Shown one piece after another: positions 1-64,000 of a DNA stretch of 64,000 bases. A program made the translations under genes and the position numbers. The notes beneath the pieces were generated by a model, which saw only the letters and a list, made by a program, of their open reading frames with translations, searched no databases and was not told where the DNA came from. The number at the start of each line of letters is the position of its first letter. The stretch's first letter is position 1. The DNA comes from Phytoseiulus persimilis. Lineage: Eukaryota; Arthropoda; Arachnida; Mesostigmata; Phytoseiidae. The stretch covers positions 5,828,001-5,892,000 of the forward strand of contig CM075102.1 in NCBI GenBank assembly GCA_037576195.1. The letters run 5' to 3'.

Positions 1-192
1 CACCCCTCCAAAGTTGGAAAGTAATGTCCAGATTGGTCTCGCAATCAGCCCTCCAGAGTTAGAAACTAAAGGCCAGATTGGTCTCGTAATCACCCCTCCA
101 GAGTTGGAAACTAATGGCCAGATTGGTCTCGGAATCACCCCTCCAGAGTTGGGAAGTAATGGCCTTATTGGTCTCTAAATCACCCCTCCAGG
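1..192. repeat. 45-bp minisatellite, about 4.3 units
   Basis: Units start at 1, 46, 91, 136 and 181 and follow the pattern CACCCCTCCAGAGTTGG then a variable core then GGTCTC and four more bases. The same 45-bp unit recurs inside a MITE-like element near 54.35-54.52 kb, so it is a dispersed family and not a private local satellite. Confidence 0.9.
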
Positions 193-1190
193 AATTTTTA
201 TGATAGATGTATAGGAGAGGAGGTGGGGAAGGATATCCGATGACGATGGGATGAATCTGGCTGGCGTCATAACGGGGCGGTGCACCTTATCGTCAGAATT
301 TGGATGCGGGTGACAGTATGGAGGGGGTCAAAGTTGGGGTAAATCGCGAGGGGGGAAGGAGGGGAGGGGGGGAGGGGTGGGTGGCCTATGTCCTTCCCGG
401 TGAGTCGCCCTACATTATGCAGTTTGTTCCAAGTAGATCCGATCAATACCGGAGGAGCCTATTGAGGACAAACAAACAAACAGACAAACAAACAAACAAA
501 CAAACAAACAAACAGACCCTGGATTTTTATATATATAGATGTATAGGGGAGGTAGTGGGGAAGGATATCCGATGACGATGGGATGAGGCCCAAGAGTCTG
601 GCTGGCGTCATAACGGGGCGGTGCACCTTATCGTCAGAATTTGGATGCGGATGACAGTCTGGAGGGGGTCAAAGTTGGGGTAAATCGCGAGGGGGAGAGG
701 AGGGGAGGGGAAAGGGGGAAGGGGTGGGTGGCCTTTGTCCTTCCCGGTGAGCCACCCTACATTATGCAGTTTGTTCGAAGTCGATCCGATCAATACCAGA
801 GGAGCCTATTGAGGACATACAAACAAACAAACAAACAAACAAACAAACAGACCCTGGATTTTTATATATATAGAGATGTATAGGAGAGGGGGTGAAGAAG
901 GATATCCGATGACGATGGGATGAGGCCTAAGAGTCTGGCTGGCGTCATAACGGGGCGGTGCACCTTATCGTCAGAATTTGGATGCGGGTGACAGTATGGA
1001 GGGGGTCAAAGTTGGGGTAAATCGCGAGGGGGGAGGGGGGAGGGGGTGGGTGGCCTATGTCCTTCCCGGTGAGCCGCCCTACAAAACGCAGTTTGTTCCA
1101 AGTCGATCCGATCAATACCGGAGGAGCCTATTGAGGACAAACAAACATACATACAAACAAACAGACCCTGGATTTTTATATATATAGATA
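191..1190. repeat. Tandem repeat, three units of about 314-335 bp with (CAAA)n tails
   Basis: Boundaries recur at the word GGATTTTTATATATATAGA near 521, 856 and 1170. Each unit holds a G-rich centre (GGGGTAAATCGCGAGGGGG), the phrase CTTCCCGGTGAG, and ends in a (CAAA)n or (CAAACA)n microsatellite followed by CAGACCCTGG. Any open frame through it is repeat-encoded and is not called as a gene. Confidence 0.9.
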
Positions 1191-1211
1191 GTCAGCGACT
1201 ACATCACATTA

Positions 1212-3410
1212 TCACAAATCACATACGGAGACTCCATGAACATTAACTGGAAGCATGCGATAAGCGCAACCGCGGAAAATAGAACTCTTAATCCGAGCCA
1301 TGGTCGACTCCTTGGCTAAACAGGAGCTGAAATCATTCGCTGACCGTACCGCTTCGAGATAACTCCCGGGGCTTTGGGGTACAGGCTTGTCTACTGCGAC
1401 TCGAAGAACGGCAGGTTGTACGCGACATGACGTACGTATCTCAGAAGGGTTATCTGGTTTGAATGTAACCGATTCACCAGGCCCCGATATCTTTTGATTT
1501 AGCGCTTCATAGGTGCTGTTAGCCCTTGGAGGGCGCTGGCCACTATCGAGGAGAAGCGCGTCATGCCGGAATCTCTCTCCTTGGAGTTTAAGATGGGCGA
1601 TCATCTCGAATAGGTTCACGTGGAATTTCTTGACAGTTGCGTTGAGGGCCTCGTGCCAGCCCCCGACGTGATTCGTTGTTCGCGGCCCGAAATTGCCGTA
1701 ATGATTCCATGAAGCGCGAGGGAAAACTGTGTCGTTTTCGAGCCAGGTGTCTATGAAGTACATCTTGAAATCTTCGAGCTTCTCGAAAGCCTCGTGCTCG
1801 GGGCTTCGCCATTTATTTCGATCCAAGCATCGTCGAGCAGATCAAGAGGCACGAGGGCCAAGGCTCCGGCGCACCGTATGAATCGTTTTATCGCCTGGTC
1901 TCCATAGAACCTCGCGAGACCGAACCTTTGTACCGCGCGCCAGAGGCACTGACAAAAATGGAAATGAGAGCCTTTGACCTGTGCAATAAGGAAAACTTCC
2001 CCAATCGCACGGAGTGTTGCTATTTCGAAATCCAGTTGGAAAGTGCGGGGCTGAAGATTTCTCCGATAGATTCCGCAAAATCTTCCAATAGCTTGAACAT
2101 ACGTACGTGAGTTTCCTTCGTCCTGTCCGCTAACAAGAAGAAGGCGTAAGGAATCATCGCGTTTTCGAAGAAACCGTGGAGAGTGTATAGTTGATCAAAC
2201 AGGTTGGGCACAACCCTGAACGTTACATCCATATAGATGGCGTCGGTTGCGCACATCTTGATTATGAGGTCGTTGGTGCTGAACCCCAGAATCCTGTTTC
2301 GAGCTCCGTCGTTGAACAGCAAGAAGTTCTCGTCATTCAACGTTCGCGTCCACTCGCCCCCCAGGATAATGTCCGCAAGCGACCTTGAGAGATGTGGCCT
2401 AACCTTCGCTCCTTCGCGTTGGAGGATGCTACGGATGCTATGAAAACTTGGCATTGCCGCTCCGATTTGCTCAGAGTCGCACTCTGCTTGAAGATCGTTG
2501 ATGGCCGCTGCTCTCATCGTCGTGTATACTCCTCGGATACTCTTTTCGGGCTGCTCCAGTACCGTTTTCTTCATTGCATTCGTGGCCGCCCTACGTAGAA
2601 CCTCTCCATCTTGTGGACCATGGAAATGCTCTCCACTTCTTTTGTCGACGACAGGATCCGGGACCTTGAAAGATCAATCGATGGAGATTGTTGAGAATGC
2701 AGATTACTAGACAACGGTAGCTCACCTAGGAAATGTAATTGCACCGAACTATAACGAGAGGGCCATGAGTGAAATGGGGACGTTACCGGCCCGAGAACAG
2801 AAGGATATGAATGCAAATCACGCCGCAAGCAAACTAAATATGAGCCAACTTTCCGAACTCTCAGTTTGCATGAGTTTCCGCGCATTCTCGTCCAGTGGCT
2901 TCTACTGAATATATTCTCAGGATTATAGGGCACCCCATACATTTCACATCGTGGTTTGGAACTTGCGAAACTAAAAATAGGTGATTGAACGCCTGGTGCT
3001 GAAAATGAGGAACAAACCACGGCTCCGAACGCCTCACCTGGGACGACTTCTATTGTATCTCTACACCGCAGCGTCAGATTTTCAAATGAATATGAAGCGT
3101 CCGTGCGATTGTTTTCTCGGAATATATCCTGCCGGGGAATGGATAGCTCTGTCAAATCTGATACAATCTGACAAATTAAAAACGTGTGACTCACCTTCAT
3201 GATGGCTACCCGTGCTGGACAGCCCGCGATTCGCTTTTTGATGCATCGGCAATAGAATTTTCCGTTGACCTTCTTCTCGACAACGAAGAGAAAGTTGTCG
3301 ACGATGAACATCGGCTTGTTCTTAGAAGATACGGTTTCGGAGACACCCATCTTGGGGAGCTCAGAATTACAGCAGCTTACGAACGTTACTTCCCAGAGCT
3401 CAACGGTCAC
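1212..3410 (-). pseudogene. MULE transposase A (FLYWCH + DDE), degenerate
   Basis: Mutator-like transposase reading right to left. The first exon (about 3410-3195) carries a FLYWCH-type zinc finger, with KFYCRCIKKR and GCPARVA as its cysteine pairs, and ends at a GTGAGT donor. A plausible acceptor at about 2664 restores the frame into the catalytic domain, which runs through HFHGPQDGE, the first Asp in the MDVTF block, and KGSHFHFCQCLWRAV. Near 2040 the frame shifts by one base: the second catalytic Asp (DFEIATL) lies in a different frame from the upstream ORF. The C-terminal block reads RTTNHVGGWHEAL, where active relatives have a Glu before the WH pair, so the third catalytic acid appears replaced by Gly. 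Intron length would be about 530 nt. I infer a dead copy related to the intact transposase at 8.45-11.88 kb. Confidence 0.8.
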
Positions 3411-4073
3411 CCCTTAATGCGCAGAAAATTGCTCAGAACGGTGCTCAAAATTCAACCTGTTCCTTCTTTTTATTGAAATGTGATATCGAAACTGAAACAC
3501 GCGAATGATGACGCTTTGATGCCCTTGACATCAGTAACTCATTCATATTCTCAGAAGTGGACAAAATAGCAATTAATCAAGCAGGTGGCTGTCTGGAGTG
3601 AGGAAGTTGATGGTGGAGAGGGCTGTGATTGATATCGCCTCGCGGCTGCGGTGATGGGCGATCCGAGGCGAGCAACGGCATGAAACGCGAACTCTGGGCC
3701 GCGTTGGTTCCCGCTAACTCCGCGGCCCACGCTCCGCGACTGGGAGAGGAGACTTGTCGATGATAAGGGTTTCGGCTTCGATGAAGTGGGTCTCGATCAA
3801 CTGAGTTTCGGTGAAACGGAGCCTAACCGAGACCGATCGGGCTCAGTTCGCCAGAACACCTCCAAGAAACGAAAACAGACGTGTCTTCACGGATCTTCGT
3901 CATCGGCCACCTCTACTCGAGGGCCATGTGTTTGGTCGAACTTAGGGTTCCTCGGCTTCGGGTAGTAGGGACTATTTCGCCCTCTGCTCCTCGGGTTCTC
4001 CCGTCCTCGTGGAGTGTATCTGCTCCCCCCTGCCCCGTCTCTGCTGGGAGCCCTAGCGTTTCCACGGCCTTGC
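3411..4073. other. No gene recognised
   Basis: Unique-looking sequence between the MULE remnant and the LINE remnant. Short open frames exist but show no recognisable domain, splice structure or repeat. Confidence 0.5.
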
Positions 4074-4900
4074 TTATCGGCCGCTTCTTCCGCTTTCTCC
4101 CCCTCTTTCTGTGTCGACTACCTTGGCTCTCGTTCTTTTCATTCGAGCCCGGAGCTCCTCTGCCCCCTGTTCGTCGAGTTCCATCTTGTCGACGTACCAG
4201 GCGGCGATCTTTTTTGCCACCCCCTGGCCACCCAGTTTTGTTAAGTGTCCACTGTCGAACAAGCTTTTGTTGTGGTAGATACCCCTCAAATTCATGAGGG
4301 CTACCTGAGTGCGATCCTTCGTTTCGATCCACTGCTCGATCACTGCTTCATGACCTCGGTAGCCGCCGTTGCCAAGTCCTCTATTCCGGGGAGGTTTATC
4401 CAGGCCGCCGAGGCGACTCTGTCGTCGGCCATCGTGCATTCTAGGGCTGAGATTATTTCCTCGCCTTCCAATTACGAGAGCTCTCGTCCCGTAGGTTTGC
4501 TCGGCCTGTATCGAGGAAAACGTGCATAGTGTCTGCCGTCTTCTCCTGGACTAGTTTTTCAACTATTTCCAGGTGCTTCTCTACTAGGCCGTGTTTACAC
4601 TGAGGACACAGTCCTTCCCCGTTAGGCCTGCCAGCCACCTGTCGGATTCGAGGTCTTCGAAAATTTCTTCTCCGACCAAATATGTGCATGTGGAGGGCTC
4701 AGTTTCGCCCTCTTCTGCTGATTCAATCTCGGTTTCGGCTCTGCCAACATTCGTTTTTGTGGCTGCCTACTGCGCTTTCTTCTCAGCCGCTACGCGCCGC
4801 TTAATTTCGCTGGCGTGTGCGGTGGCCATGTCGGCGTTCGCCCTGGCCAGTTGTGGCGTTTACAGTTAGCTGGTTCTAACTCGTCTCGCATCTTAGAGAG
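4074..4900 (-). pseudogene. LINE ORF1 remnant (SGNH-type), same family as 51-52 kb
   Basis: Read on the minus strand, several frames align block by block with the LINE ORF1 at 50.99-52.13 kb. An acidic stretch resembles its central part. A block reading FDSGHLTKLGGQGVAKKI corresponds to the C-terminal D-x-x-H region of SGNH-fold ORF1 esterases, and an Arg/Lys tail follows. Unlike the 51-kb copy, this one keeps the Asp and His of that block. Stops and frameshifts separate the pieces, so it cannot make a full protein. Assignment rests on similarity within the window; the exact ends are uncertain. Confidence 0.55.
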
Positions 4901-5365
4901 GTTCGCTCTAAGCAGTGTTGCCTGGATGACATTCGCGCATCTAGTGCAATAGCTCGAAGACATACCTACAATATTCTTGTTGGTGTGTCTTCCCGGTGTT
5001 TCTTCCTAACTTTCGGTCACAGCACTCCACGTTTTTCCAACCTTGCTCCTCTTTTCTTCCGATTTTTTCTCGGACCCGCTCGGAACACGCGGTGTTGTTT
5101 AGGAGCGCGAGCAGACGACGGAAGAATGATCATTGAAGAAGAGCCATAGGAATGGAATGCGTGCTTCGCCGCTACACATGGTTCACAAATCTGATTGACG
5201 AACGGTCGGTCGGGATTTTTCGGTTAGGCGGGTTTCGAATGAAAACAACAAAACACGAAACGCCGGTATGCCGAGTTGGCGAGTGGGAGAAGAAAATGAG
5301 AGAGGAGAGACTCCGAAGAGACTTACCAGGCACTGGATTTTGCGTAGAGAATAAGTATGGGTCTC
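4901..5365. other. No gene recognised
   Basis: Probably the decayed upstream part of the LINE remnant and unrelated flank. No domain or structured repeat seen. Confidence 0.4.
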
Positions 5366-5690
5366 ACCCAATCCCCCGCACTGCCCTGAGGCCGCTTGCT
5401 GTCGGTTCGCTCGCTCGCCAGAAACCTAACCTAACCTTACCCAATCCCCCCGCACTGCCATCGGGCCACATGTTGTCAGTCTGCTCGCGTCGCTTCGCTC
5501 GCTCGCTCGCCAGGAACCTAACCTAACCTCACCCAATCCCCCCGCACTGCGATCAGGCCACTTGCTGTCAGTCTGCTCGAACGCTCCGCTCGCTCGCCAG
5601 GAACCTAACCTCACTCAATCCCCCCGCATTTCCATCAGGCCACTTGCTGTCAGTCTGTTTGCTTTGCTCCGCGCGCTCGCCAGTTCGAGT
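5366..5690. repeat. Tandem repeat of about 73-92 bp, four units
   Basis: Units begin with ACCCAATCCCCC (variants) at 5366, 5439, 5531 and 5613. Each contains CACTTGCTGTCAGTCTGCTCG or a variant, a CGCTCGCTCGCC run and AACCTAACC. The short CCTAACCTAACC stretches resemble the arthropod telomere motif but are only two to three repeats long inside a larger unit. Confidence 0.85.
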
Positions 5691-5786
5691 CCCTTGTCTC
5701 GCTTTCCGCGACGCCAGCGGGCCGCTTTCGTCTGCTACGGCTAGCAGCAACTCGCTACCCGCCTAACCGACAAGAACCGGATCTTT

Positions 5787-5905
5787 CGGCTCTAGGTAAT
5801 AAGACCGGATTCAAAATGGCGGTTTGCCGACGATTCGGACGGCGAGGGGTATAGGCAATAGGGTACGATTCAAAATGGCGGTTCGCCGACAGTTCGGAGG
5901 GTGTC
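5787..5905. repeat. Duplicated TTCAAAATGGCGG element; left half of a 7-kb inverted pair
   Basis: Two adjacent copies of a motif reading GATTCAAAATGGCGGTT then GCCGAC. The second copy, with its prefix GGCAATAGGGTAC, is found in inverted orientation at about 12835-12890, on the other side of the MULE-SENP gene. It could be part of terminal inverted repeats of that element. Confidence 0.6.
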
Positions 5906-8452
5906 CAGACGGCCAGGAAGCGCGAAATTTGAAGTATCGAAGGTTCTTAAGCTGCTGGTTTGTAGCTTTGGATCATGGAAATAATGAATTAACGAAAACT
6001 ATGTTGATGACGCCGCTTAATTTCAATCATCATTCTGTCAACTAGAGACATGTATCCTACCCCTTGAAGGACTTGGGATGGGAGCAAAGTTTATTGGAGT
6101 CGGGAAATGAGTTTTCGCATTCCAGCATCGCGGAATGATGGACAGATCTCGCCAGCCACGGAGCTATCCTCTCGTTCAACGAGCGCGGGTTCAGAGGAGG
6201 AGTCTCTGCATTCTCCGCTCCCGTCGGGATCAATGAATTTTTCAGCTGATAGCATAGATTCGGGCCGTTCGGCATCAGCTTTCCACCTTCCCCAAAACCA
6301 TTAAATGTGGCTTCAGCATGTGCTGGCTCGGTGGTAGGCTCGAGAAACCTCGGATAGGAGGGTGCGACACATCTTCTCGAGGCTAAGAGCAGAGAAGAAA
6401 GGTTGATTCTAATGTTCCAGGCGGCAGACGGGAAGAACACAATTCCACAAATATCTGTAGATTAGAATATTGTCAAGCTCTTCGAACCGCTGTCGATGAG
6501 ATAAATGATGCATGAACAGATTGCGGGGGGCCCAGAGCAGAGTTCTGCCTGGAGTTGAGCTCGGAAACATGATGTAGGCGCTGCCGACCTCGTTACGCAT
6601 GTCTGAGACAGCTGGAACGCCAGTGAATGAACATAACGATTCCAGAATAACGGATCGGAAGATCGCGGACACTTCGCGCATCCTAAGTTTTCCAGTGTTT
6701 AAAGTCTCACACGTCTTAGAAATAGGTTATAGGAAATCGTTTGAAGATCTCCAAACGGGGCTCCAGGTGGAGTTGAACATCGAAAGATGACAAAATACCC
6801 ACGCGCCTTGTACACGCCACTGACAAACACGTCATTCTGGAATGCGAGGGAGCGAAACACCGCCAGCTGCAATTCACGTTGCGAGTCGAACTTCCCTCGA
6901 TTGAACACCAAAGAACCTGTGAGGGACGTAGAAAATCCTGGGACAATGGAGGAACAACCGAAGTGAATTGTGAATGCAGACAAATTCACTCCTGGAATGG
7001 AACTGATCACCCCTCCGGAAGCAGCCCATTTGCAACCCTGTCGGATAGTGCCGGCTCTGATGGATGTGGCCGCTCGTGAGAAATGTGAGTGCACGACGTG
7101 TCTTGTCGCGTAGTGGGGCTCGTGCAGAATGTACTCAGAATGTCAGTTTGGTTGTGCTGGCTATTGCGGATAGTCGCAGTGCCTCGGTGTTCTGGCCGTC
7201 GTTATGGTTGCCTTTTGCTTCGGAATCGATTGCATAAGTGAAGTCTCTCGACCGGTGAGTGAAAAGAACCTCAGAGAACCACGGAAACGCGCGAACGTTG
7301 CCCAGTACCAGAAACGAGATTTGCTGCGACATCGACAGCGACCAGCATCCTTAGGAAGCCGTCGCGAAATGACCCGTCATGATCGGACTTCCTTATCATT
7401 GTCGGAGACGGAGCTCGGCACGACTGCAACGGGGTTGAAATTTTTTCAAGAGTCATCATCATGCTTCTAATTCATGAACCGCTCTTCCGTGGGCTAATCC
7501 CGGCGACAGCCGTACGTTCACCCTTTGAACTCGAAAGTCCCCAGAGAAAACTTGACCATAACTTCGATGAATTGCAGACGCTGATCGGAACGATCCACCC
7601 AGCTGGAAGAACTTAATCGAGCCAGATAATTGTTCGGCTTCTGGAGATTCGTCAAGAGTCATCCGACCCTTGGTATTATGCGCTCCTGAATATGTCGCAA
7701 ACATCCCGACAGATCCATGACGAGCTGAGTGAGGTCAGCATATCACAAGTGCAGCTTCTTGGCATCGAGGGGACTTTCTCTCCTCCTGCTAGTTTTGAAC
7801 CTATCAGACTTCTCGAATGCGAGCCTCTGAGACATTCGGCTACCCGGGAGATCAGGATGGAATCTAAGAAGACGACACGACCCCTGAACCACGATTGCGT
7901 CTCCTCCAAAATCAGTTCTTAGTACCTCACGCGTATCAAGAACATGGCAGGGAGAGTCAGGAGAGAAAACAGTTCTATTTGTCTGAATATTTCCCTGTCG
8001 CGTGCTTTTCAGCTTGGCGCCACTGATGAAGGCTCGCGAAGCCTCTGCTCAGGCATCATATTGTGGTCAGTTTACGTCATCCATGAACAGGGACTGGTTC
8101 CAAAACAAAATGATTTGGCCTGCTGTGACATGACAGAGGATGCTAGATCATGGTTCCCGAAGACGGTAACATCAGCTTGGAAGCGGCTCAGCGTGATCGG
8201 ATGGTGGAGTCAGTGGAAATGACAGTCAGCCCCGGTCGCTCGATATGGATTCCGATCTGCTACCATTTGAGAGCTCGAAACCATCTTTAGGAAGATGAAT
8301 GTTGCGCAAACATTCGATAGAGCACGCCTCGACGACCAGTTGAATGAGTAGTTCATCGCGACGGGGACTGAAACCATTGCGTCCCTCCGGTCGAGCCCTG
8401 TAAGCGCTTCCTGGCTTTTGCGCAGAAAGGTTTTCGAGCGGGCAGAGGAATA
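5906..8452. other. No gene recognised (2.5 kb upstream of MULE-SENP)
   Basis: Contains only short frames on both strands. None shows a domain I recognise, and frames are not joined by obvious introns. If 5.85 and 12.85 kb are element ends, this would be the 5' non-coding part of the MULE. Confidence 0.4.
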
Positions 8453-11400
8453 TTGATCATTGGGTCAACGCCGATTGAGGATGACGGAACTTGTAAAGTG
8501 CTGCTCGGCATCCTCGATCGGGATTGTCGGGTTCGCCGGACGATTCGAGTGGAAGCAGCTCCAATGGGAGAGTGCGCCAAATCCGTTACGCCTATTGCGC
8601 GCGCTACCCCGTTTGAACCCGTCCGGAAGACGTTTGAACATACCGAGGAAAAACTTGATCGATTCTCTGAGGCTTTTGATGTCAATATGTTTCGTTCTCG
8701 AGTGGGAGAGCAAATGGTTAGATGTGCTGGTGCGAGATTCGGAGAATACGTTTGGTGCGACGAGCGAGGTGAATATCGAGTGGATGCGGACTCCGGCGAG
8801 TCAACGTATTTTTTCCATCAAGTTTCACTGAAGGTCGACGGTAACTTGACAGTTCCTTGCAAGGACTGGAGAAGGTGAGTCCTTGTTCCCACGACGATTA
8901 GCGGAAGCTCCCCGTGAAAATTCAGCATGATATCCTCCAGTGTCGAGTACAAGTCGCAAGAATATTGTCGAATCACAGGAAGCGTCCTTTAAGAGTTCTG
9001 AATTGTCCCTACAGAACGTGTCCGGTGAAAGCAAAACTCACGAACGATGGTGTGATAATCTGGTTGAAAGAGCGTCACAATCACCTCGCGGAACTCAGTG
9101 GCCTCGGCCGAGCCTACTACGAATGCAGGGCTGAGTGGATCAGGGACATTCGGGAACATCCACGGGAACCAACCAGGGAATCGATACTGAAGGCTCGGAG
9201 GAAGTGAGTGAACACGAAGTCACTACCTTTCCACATAAAACCTCAAAGCTGCATCTTGCTGCTCTCTCTCTTGAAGCCCGGAAAAAGTTTCGCCAACCTC
9301 TTGAACGAAGCTCATTCACACCCTCTGTCCAAACTTTTCCAGACTCTCTACAGACGAGGCCCGCACAGTCGTTCCGCAGAAACACGCTCGCACGGCTCGA
9401 TGGCAAGCCGCTTCTGTCAGACCCACCAAAGTGCGCGACCTCGGAGCTCTGCATGTCAGAATAAATGGCGATCCCATTCCTGGCTACACGATTTCTCAAT
9501 TCGGCGAGCGACTCCTCAGTTTTCATTTCCCAAAATCCGGGACGCTCATCTTGACCACAAAGCATCAGTTAGATCTCGTCAAAAACGCTCAAATGCTGCA
9601 TGCCGACGCAACATATCAGACGACGCCCCGTCGACTCTGCAAGCAGATCTTCTCGGTCCATGGGAATTTCGAAGGCCATGTAAGCACTAAATCGTCGTAA
9701 GTCATTGCTGAGATTGCGCAATCATATGAGGCACACGGAGTTGAGTTCTCACCGGAATGGTGTAATTGATTCCAGGTTGAACTGATTCTCTGTGCACTCA
9801 TGGAGAAGTGCGATTGCGACTCATACCGAGAGGTTTTCCGATTCCTGAAGCGCGAAACGCGCAATGACATCCTCTCAGCGTACATGGGGGATTTTGATGC
9901 CGCCATGAGGCGTGCTGTCCTCGACGAATTTCCACGAGCGAAAAGATATGGATGCCACTTCCATTATTCGCAGGCCCTTGTCCGCAAAGCTAGCAGTCCT
10001 CGCGTCGGGCTCGCGGAGGAGATCCGCACGCCCACTGATCCCCAATCCGAAGAAATTCTCAAGAGGTTCATCGGGTTCACGGCACTGCCGCTGCTTCCAG
10101 CACATGACATCCAACCAATGTTCATCGAGCTGCGAAATGAAGCACTTCGAGCCAGTCCAAAGGTCAGTAATCGAGGGATTTCGCATCGAAGATACTCCGT
10201 GATAATGACAGTGGCTTCAGAGCCATAAACGTGTCCTCGGACGGGATGGACCTTTGTCACTGAGTGTAGCAAGTGATATAATTTTTCACAGTTCCGTCGG
10301 CTCGTTGACTACATCGAGGATTTCTGGCTGGGCTCCATCGGTGTCGCTGATTTGTCTGTCTTCGACGTTCCGAATGCTTGTAGAACAAACAATGCAGTGG
10401 AGTCGTGGCACGCAAAACTCAAGAAAGTAGTTGGGGCACATCCATCGACCTGGAAATTAGTGGGTGAGTTCACCTTACGCTTCGATTGGACAGGTTCTCC
10501 ACATCACTCTCTGCCCTCGATAATGATTTGGTGGCATTCGTTTGAAATTCCTAACTTTTTCCAGCCGCCTTGAACGAGTTTTGTTGCGATCCTACGACGA
10601 ACATCCACATCCGCGGAGACGGGATTGTCAACGTTGTTTCGAAACCGAATCGAATCACCAAAAAAAATTTTGATACGATAAGGGAGGCATCGCAGGGGCT
10701 CCTTGAAGGAACACTGAGCCCTCGCGAGTTCATCAACAAAGTCAAGTATCGAATGGGTGGAGGTGAGTTATCGTGGCGGTTGTTAACAGAAACCTCATTC
10801 GTACAACCTGATTCATAATGTGCGTGCGGTGAACTCTAACATCGATTCGTGACTTCCCGACTTGTCTTCCAGCGGCCATACGCCATGGGTTGTCGGACAA
10901 GCTGCAAACGATAATTCATCCTTTCGGCGATCATACATACGCACTCTTCTCGACGTCTCCTCAAGACCATGACTACGCAAAACACCCAGCCTGCGATCAC
11001 AGAGCTGTGGCCGTACCCCAAGATGAAGTTGCTGTGACCGATCCTGTTGACAGGCAGAAAGACGCGAACACAGAGCCGTCTCCTCTTGATGAGCCTCAAA
11101 ATGAGCGGTCAAGACCTGCCTACCGGGGCGAGGTCCAAGACGAGATCGATTCAAAGAATGATGATTGCCACCGTACATCGAATCCTCAAATCCCACCCAT
11201 CACCGATGAAATATGTCAGACGATCGACGAGGTTCTGAAGGACGAATCGGACAGAGTTCTTCTGCACATTTCCAACCACAAAGTTACTCGCAAAGATTTG
11301 AAAACTCTGGAAAGACTGAATTGGCTCAGCGATACTGTGATGGACTTCTATCTGAACCTTATCGTCCATCGAAGCAGGGAGTCTCCAGACTTTCCGAAAG

Positions 11401-11882
11401 TCTTCGCATTCAGCTCATTCTTTCTGCAAGCTTTCGAACAGTGGAATTATGAGGCTGTGCGCAAGTGGACGAAAGGGCAAGACATTTTCGAGAACGACAT
11501 ACTCCTGATCCCTGTTTTCTCTACAAACCACTGGTCGATGGTGATTGTGGATCTTAGACTCAAAGAAATCAAGTTCATGGATTCGATGGGTCGTCGGGAT
11601 ACGCGGTGTCTAGACGCAGTACTGGATTACCTGGAGCAAGAACATGAGGCAAAAAACGGATGTTCTCTCAATTATGACGAATGGCACCTTACGAATGCCG
11701 AGAAGCTGCCTCTGCAAGAGAACGGATCCGACTGCGGAGTTTTCGCGCTAAAATACGCCGACTACGGAGCTCGAGATGCGGACATAAACTTCACTCAAAG
11801 CGACATGCCTTACTTCAGACTTCGGATAATGCTCGAGATACTGCGCTCAGCCATATACCCCAGCGGATACGGTGGACACTGA
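8453..11882 (+). CDS. MULE transposase fused to a SENP1-like SUMO protease, intact, seven exons
   Basis: Predicted exons: up to 8874, 8979-9203, 9343-9679, 9776-10162, 10292-10463, 10565-10762, 10873-11882. All introns are GT-AG, 96-139 nt, and their phases keep one frame to the TGA at 11880-11882, about 916 codons from 8453. The first in-frame ATG is at 8564; an upstream exon is possible. Exons 1-2 encode a FLYWCH-like zinc finger (NCPYRTCPVKAKL, ERHNH). Exons 3-5 are a MULE DDE domain with Asp at 9605 (HADATY), Asp at 9890 (MGDFDAA), the CHFHYSQ block and Glu at 10400 (NNAVESWH). Exon 7 encodes a C48 (Ulp1/SENP) peptidase with His at 11529 (NHWSMV), Asp at 11580 (FMDSMG), Gln at 11715 and Cys at 11733 (NGSDCGVF). 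Known family role: DNA transposition plus SUMO-isopeptidase activity, expected in the nucleus. The protease resembles animal SENP1/2 and sits in one exon, which suggests capture of a processed copy. Confidence 0.85.
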
Positions 11883-11917
11883 ACTCCGAAGAAACGGTCC
11901 TCCTGACCACTAAAAAA

Positions 11918-11933
11918 GGCCCTTTTCAGGGCC
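11918..11933 (+). terminator. Histone-type 3' stem-loop 1
   Basis: GGCCCTTTTCAGGGCC: a perfect 6-bp stem with a four-base TTTC loop, flanked by A-rich sequence, 35 nt after the stop codon of the MULE-SENP gene. This matches the shape and loop of the stem-loop that ends replication-dependent histone mRNAs in animals. No AATAAA or ATTAAA is seen in the following 300 nt. Function here is inference. Confidence 0.65.
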
Positions 11934-11942
11934 AAAAAAAAC

Positions 11943-11958
11943 GGCCCTTCTCAGGGCC
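11943..11958 (+). terminator. Histone-type 3' stem-loop 2
   Basis: GGCCCTTCTCAGGGCC, the same 6-bp stem with a TCTC loop, nine bases after the first. The flanks AAAAAC and AACA resemble histone mRNA 3' ends. Two in tandem is unusual. Confidence 0.6.
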
Positions 11959-13480
11959 AACATTTCTTATGAGATCAATAACCTCTATCATCAACTCAGC
12001 GCAGGCATTTCAGTGTGAAACTCGATTGCGGTTCCTTCATCGTGTTCCTCTGCGTTTCACATATTTTGGAGGCTTCCTGCGCGATCTCTGCCGATTTAGT
12101 CTCTTTGTTTCCCTTTTATCTTCGCGATCGCGGATGTCGAAGATCTTGATACGTGCTCGGGAGACATTTCCAAGGGAGGAGAATGTATCAGCTCTTAGCT
12201 CAGAACAGGACGACTCCGGTTGCTCGTACAGGGAACGCGTTCAGGCGTCTGAACGCTTGTTCCCGAGGTCGCTGGGTGAGAGATTCAATGAAGGCGGCGC
12301 CGGCATGCCATGAGTTGTCTGGTGACTCAGGTCACACGTAGTTGAAAAGCGAGTCAGTCAAAATCATTTGTCATCGACGTGTAGACCAACAATGAGGAAG
12401 TTCATACTCTGATTTCGTGGGAATCAAGTCATCATAGAAGCAAAGCCATAGCTGAGTCTCAGCGGTTCAAGGCCTAACGCATAGCTAGTCTGTTGATCAG
12501 CATCAGAGGGAAGTTCTGGCGAGAATCATTCTAGCATCCATGGGATGATGAAAACCTGTTCGCCCGGGTTCGCACCGCGGCAGAATTCGCGAGCTAGGTC
12601 ACTCCGAGACGTGAAACGTGTCTGAGATAATAGAACCGACCAAAAGGATTCGCAGTCCACTCGCCTTCCACGAAAGACTGAATGGAACTCAGAATACCCA
12701 GCGAACGATTCTGTTTGATCGATACAGTTCCTAATCCGCTCTTCACCACGAGATCAAACTCTGGACCGTCGGTGTTAACGAGCCCCTGATGCTACGGATC
12801 GCGCCCGCGTTCACCTTCTCTGATTCCCCGCTGAACTGGCGGCGAACGGCGGTGAACCGCCATTTTGAATCGTACCCTATTGCCGTTTCCCACGGCGAGC
12901 AGGTAAACGGCCAAAGGGTCGCTAACAATGTAGCAGACGTCGAGATTTTCGAGGGAGAGGAGGAGCCGACACTCACGGCAGTCGGAGAGGGAGCGCGCCC
13001 GATTCAAATAACCGAAGGCTCGTTGAGGATATCGGCTGCTCCAACAAGACCACTCGAGTGGGATCATCGCATACAAGGGAATGGCATGGCCTCATGTTTG
13101 GATCTGGTATTGACAGCTATGTAGTCGTGTACTTATATATGGACTTTCCAGGAAATCTGTCTTCAAGAATTCCCCCTCCGCCACCTTGACCATCTAACTG
13201 CAGTTCCCAACTTCAACTGCTCGCTACCCCGGAATAAAGCCCATGCATAGAGCTTGCTGTCCACACACATACGGGCTAATTATCCATTAACTTTCAAGAG
13301 AGATACAAATTCGTTCAAAGAAAATATAAAAAACCAGGAACGGTTCATCCACGGGTTGAACCGAGGCGCAGAAATGCGAACAACTTAGTGTCAAGCCGCA
13401 ATACAGACGAAATTCGTCGATAAATACACTGAATAGTACGGTGAATTGGTTTTGAAATAACTACGATGAACAAGACGACG
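11959..13480. other. No gene recognised
   Basis: Short frames only, no domain recognised. It holds the inverted partner of the 5.85-kb repeat (12835-12890) and otherwise looks non-coding. Confidence 0.4.
12835..12890 (-). repeat. Inverted copy of the 5.85-kb repeat
   Basis: On the minus strand it reads GGCAATAGGGTACGATTC then AAAATGGCGGTTC, matching 5853-5885 nearly base for base, with weaker similarity inward (GCCAGTTC). Together with the left copy it brackets the MULE-SENP gene. Confidence 0.6.
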
Positions 13481-13680
13481 ATTTTCGGGGGGGTGTGTTC
13501 CACCCCCTCGAGAGGGGAAAATGCTTCAGCACATCGAGATTTTCCGGCGATGGTGGTAACATGTATCCTAAATTTCTCGAGTGCTTCCGCCTAAAACCCC
13601 CTTCAATTTATTCTCGACAGTCTAATCTTCAGTGTTCCGGAACGGTGACGGGCGTTCATCGAATTGTCATGTAAAGGTTA

Positions 13681-13799
13681 AAGATCGGTTAGAATTAGTC
13701 CAGGAAAGTGAATACCGGGTTATGATGACTGAAATAGTTTGGAAGATCGGTTAGAATTAGTCCAGGAAAAAGAATACCGGGTTATGATGACTGAAATAG
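13681..13799. repeat. 57-bp direct duplication at the Helentron endonuclease 3' end
   Basis: 13681-13737 and 13743-13799 are nearly identical (AAGATCGGTTAGAATTAG through GACTGAAATAG). The right copy contains the stop codon of the endonuclease ORF; the left copy lies beyond it. It looks like a small tandem duplication after coding sequence was fixed. Confidence 0.9.
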
Positions 13800-16742
13800 C
13801 TTATGAGTGTATCACAGGAGCAACCTCGGATGCCTCTTGAGAATATAATATCGAAGCAGGTTTGGCCACGCGTTATCGATAACTCGGGATCGGTCAATAG
13901 CTCAAGATCAAACTGATTTCGCATGAATTCGATCATTTTTTTCTTTTTTAGGGGGTCTTTCAAGTTCCAATTGAAATCACCGCATAGAATTAGTGGAATT
14001 TTCTGGTTTTGTACTCCAGGGGACAGAACATGGTCATATTTCAGTAGGAACTCTTTAATGAGCTCGAACGAAGTTCCCGGATTTATATATACCGTCGCAA
14101 TGACGGTCAGCTGGTTACGTAGAAGTATTTTACAGGCACAAATGTCACCATGATCTTCATCAATGAGATCTGGTGTGATTGTGGGAGTTGCTTGCGTGGG
14201 TGCTCCTATCCGTTCGTAAATAGCAACTCCACCAGTTCTGTGTTGTCTCTTGTTTTGGGTCACGAGGTTGAAATTATCTAGCATGATGACTTTGGAGTTA
14301 TCATTCCGAGTTTCACTTAGACAGAAAATTGTGGATCGCATGTAGACTTTGTCGCTTGTGACATCCAATGCGTGTGCTGGCAAACTTTGGACGTTGAATG
14401 ACATCACGATCGTGGTCGCAGAATCCATTCGTTCTAATAGCTGATGATCTTGAGTTTTGAATCGATGATTACTCAAACGGTGCAGTTCCGTTCGAAGTTG
14501 TACCATTTGAGGAGCGGTCGCTTGTTTGGAATGATGGAATTGAAATTTTTCGGGATTATCATCGGGCGTTGTCAAGAATAAGCCTCCGACCGTTTTCACT
14601 CTCGACATAGCGACGTACACCATCTGTTGTTGTAGATTTTTATGGTATTCAAATACGATCTCGTCAAAGGTGCCACCTTGGGACTTGTGGGTTGTTATGG
14701 CACAGGCCAGACAGGTCGGGAAATTTGTTCGACGACATTTGATTATTTTTGAAACCTCAAAGGAAAGGGTTTTTTTGAAAATAGGGGTCCAATTCTGTTG
14801 TAACTCTTGTCTTGTTACCAATGAGGGTCTATGTTTCGTTCTCGCGGATTTTCCGATTTGATCATTGTCTGTGAATTCTATCCATAGACAGTAAGGTTCG
14901 GTTGTAGAGCAATTGCGATTTGTTATCTCGTCGGTTTCTACTGTGGTCTTTTCTTTGAAATCAACGTATCGCAACAAGCCGATGGCTCCATTGACGATGC
15001 CGTCGTCGATGTCTATATTACATGTCACCATGTATGGTTGATTTAGACATAAGGGTAAAGCATAGGGTAGATTTCCACTTTTTGTCATTTTCATTTGGTG
15101 AACTCTTGTTCGTGCACTCACTAGTTGGTCTTGTTTCCGGTAACCAATGTAATTGTCAATGGCAGTCGAGTACCATTCTGGTGATCCGACTTTTCTGTTG
15201 TAGTTCTCGACGTTCTCATTTTTGTGAAAGAGACGGATGGCACTCTTCACGTGGTTGTCACACCATTCCCTTTTTCGGAATCTTGATTCGATCAAGCAGA
15301 TTTCTTCTTGATTGAGGGCGTCTCCATTGCCAATTTTCGTGAGTAGTGTTGAAAAGATCAAGTCTTGTTGTCTCACCACCGTTTGGAGAGGGTAGTATCC
15401 CAAAGACTGCCATAGAACTGATCGGTGAAGTCCTCGTTTCACCGGTTCATAAATTGGCAGCATACAAACGGGGGGGAGTTGTCGTAAGTCTCCACAGAAG
15501 ATGATATCCAACCCGCCGAAGGGTTTGTCGTCTTCCATGGTTATACTATTCAATCTTTCGTTTATCGTATGAAATGTTCCTGCACCGATCATACTTATTT
15601 CGTCGATAAATATGATGTGCACGTGTTCGGATGCGTTACGGTATGCTTGACGGGCTTCCCAAGACAACTCGCTGTGTCTGGTCATCGTGGGGATACTAAA
15701 TGCGCTATGGACAGTCGTTCCTCGTATCGCAACTGCAGCCTTTCCAGTTGACGCTGCCGCCACGTACGCATTTCGTTGATCGTTATGCGACTGAACGAAA
15801 CGGTTGTAGGTCTCCATCAATAGTTTCAGTGTGAACGTTTTGCCGCATCCTGCAGCCCCAGTAAAGAATATTTGTACGGGAGGTAGTTTGGGATCCATGA
15901 TTCGAGCGATACAGTGTTTGATCAGAGCTCTCTGTTCGAAGTTCGTTTGCCGCATCAGATTGCAGTATTCTGATGTGGATAATACGTTTGCTCGACATTT
16001 GACGATAGCGGTCATGGAGTTGGGAACTTTTATCTGGCGAATGTCATCATTCTGAGGTAAATTCAGAATATTTTCCTGATGAATGTAGCCTTCATCACAA
16101 GGTTCCTGGTATGTTTTATCCTCATTGTCATTCCATAGATCACGATACTTTTCAAGAGTTTTCTCGAGATCATCATAACAGTCGGACTTCTTGCGGTGAC
16201 TGTGTATCCTTTCTTCATGTAAGGTGTAGATGTTTAGAAATTTGTCATCATCCAGGAGGTCGGTGACTTCATTTCTGAATGGATAGAACAACAATACCAT
16301 TGTTCGTTTGAAATTCATTTGGTCCCCAGGGGCGTAATATTTCCATCGGATGATCCGATTAAAACTTCTTTGATGATATATTTGATTCCCCTCAATGTCT
16401 CTCTTTCCTCTTTTGATGGTCATCTTCGCTGCGAAGTCTGCTAGATTGAGATCCGATAGACTCGACGATCGTGCTTCATATTTCTGTATTATATTCTTGG
16501 TCCAAACATCCGTTGAGTCAGTTGAAAGATTTTCTTCGTCCATTTTGGTGCGTGATTTGTGACATGTCATACGTTTGTTCGGTACATCGGTCGGAATAAA
16601 AACGATTTCCCGGCTACTTAAACTCATTGGTTGACGGAGTAAATACCAAGCTGCTTCTTGTGCACTCATTTCCACCGCATCCAACATACGGATGCTCATT
16701 CGTTTCAGAAGGTCTGTATAATCTTGATCAGGATATTCTTCT
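13757..16742 (-). CDS. Helentron Pif1-like helicase with C-terminal EEP endonuclease
   Basis: ORF of 980 codons from the ATG at 16699; the frame stays open upstream to the insertion at 16742. The start carries VEMSAQEAAWYLLRQPMS, the conserved link between Rep and helicase. Helicase motifs: Walker A GAAGCGKTFT, Walker B FIDEISM, CGDLRQLPP, and a C-terminal TTHKSQGGTF / YVAMSRV pair. The last 230 residues form an endonuclease/exonuclease/phosphatase domain (SFNVQSLPAHA, FCLSETR, LCGDFNWN), a feature of Helentrons not found in classical Helitrons. Known role: Rep nicks and the helicase unwinds during rolling-circle transposition; the endonuclease role is less clear. The frame is uninterrupted, which suggests recent activity. 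It would be one polypeptide with the Rep ORF but for the insertion at 16730-16941. Confidence 0.9.
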
Positions 16743-16941
16743 AGCAGATTTCTTGTGTGGTAAAAAGAGGATTTAATTTATATCAGAATTAAATCTGAAC
16801 CATCTTAAGACCCAAGCCCACCGCCCGCAATGGGATTTGCGAGGCGATAGGGAGTGTTACTGAAGCAATACCGAAAGGTGAATCCGGGACACTCCTGAGG
16901 GCTGGCTGAGAGGTTCAGCCGAAAACAGAGGATATTCTTCT
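16730..16941. mobile_element. Short insertion with 13-bp target duplication inside the Helentron ORF
   Basis: AGGATATTCTTCT occurs at 16730-16742 and again at 16929-16941; the 186 bp between are foreign to the ORF. Removing the insert and one duplicate joins the Rep and helicase frames exactly, giving the LQEEYPDQDYTDLLKR run expected for the family. A long target duplication suggests a retroposed sequence such as a SINE, but I see no tRNA-like boxes or A-tail, and the class is undetermined. Confidence 0.75.
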
Positions 16942-18863
16942 TGTAATTCAGACAGGTGTCGTCGTAGATTTGTCATGCCGCGATTGCTCTTATTGATGTA
17001 TTCTACTACATAGGAGGCGCAGCAGAATTCGTCAAGTATGAACTGTAAATCCATATTTGCCTTCAGTATGTTCGCTATCCATGGATTGAATGTGTTTGTC
17101 CATATGTCCTTAATATTTCTCTTGAACAGGACGGTGGGTCTTGATACGCAGGCTCGGATGATGTTCAAATATTCTTCGTAGGTCACCGTGTTGTCTTGGA
17201 GGAAGTCATCGATATTGTCATACGCACGCTCTTCCAAGTTCTTTTTCATTCGTTGACCTTTCTTTCGTAAGACCTTTCGTCTAGCGTCATCGGGCGGCAT
17301 GGGTAATATAATTTTTGTACCAAAACTCGGCCAAAACGGGATGTTGAAGCAGCAAGTATCGGTGTTTTTCTTGGTTCCATCGGTTTGTTTATAACACGTG
17401 AAAGTGTGTTTATGCACTTGAAGGGGGGCATAATACTGGCTCTCTAGGTCATGGAGAATGTCCACAGAGCATAAATGGTCGATCAGATCCACAGTTCTCG
17501 GCATTCCTTGCTCTGAGAGGGGTTCTTTGGGATCATTCATTAACCAAAGGAGGATATGAACATGTGGGCTCCCCCTGTGTTGAAACTCCACACGTAGAAA
17601 GTGGTCCACCACCGCGTATTTTCCGAATGGGCTCTTAGTTTTCGACCGGAGAAGTCCTTTTATTGTTTGTATCATTTTACAGAAGTAAATGCAACATGTT
17701 ACGGAGTCATCATTGACGAGTTTCGATCTATGAGTCGCAGAGAAGTCTCGCAGTGGGTCTTCTGTGTCTTCGTTCTCTTTGGTTTTTATCTTGTTCAAAA
17801 TATTAAGGAGATGAGGCCATCGCACCTCGTTTGCGCTCATCGTCGAAAAGAAAGTTGGTTTCCCCAATTGCCGTATCATGGCAAAAAGATCTTTCTTTCT
17901 GGACATCCAGTATTCAACTGAGTTGGGAATCGATTTCAAGAATGCAAAATTATTTTGCACACAGTATTCTAGGAACCTATTGTCTTCGATCATTTCACGT
18001 GTGATTTTGTTCAGTTCTCCACTACATCGGTAATTGGCATGTAATGCACTGGAAACTCTTAATCGCATGCTTTTGGCGGCCATGTAGAGAATGTGTTCCG
18101 GTGTTGTTCCTTGCCTGTCGCTCCGTCGGATTTCACTTGTCATGATTTGGAATGGGGTCTCTTTCACTCCTTGTCGAAATTGGCGAGCAACCCCATAATA
18201 AATGGCAAGGAACGATAGTTCCTCGGCATGTTCATCGTAGATTATACTCAATGGAGTCGATTTCTGTCCGGGAGCTATGTTCAAGTATTTTTCTTCACTC
18301 CAAAGGAGCGATTGTTGTTTTGAGAGCAGAAGTTCACAATCATTCTCGACATCAACTTCTTCGATTTCTTCTTGGGCATTGTCATCATGATTGTTTTCGA
18401 ACTTCGCCCAATCGACTTCAATATTGTAGAACGTATACAATGGAGTGCCTTGTAGATAGGTTAACCATGACTTCAAGTCACTTTTTTTGACTTGTCCAGA
18501 ATATGCAGAACTCTTATGGATTGTGTGTTTCTTCAGCGAAACATTGAATGCATAATCATCCGCTAAGTCTCTTGGCAGACTAGAAATCATTTCTTGTACG
18601 TCGACTGGTACATTTATGATCTGTCCGATGATTCTGTATGTTCCCGATTCTAGTCGGAGGCGTCGGATTTGCATGAACGGGACCCGAGGATTTATGAGTC
18701 GCATTGTGATGGCGTTCAATTCCGGCAGATCCATCGGTTTTGGTGTGTACTTGAATCCATTGAAGATAGCCAATGTAGGAATCTTTCCTTTCCTCAATGA
18801 GGCGTCACATGTGGAACGTTTGACTCGTTTGTTCCTCGCTTCGGGGCATTCGGCGGTAACCAT
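16857..18863 (-). CDS. Helentron Rep (HUH endonuclease) with Helitron-like N-terminal domain
   Basis: ORF of 668 codons. In order: a domain with SLPRDLADDYAFNVSLKKH, the Helitron-like N domain (PTFFSTMSANEVRWPHL near residue 335), the HUH motif SPHVHILLWL near residue 433, and the two-tyrosine motif YVVEY near residues 617-621 with the spacing expected for Helitron Rep. The last 20 residues and the stop come from the small insertion at 16730-16941. Role by family: it nicks and joins single-stranded DNA at element ends. The true N-terminus is uncertain; frames just upstream (18.79-19.0 kb) may be joined through a small intron to the basic ORF at 19000-19461. Confidence 0.88.
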   Translation of the reverse strand: MVTAECPEARNKRVKRSTCDASLRKGKIPTLAIFNGFKYTPKPMDLPELNAITMRLINPRVPFMQIRRLRLESGTYRIIGQIINVPVDVQEMISSLPRDLADDYAFNVSLKKHTIHKSSAYSGQVKKSDLKSWLTYLQGTPLYTFYNIEVDWAKFENNHDDNAQEEIEEVDVENDCELLLSKQQSLLWSEEKYLNIAPGQKSTPLSIIYDEHAEELSFLAIYYGVARQFRQGVKETPFQIMTSEIRRSDRQGTTPEHILYMAAKSMRLRVSSALHANYRCSGELNKITREMIEDNRFLEYCVQNNFAFLKSIPNSVEYWMSRKKDLFAMIRQLGKPTFFSTMSANEVRWPHLLNILNKIKTKENEDTEDPLRDFSATHRSKLVNDDSVTCCIYFCKMIQTIKGLLRSKTKSPFGKYAVVDHFLRVEFQHRGSPHVHILLWLMNDPKEPLSEQGMPRTVDLIDHLCSVDILHDLESQYYAPLQVHKHTFTCYKQTDGTKKNTDTCCFNIPFWPSFGTKIILPMPPDDARRKVLRKKGQRMKKNLEERAYDNIDDFLQDNTVTYEEYLNIIRACVSRPTVLFKRNIKDIWTNTFNPWIANILKANMDLQFILDEFCCASYVVEYINKSNRGMTNLRRHLSELQEEYPLFSAEPLSQPSGVSRIHLSVLLQ

Positions 18864-18999
18864 GTCCTCGGACCGATTCTCAACAGTTCGCCAAAAGTCA
18901 TGCCTGTCCTCTCACGAGACTCTACATCACGAGTGCGTACCTGTTGTCTATCCTCGATACTCTCGAGATCATTCGATTCGTCCACGTGCCTTGTGCCAC

Positions 19000-19461
19000 C
19001 TAGATTTTTCTTATATGTCTATTCAGTATCATGTGGGAAATTTTCCGATATAGGTATTCCCTTTCTTCTGAAAATATCCTTGATGTACTCTGCCCTCTGA
19101 TCCTACCTTTCTTCTTGTTAAGAAATTGTATTTTACGCTCTGCGGAGGTCTTCGCTGGTGCTTTTTTCCCGGGCCCTCGCTCCCCTCGTGTTTTTTCCTG
19201 ATTGGTTCTATTTTGAACTTTCCCTCTGTTCTTTTCAAGAAACCGGAGTTTGCGTTCAGCACCCGTCATCGCACGTTTCTTTTTTCCCACTCCTCGTTTG
19301 CTGCGTCTCGATTGTTGGACATTCCCTAAATCGCACTCTGAGTCGATAACTTCTATTATCTCAGCTGACTCACACCCTGTATCCCCCACCGAAGGTTTCT
19401 CCAATATCCTTCCTCCCTCAGCCCTTATCGGCACCGAAACTCGGAGGGCATTCGCCTCCAT
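19000..19461 (-). CDS. Lys/Arg-rich ORF upstream of Helentron Rep
   Basis: 153 codons. The centre repeats a basic motif twice (GAERKLRFLEKNRGK and SAERKIQFLNKKKGR), about 45 residues apart. Such basic leaders are common before Rep in Helitron-type proteins, so this may be exon 1 of the same gene. I could not fix the intron joining them. No other domain is recognised. Confidence 0.45.
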   Translation of the reverse strand: MEANALRVSVPIRAEGGRILEKPSVGDTGCESAEIIEVIDSECDLGNVQQSRRSKRGVGKKKRAMTGAERKLRFLEKNRGKVQNRTNQEKTRGERGPGKKAPAKTSAERKIQFLNKKKGRIRGQSTSRIFSEEREYLYRKISHMILNRHIRKI

Positions 19462-20354
19462 AGTTTAGTTTCTCGGAGTAAACCTCGCGAAACCTATTTC
19501 TACAATCCAGGAAAACTGATATAATTCAGATCGTCGTTGTCGAATGAAACTTCGTGTGTCAAGTTTCAGATCTTAAGTCCCGGCTCAAATCAGATTTTAG
19601 CCGACTTCAGAGTGACATTTCCCGGTTGCGAAGCATTGTTGCGGCCGTTTGTCTAAAACAGAAAATCCTGAAGGCGTTTTCGCTTGACATACAGCTATCT
19701 TATACATAACACGCGTGACGCTCCTAAGTAACCATCTAGGACAAGGGTTCGATTTAATCATACTGCTAGAGGTCCATGGAGCCTGATTCGCTCCGGCTTC
19801 TCATGGTTTTCACGTTAGGAACTTCGGCATATCTACTCAAACTCCAGTGTCGCTACCGTGAAGTTAACGACGAGGGCTAGACCCGACATAGTACTTTCTC
19901 TTCGTGAGCCGTCACCGCGTTTGGAGCGTCATCGAAGGTTGCGGATCTCGGAACCGTCCAGTTCAGCCATGGAGATCGAAGTCGTCTGTTGAGTCCAACT
20001 GCTCGATGAAATTTATTGTCGTCGTCGGCTCCAGTCATTCGTTCTCACCGTTTTCCGTCAAACCTAATATCCTTGTACTGTTATTCTATGAAGACTATGG
20101 GGACAAATTCCGCAGCAAAAAAAGCAGCCTGAGACAGTGAGAACTTGGACCTCAAAAGGTCGTTCGCGTTAGGGACCAAATGCTTTATACGACTCAGATC
20201 TTTCTCTATCCAACTGAGTGAAATGTAGATTCCGCCTCTACAGGCATGGTAGATATCAAATCTATCTCGATCTATCCATTTCGAATTCATTCTTCCATAA
20301 ATGAATCGGAAAAGAAAGAGAGTCACATGTAATCAAGTGAAGTCCTAACTTTAT
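19462..20354. other. No gene recognised
   Basis: About 900 bp between the Helentron leader ORF and the 5' end of the LINE. Likely Helentron 5' non-coding sequence. Nothing structured seen. Confidence 0.4.
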
Positions 20355-20370
20355 TTGGAATGAAAAGTAA

Positions 20371-21435
20371 ATGTTCGGCCAATTCGTTTGTACGAGCGAC
20401 ATGAATGTCTCGCGAGCGAACGCCGAAGCTCGCAAATACCTCTCGGCGAACCCCAACAGACAAGTCCACATTGTCTGCCATGTGGGTGTCAACGATCTGG
20501 TCGAGCTCGCAAAGAGCGGACTAAGCATCGAAGAGGTAGCCAGTAGCATCATCACGCCACTGGAAACACTCAGGACCCTGCCAGGGGTGCTTTCCGTGGC
20601 GTGGTGCACCATGCTAGAGCACAGCACGACTCCGAATGTCGCTGCTGTTAACTCTCAGATCCTGGCATCATCAGCCGTCAGGGACACGAACGTTACGCCG
20701 ATTGACCTGAGACTGATATCGGGCGATCCGCGTAACGCCAACATCCGCGTGCCCGACGACTCCACCGAGATCCGATACAACATGATCGGTCTCAGAATCT
20801 GTTTCAACCGAATGAAACGATTCGTTGAAGAGGCGCTTTGCCTTACAGATGCGGACCGAGAACTGCTCTGTACAAAGCGCCGTGAGTATATCACGAGTTT
20901 TCAGAACAAATCTGAAGACCGTAAAAAGGCACTTGAGCTTGCCAACCAAAAGCAAAAGGCTCTCGAAGAAGCCATTGCCAAAGTTGGCCAAGCCAGGTGC
21001 CCACGGTGCAACAACAAAAACAAGGATCCCAGTCCCGCAAAGGGACTGAGAGATCAACCGGGACCGTCGTCTGCCCCGGACCGAACCTGGGACAGACACG
21101 CCCAGATCACTCCTCCGAAGCAAAGAGGCACACTCCGACCACCGAGACGGTCGGGTGAAAACGCCGCTAAGAGGCAGCGAAACACCTCACGACCGCGCTC
21201 GCCAGATCAGTGGCAAAACTACTGGCCGAAGCGCGAGGAAGACGACGACAGAGCCGGAACCCACCGAACGGGTCCCTCCGGCGGCCAACAACGTCAGCAG
21301 CAACAACAGCAGCAGCGACAACCCCCCCGACCCACGGGCAGGCACGGGAACCAAGGACCCAAGCCCCCGGGTGGCGAGCATCGAGGCGGAGCGGATCCCG
21401 CACACAAAGCGGTGAGACCGAAGACAGCACGATGA
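20371..21435 (+). CDS. LINE ORF1, SGNH-type, N-terminally truncated
   Basis: 354 codons, ATG directly after an in-frame TAA. The HIVCHVGVNDLVELAK run carries the G-x-N-D block of SGNH esterases. The GDS nucleophile block is missing because of 5' truncation, and the expected D-x-x-H near residue 145 is not obvious. Residues 190-230 are a Lys/Glu-rich helix; next comes a CPRCNNKNK cysteine pair. The last 130 residues are Arg/Pro/Gly/Gln-rich and disordered, with a Gln run. Known role of such ORF1s: RNA binding and membrane or lipid-linked steps in retrotransposition. It ends at TGA 21433-21435, and the endonuclease frame continues in the same frame. Confidence 0.75.
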   Translation: MFGQFVCTSDMNVSRANAEARKYLSANPNRQVHIVCHVGVNDLVELAKSGLSIEEVASSIITPLETLRTLPGVLSVAWCTMLEHSTTPNVAAVNSQILASSAVRDTNVTPIDLRLISGDPRNANIRVPDDSTEIRYNMIGLRICFNRMKRFVEEALCLTDADRELLCTKRREYITSFQNKSEDRKKALELANQKQKALEEAIAKVGQARCPRCNNKNKDPSPAKGLRDQPGPSSAPDRTWDRHAQITPPKQRGTLRPPRRSGENAAKRQRNTSRPRSPDQWQNYWPKREEDDDRAGTHRTGPSGGQQRQQQQQQQRQPPRPTGRHGNQGPKPPGGEHRGGADPAHKAVRPKTAR

Positions 21436-24400
21436 CGGGGAGCCAGGCCCACGAACTCTAACAATGTACCTACTAAATCTAGATCCGAATTCAAGAATAA
21501 AGTATGTACATTTGGAATACTAAACATTAATGGAACTAAATTCAATAGAGCCAAATGGGCCTCACTAGAGAGAGACGTATTAACGGGTGGAGGCATCAAC
21601 ATAATGCTTCTATCCGAAACACGCCTAATGAACGACGAATCATGCCCACCCATACAGGGATACCAGTACAGCTACAGCAACCGCAAAGGCAGCCATCGAA
21701 GCTACCCGCACGGGGGGGTCGGTATCCTGACATCCAGCAACCTATGCCAACTATGGGTCGTAAAAGGGGATGACTGGGTGGCACAAGCAACACAAGTGGG
21801 ATCAAATAGATGGATAATTATTTCATACTACATAGCCCACCAGAGCAGAGATCATGGAAAAAAATTCTTTGACTCACTAAAAAACTTCATTAAACAGAGA
21901 TGCACGGACACCGACTGTGTGCTTCTCGGCGGAGATGCAAATGCGCACCTCCAACAACTTGGAGGCGTCAACAACCACAGAGGCAAACTCCTAGAGGACT
22001 TCACCATCGAAGTTGGATACACCATCCTCAACACAACTCAAAAGTGTGAGGGACGTCTAACAAGGGGCAAGTCCGCAATTGACATGATCATAGTCAACGC
22101 TAAAGCGCTTGAGAAAGTCAACTGGATGCATATCGATGAACGTAGAGAAATCACAACAATAAGTGACCATAACCTACTCAGAGTACAGATCGGTATCAAC
22201 CAAGCAGCTCCCTCAACTCAGCCCCGCAAAGTGACGCTGATTGATCCCAAAAGAGCAAGTGCACGGATCTGCGAAGAACTCCAGCAAAAACGGGAGCAAG
22301 CAGAAATCTCGTACGAACAACTGCGTGAAACCATTCACGACAGCATACAACGCACAAGCCGCAAAATAAAACTCAGAGACCGACCAATGGTGTACTCTGA
22401 GCGCATCTCCGAACTTGTTAAAACCCGAAAAATAAAAAACAAACAATGGAGAACAGCCCGCGCTTCTCAATCCGAACCCGACAGAATCAACGCCGAGCTA
22501 GCCTACCGAACAGCGCAGCAAGACGTGAGAGGAGGTCGAGAGAGAAATACACAAGCGAGACTCCAAAACGCTGAATGAAATTCTCTCCGCCCCGAGAAAT
22601 GAGAGGGCCAGGATGTTCTGGCGGTTCGTAAACGGAAACAAACCGAGAACGAGCGGACCACAAAAGATCATCGATAACAGCGGGACAGTAGTACCAACCG
22701 AACTACTCCCGTCGCACCTAACCCAGATTGCCATCGACCTACTAGAGGCAACCCCTATCACACAGCCAACCACTATCTGCAAGATGATACCCAATCCCAC
22801 CGGAATCACCACCAGCGCAGGAGAAATCTCGAAGATTCTCAGCAAACTGAAACCAACAAGCTGTGGATTGGATGACATTCCGGCCAAAATACTAAAAGAG
22901 CTGGACGACCATGGCATAGCCTACATCGAACAGCTCTTCAACGACATATTTGCCGGAAAACACGAGGTTCCGAACGACTGGAGAACAAATAGAGTATCGA
23001 TGATCGAAAAATCGAACTCAAAAAAAAGACAACTCCACACATATCGACCGATTACGATATCGCCGGTCCTATACCGAATCTTCGCGAGAATTCTAGCAAA
23101 TAGAATCTCACAATGGGCTGAAGACAATAGGCTGCTCGGGGAAATGCAAAATGGATTCCGAGTGAATCGCAGAGGCGATGACAACCTATTCGTCCTAACC
23201 ACAGCCATCGAGATGTCCAGGAAAACGAACACCGGACTAACCTGCGCCTTCTTGGACGCAACCAAAGCATTCGACCGAATCGACAGAAACCTACTATGGA
23301 ACATTCTGTCCGAGATGGGAATGAACAATGACTGGATAACGATGCTGCAAGATCTATACTCCTCGAATAAAACAAAAATCATAGAAGGGGAGCATACATC
23401 AGAATGGGTGGAAACCAGCTCCGGCCTAAAGCAGGGCTGCCCCCTCTCCAGCACCCTGTTTATCCTCTACATTTCGGAACTCGAAACCAGGCTCACGCAA
23501 AGTGGAGCAGGCTTCGAAGTCCGAACAAAAAAATGGAGATGGGATCTGAGGGAAAAAGGTTCCTTCAACATCCAAGGTCTCCTATTTGCCGACGACATAG
23601 TCCTGATGGCAAAATCCGCGGGCGAACTGAGGAAGCTACTGTCGATAACGGGCGAATTCGGTACCGAAAGAAAGCTCACCTTCAACCCCGCAAAAAGCGC
23701 CATAGTTACATTCTCGAAATCGAACGATGGCGAACACAGCAACCTAGAAATACAAGGACAGCCCCTCCCAATCGTACGCCAGTATAAGTACCTTGGGATC
23801 ACGCTATCTGATAGCAGAAGATACCTCGACAAACAAGAAGGTATCTGGCAACAACAAGCTACAACTGCCCTTCACAGAATGCACGCCACATCCATGTGGA
23901 GCTTCAACAGATTCGAAATCTCAAAAGCCCAATGGAAAGCGACCGCAGTCGCCAAACTCACATACAGTAACTCGGTGACAGTCACGTCGAAGAAACTACA
24001 GGACCTACTGGAAAAAACTCAACGTGATGCAGGCCGCTGGGCCCTTGGCATATCAGGCTACAAAGTGTCCAAGGAATTCATACTGGGAGAACTTGGATGG
24101 TCCCTATTCGAAGCCAGGGAAGCACAAAGCAAACTCAGATACATGAAACGCATCCAACACATGCCAGATGAGAGATGGCCAAAATCTCTCCTGAACACAA
24201 TGGAGATACTCGGAATACAGACTGAACTCTGCACCCGAACGCAGACACTAAGCCACCAATACGGCTGTGACCGGATCGAGCCACCAACATCGAGTCAAGG
24301 AACACCAGCCCTAAACGCATATAACTCACTGATAAAAAAGAGAGTTAAAGAAATGCAGGAGCACGGCTGGAGGCGAGACATGCTTCTAAAAAACAGCCTA

Positions 24401-24751
24401 AGCCTATACCGCAGGGGTAAAACTTCCCCCGGTACAAGGTCTTACCTCTACGGCAATCGAAGAGGAGATGCTCTACTAGCCCTAGCAAGAGCAGGAATGC
24501 TGCCAACTAGAGGACTTTCCGAACAACAGGGCAACAACACCTGCCCGAGATGCGGCACATACGAAGAGACTGTACAACACATAATCTTCGAATGCAATGA
24601 CGCGTACTACACAGACGATGATTTCCTCAAAGCACTCGGCCTCCCAGAGGAAATGCAAGACCCATCACTAGTGTACAAGACAAAGCTTGCCCTCGAAAAG
24701 TGGGAAAAGGAGACCAAACGATCTGCGGAAGCACCTGAAATGGAAGGCTGA
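21436..24751 (+). pseudogene. LINE ORF2 (endonuclease + reverse transcriptase), one frameshift
   Basis: The endonuclease (about 21490-22200) starts in the frame of ORF1 with FGILNING and continues with LLSETRL, LLGGDANAH and SDHNLL; there is no ATG before 21604, which lies inside the domain. At about 22531 one extra base (within GAGAGGAGG) shifts the frame, so the endonuclease frame stops at 22578 while the downstream frame runs open to 24751. The reverse transcriptase has LDATKAFDRI, GLKQGCPLSSTLF and the catalytic LLFADDIV. A zinc knuckle near the C-terminus reads CPRCGTYEETVQHIIFEC. Except for the frameshift everything is intact, so the copy is young. It acts in the nucleus by target-primed reverse transcription. 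Confidence 0.88.
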
Positions 24752-24822
24752 CTCGAACAGAATGTAAACCTGTACATATCTCAATCCGAGTCAAGATCAA
24801 TAAACCCATACCCATACCATGA

Positions 24823-25348
24823 TTTTTTGAGGGGCCTCTCAAGCCAACCTCGAGAGGGGAAAACTCGAATGGAAGGTTCACAGTTCTCACCGGACAACTG
24901 TGAATCTCCTATTCGTTAAAAACCCCCCTCGTCTTTTTTGGACCCATCGTGTTCGAAGACCTTCCAACCAGGTACAACATAACTCAAAGGACCTCAAGCA
25001 CGTGAAGTTCTTCCTCCCATGTACCCTAGAAACCGACCCGTCAACAATCGACTTAGGGATTCAATTATGATTCAAGAGCCTAGTCACTGCTGACCGAATT
25101 TGGATATGTTTCTGACGAACTCGTTTTCGATACGAGAACTTCATACGGAATTTCTTCTCCTGTACACTGGCGAACTAAGCCTCAAACGCAGCTTGGTCAT
25201 CCGCTCGCAAACGGGCCACTGTACCAGCATCCGTACCAACGATCTTTTCCGCCTCCTAGAAATATGGTTCAGAATGACTGGATTGCCATCGGAATGATCC
25301 AAAACTCAATCCCTAGGTTGAATGACTCCGATTTCATCTTACTGCGAA
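24823..25348. other. Putative Helentron end and flank
   Basis: Holds the second CCTCGAGAGGGGAAAA and a hairpin TTCACAGTT...AACTGTGAA (24877-24904). No coding domain seen. Confidence 0.4.
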
Positions 25349-26518
25349 TCAACTCACTCTATCGAAAACAGTACACCACATATCTTGTGTTTCATCATGA
25401 ATCAAAACCTTCAGAAGAAACCGCGATCTATAACTGTCGTGGGTCTTTTTACACTTGACGCAGTTCCATTTCCCATCTTCCGACCGATGGACCTTTTTTG
25501 AGCAATTATCTGAAAGGCAAGACTCATACAAAGCAGTACCGATGTTGATGTTTGAAATTTGAATATCATTGTGAAACACGTAGTTGTTAGATGTGACATT
25601 CTGAGTCAATAATGTCAAAAATGAAGTCGAATTCTCCACAGCAACCGGGTTCACTCGACGCGCTTCTGACGTAACCGCACATCTGGCTAACCACCATTTC
25701 CGTAGTTCCCGTCCTCTTTCTGTTTGAGGATCTGTTTCAGTCACGGTGACATCAATCAAAATGAGGGTCTTTGTACCCTCATACTCGGACGTCTTACATT
25801 TCTCGACGGATAATATCGTCCCCGCGACAGGTTGCAGTTTTTCTGCGTTCTCATTCCAAATCACCAATCCGATGGGACATTCGGTCTCATCAACGAGACA
25901 TATCTCCCTCTTTTGCAGTGCTCTGTTATCTTTCTTACGGAACACAGTCTGTGATTCTCCAGTATGACTCACGACTCCGACGACATTCACAATCTGATTC
26001 TCCGTTCCATCTTGGACGCTTTTCAGAGACGCAAAAACTGGTGCTGCATTGACGATCACTATACTGGAATTAGACTGTCTCACGCATGTTGCCCTCGTTA
26101 ATATGATCTCAAACGTATTCGATGTATTGTTGTATCTAGATGCTTTGCTACACTTGAAATAACTTATTTCTAGCATACATCCGGGCTAGATGACGTCAAA
26201 AAATTTATCGCATTCAGCCCCGAAAGCTGTAATCTGAACTTCGGAAAATTCATCAGCGACAATCGCTGAGAAAAGTTTCCCTTCACCGTTATACTTCTTC
26301 CAAGTTTTAACGTTCGATTTCGAGACAACCGAAACGCAAATTGACTCTGAATAGAATCGAGCTGTCAGATTATTCGTGTTCAACTCCCTGTCGGTCTTTG
26401 AGGCTTTCGCCTGACTTGAATCCTGCGAGGAAGTCTCGGACGACTTTCGTTTGACCTGCCCCGGCGGTTTGGGTCCGGAATGCCGAAAACCCGGAATACC
26501 GAAAACCCGAAATACCAA
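25349..26518 (-). pseudogene. RPA70-like single-strand DNA-binding protein, one in-frame stop
   Basis: Two open stretches in one frame (26518-26189 and 26185-25349) are separated only by a TAG at 26186-26188. The first has the OB-fold A signature of replication protein A large subunit (NVKTWKKYNGEGKLFSAIV, FGAECDKFFDVI). The second carries OB-fold B and then a zinc ribbon of DBD-C type (CLSDNCSKK, WNCVKCKKTH). The N-terminal residues FRVFGIPGFRHSG are encoded by a local simple repeat. RPA-like genes are known passengers of Helitrons, and this one lies in the same orientation beside the Helentron, though outside its proposed end. It could also be a decaying host paralogue. The C-terminus is probably incomplete. 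Confidence 0.75.
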
Positions 26519-26550
26519 ACGCCCTGAATCCCGAAAACCCGGAATGCCGA
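26461..26550. repeat. GA-rich simple repeat, left arm of an inverted pair
   Basis: Repeats of CCGAAAACCCGGAATNCC. The reverse complement (GGGTTTTCGGNATTTCGG-like) is found at 27303-27392, about 850 bp away. The pair could mark ends of a small element or be independent simple repeats. Confidence 0.6.
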
Positions 26551-27302
26551 AAGGTGTTCCCCTCCCGTCGGAGAGCAGCTGAGACTTCTATGTCGAGCGC
26601 CGAGCCCGGCCGTGGAGGCTTACTCGAAAGCATTGACATTCACGGAGGACTGCCGGAATCATTCGCCGGAGCCTACCCGGATCATTCGGGAGCCGTTGTA
26701 TGCTGGGTTGAGCCAAGCAAGGTTGTCAGGAATCTTGGGAATGTTATGACAGTCCTCGAAAGTTCGAGATTCTTTGATGAATGCCAGTCCTGATAAGCCT
26801 GCTCTGCCCGGTTAACTTGGCGAAACTTGAAGTCGAATTTTCGGAAGAGCTCGCCTTGTTCCGTACAAGAGTGGCTGATTGACCACGAAAAGCCCATACA
26901 CGAGGCCATCTGAATCTGAAATCCTCATCTGTTCCCTTCAATCGTATCTGGTTGTATACGGAACCCGTGCCGGCGCTCGTTTGACGATCAACGTCAGCGC
27001 TGAATTGAGAACAGCATTGCAGATCTGGGAGCTATGCGCGGTTTCAAATAGGTTTTGGGTTGGTAGTGAAACGGGACCTCTTCGACCTCCGGGACCCACC
27101 AGCGAAGCGGGTCCCCGACTGTTCTCGTATATGTGAGCGGCTGCTGTATGTTGGATACGATTTATGAGGAGACTTGCTCACAGATTCGGATTTGAACCGT
27201 TCTGGAATCTATGGATGTTAGTGAGCGCCGTCGAATCCAATTTCATAGCTGGAATCCGCACTCGGCATAGAAGCCTCGGTTGATGTAACACGAGACCAAA
27301 AT

Positions 27303-27392
27303 GATTTTCGGTATTTCGGGTTTTCGAGATTTCGAGCGTTCGTTATTTCGGGTTTTCGTTATTTTGGGTTTTCGGGATTCCGGGTGCACACC
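27303..27392. repeat. TTTCGGG simple repeat, right arm of an inverted pair
   Basis: Runs of TTTTCGGTATTTCGGG and TTCGTTATTTCGGG ending in GGGATTCCGGGTGCACACC. Complementary to the repeat at 26461-26550. Confidence 0.6.
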
Positions 27393-27538
27393 GCCCCGGC
27401 ATTCCAAACACAAAGACTGACAGTGGTTCAGAACGACCGAGTATCTGTCAGACTCTCAGTCTTTCACAACCACCTACAGATTTCGTTCTCAACGAAATCA
27501 GCGGAGTCTCATGAAAACCTGTCAGGTTATTATAATCT

Positions 27539-27967
27539 GTGTTCAACTTTCTTCCAGAAGCGAATATGAAGAATATAACAGAATTAATTCAGAATCATCG
27601 CTCATTCACACAGCAGAAAACAGTTCACCTTCACTGGAAACTTGATTCGATCATCTCAAAATATTCCTTCAGAGAATTTTTGTCACCGAACATTCGAGAC
27701 CAAGCACCCTCATCATATAAAATCACCCTCTCATTGACCAATTCTCAACGACGAAATGCCTCCATGGAGGCATCGTTCCACCTCCGACCGGCGACCCCCC
27801 CCCCCCCGAGGCAATCCTCTCCAGAATATGGATGGAGTCGGAGAGGAATTTACGAGCGCCGGGGGACGAGACGATCCGGCACGTCACCATCGCCAACAAC
27901 AGAGGGGTACCCGTTGAAGCAACACTCATCTTCCGGGTACCCCTCCCCCAAAATAAATAACATATAA
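27539..27967 (+). other. Open frame without recognised domain; C13 run inside
   Basis: 142 open codons, the second half Ser/Pro/Arg-rich. The run of 13 C at about 27791 encodes prolines and makes the frame prone to slippage. No homology recognised, so I do not call it a gene. The flank to 28085 is AT-rich and featureless. Confidence 0.25.
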
Positions 27968-28085
27968 TAACCGCTCATTCGCCATTTCCCTTGTTCGCCA
28001 TAGGAGTTTCTTCCCAATTCACACCCACGAAACGAGCTCTAGCACAAACGGAAAGAATGTTACTTTGATGAGCAAGTATGGGTAT

Positions 28086-28500
28086 TGTAAGACTGCCGGA
28101 TCGTGGGGGTTTCACTCGCTGTATTCGCTGGCTCATCAAATGTTGACCGGGTACCTGTTCTCTCTCTATGATCAACTTCTAATTCTCCTTCCCAATTCCG
28201 CCCTCGCACCATCTTCTCCGAGATGGCCGGGGCGCTCTCTAGCGGTGGCGGGAACAATGCGCGATACCCAGAGTTGGAACTACATGGGGCGAGATCATTT
28301 ACAATCTTACAATATTTAATGATAATTTCCTCTCTAACTTCCCATTCCAAGTATATTGGACGAGACCCTAGCTAAGAGCCAGTGGTGAGGCTGATCTATG
28401 CGACATTACTCATGCTCCTCCAGTTCTTCCTTTGTGTCTAGTATCATCTTCGAAGTACTGTCCTCGTTGAATCCAAGCCTCTTCCAGATCCCCTTCCCTA
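28086..28500 (-). repeat. 3' LTR
   Basis: Minus-strand reading starts TAGGGAAGG and ends TTACA. The integrase ORF stops inside it, as in many gypsy elements. Confidence 0.65.
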
Positions 28501-28976
28501 TTCTTTCTATCTCTTTCTTGGATCGCTGGATCAATCGGTGCCGGATCGGTGTGTGCTGGGTCACTCTGTGCTAGGTCAATCTTTCGGGCCGGTTCTGCAG
28601 TGCTGTCGGCTTCTGCGATCTGTTCGTCTTGATGAGCTGGGTTTGCTTGGCTTTCTGCAGTTACTACTATTTTCAGGCGTGAAGAGTGGACCACATGCGG
28701 TTTCGTTCTTGTTCCCGGTAGTTTCGCCCCGGGCTCGGGGATGATCAAAAACGTTTCCGCAACTTTTTGCTCGCCTATCCTAAACGGTCCGAAGAAGGGG
28801 CTTTGTAGTTTGTCCGACTGGCCGACATTCCGTAGCGGTACGTGGAGCCAAACCAAATCTCCGGGCTGGAATGGTCTTCGGAATTGCTGGGGCATGCTTG
28901 GTCTCTTGTACGCCGCGGCTTGGTCATAAGGCGAGATCTGGTATTGGGGTTCCATACCTGTTGCTAGCCCTAACAC
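28410..28976 (-). pseudogene. Gypsy integrase C-terminal fragment
   Basis: 188 open codons starting inside the integrase: FQPGDLVWLHVPLRNVGQS, KLQSPFFGPFRI and PHVVHSSRLK are the C-terminal GPF/Y-type module that binds DNA. An acidic disordered tail rich in DPA repeats follows. Protease, RT, RNase H and the integrase catalytic core are deleted. Confidence 0.8.
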
Positions 28977-28985
28977 GTGGTCGTG

Positions 28986-29249
28986 CTAGTCGTACGGTGC
29001 TGCTGGGTCTTGTTGGAAGGCCGGTTCTTGAGCTGGATCGGTGAACCCATGCTCGGCCACGGCCACTGCCTGAGCGATGTCTTCCTCGTAACTTTGTGAG
29101 GGATCCGGGTTGGGCTGGATCCCTGCGCTGGACCGTGCGCGTTTCTTCGGCGAGGTCTTTGGTGGCGACTTGAACGTCGTCATTCCGTAGGGTGGCTCGA
29201 ACTCGCAATCTCCACCACTTGTAAAACTGCCGGATCGTGGGGGTTTCAC
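28986..29249 (-). pseudogene. Gag-like N-terminal fragment
   Basis: 87 open codons beginning at the LTR edge, with a basic patch (KTSPKKRAR) and an acidic second half. Position right after the primer-binding site suggests gag. It stops just before the integrase fragment, marking the internal deletion near 28.98 kb. Confidence 0.5.
29200..29217 (-). other. Putative primer-binding site
   Basis: Minus-strand TGGTGGAGATTGCGAGTT two bases after the LTR end; the complement ends in CCA like a tRNA 3' end. The tRNA was not identified. Confidence 0.5.
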
Positions 29250-29681
29250 TCGCTTTACTCGCTGGCTCCTCGAATCTTGACCGGGTATCGCGGATGCGAC
29301 CGATCTCGACGGAGTGTACCGAAAAAGTGACTCTCTGTTCTCTCTCTATGATCAACTTCTAATTCTTCTTTCCGATTCCGCCCTCGCACCATCTTCTCCA
29401 AAATGGCCGGGGCGCTCTCTAGCGGTGGCGGGAACAATGAGCGATACCTAGAGTTGGAGCTACATGGGGCGAGATCGTTTACAACACCTACAATATTTAA
29501 TGATCATTTCCTCTCTATCTTCCCATTCCAAGTATCTTGGAGGAGACCCTAGCTAAGAGGCAGTGGTGTGGCTGATCTATGCGACATAACTCATACTCCT
29601 CCAGTCCTTCCTTTGTGTCTAGTATCATCTTTAAAGTACTGTCCTCGTTGAATCCAAGCCTCTTCCAGGTCTCCTTCCCTA
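29220..29681 (-). repeat. 5' LTR
   Basis: Aligns with 28086-28500 along its full length, apart from an extra segment around 29290-29337. Confidence 0.65.
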
Positions 29682-31140
29682 CATTGATCGGTTTGGAACA
29701 CGACGATGGTATCACCGTGTATCATCATTCTCTGAAGGAGTATTTTGAGATGATCGAAACATCTTTCCATACAAACGTTCCATAAGAGGCTGAGTTGAAG
29801 TTCCACACCCTGGAACTGACGTCGTCCACCACGGTTCCACCAATTGGATTTTGCTCCTCGTGGCTGTGCCCGTCGAGGCAATGTCCACTCCTTTGCCTGA
29901 ATTTAATCTGTATCCGGACTTGACGTACGGTTCCTCACTATTTCTCACGCCCCGGTTCAGCCACAGGTTGAATTGGATTTTGCTTCTCGAGATTTTGTCC
30001 ATGGAGGCAATGTCGCCGCGTGATGAGCATTCTTTCAAAAAAACACTATCACTTCATTGTCATTGACTAATGACAAGACACCGAGCTTACCACTCGCTTT
30101 ACCACTCGAAATTCAACTTGAATTCAAATTTCCCTCGCTTCCACAAAAACCTTAAAGGCCTCCCGCTGCGATTTTTTCGTTCCGATTTTTTCGTTCCACT
30201 CCCAGTTACACCCTAGTAAACACGCCCGAAGAAAAGCGCGTTTCTGCGCTAATAATTGGGAAAACGGCTGGACGATGGACATACGATACGATGGGATATC
30301 TTTGGGCGATCGCGGATCGGGATTCTCATTATGAGAGAGTGACCAGCGCGACCCGCCGCGCTCCCCCATCCCCGCCCTCCCCAATGGGGAGGCTCTCCCA
30401 GCAACTTTGTGTCTTGGAATTGTTTAGAATTGCTGAGATCGGTTCCCGGTTCCTTCTAACTCAGCGACGCAGGGTCCACTAGGGTTCACCGAGATACTCC
30501 AGGCTTAATAAAATCATCCCTCGTGCCCGATTCCCTGGAGCCAGAAATATTCACCTGTTTCGCTCACAGCGGGGGTTTCTTCGTTTGACCCGGATTTCGT
30601 AGATTGGGTCTTGCCGGTGCAAAGAGGCACAAGCAAGTTAACGATGAGTCATGATTGACGAAAAGTCAAGACAAGATTGCACCGAGGAGAGTCGACCGCG
30701 ATCAGTGAGTTCCGGAATTGGAATATTCGGAGCATGCTCCACTCAGCTTCTTGCGTCTTATCGTTGACATCGCTATGTACCCGAATGATGGTTCTTTCCA
30801 GAAGCATCGTTCCGTCCCTGGGAGCCTTTTGCGACAAATTCAAACACCCGGAGAACGCAATCGAGCTTCTGCTCCACAACGCGAACATGACCGCCGCTGA
30901 CTGCATCAGAAACCTCTGGGGAGTCAAGCCTCTACCCATGGAATCCGATTGAGTTCCGAAAGATCTCGAGGAAATCTTCACGTTCGACTCCTTTGATCAT
31001 CGGGCGATCTGAGAACGGGACCTTGAAGTCATACTGGAGAGAGACTTCATTTTTTCAAAGGAGTCCTCAAACCATTTGAGCCATAGGTTTTTTTTTGGGG
31101 TATTGTCTATATGAGCCCCACACTCCAGCTGAATTTTCCA
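29682..31140. other. No gene recognised
   Basis: A 45-bp phrase (GGATTTTGCT...GAGGCAATGTC) occurs twice at about 29849 and 29976. An open frame of 91 codons at 30677-30952 (plus) has no recognisable domain. Otherwise featureless. Confidence 0.4.
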
Positions 31141-31149
31141 TTCTTCTGG

Positions 31150-31285
31150 GTCGTGCGTACATTTTCTTATGGCATTTTTTCCTATGGCTCTTCTACCCCC
31201 CCCCCCCCCCATTTTCATTTTTTTCGCACTCACGGTTCCTTTTGCAAACCATAGAGTCTACCCTTTGTGAGTTGTTCAACAAAGA
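31150..31285 (-). repeat. Gypsy fragment homologous to the 40.1-kb RT upstream region
   Basis: ATGGCTCTTC then a poly-C run, CGCAC(T/C)CACGGTTCCTT, TAGAG and TGTGAGTTGTTC align in order with 40127-40215 and 42469-42557. This unrelated location shows that the sequence across the 37.9-44.3 kb tandem junction is natural to the retroelement. Confidence 0.6.
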
Positions 31286-31462
31286 AAAAAGAAGGGAAAT
31301 ACGACGGAAAGTACGCCGTTAAGATCACTCAATGCCAACTCTCCAGCTATTGGAACGCTGGTCACATGGGATTCCGCCGCAGTGGAGAGGGACAACGTCA
31401 TCAGCGTCGTTGATGACCGAGCGGTTAGCGCATTTTGAATTTCGGGTAACGGATGGTGCAAT

Positions 31463-33173
31463 ATGAATAATCGCGTCGGATATCGTTTTAATTTATGCGA
31501 TGGAGCTCACTTCGGGCACTTCGTGTGGTGTGACTCCGAGGGAGAGTACGAGATAGACGGTCGGAGAGGATTCTCAGAATATTTTTTCCACCGCGAGCGA
31601 CTTCACAAAGACGGTGCATACACGATACGGTGCAAGAAATGGAAAGCGTGAGTTATTTATGCCGCGTACGTCCCCTCGCAGATCCAATGGCGAGGTTGGG
31701 TGGCCCATTCTATTCCTGTTCGCACATCCTGGAATCACCGTTTCTAAGGTATCAGTTTTTCTTCAGTCCGACGAAATGTCCAGTGAGAGGCAAGATAACG
31801 GATGAAGGTGTGGTAACTAGGATCACGGGGATCCACAATCATTGGGCGGAGCACAACGGCCAAGGACATGCGGTATTCACATCTCGAGCTAGGTGGATCC
31901 GTTCCCTGAATGACGATCACTACCAGGCTCCAATGAATGCCATCCGGAAGCAACGAAGGGAGTGCGTACAGTCCATCCGTGATCCCATATAACTCGGTGT
32001 AGAAGTCATGAGATTCACCCCAATTGTGTTAGCCTGATGCGTATTCCTAAGATAATTTCCCAAACCAGATTACCGATGGCGGCTGCGAGGCAAATCCACT
32101 TGCTCAGTCACATAAGGAGTGGCCGACGCCACCGCGCACGGAAACGGCCTACCCCTGTTCGCACCCCCGAGCGACTCCATGAGGTGATAGCAGCGAAAAG
32201 TGTGCCGGATTACACTGTCACCAAAGATGGTGAACGACTGCTGAGCTTCTTCTGTGGCGGGACCCAAACGGTGATTTTGACAACCAGAAGGCAGCTTGAC
32301 TTACTGCCGCATTCAGCCGAAATCCAAGCGGATGCTACATACAAAGTTGTCAGAAGAACACCCTTCCGCCAGCTCTTCACGATTCATTCAAATTGGAACG
32401 GCTATGTAAGTAGGGAAATGGCGTTTAACTTTCGTTTTCTTCGGTATTGCAATCTTGGAGTATGTGAGCTCTATTTGAACGAGCTCAATTCGATGAACTC
32501 CAGGTCGGGATCGTCGTTGTTGCACTGATGAAGTCTCGCTCAGCGGAAGCATACAGAGAGGTTTTCCGCTTCCTCAAGAACGAGACTCATGGCGACGTTT
32601 CTTCATACATGGGGGACTTCGACGAGGCCATGCGTTCGGCAGCTTATTTCACTACTCTAAAGCCCTCACGCCCCGTGCGAGCTCCAGCCGGGTGGGCTTT
32701 GCGAAACAACTCCGACAACCTGGAGAGATCTTAAGCTGTTGGCGTTCATCGCGCTCCCTCTGCTGCCGCCCGATGAAATTCTCCCCTGCTTTGAAGAGCT
32801 TGCCAACGAGGTTTTGGCTATCAGCCCGCAGGTGAGCCTGATTCATACAGTCCGGCTCCATGACAGTCATTCCAGAAGACGGCAATTTCACTCCGGCGAC
32901 GTACCCTTGCCATTCTCAATCACACCTCAGACACGTTCGACATTACAGTTTCAGCCCTTCATAGCTTACATGAGAACACATTGGTCGCGGAAGATCGGTC
33001 CAAGAGAGCTTTCCCTGTTCAGAGTGATAAACCGAACCAACAATTTCGTCGAGGCGAGCAACTGCAAATTGAAGCGCGAACTTTCAGGCATCAAGGACGG
33101 AAAATTGGGGGAGCTCGATTTTTTGGCAAAAAAAAAGTTGTCGGATCGGCCCGGAAAGGTCATTGTCGGATAG
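31463..33173 (+). pseudogene. MULE transposase C, degenerate, no protease
   Basis: Same exon plan as the intact copy at 8.45 kb. Exon 1 (31463-31648) is the FLYWCH half with FGHFVWCDSEGEYEIDG; a GTGAGT donor follows and exon 2 resumes at about 31756 (KCPVRGKITDEG). The catalytic domain has Asp in QADATYK and Asp in YMGDFDEAM, but about 13 residues and the frame are lost directly after at about 32640. The next exons (PLLPPDEILP, then INRTNNFVEASN) keep the Glu but lack the WH pair. Sequence similarity ends near 33.1 kb; the last exons and any protease domain are absent. Confidence 0.8.
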
Positions 33174-33849
33174 TTTGGACCATTCTAAGAACTTTTTGCC
33201 ATACGAAGTGTTTTCGAATTCGGCTCCCCTGAGGAGATACGGGGGGAATTGCATCGAGGACGAGATTTTGCCAAAAGATGAGTGATTTTTGAGATGCCTA
33301 TGCGTCGATCGCCTTTTCTCGTGCTTCCGACCGATCCTCGCCATTTCTTAAGCGAATGAGGGGCATTCTTCGCTGCATTCAAGAGAATGATGACGACCTG
33401 GATCGGTTCACTTAGGACATTTAACGGGCAGTTTTTTGGAAAAGTTGAAAAAAAAAATTGACTTTTTCCGCGGCTCTCCAGAAAAAAGAGGTTTCAACCG
33501 ATTCATTCGAATCAAGCTGGAATGCGCCATTCCTCCAGCTATCGATCCGGAAAAAAAATTCCGGGATCGGACCACTTTTGAGGTATGACTAAAAGAAGGG
33601 AGAGTTCGAATATTCCCGACCTACGTTGACCACCCCGTAAATGAAGGCACACGGTACAGTGGAGAACTGTATCTATCCGTGATACACATGTTCCGTCGTG
33701 TATCACGGATAAATTTTCGGGATGTCGCGATTCCCAATCAGTGTTCATCCGCCGTTATCTTACCATCAGTTGCAGATCTGTTGTTCAAGAGTTCTACCGA
33801 CTATCTAGTGAATAACTCCAGCAACTCGCCCAAGGCGGTTACCAGTGAA
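33174..33849. other. No gene recognised
   Basis: A/T runs and short inverted words; no coding domain. May be MULE 3' flank. Confidence 0.35.
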
Positions 33850-34040
33850 TTGAGCGGAAGAAGATTTGAGCAGAGGTCGTATTTGAGCGAGAGTCGAATT
33901 TCGGCGGAAGTTGAATTAGAGCGGGAGTCTAATTTCAGCGGGAGTTGAAATTTAGCAGCAGCTTGATTCGAGCGAAGGTCCAATTTGAGCGACGAGCCGA
34001 TTTTGGTGGACGCCGGATTTGAGCGCAAACAATCCTTGAG
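33850..34040. repeat. Degenerate minisatellite, about 21-bp unit
   Basis: Repeated GAGCGGGAGTCNAATTT-like units, about nine, with drift. The minus strand encodes a repeating Leu-Lys/Arg-Leu-Asp-Ser-Arg-Ser-Asn theme, a by-product of the 21-nt period. Confidence 0.75.
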
Positions 34041-34403
34041 CGGGTACCAATTTGGTTCGAGTCCACTCTGACTCGAGTGTGCCGAGGCACCTGTGCATTT
34101 TTGATATGCATTCACACATGCTCCTGTCCTGTTCCAGCGCGGCTGTGATATCGCCATAGCTTGCGTCTGTATCCAGATGAAGGAGATAAGAGATTCGAGA
34201 AAATACGCTCCCGAGGTGGATTGAGCGCTTTTCGTTAGTGACGGCGAGCGATTCTCGAATCCGGCTAAATCGCCCAAGGCGTGAACGATGCTCCAATAGC
34301 TAGAATATACATATACCATATATATATGCGATGAATCCCCAGCATTTATCAGCAGCCTGCCATGAGAGAAATTGAAGCCCCATCTCATTTCCAATGACAA
34401 GGC

Positions 34404-34641
34404 GATTGCCAGAACGAAGTCAATTCACTCAAGACAGATGGGTGACTCTCATTGAGGATGATGGACTCAAGCTAGATAGGCCTGCGGTGCTATCTCGGGC
34501 CCGTCGGCGGCAAGATATGATTGATTGCCAGAACGAAGTCAATTCACTCAAGATAGATAGGTGACTCTCATTGAGGATGATGGGCTCAAGCTAGATAGGC
34601 CTGCGGTGCTATCTCGGGCCCGTCGGCGGCAAGATATGATT
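34404..34641. repeat. 119-bp perfect-phase tandem duplication
   Basis: 34404-34522 and 34523-34641 differ at only a few sites; each ends in CGGGCCCGTCGGCGGC then AAGATATGATT. No function seen. Confidence 0.9.
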
Positions 34642-34930
34642 GAGAGCATTCCCGTAGAGAGATAGCCCGTGATTTTCAGATGCTCTATAATTTCTGCAAT
34701 CCCCCGCATTGACATGGAGCGATCTGATGTCCTTATAGTGGTGTTACGAGTAATGTTCCAGACGATGTCAGGAAGCGTTAAAATGAGAAATTCAGTTACA
34801 TTCGGAAGAAAAAATTATCAGGAGGGAATAGCAGATGCACTGATCTTCCACCAGCCGAGCACAAATGGAATCCGATAAAGGGAAATTATGAAAGAAGCCC
34901 CCGTGCAGTCTCTGAGCTCACGGCTATCGT

Positions 34931-35875
34931 GTGTCCGAATGGGAGCGGGACGCGCGGCGCAGTTTTGGCGGGACTCGTCGGTGTTATGTTCCTGTTGGAA
35001 CAGAGTCCCATTCGTTTGAAAATGGAGCTAGCAGGGCATACCTGAGTTCTTGCGATGCCATTCAATTCGGCAAGAAAGTTCGGTGTGATACTGGAGGTTC
35101 CTACAGAGTGGGAGACCTAGAGGGCGTCTCTGAGTTTTTTTTTTCTGCCGAGATAAAGAAACGGCTGACGGGAAGGGACGTACGTAAAGTGCGAAGAGCT
35201 GTTCACGTGAGTACTTATTCCTGTCCAGCTTGGTCCAGCATGTGGAATTTGATGGATTATTTGATACAGAACACGATCATGGATCGAAAGGAAAGTTTGC
35301 GAGCTCTAGCCCTGAATGAGATTCAAACCAGAGTAACCGGTTGCAGGAGGGACGTCAAGTGCTCAGTTATGGGCAAGATCCGGAACGATGGACAGATAGC
35401 ATACATCAACGGCCGACACAACCGTTTTCCTGAAGCCAACAGATACGGACGCCGCGCTCGGACGGCCAGAGGTGACTGGCTGCGGGCACTCAAAGCGAAC
35501 TCCTCATTGTCACCCATGGACGCCATCCCCGCAGAACAAGAGAAGTGATTCAAGCTCATCTAGGAAGAATTGAAATGTATTCATGATCGGTTGACCCGAC
35601 ACTATGTGCTCCGGTTCTAGACTCCCGATGGAGGCAGCCACTGAGATTGTACCTGTGGAGCAAGACCGGACCGGTCGCCGCCAATCAACGGCTGTCAGGC
35701 CTCGTAATGTGACCAATTTGCAAGATCTTCACGAGGCACTGATTTCCAGGCCAGGAGCTCGGAAAGCTCCTAGCTTTCGCTTCCCTACTCCTCCTTCCGG
35801 CCGCTGACATCAAGGCGACCTTCGAGCTCTGTGCGCAAGAGGCTCTCGCGGTGAACGAAGGAGTAAGCAGAGTGA
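34931..35875 (+). pseudogene. MULE transposase D, catalytic core deleted
   Basis: N-terminal FLYWCH half: FGKKVRCDTGGSYRVGD then CRRDVKCSVMGKIRNDG and NGRHNRFPEA, as in copies B and C. The next recognisable piece (ALISRPGARK) jumps straight to LLLLPAADIKATFELCAQEA at about 35.78 kb, which matches the part just before exon 5 in the intact copy. Both catalytic Asp blocks are therefore missing. It runs directly into a Tigger-like tail. Confidence 0.7.
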
Positions 35876-35879
35876 TCAT

Positions 35880-36500
35880 TCCGGGCATCTTGTTGACTCC
35901 ATGGATTGCGAGGAAGAGTTATCGGTCACCGAATACTGGCGGAAGTTCACGATAGCGTCCTGTTTGGAGGCTATCGGAATCGCTTTCAAATCCATGAAAG
36001 CTGAGACTGTGGCTGCAAGCTGGAAAAAGTTGTGGTCCGGAATCTTCGAAGACAACTGTGGTCCGACGCTCGAAGACGCAAGCGATTCTGCGCTGCACGA
36101 AGCAGTCCAGCTGGCTCATGAGCTTGGAGGCGAAGGTTTTGACGACATGACCGTCGCTGACGTCAGCGAACTGCTGGACGCCGATTCGCAAACCTCGACG
36201 GACGTCCACTTATTCGCTGTCGAAAGTTCAATTCAGGAAGGAGTTGAACCATAGGAAGAGGACGACCGCACCAACGTCCAGGATGAAGATGAAGGTCTCT
36301 CATTAGAGCGTCTCTCACGATTGGTGAGGGGTGTCAGAGAGATGCAAGATCAAATCGGTTCATGGGATTCTCACATGACCCGAGCACTTCAATTCCGCAA
36401 CGCTATCGATGAGGCGATGGAGCCGTACAAGAGCGTGCTCAATCAGATGAAAAAAACGCAAACATCTACCAACAACCATGTTATTGAACCCTCAGCATAA
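35880..36500 (+). pseudogene. Tigger/pogo transposase C-terminal fragment, one in-frame stop
   Basis: In one frame: EYWRKFTIASCLEAIGIAF, KAETVAASWKKLW and AHELGGEGFDDMTVADVSE are the hallmark blocks after the DDE domain in pogo/Tigger (Tc1/mariner superfamily) transposases. A TAG at 36252-36254 interrupts, after which the same frame goes on for 80 codons of an acidic, helix-rich tail to TAA near 36500. The DNA-binding and DDE domains are gone, replaced on the left by the MULE D remnant, so this is a junction made by nested insertion or deletion. Confidence 0.75.
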
Positions 36501-36734
36501 AACTCCCCCGCAGACTCCACCGGCGGAAGAACCCGATTCGATAGTTGGGTCGAGCTCCATCGATTTTATTGTCATCGATGAGGGAGAGTAGCCAAACCGC
36601 GTAGCCCGCTGATTTTATCAAGAGGTCCAATGTAGGTCTGGGTCGAGTTTCAGAGAATGCATCAAGATGAAATCCGGATGTAGAATCTACTCATGCAGGT
36701 CAGAGAAAGCATTTTCCCAATAAACTACCCCACT

Positions 36735-36800
36735 TCGCGGAAATTCATTTATCGCGCTCGGGCCTGGAACGAATCAACTGCGATAAATGAGAGAATACTG
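36735..36800 (+). repeat. Tigger-type right terminal sequence
   Basis: CACTTCGCGGAAATTCATTT then ATCGCG, GGCCTGGAACGAATC and GCGATAAATGAGAGAATACTG. The minus strand begins CAGTATTCTC and has the CGCGATAAATGAA...CCGCGAAGTG core seen in many Tigger elements. A second, different start (CAGTCGTCCGCTATTTGCG) is at about 36923. Confidence 0.6.
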
Positions 36801-37162
36801 GAATCGAATTCGATATTATTCGGATAAAGTGTGTAGACATGTGATATACCTGATACGGACATTTGTATTCTACGCATAGCGCTAGTATGGACAAGTATGT
36901 AACATAAGCTCTTGTGAAGACAGCAGTCGTCCGCTATTTGCGACGGGGAATGTCAAGTATTGCGAATGAGAAGTTCTCTGTAGCAGTCAAGGATGGACAG
37001 AATTCGAATCTGCCGCCACTCATCGGAAGAATAATCAGGAAAGAGAAGAACACATGAGATTTTGCCCGCCGGACAGCCCGGTAAAAAGTGACAACCCAAT
37101 ACCCGCTCCGTTTTCTGGTTCTAGCCTAGAAATTTAGTGATTCCTTCGTCCGACTCAGTCAC
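36801..37162. other. No gene recognised
   Basis: Includes a possible second Tigger-like end at about 36923. Nothing coding seen. Confidence 0.35.
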
Positions 37163-37790
37163 TCATTGCCCGATTGAGTTGATAATTTGTAAGGCACTAC
37201 TTTTGTGTACTTGAGGAATGGGGAGTTTCAGCCCTTTTGCTAGACAGGAAGGACGCCGGAGCTGCGTCTCGTACTCGTGCTGTGTCGCACTCACTCTGAT
37301 TCTCTTGCTCATCATATCCTTCATTCCAATAGCTTCTCTCCACTGCCGCCGTGGCGGGCTCCTCAAAATGGGTGATGCGCGCGTGATTCTTTCTGGCCCT
37401 GACACATCTTTAGCGTCAACATCTTCGAGTGTCCAACGGGCTGCAACTTGCTGAATGATGGCGGCGATCTGGTTGTGCCGTGAGAGTGTATCGACGACGA
37501 CGTTGTCGGAACCTTCCACATGCTGGACTTGCTGGATGTCCGTCGTGAACTGCGAGATGAGTTCCAGGTGACTGGTTTGCCGTGGCTATCTCTCCGTTCT
37601 CGAGGCGGTTGCTGTCGTTGGAGGTTTGTGGTCGGTGAAAATCGTGAATTGTCGGCCTTCGACCATGAAACGAGAATGCTTGATCGCCAACACGATCGCT
37701 ATGAGTTCTCTGTCAAAAGCAGAGTATTTCTTCTGTCGTTGATCAAGAGCTCTCGAGAAAAAAACCTAGGGGTATCTATCCATTACATAC
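37163..37790 (-). pseudogene. Ty3/gypsy RNase H fragment
   Basis: The minus strand reads FSRALDQRQKKYSAFDREL, then GRQFTIFTDHKP (RNase H catalytic Asp in the last) and, after a frameshift near 37.6 kb, the EGSDNVVVDTLSRHNQ end of the domain. Downstream residues are weakly conserved. It follows the guanylyltransferase-like units on the same strand, in the place expected after an RT domain. Confidence 0.75.
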
Positions 37791-37918
37791 AGGGATTTTA
37801 CTTTGATCTGCGCGCTCTCGCGAGCGTTTCGTAGCTGGGATCGAGAGGAATCTTTCCTCCGTGAGTTGTTCTCCCAAGAAAAAAACGAATGATATCGAAA
37901 ATATTTCGGCCACATGAA

Positions 37919-37924
37919 TTTATT
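37919..37924 (-). terminator. AATAAA poly(A) signal, copy 1
   Basis: 18 nt after the TGA of copy 1; conserved at 40261-40266 and 42603-42608. Confidence 0.6.
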
Positions 37925-37941
37925 AACACTGATGAATGTAA

Positions 37942-38985
37942 TCACAACAACTCTTGAAGGTCAGTGTAGTCGTCAGCAGTTCGCTCACTTGAGATTTCCT
38001 GTTTTTCGAGAGCTCTACGGTTTCCGGGGTCGCTATCCTCTCTGGATATTTTGCAACCGATGCTCTCAGCAGTGACTACTGTTGTTGTCTCTGCTCGCCT
38101 CTCAGGAGAAGCTTCCTCGACTGCGGACGCCGACTTCTCTCGTGTTACTCCAACCTTCGAGCGTATGAAGCCTAGAAGGTCGTCTTTGGTCGGTTGGGAC
38201 CCTGATGATTGGTCCGTAGACTGACAGCTCTGCCATTCAAGAAGACCGGGACAGACTCCGGGGGTGTAAGCCGTCCGTATGGGCTGGAGTAATATCCCTA
38301 GGATATTGTGGGGAACCTGTGAACGGAACTTGGCTGCCAGGAGCTTCTCCGTCATATCAAGGCCGAAGGTCTCCTTCTTCCCTATCTCGAAAGGCTCTTC
38401 GGCTACCTTGATCTGGCCGTTGAGAATGGCCTGACTCCGCGCACCGATGATTTCCTTGTCGATGCACAACTTCCTTATAACGAAGCTCATGAGGCGGACC
38501 TTGTCGACCCGGAAATGAGCGATGTCCCGAACGAGAAAGCGAGGGAAGACCTTACCGTTTTCCCGGTCCAAAACCATTTCCCCGTCGAGCAGGGTGCAGA
38601 AGAGGTGCTTTCGAGGATCCTTCCGGTATGGGAATGACAAATTCGCAACAGAGAAAGCGTTGTTTCTCTCGTCGAGAAGATAGATCTCACCGGCCTGGGC
38701 GATGAGCATTAGGAAACGAACTCCATCCGATTTCCAGGTGACTCCGTATGGCTCCTTGGTCACCGTTGGGAGGTTTTGCACTCCCAAACTTCTCGGCTTC
38801 GTTCCTGGGAAGCCGGCACCCTGATGTCCGGAGAGCTGGGCGGCCACCTTTCGCACCATGCACGACTCCTCTTCGTCCTCGATGAAGGTTACACCGGGAA
38901 CTTGCTCCATGAGCTGCCTCGAGCTGTGAGGGGACTCGAAGCGGTTTGCCCCTGTGACGCTGAGGGATTGCTGTGTTTGGAGCAT
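37942..38985 (-). CDS. mRNA guanylyltransferase-like ORF, copy 1
   Basis: 347 codons from the first ATG (38985); the frame is open 25 codons further upstream to a stop. It matches the guanylyltransferase domain of metazoan capping enzyme: lead-in GFPGTKP, motif I WKSDGVRF (nucleotidyl Lys at 38731-38733), LSFPYRKD, motif III LLDGEMVLD, motif IIIa RFLVRDI. Motif IV reads ILGLLLQP where an Asp precedes the Gly in the family, and motif V reads LEWQ in place of LKWK. The RNA triphosphatase domain and the OB-fold are absent; the last 100 residues are Ser/Glu/Arg-rich and look disordered. No introns, a poly(A) signal just after the stop. Known reaction: transfer of GMP to 5'-diphosphate RNA; with these losses normal capping seems unlikely. 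Confidence 0.8.
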   Translation of the reverse strand: MLQTQQSLSVTGANRFESPHSSRQLMEQVPGVTFIEDEEESCMVRKVAAQLSGHQGAGFPGTKPRSLGVQNLPTVTKEPYGVTWKSDGVRFLMLIAQAGEIYLLDERNNAFSVANLSFPYRKDPRKHLFCTLLDGEMVLDRENGKVFPRFLVRDIAHFRVDKVRLMSFVIRKLCIDKEIIGARSQAILNGQIKVAEEPFEIGKKETFGLDMTEKLLAAKFRSQVPHNILGILLQPIRTAYTPGVCPGLLEWQSCQSTDQSSGSQPTKDDLLGFIRSKVGVTREKSASAVEEASPERRAETTTVVTAESIGCKISREDSDPGNRRALEKQEISSERTADDYTDLQELL

Positions 38986-39534
38986 CGCGATCTTCTCTGT
39001 GTGTTTGATGGCTCCGGAAGAGGATTGAGAGACTGTTCGAATTTCAGACTCGAGCTCCAACGTGTAAGCTCACGCAGGCGAATGCGAAGAGTCCCAATAA
39101 CTACGAGCGTTTTATCTGCTGATTTCAAGTGGGCGGTACCTAGTTCGACCAATGGATGAGCCCCAATAATTTGAGTTAGAATGCGTTTCAACCCCAATTC
39201 TCACTGCCCCACGGTTACAGACGCAGCTGCCTATCTGTTTTGAGGGCACACCCGCGACCTTCGGGGAGTGCGGTCAGGGTTGAGCTCTTGCTGTGACTCG
39301 CAACCACAACGGGGTTTGACTGGGCTTATTCAGCCGCAAAAGTACCGGAGCTCTCTCGTTCGATTCTATTAGGCTGATGAGGAATAGAGATCGTCTTTGT
39401 TTGGGAGAACTCCTTCACTCATGCTGATCGGACCCACTTGTTCAATCAATAGCATGATATCTCATGTGGTCCCGAGTCGATTTCGCGTCGGAAGGAGCTT
39501 GTAAGGCTCAATCCGTGGGGGAGTATCAGTTCCG

Positions 39535-40172
39535 AAGTATTGCGAGCTCTTGAGGCCCTACCAGGAGCACAGCTGCTTTGACACGACCGGGGAGAGGAGC
39601 TAATCCTTCAGCTGAGACCAGATGAACGAGGAACTTCGATTGAGGAACAGCGAATCTGCACTTGGCTTATTGATGACGAGGCCGAAGAACATCAGGCAGC
39701 TGAATAGTTGGTTCAGATGCATTAGGTGTTCTTGGTCGTTGCGAGTTATTAAAAGGATATCATCGCGATGTACAAATGCGAAATATAATCATTGGGTGAC
39801 CAAGTCCATGAGGCGTTTGAACGTGTGGGCCGCGTTCGCGAGTCCAAACGGCGTCCGGAGGTATTCGTACAGCCCGAAGCGTGTGCAGATAACAGTCTTG
39901 TGAATGTCCTCTTTTGCCACAGGAATTAGATGAGACGCTTTAGTCGGATCGACGGAGCTGAATACACGGCAGACCTCGCGGTTCGAAGCGAAGTTCTCGA
40001 GATAAGGGACTGGATATCTGCCTGGCACTGTTATCGCGTTGAGAGCTCTGAAATATCCGACCGGTCGCCATGTTCCATCAGATTTGTGAACCATGTGTAC
40101 GAAGCGGCGGAGCATGCATTCTTTTCCGATGGCTCTTCCCCCATTGTCAATCTTCCTTTTCTCCGCACCCAC
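39535..40172 (-). pseudogene. Ty3/gypsy reverse transcriptase fragment, copy 1
   Basis: HKSDGTWRPVGYFRALNAIT, then RYPVPYLENFA, FSSVDPTKA and LRTPFGLANAAHTF are RT blocks. An in-frame TGA at 39787-39789 separates them from FVHRDDILLI, where the catalytic YxDD box has become HRDD. The connection domain ends near 39535 (LAPLPGRVKAA). Inactive. Confidence 0.85.
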
Positions 40173-40283
40173 AGTTCCTTCTGTGAATTATAGAGCCTCT
40201 CCGTGAGTTGTTCTCCCAAGAAAAAAACGAATGATATCAAAAATATTTCGGCCACATGAATTTATTAACACTGATGAATGTAA

Positions 40284-41327
40284 TCAGAACAACTCTTGAA
40301 GGTCAGTGTAGTCGTCAGGGGTTCGCTCACTTGAGAATTTCTGTTTTTTGAGAGCTCTACAGTTTCCGGGGTCGCTATCCTCTCTGGATCTTTTGCAACC
40401 GATGCTCTCAGCAGTGACAACTGTTGTTGTCTCTGCTCGCCTCTCAGGAGAAGCTTCCTCGACTGCGGACGCCGACTTCTCTCGTGTTACTCCAACCTTC
40501 GAGCGTATGAAGCCTAGAAGGTGGTCTTTGGTCGGTTGGGACCCTGATGATTGGTCCGTAGACTGACAGCTTTGCCATTCAAGAAGACCGGGACAGACTC
40601 CGGGGGTGTAAGCCGTCCGTATGGGCTGGAGTAATAACCCTAGGATATTGTGGGGAACCTGTGAACGGAACTTGGCTGCCAGGAGCTTCTCCGTCATATC
40701 AAGGCCGAAGGTCTCCTTCTTCCCTATCTCGAAAGGCTCTTCGGCTAACTTGATCTGGCCGTTGAGAATGGCCTGACTCCGCGCACCGATGATTTCCTTG
40801 TCGATGCACAACTTCCTTATGTCGAAGCTCATGAGGCGGACCTTGTCGACCCGGAAATGAGCGATGCCCCGAACGAGAAAGCGAGGGAAGACCTTACCGT
40901 TTTCCCGGTCCAAAACCATTTCCCCGTCGAGCAGGGTGCAGAAGAGGTGCTTTCGACGATCCTTCCGGTATGGGAATGACAAATTCGCAACAGAGAAAGC
41001 GTTGTTTCTCTCGTCGAGAAGATAGATCTCACCGGCCTGGGCGATGAGCATTAGGAAACGAACTCCATCCGATTTCCAGGTGACTCCGTATGGCTCCTTG
41101 GTCACCGTTGGGAGGTTTTGCACTCCCAAACTTCTCGGCTTCGTTCCTGGGAAGCCGGCACCCTGATGTCCGGAGAGCTGGGCGGCCACCTTTCGCACCA
41201 TGCACGACTCCTCTTCGTCCTCGATGAAGGTTACACCGGGAACTTGCTCCATGAGCTGCCTCGAGCTGTGAGGGGACTCGAAGCGGTTTGCCCCTGTGAC
41301 GCTGAGGGATTGCTGTGTTTGGAGCAT
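40284..41327 (-). CDS. mRNA guanylyltransferase-like ORF, copy 2
   Basis: Same length and frame as copy 1, with about a dozen residue changes, including Asp to Gly in motif IIIa (RFLVRGI) and Val to Asp after MSF. Motif I Lys is at 41073-41075. The motif IV and V losses are shared with copy 1. AATAAA at 40261-40266. Open frame kept, so either the duplication is very recent or the ORF is under some constraint. Confidence 0.8.
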   Translation of the reverse strand: MLQTQQSLSVTGANRFESPHSSRQLMEQVPGVTFIEDEEESCMVRKVAAQLSGHQGAGFPGTKPRSLGVQNLPTVTKEPYGVTWKSDGVRFLMLIAQAGEIYLLDERNNAFSVANLSFPYRKDRRKHLFCTLLDGEMVLDRENGKVFPRFLVRGIAHFRVDKVRLMSFDIRKLCIDKEIIGARSQAILNGQIKLAEEPFEIGKKETFGLDMTEKLLAAKFRSQVPHNILGLLLQPIRTAYTPGVCPGLLEWQSCQSTDQSSGSQPTKDHLLGFIRSKVGVTREKSASAVEEASPERRAETTTVVTAESIGCKRSREDSDPGNCRALKKQKFSSERTPDDYTDLQELF

Positions 41328-41876
41328 CGCGATCTTCTCTGTGTGTTTGATGGCTCCGGAAGAGGATTGGGAGACTGTTCGAATTTCAGACTCGAGCTCC
41401 AACGTGTAAGCTCACGCAGGCGAATGCGAAGAGTCCCAATAACTACGAGCGTTTTATCTGCTGATTTCAAGTGGGCGGTACCTAGTTCGACCAATGGATG
41501 AGCCCCAATAATTTGAGTTAGAATGCGTTTCAACCCCAATTCTCACTGCCCCACGGTTACAGACGCAGCTGCCTATCTGTTTTGAGGGCACACCCGCGAC
41601 CTTCGGGGAGTGCGGTCAGGGTTGAGCTCTTGCTGTGACTCGCAACCACAACGGGGTTTGACTGGGCTCATTCAGCCGCAAAAGTACCGGAGCTCTCTCG
41701 TTCGATTCTATTAGGCTGATGAGGAATAGAGATCGTCTTTGTTTGGGAGAACTCCTTCACTCATGCTGATCGGACCCACTTGTTCAATCAATAGCATGAT
41801 ATCTCATGTGGTCCCGAGTCGATTTCGCGTCGGAAGGAGCTTGTAAGGCTCAATCCGTGGGGGAGTATCAGTTCCG

Positions 41877-42514
41877 AAGTATTGCGAGCTCTTGAGGCCC
41901 TACCAGGAGCACAGCTGCTTTGACACGACCGGGGAGAGGAGCTAATCCTTCAGCTGAGACCAGATGACCGAGGAACTTCGATTGAGGAACAGCGAATCTG
42001 CACTTGGCTCATTGATGACGAGGCCGAAGAACATCAGGCAGCTGAATAGTTGGTTCAGATGCATTAGGTGTTCTTGGTCGTTGCGAGTTATCAAAAGGAT
42101 ATCATCGCGATGTACAAATGCGAAATATAATCATTGGGTGACCAAGTCCATGAGGCGTATAAACGTGTGGGCCGCGTTCGCGAGTCCAAACGGCGTCCGG
42201 AGGTATTCGTACAGCCCGAAGCGTGTGCAGATAACAGTCTTGTGAATGTCCTCTTTTGCCACAGGAATTAGATGAGACGCTTTAGTCGGATCGACGGAGC
42301 TGAATACACGGCAGACCTCGCGGTTCGAAGCGAAGTTCTCGAGATAAGGGACTGGATATCTGCCTGGCACTGTTATCGCGTTGAGAGCTCTGAAATATCC
42401 GACCGGTCGCCATGTTCCATCAGATTTGTGAACCATGTGTACGAAGCGGCGGAGCATGCATTCTTTTCCGATGGCTCTTCCCCCATTGTCAATCTTCCTT
42501 TTCTCCGCACCCAC
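41877..42514 (-). pseudogene. Ty3/gypsy reverse transcriptase fragment, copy 2
   Basis: Nearly identical to the fragment at 39535-40172, with the same internal TGA (42129-42131) and the same HRDD box, showing both defects came before the tandem duplication. Confidence 0.85.
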
Positions 42515-42625
42515 AGTTCCTTCTGTGAATTATAGAGCCTCTCCGTGAGTTGTTCTCCCATGAAAAAAACGAATGATATCAAAAATATTTCGGCCACATG
42601 AATTTATTAACACTGATGAATGTAA

Positions 42626-43670
42626 TCAGAACAACTCTTGAAGGTCAGTGTAGTCGTCAGGGGTTCGCTCACTTGAGAATTTCTGTTTTTTGAGAGCTCT
42701 ACAGTTTCCGGGGTCGCTATCCTCTCTGGATCTTTTGCAACCGATGCTCTCAGCAGTGACAACTGTTTCTGTCTCTGCTCGCCTCTCAGGAGAAGCTTCC
42801 TCGACTGCGGACGCCGACTTCTCTCGTGTTACTCCAACCTTCGAGCGTATGAAGCCTAGAAGGTGGTCTTTGGTCGGTTGGGACCCTGATGATTGGTCCG
42901 TAGACCTGACAGCTTTGCCATTCAAGAAGACCGGGACAGACTCCGGGGGTGTAAGCCGTCCGTATGGGCTGGAGTAATAACCCTAGGATATTGTGGGGAA
43001 CCTGTGAACGGAACTTGGCTGCCAGGAGCTTCTCCGTCATATCAAGGCCGAAGGTCTCCTTCTTCCCTATCTCGAAAGGCTCTTCGGCTAACTTGATCTG
43101 GCCGTTGAGAATGGCCTGACTCCGCGCACCGATGATTTCCTTGTCGATGCACAACTTCCTTATGTCGAAGCTCATGAGGCGGACCTTGTCGACCCGGAAA
43201 TGAGCGATGTCCCGAACGAGAAAGCGAGGGAAGACCTTACCGTTTTCCCGGTCCAGAACCATTTCCCCGTCGAGCAGGGTGCAGAAGAGGTGCTTTCGAG
43301 GATCCTTCCGGTATGGGAATGACAAATTCGCAACAGAGAAAGCGTTGTTCCTCTCGTCGAGAAGATAGATCTCACCGGCCTGGGCGATGAGCATTAGGAA
43401 ACGAACTCCATCCGATTTCCAGGTGACTCCGTATGGCTCCTTGGTCACCGTTGGGAGGTTTTGCACTCCCAAACTTATCGGCTTCGTTCCTGGGAAGCCG
43501 GCACCCTGATGTCCGGAGAGCTGGGCGGCCACCTTTCGCACCATGCACGACTCCTCTTCGTCCTCGATGAAGGTTACACCGGGAACTTGCTCCATGAGCT
43601 GCCTCGAGCTGTGAGGGGACTCGAAGCGGTTTGCCCCTGTGACGCTGAGGGATTGCTGTGTTTGGAGCAT
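42626..43670 (-). pseudogene. mRNA guanylyltransferase-like ORF, copy 3, frameshifted
   Basis: Same domain as copies 1 and 2 with motif I Lys at 43416-43418. One extra C at about 42905 (GTAGACCTGAC against GTAGACTGAC) shifts the frame in the C-terminal tail after motif V, so the long frame ends at 42786 with a different tail. The old tail frame is still open from 42925 to 42626. AATAAA at 42603-42608. Confidence 0.8.
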
Positions 43671-44262
43671 CGCGATCTTCTCTGTGTGTTTGATGGCTCC
43701 GGAAAAGGATTGAGAGACTGTTCGAATTTCGAACTCGAGCTCCAACGTGTAAGCTCACGCAGGCGAATGCGAAGAGTCCCAATAACTACGAGCGTTTTAT
43801 CTGCTGATTTCAAGTGGGCGGTACCTAGTTCGACCAATGGATGAGCCCTAATAATTTGAGTTAGAATGCGTTTCAACCCCAATTCTCACTGCCCCACGGT
43901 TACAGACGCAGCTGCCTATCTGTTTTGAGGGCACACCCGCGACCTTCGGGGAGTGCGGTCAGGGTTGAGCTCTTGCTGTGACTCGCAACCACAACGGGGT
44001 TTGACTGGGCTTATTCAGCCGCAAAAGTACCGGAGCTCTCTCGTTCGATTCTATTAGGCTGATGAGGAATAGAGATCGTCTTTGTTTGGGAGAACTCCTT
44101 CACTCATGCTGATCGGACCCACTTGTTCAATCAATAGCATGATATCTCATGTGGTCCCGAGTCGATTTCGCTGTCGGAAGGAGCTTGTAAGGCTCAATCC
44201 GTGGGGGAGTATCTGTTCCGAAGTATTGCGAGCTCTTGAGGCCCTACCAGGAGCACAGCTGC

Positions 44263-44724
44263 CAGCTCTGTATTTCATTCGCTCGACGAGGTCCTTGGAC
44301 TAGTGTGGCAGCGGGGCGCGTCAGCCTCACCCCGGCGCCAACCCGGCTCCAGCGTCAAGCGGGGGCAGAGAACCGAACCATTTTGATCCGACAGCGGGGT
44401 GAATTCATCTGGTCTTTCGTTTCGTATCAGATGCGTGACAGAGAAGCAGACTGGTCGAAACTTATGTTTCCTGATTTCTTCGTCGGCTGCATCCAGAGGC
44501 TGACTCGAGTGAACAGCCACTAACGAAGAGACCATATCTGTACCCTGTATGTGAGCATGGGAACTTCAACTCTCAGCCCATGATTTTGTGAAAATCGAGA
44601 CAACGCGTACTCATCCTTCCATTTTTACTGCGAAACTTCACCAATCGAAGTCCAATGTGAGGGAGTAGCTCGTCAAATATTTCGGTGAGGAGGAGTGTTA
44701 TGTTCGTTGCCACAATATCTTATT
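44263..44724. other. No gene recognised
   Basis: Unique flank of the tandem array. Short frames on both strands without known domain. Confidence 0.4.
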
Positions 44725-45381
44725 TCAGTGGCTATCGAGCTTCTCCAGTTGAGGCCAGGGCCCGGATGAAGTGCACCGGTTCTGCAGATGTCTCCAAGCA
44801 CGGTTGCGACTCGGAGATATAATTGCGAATCCCTCCTTTGATGTCCGAATGATTGCTCGACACGTTGGTTGGTCCATGCTATGGAGTAACCAGCGTATAA
44901 CGAACTCGATGCCTGCCTGCGGCGAAGGATACCATAACAGTTTCCTGCCTAAATCAATGGCCAATGCGTAGGCGTAGGTTCTCCGTCGACTCTCCATTTG
45001 ATCGCCTCGGCGGGCTTGGAGCAAGCCGTGATGTCGATGAAGGATGGTCTGTTCTTGGTCTGGAAGGTGGGGGTTCTTGCATCGTTGAGTATGTAGAGTC
45101 CAGCTGCGGCTAGTGAGTGTTCTAGCTCGAGCCCACTGGTGTGAGGGAAAGCGGCTGCCCCAGGTTGTGTTGTGGGCATTGAAGGCTGCATCTGTACTGA
45201 GATTAGGATGCAACTCCCTCAACGACCGAAGGCGAATGCAAGCTGTGTCTACCAGCTCTGAAGGAAAAATGTATCTCGAACTTCGCTCGAGTCTCAACGT
45301 TTGTAATTGAGCAGCTACTGGAGCTCCGGCGTGACAATCAGGCTTGGTTCGGGGAAACTCTCCGATCAACGATTGACCCAA
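44725..45381 (-). pseudogene. LINE endonuclease fragment (Jockey/R1-like), copy 1
   Basis: The minus strand holds FNAHNTTWGS (metal-binding block of EEP endonuclease), then in another frame LELEHSLAAAGLYILND, TFQTKNRPSFIDITACS and WRVDGEPTPTHWPLI. These match the endonuclease of Jockey/R1/LOA-type LINEs with one frameshift near 45.17 kb. It is a different family from the LINE at 20.4 kb, which lacks the AHxTxWG pattern. Confidence 0.7.
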
Positions 45382-45544
45382 ATTTTGTCGTTTCGCACTT
45401 TTTCCTCGTCCGCTGACGATCCCTAAAGCACTAAGGGCACAATTCCATCGAGAAGCCTATCCGCAGCTGCAGGAGGAACCGCCTGCGGCGCGGATCGAGC
45501 TTCGATTGATGAGCGGAACAGTCTGAAGGGAATTCTGCAGAATG

Positions 45545-45624
45545 GAACGGCTGTGGCTAGTGAGTGTTCTATTATATTAATTAATATAATATATAATATA
45601 ATAATTAATAATAATAATAATATA

Positions 45625-45661
<37 letters not shown>

Positions 45662-46112
45662 ATTAATATAATATATTATATTAATTATTATATTAATAGT
45701 TCGAGCCCTCTAGGTGAGCTGGAGCGGCTGCCCCAGGTTGTGTTGTGGGAATTGAAGGCTGCATCTGAATTGAGATTAGGATGCAACTGCCTCAACGACC
45801 GGCCCGGATGCATGTTTACCACCTGATTTCAAGGACAAAAATGTATCTTAAACTTCGCTCGGCTCCCAACTTGAGCTCCGGCGTGACAATCAGAGGGCAG
45901 TACTCCTGAGCACAAACAGGGTCCAGCATCAGAGAGCCAAGCATATAGACCTGCGACACCATTCCATGGGAGAGCTGGTCATAGGAGGCTCGGTCAAGTT
46001 CGAATGCACACCAGCGGCCGAGACGGTCGTCAACATTTTCACCAAGAGCCTGACGGCGCTGGAAATCAAGATATGCTGCAAGAAAGACCGGGTAGATAGG
46101 AGTTGACGCCAC
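45545..46112 (-). pseudogene. LINE endonuclease fragment, copy 2
   Basis: 45698-45800 repeats 45110-45210 at high identity (GCGGCTGCCCCAGGTTGTGT, GATTAGGATGCAACT) and 45545-45570 repeats the preceding part, so the AT tract at 45571-45697 sits inside this copy. Upstream residues (SLRYIFVLE) also align with copy 1. More decayed than copy 1. Confidence 0.65.
45571..45697. repeat. AT-only tract, (TA)n with AATTAATA words
   Basis: About 127 bp of pure A/T, including (TA) of 14 or more and mirror words, interrupting LINE endonuclease copy 2. Able to form cruciforms or be a microsatellite expansion. Confidence 0.95.
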
Positions 46113-47137
46113 ACTGAGGCTCCCTCAGGCTGCGGGTTATAGCTCACATAACTTCCTCCGATGACGGGATGATAGGATATAGATCATCAGACACCATGGA
46201 ACAATTCTTCTCTTTTATATTGTAGATGGGAGACAGACCCTGTCATCGCTCTCCCGGGGAGCGAATGAGGCAGTATTGTAACAGGTACGCGAACGCTTCG
46301 TCGTGGTACCGCTGAGCTGGGAGTCTGCGTAGCGCGAATTCCGGACCGGGCTCGATCCCAAAGAAAAAAAGAGATGCTGCAAGAAATTGAGATCGTGTCG
46401 AAAACCAGGGAGCGGTTCATGTGCGAGGGAGGTTGTTACAGAAGGGCATCGTTTTCGAGGCTGAGAACTTCCCCCCACGGCGTTAAAAAAGTTGCTCATC
46501 TTTGGTGATGAAGCGTTGATTCCACTGTATCGTCCTCCAAGCTGACGTTTTCCTTTCCGCACCACATCGGACTGCCATACTTTAACACTCAGTCCCCGGC
46601 ATCTGAAATCGCTGACGCCCCCAATGGTTCTGTCAGGGGCCACGCCGGAGGAATTTCCGCGACTCTTCCTCGACTTCGCATCCTCTCACACGGAATGCCG
46701 GTTTCGCTTGCAAACTCGGATCCTCAGCTTGTGGCATTGCATTCTACTGATATTCCAGACGTCTATATATTTCAATCATCTCGTTCAACGATGCCACTCT
46801 CGACCATTCCGTCCAGATCTAATGCTCCCCAAGAACTCTCAAGAATTCCTGTCACGCGCGCTTATTCTCCGGGCAGTGCGGACGATGCCTCCTCCTCTGT
46901 GGGTATACGTCTTGTGGCGGTGCACGGCAATAAGACCGGATCTAGGTTAGCAGGACACGGCATAGGGTAACTCATGTAATGCGATTCCTTCGGCTCAATG
47001 AACTCTTTGAAAGCTTCACTGTAATCAATGCCTACAGACTATACAAATATGGTTCTGCGATCCAAGAATATTTCAGAGAATCTAGGGTCCTCAGATCTCA
47101 CGCAGTTCTGTGCTCGAAGTTTTGCCCCTCCGCGCGA
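46113..47137. other. No gene recognised
   Basis: Several open frames of 70-140 codons on both strands, overlapping each other and without domain signatures. Confidence 0.4.
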
Positions 47138-47760
47138 CTCTGATTGATTGATTGGTTTATTAACTATTTCTTGCCCATACACATTTCGTTATGTGTCAGA
47201 AACCCCGTGCGCGGGGGCGAGTACGCTCTTCTGGTTAGGATTGTTAGTCGTTGATCTTGCAGAACCGTGGGCTGTGTTCTTTCGTTGCTCTCTCCCATCT
47301 TTCAAGAGTCCGTTTGGTCCGCTCTACATTTCCTCTCGTTGAGTCTTCATGCAGGTCTAGTCTTCTGCAGATCCCCGCTTCATTCCGCTGGCCTCCCTTG
47401 CACTCCATTATCACGTGTTCTAGGGACTCTGTGTGATGTCCGCGTAGCACACATTTAGCATCGCCTCCTTCGAATCTTGCTCTGAAGGATTTGGTGCTGA
47501 GGAAGCCCGCTCTTTCACTGGCAATAAGCGTGCTCCCTCTGGAGTTGTCATATATATGATCTGTCGTGCCTCTCTGCTTCTTGTATTTCTTATATCATCC
47601 TAGGCTGGATTTCTTTTCCTATCCCTTTCCGTATATGCTTTGATTTGTTCTTCAACCTCTTTGCGCAAGGATCTCCAGCTTCTACCACCTCCTGTCGCTC
47701 CCGGAGCTCCTATTTTCTCACGTTTGTATATTCTTTTGAGGTGTAGCATTCTCTTTTATG
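47138..47760 (-). pseudogene. LINE 3' end (RT C-terminus and tail)
   Basis: The minus strand reads GGGRSWRSLRKEVEEQIKAY, then RARFEGGDAKCVLRGHHTES and LEHVIMECKGG, the zinc knuckle end of the LINE family. It finishes with AATAAACCAATCAATCAATCA, a poly(A)-like word plus ATCA repeats at 47138-47160. Related to, but diverged from, the LINE at 20.4 kb. One stop near 47.6 kb. Confidence 0.8.
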
Positions 47761-50079
47761 CCGAGCAAAATATGTTGCAAGAACCGACGACCGAAGAACT
47801 CCGCGGCCGTGAGGCCTCCTCGGCACTGAAGCGGATGCGCCACGTGCAGAGTAGTGACTCGGTCGGTTTTTCGCGTCTCCCTCGGAAACGTTCGCTTCTT
47901 GGACGGAAAGTGTCTTGGATGGTCTCTCCCGGAATTCTAAAATGCGTGTCATACACTCTCTACCGACCCCTGATCATCTTCTTTCTCTGAAATCTAGAGC
48001 CGAACCTCCTCATTACCAACCACCCAACCCTCCGCCGACCGGAGATGACCTCGAGCCCGCTGTTGGACTGCGATTTCTGTCATGGAGGCAGAGAGTCGGC
48101 ATCATTTCTGAAATATCTTCGAATTCGGCCAATCGGTATATGTTGTTACTCTTCTTCATTCACTTTCGCCCGTTATTGAGCAAAATCCGACATCGAATCG
48201 CTTCCTCGTGCGCGTCAGGAGCTCGTTCTGTGGTTCGCGTTTCAGCTTCGAGAAATCAGCGTCGATTTTTTCCTTTCGGATTGGATTTATTTTGATCTTC
48301 CAGATGCACATGTGGTCCCTTTCATTCCAGATGATTCTGAAGCCTACCTCGTGTATGGCAATAGGAGGTCTCGTGGACGGTCTTGTAGACACCCGTAAAC
48401 TGTCGTGTTCACTCTGGAATACAATTAAAGAGACGAGGAAGCGACCAGCACTCAATGTGACATCGGCGATTGGAATCGCCGACAAATTCGCTCAAGTTTA
48501 CTGTCTCTCTCCTTTTCTGAAATGGTCGACTGGTCCACCAGTTGAACGTGGCTGCCATCACCGGTGCCAATACCGAGGGGACGAGCGACGAACTGGCTGA
48601 CTGAGTTCTCGGAATCATCGTAGGTTGTGAATTTGCAGCACCGCTGATCAAGACATCGTGATCTTTGAACGAAGAGTCGGAGAGTTCTACGGAATTGTCC
48701 GAGAGCAGGAACTCAGGGACGCCGAATCGAGCCCCGAGCCTCCGTGGAGCCCAGGAAGCATGGTCGAAGCGACCTCGGAATAACCTCCATAGACCTCGAA
48801 AAGTATCGTCGAATCGACCTCGGAATGACCTCCATTGACCTCGGAAATTATTATATCAGTCTATTTACTATATTCGCAACAATCCCTCGCCATGAATGAG
48901 GAGAAGGATACGAAACCGTGATTGTAGGGAACTCGGGAAGCAGGCATAAACAAGTTTCTGTCTTCCACGAAAACTTCGCACACAGTTAAAGGCACTTGTC
49001 AACTGAGCACAGCACCAAAAAACACGGGGAAAAATCTCAGAGACGTCGATTTTTCTCACACACAAATCGCACTCGACGTTGGCTTGACGCAGATCAGAAC
49101 ACGCAAAGCGCTTCTCCCAACGGTTGTTCCTCCGTCTCTTCAACACCGTCGCCCTTTAAATTTGAAAGCTGTTGGAATTAGCTCGAGATTGATCGCACTG
49201 CCATCTTCCGATAAACATCGCACGTAGGACTCATGCTCAATTTTACGTGCAGTGATTGAAGTCCCTCGGCAAATCGGGAACTTCCCCGTGACGCTTTCCA
49301 TCCCCAGATTATGTTATTCCGGGCTCGTCAAGTCGATTTTCGCGGTTTACTCCTATGCATCTATCATTTCTTCCGCCGTTCTCACCTACTGGCTCGCTGT
49401 GGACAATTCAAAGATGGAGGGAAGTTCGTTCTCCTGCCAAGTGGCGAAGACGCAGGATCAAGGGGCTCCAAACTTTTCGTGTCGCTCGAGTCCTCACTCA
49501 CTGGATCCCCTAGATTCCGTGCTTTCGAACTGAGCCAGGGAAGCTCGAGATCCAGTGCCATAAAATATTCGGTCCGGTCAGGCTCGGGTCGATTCTTCCT
49601 CTCAAGAAAGGACTCAACGCCGTCTATGATCAGGAAGAGAAGCTTCCAGATACTACAAAGCCCTCACAACGTGACTATTCCCTCCGAGAGGCAGTTCACG
49701 AGTGTTCTCCCCTTGCTCCACTGCATCAGGACATGGAGCAAAGCCATCGGGGCCGATTGTCATCTCTCGAGTACGAACGAAAAGGTCTGACAAAATCTGA
49801 ATCGACGCTCTTCTCTCCGAGAAGGAAGAGTACGGCCATGGGGAGGGAACTGCGCATCTTTATCCATCAACGATTGCAACACGGCCTGTATGCTACACCG
49901 TGAATCTTCGCTTGGCTCCGTAAGTTCAGCCAGAGGCCACTTGGAGTCTTCCATGATGAGAAACTGATATTTATCCATCTCAACTCGGTGATCCTCCAAG
50001 GGTGTGGCTCAGTCCGGCGGCGGTGGCACGAGCGCAGGGCATGTTCGAATTGGCGATCGATTGACAAAATAGGTCATTG
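47761..50079. other. No gene recognised; short TGACCTCGGAA repeats
   Basis: At 48768-48850 a phrase of about 30 bp (GACCTCGGAATNACCTCCAT) occurs two to three times. Frames elsewhere, for example 48868-49146 minus with a CDLCVRK pair, show no known domain. Confidence 0.4.
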
Positions 50080-50507
50080 GGTCTTCGAAATTAGACAGCG
50101 AGATTGACAGAGAGAACTGGGGTGGGCTTCATACGAACGCAGAGAATCAAGTAAAATACAGTACTTTGCCAGAGCCGGACAAATGTCCAGACATATATGG
50201 CCAAAACTAATCATAGAGGCAATGGAAACATGCAACATATTCAGCTCAGCATACAAGAGAATGTACGAATGTGACAAAATAGAAGCTCCGGAAGCGACAG
50301 GAGGTGGTAGAAGCTGGAGATCCTTCCGCAAAAAGGTTGAAGAACAAATCAAAGCATATACGGGAAGGGAATGGAAAGAAGGAATAGGAAGGAAATCCAG
50401 CCTAGAAAGATATAAGAAATACAAGAAGCAGAGAGGCACGATAGATCATATATATGACAACTCCAGAGGGAGCACGCTTATTGCCAGTGCAAGAGCGGGC
50501 TTCCTCA
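50080..50507 (+). pseudogene. LINE RT C-terminal fragment, plus strand
   Basis: Begins ELGWASYERRES and continues WPKLIIEAMET, GGGRSWRSFRKKVEEQIKAY, GRKSSLERYKK, IYDNSRGSTLIASARAGFL. 50255-50507 is about 90% identical to the reverse complement of 47.5-47.76 kb. It breaks off before the zinc knuckle, where a GC-rich segment begins. Confidence 0.8.
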
Positions 50508-50860
50508 ACACGCTGAGCGCGTGCCAGTTGCCGTTTGGCGTCGCGCTGCTCCAGTACCCTCTGCCGTCCGGGCAAGAGGCTGTTCAACGGCCCGCTGTTG
50601 GAAAGCCTGTTGCGTAAGGGGCTTACCCTGCATCACCAGGGGTCGGAAACCCAGTACGGAATCGACGGTGATGTTACGCGGTTCCACAAAAGAATCTCGC
50701 TCCAACATGGCGAGATATTCGACGCTGTACGCGCGGTTGGGCACGCGGTACCGAAGTGGGAGGTCCAGGCAGAGGGTGGCTTCGGCTTTTCGGTCTCGAA
50801 AGATCTCGGGAGGCGTCAACGGATGCAGATGATGCCGTCCGCTAAGGCAGGGTGAGCACG
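50508..50860 (-). other. GC-rich segment with an open minus-strand frame
   Basis: Visibly richer in G+C than both flanks. The minus strand is open for more than 110 codons (DLPLRYRVPNRAYSVEYL, ITVDSVLGFRPLVMQGKPL, Gln/Arg/Ala-rich end). No homology recognised. The composition suggests a piece of different origin joined between two LINE fragments. Confidence 0.35.
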
Positions 50861-50992
50861 TGGTGGTCCGAGTTGGCGCTTTTTTGGGAAAAAAAGTGAT
50901 TTCGTGAAGTGTGTGTGGAGAAATTTCACGAAGAGGACAGTCGGTGAGAGACAGGTAACAAATAACCGTGGAAGAACTCGAGGAAAAAAAAA

Positions 50993-52130
50993 ATGGCACA
51001 ATCGAAGGTATGTGCAAAATGCATAGGGATGATGCGGGCGTTGGAGTCTGATCCCAAAGTCCGATGCATCCCATGCGCGCTCATGACTAATTGCAAGCGC
51101 TGTGGCAGCTTTGGCAACGTTGTAAGAAAACTCAACAACCAAAAGCCAGTCAGTGAGAGACTCTCAGCAGAATTGCGAGAGGCAAAAGATAAGATCATTG
51201 CTATGCAAGATCAACTAATCGAGCTGAACAGCTCGCTAAATGAGACAAATAAAAGATACAGAGAGTATCTTGAGAAAGATAGAGCAACAGGGACACGAAT
51301 GTGCCCTGAACAGATGGAGACCGAAGGCTCCGTTTATGAACCAGAAGAAGTCAATCTGGTGCTGATGGCAGGCGATGGGCCGCTGCCAGATGTCATGGAT
51401 ACGCCCCTATGGCTTGAGAGCGATATACAAGAAGGGCGTAACAATTAAGCAGGGCAACTGGCCCAAGACCATAAATAAACACCTTGAGAAAACCAAGGTT
51501 TTTCTGAGCAAAAGGCCAGAAACAGAGGTGAAAGACATCCTCTGGTCTGTAGGCCTGGGCAACCTGTTGAGCGCCAAATTTAGGCCCACAGGAATCGATG
51601 AAGTGGTCAACACACATCAGAGCGCGCTGAACGAAGTGGCGGCGCAGCCCGGGGTTGACTCTGTCACCTGGGCAACTCTTGTCACCCCTCCTGTCGACTC
51701 ACTCAGGCAAGTAGCCGAGGAGATAAACGACGACATCTGTGAGTGGGTTAAAAACACCATTAAGGAGTGTGACGGATGCAAGATCCGCATTTCGAACCTT
51801 TGGCACATAGTGGCCAATCAATGGACTCAGTGCGGCACGGAACAGGCTAGTCTTAAGAGGCAGCCAATCCTTACACCTGTGGGTAAGGAGAAAGTGGCAG
51901 AGACCGTTGTGGAATGGTATAGTGGAACGGCGGAAGCCTCAGACGAAGAAGTAGCCAAGATAAGGGCGGAGTTCAAAAGACTGACTCTAGCTCAAAAAAA
52001 AAGAGACTGGGGCCAAGTGCTCCCCAGCCTCCAGCGGGGAGCACAGGCAACACACAGAGGTGGTACAGAGGGGCAGCTTTCCCACAACAGGACAGCAACA
52101 AAGTCGCCAAAGAAGTGCACACAGGGGTAG
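50993..52130 (+). pseudogene. LINE ORF1 with zinc finger, coiled coil and SGNH-like domain, one frameshift
   Basis: Starts at an ATG with MAQSKVCAKCIGMM; a cysteine array CAKC, CIPC, CKRC follows, then a coiled coil (residues 48-95). The frame breaks between 51375 and 51448; the second frame carries the SGNH-like part (VKDILWSVGLGNLL, VDSVTWATLVTPP, RISNLWHIVANQW, ILTPVGKEKVAETV) and a basic tail to 52130. The G-x-N-D block is weak and the final His replaced by Ile, so esterase function is doubtful. This copy shows the N-terminal half that the 20.4-kb copy lacks. Confidence 0.75.
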
Positions 52131-52319
52131 AGGAGCAAGGTGGAGCGAGACGTTCCATACTCAATGATCTCTGCCCCGTATCCGACCAGGGGTAGGGGAG
52201 ACCCATACCAAAACCCTGTCCGGGGGAAAAACCGTGGGAGGAATAGGATGAGGTGCACTGCCCCAAGAAGCGAAAGACTGCTTCAGAGGTTGAAAAAAAA
52301 CATGAGGGTGAGAGGCAGA

Positions 52320-52797
52320 GGCATGAAAAGTAAAAATGCGTTTGTTATTCTAGACACCCTAAACATATGTGTTTTCAATCTAGCTGGGGGCAGGACAAAA
52401 GAGGAATGGAAGAGGCTTATGATGAATGCTTTCGGAGACACGGAAGAAGGAATAATCAGGTTAAGCGGAGCAAAACTCATGAATGACGAGGTACGACCAA
52501 AAATCAAAGGCTACTACTAAGGCTAATCAAAGGTTTGTAGGCTCAAACAGGGATGGCCGGTCCGGGCAAAACGCCAGAGGTGGAACCGGCATGCTGATAC
52601 CGGACAGCCTCAAAGAGGAAGAGTGGGTGGAAAGAGAAAAAGACTTTGTGGCAGTGGGCATGACACTGCAAAAACAAGACTCGATACTCATCAGCGTGTA
52701 CGTAGCACACGAAAGCGTCCGCAATGATGTTGAGACATACAAGAAACTGGAAGGAGTTCTCGAGAGAAGGATGAAAAACAACTCCTTGATCAGTTAG
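52320..52797 (+). pseudogene. LINE endonuclease N-terminal fragment
   Basis: Two frames: LNICVFNLAGGRTKEEWKRL with LSGAKLMNDEVRPKIKGYY, then GGTGMLIPDSLKEEEWVE and ILISVYVAHESVRNDVETYK. They align in order with 21490-21890 of the intact LINE. One frameshift at about 52520. Truncated at 52797; no RT follows. Confidence 0.75.
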
Positions 52798-53139
52798 AAT
52801 TGATGGCTATTCCAGAAGTAAGGATTTGATCGAACTCCGTTGTGATTGCGTTTTAATTCCGAGGACTTCTTATGTAGCACTATAGGCAACGCGCATGTGT
52901 AGAAAAGTCGTAATTCGTGACAACGCATATTTCAACACTACCTCTCGTTGCCACGACCCTGGATTGAGAGTATGTGTTCATAGTGATATCTTGAAATGAC
53001 GCGCGTTGGAAGGAAACCCACACAGGGAGTCAAGAGTGGAGGTGTCGATACAATAATAAAAGAAGAATCAGTCTTGCATCACAATCAGGCTCAACACCGT
53101 GTGCTTTATAATTTCGTTCAACAGCCAACAACAGTATGT
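52798..53139. other. No gene recognised
   Basis: Flank between the LINE fragment and the copia LTR. Nothing seen. Confidence 0.4.
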
Positions 53140-53496
53140 GTTGAGATATCACTCTGCTTCTGGTATCTGAAACACGTCTTGGTTCAGACGGTCAGTTTAG
53201 TGAATACGGGAACGGTAACACAGTACCGTGGGCGACAAGCCCTTACTGGGAGATACAGTACAGCAGTATCCCAGAATTGTATGTAACCCTGAGCCGAAGG
53301 CCGTCCGCCTTCGGCTCATGCAAACCCACACTCTTTGCTGGGTATATATACACACAATAAAGGCAATGCCCACGAGGAGCTAAGTAAGAGCGACAGACCC
53401 CTGTCTCTTTTTTTCGTGCCGTGATCTTCCAGACCACAGACCGTACTTCCAGATCGAGTGTCCACCGGCTGAACACAGTGGACTAAAATCCAACAG
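53140..53496 (-). repeat. Putative Ty1/copia 3' LTR with a 12-bp-stem hairpin
   Basis: On the minus strand a TGTTGGATTTTAGTCC start follows the end of copia pol, as in many copia LTRs. It holds TATATATA at about 53345 and a perfect hairpin at 53290-53318 (TGAGCCGAAGGC, 5-nt loop, GCCTTCGGCTCA). The right boundary near 53140 is a guess because no 5' LTR is in the window. Confidence 0.45.
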
Positions 53497-53906
53497 TATG
53501 CTCAACTGATTCCGATCAACTGCCTCAGGAACTTGAACATCTGGGTCGGCAGACCTTTCGTGAAAATGTCCGCCAGCTGACGGCTCGTTGAAACATGCTT
53601 TATAGCAATCTCTCCTGCTGTAAACATCTCCCGAGTGGAGTGAGACTTGATATCGATCAGAGTTGGGCAGATTCGAATCGAGAAACACCAGCCGGCCTGC
53701 GGCCGCCTGTCCAGGCGGTCCCGCTCCTGGGCGGTGGGGCTTTCGAGTTCCTTTAATCACTGCTGGCAACTGTATAACGCGATCAGGTTCGATCAACTCA
53801 GTGTAGTGGGAATGCCTCTTGTTGTGCTTCATTCTGATTCTTCGCGTTTGATTTATTTAAATTGATTCTTGAGCGCCTCCGCGATTCTTCCGCATGGCGT
53901 GACCGT

Positions 53907-54075
53907 TCACATAACGTTGGGATACACTACGTTCTTCACCGAATCACTGTTTGATTTGATTTTGATCCGATCGAACGATGCGACTCTACTCAATGCGACA
54001 TAAAGCTGTCCGTGATTGAAGACCTCCGAGTTCAGAACTACGCCTACTTTGGAGAATGTAGCTAGCCGGGTACCT
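53907..54075 (-). pseudogene. Helitron helicase C-terminal fragment inside the hAT element
   Basis: ATFSKVGVVLNSEVFNHGQL, then YVALSRVASFDRIKI and a KNVVYPNVM end: the last 55 residues of a classical Helitron Pif1-type helicase, ending at TAA. Downstream (minus) at about 53705-53725 is a hairpin CCGCCTG-GA-CAGGCGG and GGCTGGTG, resembling a Helitron 3' end. Different from the Helentron at 13.8 kb, whose matching block reads YVAMSRVKTVGG. Confidence 0.75.
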
Positions 54076-54179
54076 TTCGCCACGGGCTGCATTGCAGCGG
54101 TAACCGGGAGATTACAACGTTAGAGTTCACTGTCAAAGTTGGGGCACCACACCGAGTGGCAGCAAAATCGCACCGAGTG

Positions 54180-54866
54180 GCGAATCAAAAGTGATTCGAA
54201 TCAAAAACCGTCGAATCAGGCTGATTCGAATCAAAAGTGATTCGAATCATTTTGATTCGAATCAGGATCGATCATCTGATTCGAATCACACGATTCGAAT
54301 CCTTACTACATATACTCGGCTTAGTCCGGGACCAGTCTGACCATACTTTTCAAAAGCTGGAGGGGTGATTCCGAGACCAATCTGAGCATTACTTCCCAGT
54401 TGTTCCCAGAGTTGGGAAGTAATGCTCAGATTGGTCACGGAATCACCCCTCCAGAGTTGGGAAGTAATGGCCAGATTGGTCTCGGAATCACCCCTCCAGA
54501 GTTGGAAAGTAATGTGCGGACTAACTGACAAACTAAGCCGATCATATATAGTAGGGATTCGAATCAGATAATGATTCGAATCAGAACATGATTCGAATCC
54601 TCTGGTTCGAATCAAAAATGATTCGAATCAGGATCATCGAATCACTTGATTCGAATCAGAAATGATTCGAATCAGAATGAGTCGAATCAGAAATGATTCG
54701 AATCAGAATGAGTCGACTCAGAAGCTATCGAATCACGTGATTCGAATCATTTTGATTCGAATCAGGACGATTCGAATCACATCTGATCCGATCTGATTCG
54801 AATCCAATGATTCGAATCAGAAGAGATTCGAATCAAGACGATTCGAATCAAAATGATTCGAATCTG
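54180..54866. repeat. GATTCGAATC palindrome array
   Basis: More than 25 copies of the perfect 10-bp palindrome GATTCGAATC or close variants, spaced by 5-10 bp of AAAA/TGAT-type filler, interrupted by the MITE at 54301-54554. Subterminal to the right end of the hAT element, with only one copy at its left end. Confidence 0.95.
54301..54554. mobile_element. MITE built from inverted 45-bp minisatellite units
   Basis: Imperfect terminal inverted repeats (TACTACATATACTCGGCTTA on the left; the right end complement has CTACTATATATGATCGGCTT). Inside, one 45-bp unit is inverted relative to about two and a half direct units of the same family as 1-192, so the left half folds back. No coding capacity. 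Confidence 0.65.
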
Positions 54867-56239
54867 CCCAACTCTGATATCGATGTGTTTCGAACGTTCA
54901 TGATGCACGGGGTTAGTTACGAACAGTTCGGCAGCATTGTCCAACCACATAGTTGTTGGAGAAGCCTGCTCAAAATTTAGCTCCTTCAGGAGTCTTCTCA
55001 GTCAGACGACAGTCCGGGTGCACGAGTGTGCTGCGACATACTCCGCATATAATGTGGAGTCCGCGACATTTGACTGTTTCTTCGATCTCCAGTTCACAAT
55101 CCCGCCATTCAACATTAGGCATATACCTGAAATGGATTTTCGCGTTTCGATCTCAGACGCCCAGCTGGCGTCGCTAAAAGCGACCAAGATGTTCCGATCC
55201 TCTCCAGCCGAGTAGACGATTCCGTCACTGATTGTTCCTTTGAGATAACGTAACACACTCTTCGCGCACTGCCCATGCACTTTCGATGGACAACTCAGGA
55301 ACTGTGAAAGTTGATTCACAATGTACGCTATTTCTGCGCGAGTACAACCAGCCGAATATTGCAACGAGCCAATAAGCTCGCGATACGGGGCCTTGTACGC
55401 TTCAAGGGCATTACCACACTCATCTATGTTTTGCCTGAGAATCAGGTCAGCCTGATGTGGCGTCTCAGCTGGATTGCAGTCCGCCATAGAGAATCTTTCA
55501 GGGACTTTCTCCGTGTATGCCGTTCGGTGGAGCTTGATTTGTTTCTTTTCTCGATGACGTTGAAGTTGGATTCCAATGGAACAGTCCGCAGTACCTCTGG
55601 TCATCTTGAAAGTTTCTTGAAGTGAGTCCAGGAAGTCGTTGATCACATCCAAGGATCGTGCTATGCAGAGACCGTCATCAACATATAAGGCAGAATAGAG
55701 AGCGTCTTTTTCTCTCACGTGGACGCAGACATCAGCTGAACATGGCTCCAGACCTAACTCTTTCAGAGCTGCTGAAATCCTCTAGTTCCATTGGAGCGGG
55801 GCCTGTTTCAGGCCGTATAGAGCTCTCTGCAACTTGCACACTCTCCCACTCCGGTCATTGTAACCATCCGGTTGCTCCATGAAGATGTCTTCATCCAGCT
55901 CCCCGTAGAGGAATGCTGTGGTAACATCGCATTCCACGATTTCCAGATCCTGAACCGCCGCCAATGAAAGCAGATACCGAATCGATGTGAGCCCGGAGAC
56001 AGGTGAATAAGTCTCAAAGTAATCCACCCCAGCTTTCTGGGAACTCCCTTTGATCACTAAGCGTGCCTTATGACGGGCCACGGCTCCGTTGGGAAGATAT
56101 TTCACTCTGAAAAGCCACATCGATTTGATCAGATTAGCTCCAACCGGACGCTCAACTAGACGCCAAGTTTTGTTAGCCATCAGGGAATCATATTCGCTTT
56201 TCACCGCTTTCTTCAACTGTTCTGCGTCAGCAGATTGCA

Positions 56240-58123
56240 TGGCCTCACTGAAAGTCGAGTGACTTTTATCCACAAAACCTGCAAACGACTATATCACGTC
56301 TTGTGCGATGTTTCCTTAGTTGAGTTGATCGACTGGGACTCCATCAATCGGCATTACTGTAGTATTAACTTGACTTATTGCAGCTCGTACATCCGTCTGT
56401 TGCAGCCATTTGGAGTTCAGACGAACATGGTTCTGCGGGCCAAGGGCCTGGACCCGGGAGACGGAAGTACCAACGAAGGCAATTTCCGAGCTCTGCTCAG
56501 ATACCGCCTAGATACCGGCGACCATCTTCTCGCAGAGCATCTCAGCAATTCGAGGCGAAACGCGACAAACATCAGTGGAAAATTCCAGAACGAGATAATC
56601 AAGGTTATTTGAAGAATAATCCGGAAAAAAATCGTCAGCGAAGTCATCCGATCAAAATTTTACTCTGTGCTGGCCGACGAATCAAGGGACGTCGGCAAGA
56701 AGGATCAACTCACTATATGCCTACGTTACGTCGGAACAAGGAACGATCAACATGTACTGAAAGAGGTCTTTCTCAAATTTTGCGAAGTGACCCAGAAAAC
56801 AGGCGCTGGACTCGCTCGGAGCATCATGATGCGCTCGACGAAGAAGGACTCGATGTGAGGAACCTAAGGGGCCAGGGATATGATGGTTGCAGCGCCATGA
56901 GTGGGTCATCCAGAGGAGTCCAGGCAGAGATAAAAGCTGTCGTTCCACAAGCGTTGTATTTCCACTGCGCTAGCCATTCCTTGAATCTTGTATTGGTGCA
57001 TTCTAGCGAGCTCGTACCAATACGGTTAGCGGCCGGCTTGGTGGCCAAAGTCTGCGCTTTCTTCTCGCGCTCCTCTGTGCGCGTGAGACTTCTGCAAGAT
57101 CTCGTGGAAACCCACGCGCCTTCTTCGAGCAAGCGTGGGCTGAAGCCTCTCTGTGCCACTCGTTGGGTGGAGAGTCATCTCGCGTTCATCACCTTCAGGA
57201 AACTTCTCGTACCCATAAGTCATGCTTTACGAGAGCTCAGGCTAGGAATCGGAGATGCCGCACTTCGAGCACATCAGTTACTCAGTTCGATTTCTGAATG
57301 CGAGTTCGTAGCATCTCTGCTCATCATAGAAACCTTCTCTTCACTCTTCCTGCCTCTATCCACAAGTCTCCAAGCGAAAGACGTTGACATTTTCGCTGCA
57401 CTGGGGACCGCGGACAACGTCCTCTCAGTTTTGAGTCAACGGCGAAAAGATGCGGATGAGGTATTCAAAACAGTCTTCGGAGAGGTCTCGCAGCTCTGCG
57501 CGGATCTAGATATCGACGCCCGCATGCCTCGGCTGTGTGAACGACAAACTCAGAGGGAGAATCATCTCTCTAATACCCTTGAGGATCATTTCCGAGTTTC
57601 GATCTACCTCCCATATCTCGATAGCTTGATAGAAGGATTCATATCAATGTTCGCCGATTCGAGGCAAAATGTTCTGAAAGTCCAATGCTTGGTGCCGAAA
57701 TTCACGGTGAAGTCCTCTTTCCAAGACTTGCTCGACACGATAGACTTCTACGAAGCTGACCTGAACTGCGGCAACAGCATCGTTCGAGGCGAATTCGAGC
57801 TGTGGAAAGCCAGATGGGTCAAGTGCCCTCAGAATGAGCTTCCTGTGAGCGCAATCGAAGCTCTCAATCGCTGTTCTCCGGCTGAATACCCGAAGATTTT
57901 CGTACTTCTTCAAATATTGGCTACCTTACCCGTGACAACTGCCTCCCCGGAACGAAGTTTCAGCAGTCTGAGACTGCTCAAAACGTATTTAAGGTCTGAG
58001 ATGGATGGAGAGCGTCTCAACGGATTGGCTCCCATGAACATTCAACGTGAAATTCAAGTCTCGCCGGAAGAAGTCATTGATCTCATCGCGACGGATCCAA
58101 GAAAACTGGACATGATTCTCTAG
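56240..58123 (+). pseudogene. hAT transposase (DUF4371/ZMYM-like), one stop and one frameshift
   Basis: The N-terminal part reads GNFRALLRYRLDTGDHLL, then NATNISGKFQNEIIKVI, a TGA at 56610-56612, and in the same frame KFYSVLADESRDVGKKDQL with the first catalytic Asp. A one-base shift at about 56825 leads to the long second frame: LRGQGYDGCSAMSG, FHCASHSLNLVL, CATRWVESH (RW block), and the hATC dimerisation region LATLPVTTASPERSFSSLR to the stop at 58123. The zinc-finger N-terminus is lost where copia sequence begins. Family role: cut-and-paste transposition with 8-bp target duplications. It is not the source of the 1219-bp hAT element, whose ends differ. Confidence 0.85.
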
Positions 58124-58439
58124 AAGTCCAGAAATCCAAGTCGATATCAGCTCACCATCATTCGATTGCGCTTTGAAGTGTTATTCTGTTAAGAATCTGG
58201 TATATGAGAATTATTATTCGTCAGTGTACTAGCATGAAGGCTGGAGCAAGAACTCATTGAGTGAAAATGCGATACTGCGGTGCTCAAGCCAATTTCACAA
58301 AATTTCGTCGGTCGAGTCCGATATATGTGATTATGGATATGACTAATACAATATTTATTCTGGAGGGAAGCAATGTTGTTTTACTTTTCCTGTACACAAT
58401 TGCCTGCCTTATACATAGTTCTCAACACCTGATCTTGTT

Positions 58440-58494
58440 TCCGGGCACAAAAAATTGCCCCTCCCCCCGAGAGAAAATCTTGGGCACGCCCCTG
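58440..58494 (+). repeat. hAT right terminal inverted repeat
   Basis: Ends GAGAAAATCTTGGGCACGCC CCTG; the minus strand starts CAGGGGCGTGCCCAAGATTT, a common hAT terminus. No matching left end or duplication seen. Confidence 0.6.
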
Positions 58495-58510
58495 GCGTGA
58501 AAAGAAAGCA

Positions 58511-61500
58511 GTGCCGAATTTGGAAGGGTCAAACACGAGACTACGAATGTACGGTGGAGATCTGACCAATTCGGTCGGCCGATTCACGATCCACGCAGCT
58601 AACGGAGGCAAGAAAATCCGAGTGACGTTCGAAGTAGCCAAGTTAAGAGAACACCCACTACTCAGTGCGGAGACATCGATAAGTCTGAAATTCATCAAAC
58701 TCGGGGACAACGTTGAACTCGTGAACCAAATACAACAATCACCAGAATACAGCAATGAGCTAGAGGCGCTTGTGCAGGAATATGAAGACATCTTCAAGGG
58801 CCTAGGCCGTCTGCCAGGTGAAGTCCGAATCGACTTGAGGGAGGATGCAATACCCATACAATGTCCGCCACGCAAAACACCTGTGGCACTCAAAGACCAA
58901 ATAATACAAAGAATTCAGCAGCTGCAAGCTCAAGGAGTAATAACACCAGTCAGCAGACCGACGAAATGGATCAGTCATATGCTGGTGGTCGCAAAGAAAG
59001 TAAAAAAACTCACGAGTGACTCTCGATCCATGCCACCTTAACCAAGCAGCAAGACGGTCTCACCACCCACTGCCAATGCTATCAGATGTATAGCCTCGGC
59101 TGTCGAATGCGAAATTCTTTTCGGTGGCTGACGCATCGGATGGATTCTTCCAATGTGTCCTGGAGGAATCCTCAACCGATCTCACAACATTCTGGACTCC
59201 CCTAGGACGATACAAATATCTCAGAATGCCACAAGGCCTAAGTGTATCACCGGAAATATATCAAGCCAAACAAGTGGAAGTCATAGCCGACGACATTCTA
59301 ATACATGGTACAACGCAAGAAGAACATCTACGACACTTGAAACAGTTCTTTCAACGATGTCGAGAGAAGAATCTCAACCTCAACCGAAGCAAACTACGCT
59401 TGTGTGCAACGCAGGTGAAATATATGGGACATATACTTACTCGAGACGGACTGCGCCCAGACCACGAAAAGATCGAAATCATACAGAAAACCCAACCACC
59501 AAAAGACAGAAAGCCCTACTGCGTATACTAGGGTCAACGAACTATCTTTCGAAGTTCAAACCAGGCTACTCAGAAATAGCAGCGCCGCTACGAACACTAC
59601 TCAAAGACAACGTGGAGCTCGCAAGGTGGGACCAACAACAGAGATCATTCGACAAATTGAAGGAATATCTGTCAAAAGCCCCGGTACTCGCGTACTTCGA
59701 CACAAAGTTCCAATTCTCATCCAAACTGATGCGAGCCCGAGCGGCATCGGCGCGGTCCTGCTGCAAGAGGGCCGCCCAGTGGATTTCTGTAGCGCAGCAC
59801 TGAAACCGGGCGAACTGAACTATGCCGTCATTGAAAAAGAACTCCTAGGAATCATGATAGCGTGCAAGAAATTCGAACATCAAATCTTCGCACATCCGGA
59901 CGTCACAGTCGAAACGGACCACCAACCGCTGATCAGTGTTTTCAAAAAACCACTACACACCGCCCCCAAGCGACTCCAAAGAATGCTACTTTATCTACAA
60001 AAATACAACTTCGAACTAAGATACGTGAAAGGAAAGAGAAACTGCATAGCAGATTGGCTTAGTCGGGATACGTACAGAAAATCACATGATACATCAAACG
60101 AAGACAGTATAGTTTTCAGAACAGAGATAATGAACGTCAACGCTAGCAGGCTAACCCCAATCAGAAACTCAACATCGGAGGAGATAGCGAAGGCATCAGC
60201 AACCGACTTGGAGTCTGTACAACTTCGGAAAATACTGATCGAAGGAAGGCCAGCATGCAAACGATCATGCCCCAAGGATTTGGTTCCGTACTGGAAACAC
60301 AAAGCAGACTTAACAACCCAAGATAATCTGATATTCAGGGGTGAAGCAGTTTTCATCCCTAAAGAACTCAGAAGAGAAATGCTATTGTTAGCACACTACA
60401 GTCACTACAGCTTTCCATCCTCATGGAAGCGAGCCAAGCACTGCATATACTGGCCGTCTGTGAAATCGGAGCTCAGAGAGTTCTGTGAAACATGCAACAC
60501 ATGTCTGTCGAACCTATCGAAACAACCAAAGGAACCGATCTTGCCGACTCCGTTGGCAACATACCCCTTTCAAATAGTCTACCAAGACATTTTCACGTGG
60601 AGAAGCAGACACTACCTAGTAACGGTGGATTCGTACTCCGACTACTTCGAGGTAGACAAACAGCAACCTCAGAGAAAGTCATCACGGCAACTGAGAAACA
60701 TTTGGCACGGTATGAAGCCCCCGTTGAACTCCATAGCGATAATGGATCTCAATTCACATGAACCAGCTTCATCGAATTCTCGCAAGACTGGGGCACAACG
60801 CACATCACAAGCTCTCCGTGTTTTCTCCAAGGAAACGGAAAAGCGGAAGCCGCTGTCAAAGTAGCAAAGAGACTGTTGAAAAAATACACGACGAGCCAAG
60901 AAAACTAACAGTACGCGTTATTGGACTTGCGAAACACTCTACAAGCCGACAATTCGAGCAGAGCACAGAAATTCTTCTCAAGGCGACTAAGGTGCAAACT
61001 CCTATCAGTAATGGACCAACAGTACATACAAAACGAGGAACAGCTCAAAACAAACGAGAAAAAAAAATCTTCGCGGAAAGAAAAATTTGATAAGTCAGCC
61101 AAAGAGCTCAAACCACTCAATCCAGGAGACGAAGTGCGAGTACAACGAACACGAAAATCTGAGCTGTGGGTCGCAGGAACGTTCACCGAAGCAGTTGGCT
61201 CGAGATCATATCTGGTCAAGCTCAGGGACGGAACGGTTATCCGTCGCAACCGGAAACATTTGCAACTTGTCCGTCAGATGAATTTAAGGAATGCACAAGG
61301 TCCCGTTGGGTCTGAAAACGCAAAGAACGAAAAGTGTCCGCTAGACGATACCATACAGAGCCGCACTGGGGAAAAATCCGAAATGCAAAGTCGCATGGAG
61401 GAGGATGCTACAGTGCATCGGCGCAAGGAAATCGATTCCGATCATCAAGAACAGGATATCGACAGACAGAGTCATACGGAAACGCCAGACGATCCCCACA

Positions 61501-61577
61501 ACACAGATGAAACAACTAAGTCATCGGCAAGAAGACCACAGAAGAGGAGAAGGGACAGTCCAACTCAAGCAGACTGA
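58511..61577 (+). pseudogene. Ty3/gypsy pol (RT, RNase H, integrase), several frameshifts
   Basis: Starts at the end of protease, then RT: GLGRLPGEVRIDL, ITPVSRPTKWISHMLVV, FFSVADASDGFFQ, MPQGLSVSPEIYQ. About ten residues are missing before VIADDILIHGT (YxDD box as IADD). After a shift at 59.5 kb, LGSTNYLSKFKPGYSE; after another at about 59.7 kb, RNase H (LIQTDASPSGIGAVL, VETDHQPL, RNCIADWLSRD). Integrase follows with its zinc finger (HYSHYSFPSSWKRAK, CETCNTCLSN), catalytic Asp in VDSYSDYFEV, then HSDNGSQF in another frame, and Glu in QGNGKAEAAVK. The C-terminal module (LNPGDEVRVQRTRKSE) and a charged tail end at 61577. No LTRs identified. Confidence 0.88.
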
Positions 61578-62174
61578 CGGGACTCCTGACCGAAGTGTGC
61601 TCAACCAACAGCCCCCCGGCCTGGTCTTCCTTGTTCTGTTTTAGGCATTCCTCACGATCCCCGTCGAAAGAGTTCGTGGCCGGTCCCTCACATCCCTCAT
61701 CCGTGAGAATCTCAACTGTTTCCACAGAGATGAGAATCTCCCGTCACAATCGCTTGCGCTCGTCCGACCCCGCTCGGCTCATACTGACCCAACGGCTCGA
61801 TTGGTGCAATCAAAATTATCACAGGATGACGTCTCCGCGGCCGCTCGCACTTTGCTCTCCACTGATGTCAGGCACGTCGGCTCTCAGGCCTTTTGGGTCA
61901 TAACCGCGGACAGGAGTGTTATCTGACATAGAATCGATGAAACGGTCGTCCGCATTGTCGTTCTAAGGAAGCGTGGACGAACGGTTAGTACCACGTCATC
62001 ATGTTATCAAACAGTCCGTGATTGTGATGAACTTTCAAAGAAAAATAGAGTCGAGGGCACCCTCACCTTCTCGATGTCCTCTGCTTGTTTCAGGGCATCC
62101 AGATACTTTTCGTCCTTCCTTTCTTTGGCAAAGTGAGCGATCATTTTCTTTTTGTAAATTAAACGCCGGTAGAT
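61578..62174. other. No gene recognised
   Basis: Possibly gypsy 3' non-coding or LTR sequence; no second copy in the window to test it. Confidence 0.35.
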
Positions 62175-63150
62175 TCATATCAAAGTCTCACGATGCTGCA
62201 GAATTCTCTTGCCGATCGATGTCTTGGTGAAATCTGCGGTCAAGGCTCGATGCATCCTATGATCGGCGCACCTGATGTGCACGTTATCTCGAAACCCTCG
62301 GACCATGTTGCTCGCTGAGTCTGTTATAGCCGCGAACCAATAAGTCTGGGCGAGCTCAAACTCTCTGAGGGTGGCACGAATCTCTTCGAGGATCGAGTTC
62401 CCGGTGTGAGGTGCGGGGAAGTAATCAGTTTTCAATGGAACACACTTCAAGCGGAATAGATCGTCGATATAATGCAAAACAACCGCAATGTACGGCAGCT
62501 GGCGGTATCTGTCCGTCCAAGTGTCCGTCGACACGTGAAAATGAGAGTCCTCCTGGTAGCGTCTCAATCACCGTCCGTTTCAACGCATCGTACGCGTCGT
62601 CCAGAGCTTTTCTAGAGATCGTTGTCCGACATGGAATGTCGGAAACGCTGGGTGCGACCCCTTTTTTGACCAGAAATCTTTTCAGACCTGTTCCTTCAAC
62701 AAACGAGAAGGGCAAAAGATCCTCACTTATCCAGAGTGCAAGATCCCTGGCCAGAACGAATTTCTTGGCTCGATTCGTCTCCGTCGAAACTTCTGTGCCT
62801 TTGGTCACTGCCTTTTTCCAAGAATCGAGTAGTTTGTTCGCTTTCCGGCTGCTGAGATCCTCATCTGAAGATCAATGACTGTCTATCAATCTACTATACA
62901 TCTCGCGCTCATTCTGCGAAGAGAAGCATGCATCGCTCGGAGAGAAGTAGTGTAGTATTTGCTAATGAAAAGCCAGGTACCTGGATGTTCCTTCGAGATA
63001 TGTTGTAGCAGCGTTTCGGCCGGTCGACTCAGAATAGGACACCACATTACCCTTCTTTTCGAAACACAGCTTGCAGAACACTTTCTTTGATTCAGCTACG
63101 GAGCCCGAGGAATATGAAAGACGGCCGAAGACCCGCCATACCTGAAGGTG
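62175..63150 (-). pseudogene. hAT transposase with BED zinc finger, C-terminus lost
   Basis: Minus strand, right to left: VWRVFGRLSYSSG with KKVFCKLCFEKKG, then in another frame ETLLQHISKEHP, forming a C2H2 BED finger. Next LALWISEDLLPFSFVEGTG, SRKTISRKALDDAY-like helix, and after a frameshift at about 62.56 kb STDTWTDRYRQLPYIAV (first catalytic Asp), APHTGNSILEEI, ITDSASNMVRGF (second Asp) and IRCADHRMHRAL. It stops at 62175 before the RW block and hATC domain. A different hAT family from the one at 56.2 kb. Confidence 0.8.
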
Positions 63151-63621
63151 ATGAAACCTTTCGGAACGATTCTTTCACGCCACCTTGTCGTGATATCTAC
63201 ACATCTATGGATCTGTAATTCGAACTTACTCTCGAAGGATATTTGGCAACATTCGACTTGTGGAGCACCACTATGAAATCATGTTTTGGGGACGACATCG
63301 GTCGGAACGATATTCCCGTCGCCTGAGCGTCAATCTGTAACGGGTTCTCGATCGCGTTTGAGCCCGATGGAATAACTTCTCTGCGGACGAGGCAGGAACA
63401 CAAACTCGCACATGAGCGACATTCGTACGAGCTCGAGTTCGGAATCTCTTGGCAACGTGCACATCGCAGAGACCTCTAATGAGAAGAATGTTTCCGCCTT
63501 TTTCACAGAAGCCTCATTCATAGCAGAATTGGAAATGACGATCTCTGGGAAAGAACCTCGGCGCTCTGAGCACCGTTCTCTCTCAGGCGCGATGAATGTG
63601 ATAATTTGTCCTCAAGGATGA
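63151..63621. other. No gene recognised
   Basis: Short frames only. Confidence 0.35.
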
Positions 63622-64000
63622 CTTCTTAACACCGAATTCTATAGAGGAGCCCTTGATTGGCGTGTCTGCCGCTGGCGCGCCAGCGGGAAAATCAGACGAC
63701 GGCGCCCCGGCGGCGCGCTGCAAAACTTGATGGCGGCTGGCGGCGGAAATCCAACCGCGGCTAGCCGGCGACCCGGCGAATGCATGGCGCGGCGCACAGC
63801 TCTGGTCATGGATCGTGTCGCTCGCATGGAAACCAACATTGAACTGTATCGGAACGACATGATTTCCCGCGTGAACCAGCTTTCGTCGACCCGCGACATG
63901 CAAACAGTAATTCGCGAGCTGGTGAACCGGACGAATCAGAACGCTGACAACTTCTCGCGACTCCTGGTACAGCTTGATCTCTTCGCGAAGTCTGTAGCAT
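63622..64000 (+). CDS. Open frame running off the right end, coiled-coil-like
   Basis: After a stop at 63619-63621 the plus frame stays open for 126 codons to the window edge. ATGs are at 63733, 63784, 63808 and 63826. From 63808 it reads MDRVARMETNIELYRNDMIS, then VIRELVNRTNQNADNFSRLL, a helix- and heptad-like pattern seen in coiled coils and in some retroelement gag proteins. The first 50 codons are Arg/Gly/Ala-rich and GC-rich. No domain recognised. Confidence 0.4.

Follow-up and report, generated by a model that had tools for sequence, protein, structure and literature searches.

Why should part of a capping enzyme stand three times in a row among broken retroelements, and could it still do something there? 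The question is raised by positions 37857 to 44262 of the window, the whole stretch of 64,000 nucleotides of Phytoseiulus persimilis DNA that was analysed. An initial annotation had described here a three-copy array of an intronless gene resembling the guanylyltransferase (GTase) of capping enzymes, riding with retroelement sequence and, by implication, encoding a working enzyme.

The array and its reading frames

The description of the array holds. Direct repeats begin at 37857, 40199 and 42541 with a step of 2342/2343 bp, the third unit stops at 44262, and PF01331 is found in all three open reading frames (ORFs). The features are as follows.

37857..40198, minus strand: repeat unit 1, with GTase ORF, 5' region and Gypsy reverse transcriptase (RT) fragment
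40199..42540, minus strand: repeat unit 2
42541..44262, minus strand: repeat unit 3, upstream part cut off, RT fragment almost gone
37942..39069, minus strand: GTase-like ORF copy 1, 375-codon open frame, first ATG 38985 (347 aa), PF01331 E 4.8e-39
40284..41411, minus strand: GTase-like ORF copy 2, 375-codon open frame, first ATG 41327, PF01331 E 1.1e-38
42786..43754, minus strand: GTase-like ORF copy 3, 322-codon frame, first ATG 43670, PF01331 E 3.3e-41
39070..39496, minus strand: 5' region, candidate promoter/5'UTR, conserved together with the ORF across the family
39526..40187, minus strand: dead Gypsy-type RT fragment of unit 1, upstream of copy 1, RVT_1 E 1.7e-8, frame broken inside
41868..42529, minus strand: dead Gypsy-type RT fragment of unit 2, limits set by the 2342-bp shift
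37586..37765, minus strand: Gypsy-type RNase H fragment, RT_RNaseH E 3.6e-14, past copy 1 on its 3' side
37805..37856, no strand given: terminus of a foldback element (a long inverted repeat), abutting the array's left edge

The three-unit array is real. The ORFs of copies 1 and 2 have 17 base differences, and it is therefore not a single sequence entered repeatedly by the assembler; we reject an assembly artefact, as family copies differ, sit at many places and occur in both orientations. The array is flanked by RT and RNase H pieces of a broken Gypsy pol.

Two of the three copies keep the full frame, as had been reported, and in both of these an AATAAA begins 18 nt past the stop; inspection of the window sequence by eye saw no poly(A) run downstream of it. 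In the third copy (L022/L026) the GTase domain is whole and the C-terminal tail is frameshifted. The TTG starts were introduced by the program that listed the ORFs. The frame's first ATG falls at codon 29 and is present in all 23 near-full-length copies of the family described below.

Domain content was assessed in six family proteins (the three from the window, L003, L007 and L016), in which PF01331 is matched at E 1.1e-38 to 3.3e-41 over profile positions 1/2 to 193 of 194. The absence of a triphosphatase and OB-fold, also part of the initial annotation, was borne out: the three window proteins have no Pfam match to either at E up to 1, and neither PF03919 (OB-fold with motif VI) nor DSPc is matched in the six. 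AlphaFold2 models of the three window copies had a pLDDT of 28. A PDB search with window copy 2 matched capping enzymes (E 5.6e-55 to 1.5e-52), and the best solved-structure matches are presumably mammalian. Of these, entries 8W8E and 8W8F are given as RNGTT in PMC11139899.

A locally amplified family and its host relative

Genome-wide copy number had been proposed as a check, and a search of 181 Mb shows the family reaching far beyond the window, with at least 49 matches in all; PF01331 is borne by 38 matches. At least 23 copies are near full length (L001-L023), and all lie within 5.87-6.72 Mb of C2 (0.85 Mb, one contig). The window array is the outlying part of this larger, locally amplified family. 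Unbroken frames of 375/376 codons are kept by 18 of the near-full copies, and three pairs share identical ORFs; the tail is broken in 4/23 and a stop is present in 1/23; L023, of 76% identity, carries a stop. Related broken copies with stops (L028-L030) are found elsewhere on C2 and on C3 and C4.

The claim that the gene rides with a retroelement stands in part. Relatives of the dead Gypsy RT fragment lie upstream of 16/23 near-full copies and have been co-amplified with them, but nothing shows a retroelement moving the gene. Since the near-full copies are confined to 0.85 Mb, tandem and segmental duplication fits better than retrotransposition. In a roughly 13-kb unit (L061/L062), the 2 of 31 listed ORFs scanned have no Pfam match. 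A pattern search for (TTAGG)5 gave 0 matches. Both the extent of the family outside the window and the loss of motifs IV and V, detailed below, had been missed by the initial annotation.

A comparison with the host capping enzyme gene had likewise been suggested. The host has a complete enzyme, L025, on C1 (PF03919 E 3.2e-17; DSPc E 4.3e-14), to which the family has 45% protein identity over 232 aa (E 4e-68). Because the 650-codon frame of L025 also runs without interruption, being intronless does not show a retrocopy, and we reject missing introns as evidence for one. A viral origin was also rejected: no relatives came up in one pattern-based scan of viral_contigs, and the best PDB matches are cellular capping enzymes.

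A probably dead active site in a constrained domain

All three window copies have KSDG (motif I) and DGE (motif III) intact, as reported. Across the 22 cluster copies (L001-L022), the nucleotidyl Lys of motif I (KxDG) is present in 22/22 and its Asp in 20/22, being gone from L004 and L005, and motif III DGE is present in every copy. The rest of the active site has fared differently. The acidic residue of motif IV (D438 in human, retained in L025) is replaced by L in 20/22 copies and by R in 2/22. In motif V, where L025 has K-W-K, the first K has become E in 21/22 and D in 1/22, and the second has become Q, H or T in 22/22, giving E-W-Q or E-W-H in 21/22 and D-G-T in L021, where the frame is disturbed. 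K460, the second motif V Lys, is named with further residues that are important in binding GTP/RNA and in catalysis (PMC8034621); a search of the open-licence literature for a paper on motif essentiality found none. We reject the implied working guanylyltransferase as a reading, given the loss of motifs IV and V and of the OB-fold, and to judge from these residues the family's catalysis is very probably dead.

The family's GTase domain is nonetheless under purifying selection. Fits of omega and rates used 19 of the 23 near-full copies (L005, L008 and L017, identical to others, and L023 were excluded), in models from which gene conversion is absent; the tail fit was restricted to copies having over 240 letters in that part, and the rate partitions held 15 of the 19 copies for the RT fragment, 19 for the 5' region and 18 for the 3' flank. 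Over codons 29-283 of the GTase domain omega is 0.259 (2dlnL 48), against 1.23 in the C-terminal tail (2dlnL 0.5), values of 2dlnL that are slightly overstated because the null kappa was tried at three values only. The dead retroelement fragment, amplified along with the gene family, provides it with a built-in neutral clock: relative rates are 0.47 at GTase positions 1+2, 1.29 at position 3, 1.30 in the RT fragment and 1.37-1.40 in the tail, with positions 1+2 evolving at 0.36 times the rate of the linked fragment, and the 5' region (370 bp of it) stands at 0.85 versus the fragment's 1.30. No stop is seen in the domain on the tree of 19 distinct copies, against 4.9-6.9 expected without selection (P 0.0075 to 0.001).

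Recent changes can be read in pairs of copies. In the GTase domain (codons 29-276), eight disjoint recent pairs, hand-chosen from the tree, have 31.5 synonymous versus 20.5 nonsynonymous changes (p 3e-9, with an expected synonymous share that ignores transition bias); in the tail, six recent pairs have 4 versus 26. The tail looks near neutral, but not cleanly so in older pairs (pN/pS 0.58, p 0.16; 0.42-0.63 in a separate set of five pairs), and the contrast between domain and tail therefore rests on newer changes. A test for purifying selection, another of the proposed checks, is thus passed by the family and not by the window pair L001/L002 alone, which has 1 synonymous and 5 nonsynonymous changes in the domain; for this reason the window copies may be relaxing. 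Catalytic residues gone and a fold domain under purifying selection, both found here, are marks of a pseudoenzyme kept by selection; an expressed protein with a role of its own would be a further mark.

What the product may do, and how it compares

Lost catalytic residues, amplification and selection on the folded core together make a non-enzymatic job possible. Our preferred reading, held tentatively and short of an even chance, is that the array is part of an amplified, truncated and dead capping-enzyme paralog family whose product acts non-catalytically as a GTase-fold adaptor or decoy. A truncated paralog of the host enzyme would have lost its triphosphatase, OB-fold and motifs IV and V; copy number, to judge from positions, would have risen within TE-rich surroundings through tandem duplication and segmental duplication of about 13 kb, and selection would have kept the GTase fold. 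As for the molecular role of this pseudo-capping-enzyme, we infer that a protein is made and works without catalysis. It may dock on the Ser5-phosphorylated C-terminal domain (CTD) of RNA polymerase II (Pol II), and might compete with the true capping enzyme or tune its recruitment.

In the mammalian enzyme, the pSer5 pocket is described as R330, K331 and R386, and the Tyr1 pocket as F367, V372, C383 and E387 (PMC8034621). In 22/22 cluster copies, 6 of these 7 residues (CDS1 and CDS-Y1) are identical, with R386K in addition, and because both pockets are kept the Ser5-phosphorylated CTD is the most likely target of the putative adaptor. Docking as a demonstrated property is rejected, since the pocket match has P = 0.21 against a baseline of 64% (67 of 104 positions common to the human and host enzymes). 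The second pSer5 site is damaged in the cluster copies (R411 to V or G), and the OB-fold, described as docking the mammalian enzyme on Pol II (PMC11139899), is absent from the scanned family proteins.

Copy number may itself be what is selected, in an ampliconic gene caught up in genetic conflict (meiotic drive, suppression of drive, or germ-line dosage competition). A cluster of at least 23 near-full copies that spans 0.85 Mb, runs in both orientations and has three identical-ORF pairs would suit this, as would the broken relatives on C2, C3 and C4, but selection on the domain is purifying rather than diversifying, and we think it rather unlikely. Somewhat less likely still is a neutral amplicon, a capping-enzyme pseudogene carried as a passenger of unstable TE-rich DNA with frames open only through youth. 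The lost motifs, the stops in L028-L030, the 4/23 broken tails and 1/23 stop, and the 1:5 changes of the window pair all speak for it; the domain's omega of 0.26 (2dlnL 48), the 0.36 rate ratio to the dead RT fragment, the constraint on the eight recent pairs and the missing stops all speak against it.

That the protein is still an active nucleotidyltransferase, charging itself with GMP or passing a nucleotide to some substrate that is not an RNA end, is very unlikely: motif I Lys and DGE are kept in 22/22, but the acidic residue of motif IV, the two lysines of motif V (K460 among the residues that PMC8034621 describes as important) and the OB-fold have gone, and L004 and L005 lack the motif I Asp too. 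Least probable are units serving as templates for small RNAs against the true capping-enzyme gene. Multi-copy TE-embedded clusters can be piRNA sources, but selection here acts on protein sequence, third positions run at the RT fragment's rate, and at a mere 45% protein identity to L025 few extended stretches of nearly identical DNA would be expected. An extension of the preferred adaptor or decoy reading, in which a stand-alone, multi-copy pseudo-capping-enzyme kept by selection regulates early transcription, occupying Ser5-phosphorylated Pol II where the true enzyme would otherwise sit, and cluster dosage sets the amount of capping, whether in the germ line or to counter transposons, strikes us as improbable. 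An inactivated clustered family with a GTase domain that selection still protects would be a natural test of GTase-fold roles besides cap making, and a way to ask whether competition at the polymerase can tune cap addition.

Capping enzymes are essential and, to our knowledge, usually single-copy in animals. A search of the open-licence literature at listing level gave no example of an ampliconic family made from one, and for amplified or pseudo capping enzymes only yeast paralogs and trypanosomatids surfaced. With ampliconic families in segmental duplications ours shares local multi-copy growth, near-identical copies and intact frames. With the metazoan capping enzyme (RNGTT/Mce1 type; host L025) it shares the GTase domain, motifs I and III and residues of the first CTD docking site, but has no triphosphatase or OB-fold match, has lost motifs IV and V and stands in many clustered copies. 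The divergent paralog L024 (C2:22425710) is like the family in its KSDG motif I, changed motif V (E-W-E) and lack of an OB-fold match; it differs in being one locus, in still having the Asp of motif IV and a degraded remnant of the triphosphatase (DSPc E 0.0022 at 18.3 bits, under the cut-off of 33.5 bits), and in having substitutions at 6 of the 7 CTD-pocket sites. The GTase-like domain of CMTR1 is non-catalytic. It is included in the domain list of PMC6071836 and described as docking on the Pol II stalk in PMC11139899. Both it and our family have a capping-type GTase-like fold, a likeness by description that implies no homology, but the CMTR1 domain is joined to a methyltransferase domain, whereas the family's stands alone and amplified.

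The array and its relatives in the genome

The genome that holds the window (C2:5828001-5892000) comprises 181 Mb in 127 contigs, and the window itself is rich in transposable elements. The initial annotation claimed a tandem array of guanylyltransferase (GTase)-like open reading frames (ORFs) here, and this is confirmed. The array spans 37857-44262 and consists of 2.7 copies of a 2342-bp unit, spaced 2342 and 2343 bp apart, and every unit carries one minus-strand ORF that matches PF01331, the mRNA capping enzyme catalytic domain (E 4.8e-39, 1.1e-38, and 3.3e-41; open frames of 375, 375, and 322 codons).

The family extends beyond these copies. A tblastn search of the genome with the window protein gives at least 49 matches and, among those listed, at least 23 near-full-length family copies (L001-L023), all within 5.87-6.72 Mb of contig C2; a PF01331 search of the genome (38 matches) agrees with this picture. 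Unbroken frames of 375/376 codons are found in 18 of the 23, the C-terminal tail is broken in four (L019-L022, the last being the third window copy), and one (L023) contains a stop. Codon 29 is the first ATG in all 23, and among the 18 full-frame copies, 16 have an AATAAA that starts 18 nt past the stop. A 427-bp 5′ region adjoins every copy in part or in full (L023 in part only), and no DNA-level copy of this upstream stretch was found outside the interval among the best-scoring candidates.

Beyond the window array, many copies lie ∼9-16 kb from one another. Four plus-strand copies stand at 6.311, 6.324, 6.338, and 6.350 Mb, the first and third with identical ORFs. The 12.7-kb stretch at 6326801-6339500, with one GTase copy at its end, includes LINE-like ORFs (recognized by eye) and a 45-bp satellite; no further gene was recognized, and the 2 of its 31 listed ORFs that were scanned gave no Pfam match. 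Within this cluster unit, 0.5 Mb away, the satellite is present in ∼30 copies (L061, ∼4550-6120), and it also occurs near both window ends (1-191 and 54406-54514); the likeness of its repeat units was judged by eye.

Retroelement and foldback surroundings

Three retroelement fragments accompany the array, all on the strand of the ORFs:

37586-37765, minus strand, RNase H fragment directly past the 3′ end of copy 1 (E 3.6e-14)
39526-40187, minus strand, dead Gypsy-type reverse transcriptase (RT) fragment upstream of copy 1
41868-42529, minus strand, dead Gypsy-type RT fragment upstream of copy 2

By position, the array is therefore flanked by the RT and RNase H portions of a broken Gypsy pol, and we infer that these two pieces derive from a single element. 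Of the 23 copies, 16 have the RT fragment on their upstream side; it is missing there in L004, L005, L007, L008, L019, L022, and L023. At several dozen genome sites, foldback-element ends match the 52 bases that adjoin the array (37805-37856); in two of these elements, examined over their whole length, the inverted arms measure 423 and 322 nt.

Elsewhere in the window there are a LINE-type RT (20371-24751, plus) and Gypsy-type pol pieces (58433-61577, plus), both with outer limits set by eye, a Copia-type RT (55002-55781, minus), a hAT dimerization region (56369-58123, plus), and Helitron-type Rep/helicase ORFs (Helitron_like_N, PIF1; 13757-18911, minus), of which the helicase ORF terminates in an endonuclease (Exo_endo_phos) domain. 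An RPA-like OB-fold ORF (REPA_OB_2, Rep_fac-A_C; 25349-26185, minus) has 60 genome matches, several at ≥90% identity and many with stops, and is therefore repetitive and probably element-borne. An uninterrupted 349-codon ORF (10833-11882, plus) encodes a protease domain of the Ulp1 type (PF02902, E 5.3e-36).

Constraint on a domain with altered catalytic motifs

Omega was fitted to 19 distinct copies with the kappa of the null set to three values only; on this basis it is 0.467 for the whole frame (2dlnL 26), 0.259 for the GTase domain, codons 29-283 (2dlnL 48), and 1.23 for the tail, codons 284-376 (2dlnL 0.5). A partitioned nucleotide fit on a single tree gives relative rates of 0.47 for first plus second and 1.29 for third positions of the domain, 1.40 and 1.37 for the same classes in the tail, 1.30 for the RT fragment, 2.03 for the 3′ flank, 1.01 for codons 1-28, and 0.85 for the 5′ region. 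The co-travelling dead RT fragment thus serves as an internal yardstick, and the protein sequence of the domain evolves far below its rate.

Recent pairs show the constraint as well: eight disjoint pairs have 31.5 synonymous versus 20.5 nonsynonymous changes in the domain (p 3e-9), and in six recent pairs the tail has 4 versus 26. Under neutrality, the tree should have accumulated 7.6-10.8 stops across the whole frame and 4.9-6.9 within the domain, where none is seen. Purifying selection, which the initial annotation had raised as a check, stands for the domain across the family but not for the window pair with full frames (1 synonymous versus 5 nonsynonymous changes), which counts against the constraint reading. 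So do the older pairs, where pN/pS of the tail is 0.58 (p 0.16) and 0.42-0.63 in a separate comparison of five pairs, so weak constraint may formerly have acted on the tail.

Guanylyl transfer requires motifs IV-VI. In the 22 cluster copies (L001-L022), motif III is kept, as are the motif I lysine (22/22) and aspartate (20/22). The motif IV aspartate is replaced by leucine in 20 and arginine in two, and motif V reads E-W-Q/H for K-W-K in 21; the OB-fold, which bears motif VI, gave no match in the family proteins scanned. PMC8034621 assigns K460, D468, R528, R530, D532, and K533 an important part in GTP/RNA binding and in catalysis. Judged by their motifs, the family proteins are very probably catalytically dead.

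Origin and possible role

An uninterrupted 650-codon frame at C1:41784600 (L025) combines triphosphatase (DSPc, E 4.3e-14), GTase (E 5.1e-65), and OB-fold (PF03919, E 3.2e-17) domains; it is the host capping enzyme, of the animal-type fused kind. Over 232 aa, the family shows 45% identity with this enzyme (E 4e-68). The tail that follows motif V in the family may correspond to the host C-terminus (E 0.061 only), which would mean internal loss of the OB-fold. A further paralog, L024 (C2:22424210-22428031), has a decayed triphosphatase part, E-W-E in motif V, and no OB-fold match, and may be a second pseudoenzyme; its 411-codon frame is open, with both former catalytic parts changed. Broken relatives on C2, C4, and C3 (L028-L030) form a group with the cluster that excludes L024 and L025 (ultrafast bootstrap 96; short fragments). 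The motif V K-to-E change is also present in L023, L024, L029, and L030. Capping-enzyme duplicates thus form a lineage that arose, spread, and in part died out, with amplification affecting one branch.

Loss of catalysis in a protein whose fold is still guarded suggests a binding role. The mouse GTase domain is reported to bind phosphorylated CTD (PMC6981093), and PMC8034621 describes, for the mammalian GTase, Ser5-phosphorylated CTD contacts (R330/K331/R386), a Tyr1 pocket (F367/V372/C383/E387), and a second CTD site (R358/K403/R411). All 22 copies retain the residues of the first two sets, with R386 as K; at the second site R358 is kept, R411 is lost, and K403 is already leucine in the host enzyme. 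Since the family keeps 64% of the 104 positions common to the human and host enzymes, retention of 6/7 pocket residues has P = 0.21, which is compatible with CTD binding but no proof. L024, in contrast, is altered at six of the same seven sites. We therefore favor, with modest confidence, a putative CTD-binding adaptor or decoy that would dock on the Ser5-phosphorylated CTD, and rank this mechanism above any other.

Searches of open-licence PMC papers brought up no amplified or pseudo capping enzyme. In its mode of action the family would belong to the known class of pseudoenzymes; the new aspect is its amplified, stand-alone form embedded in transposable elements.
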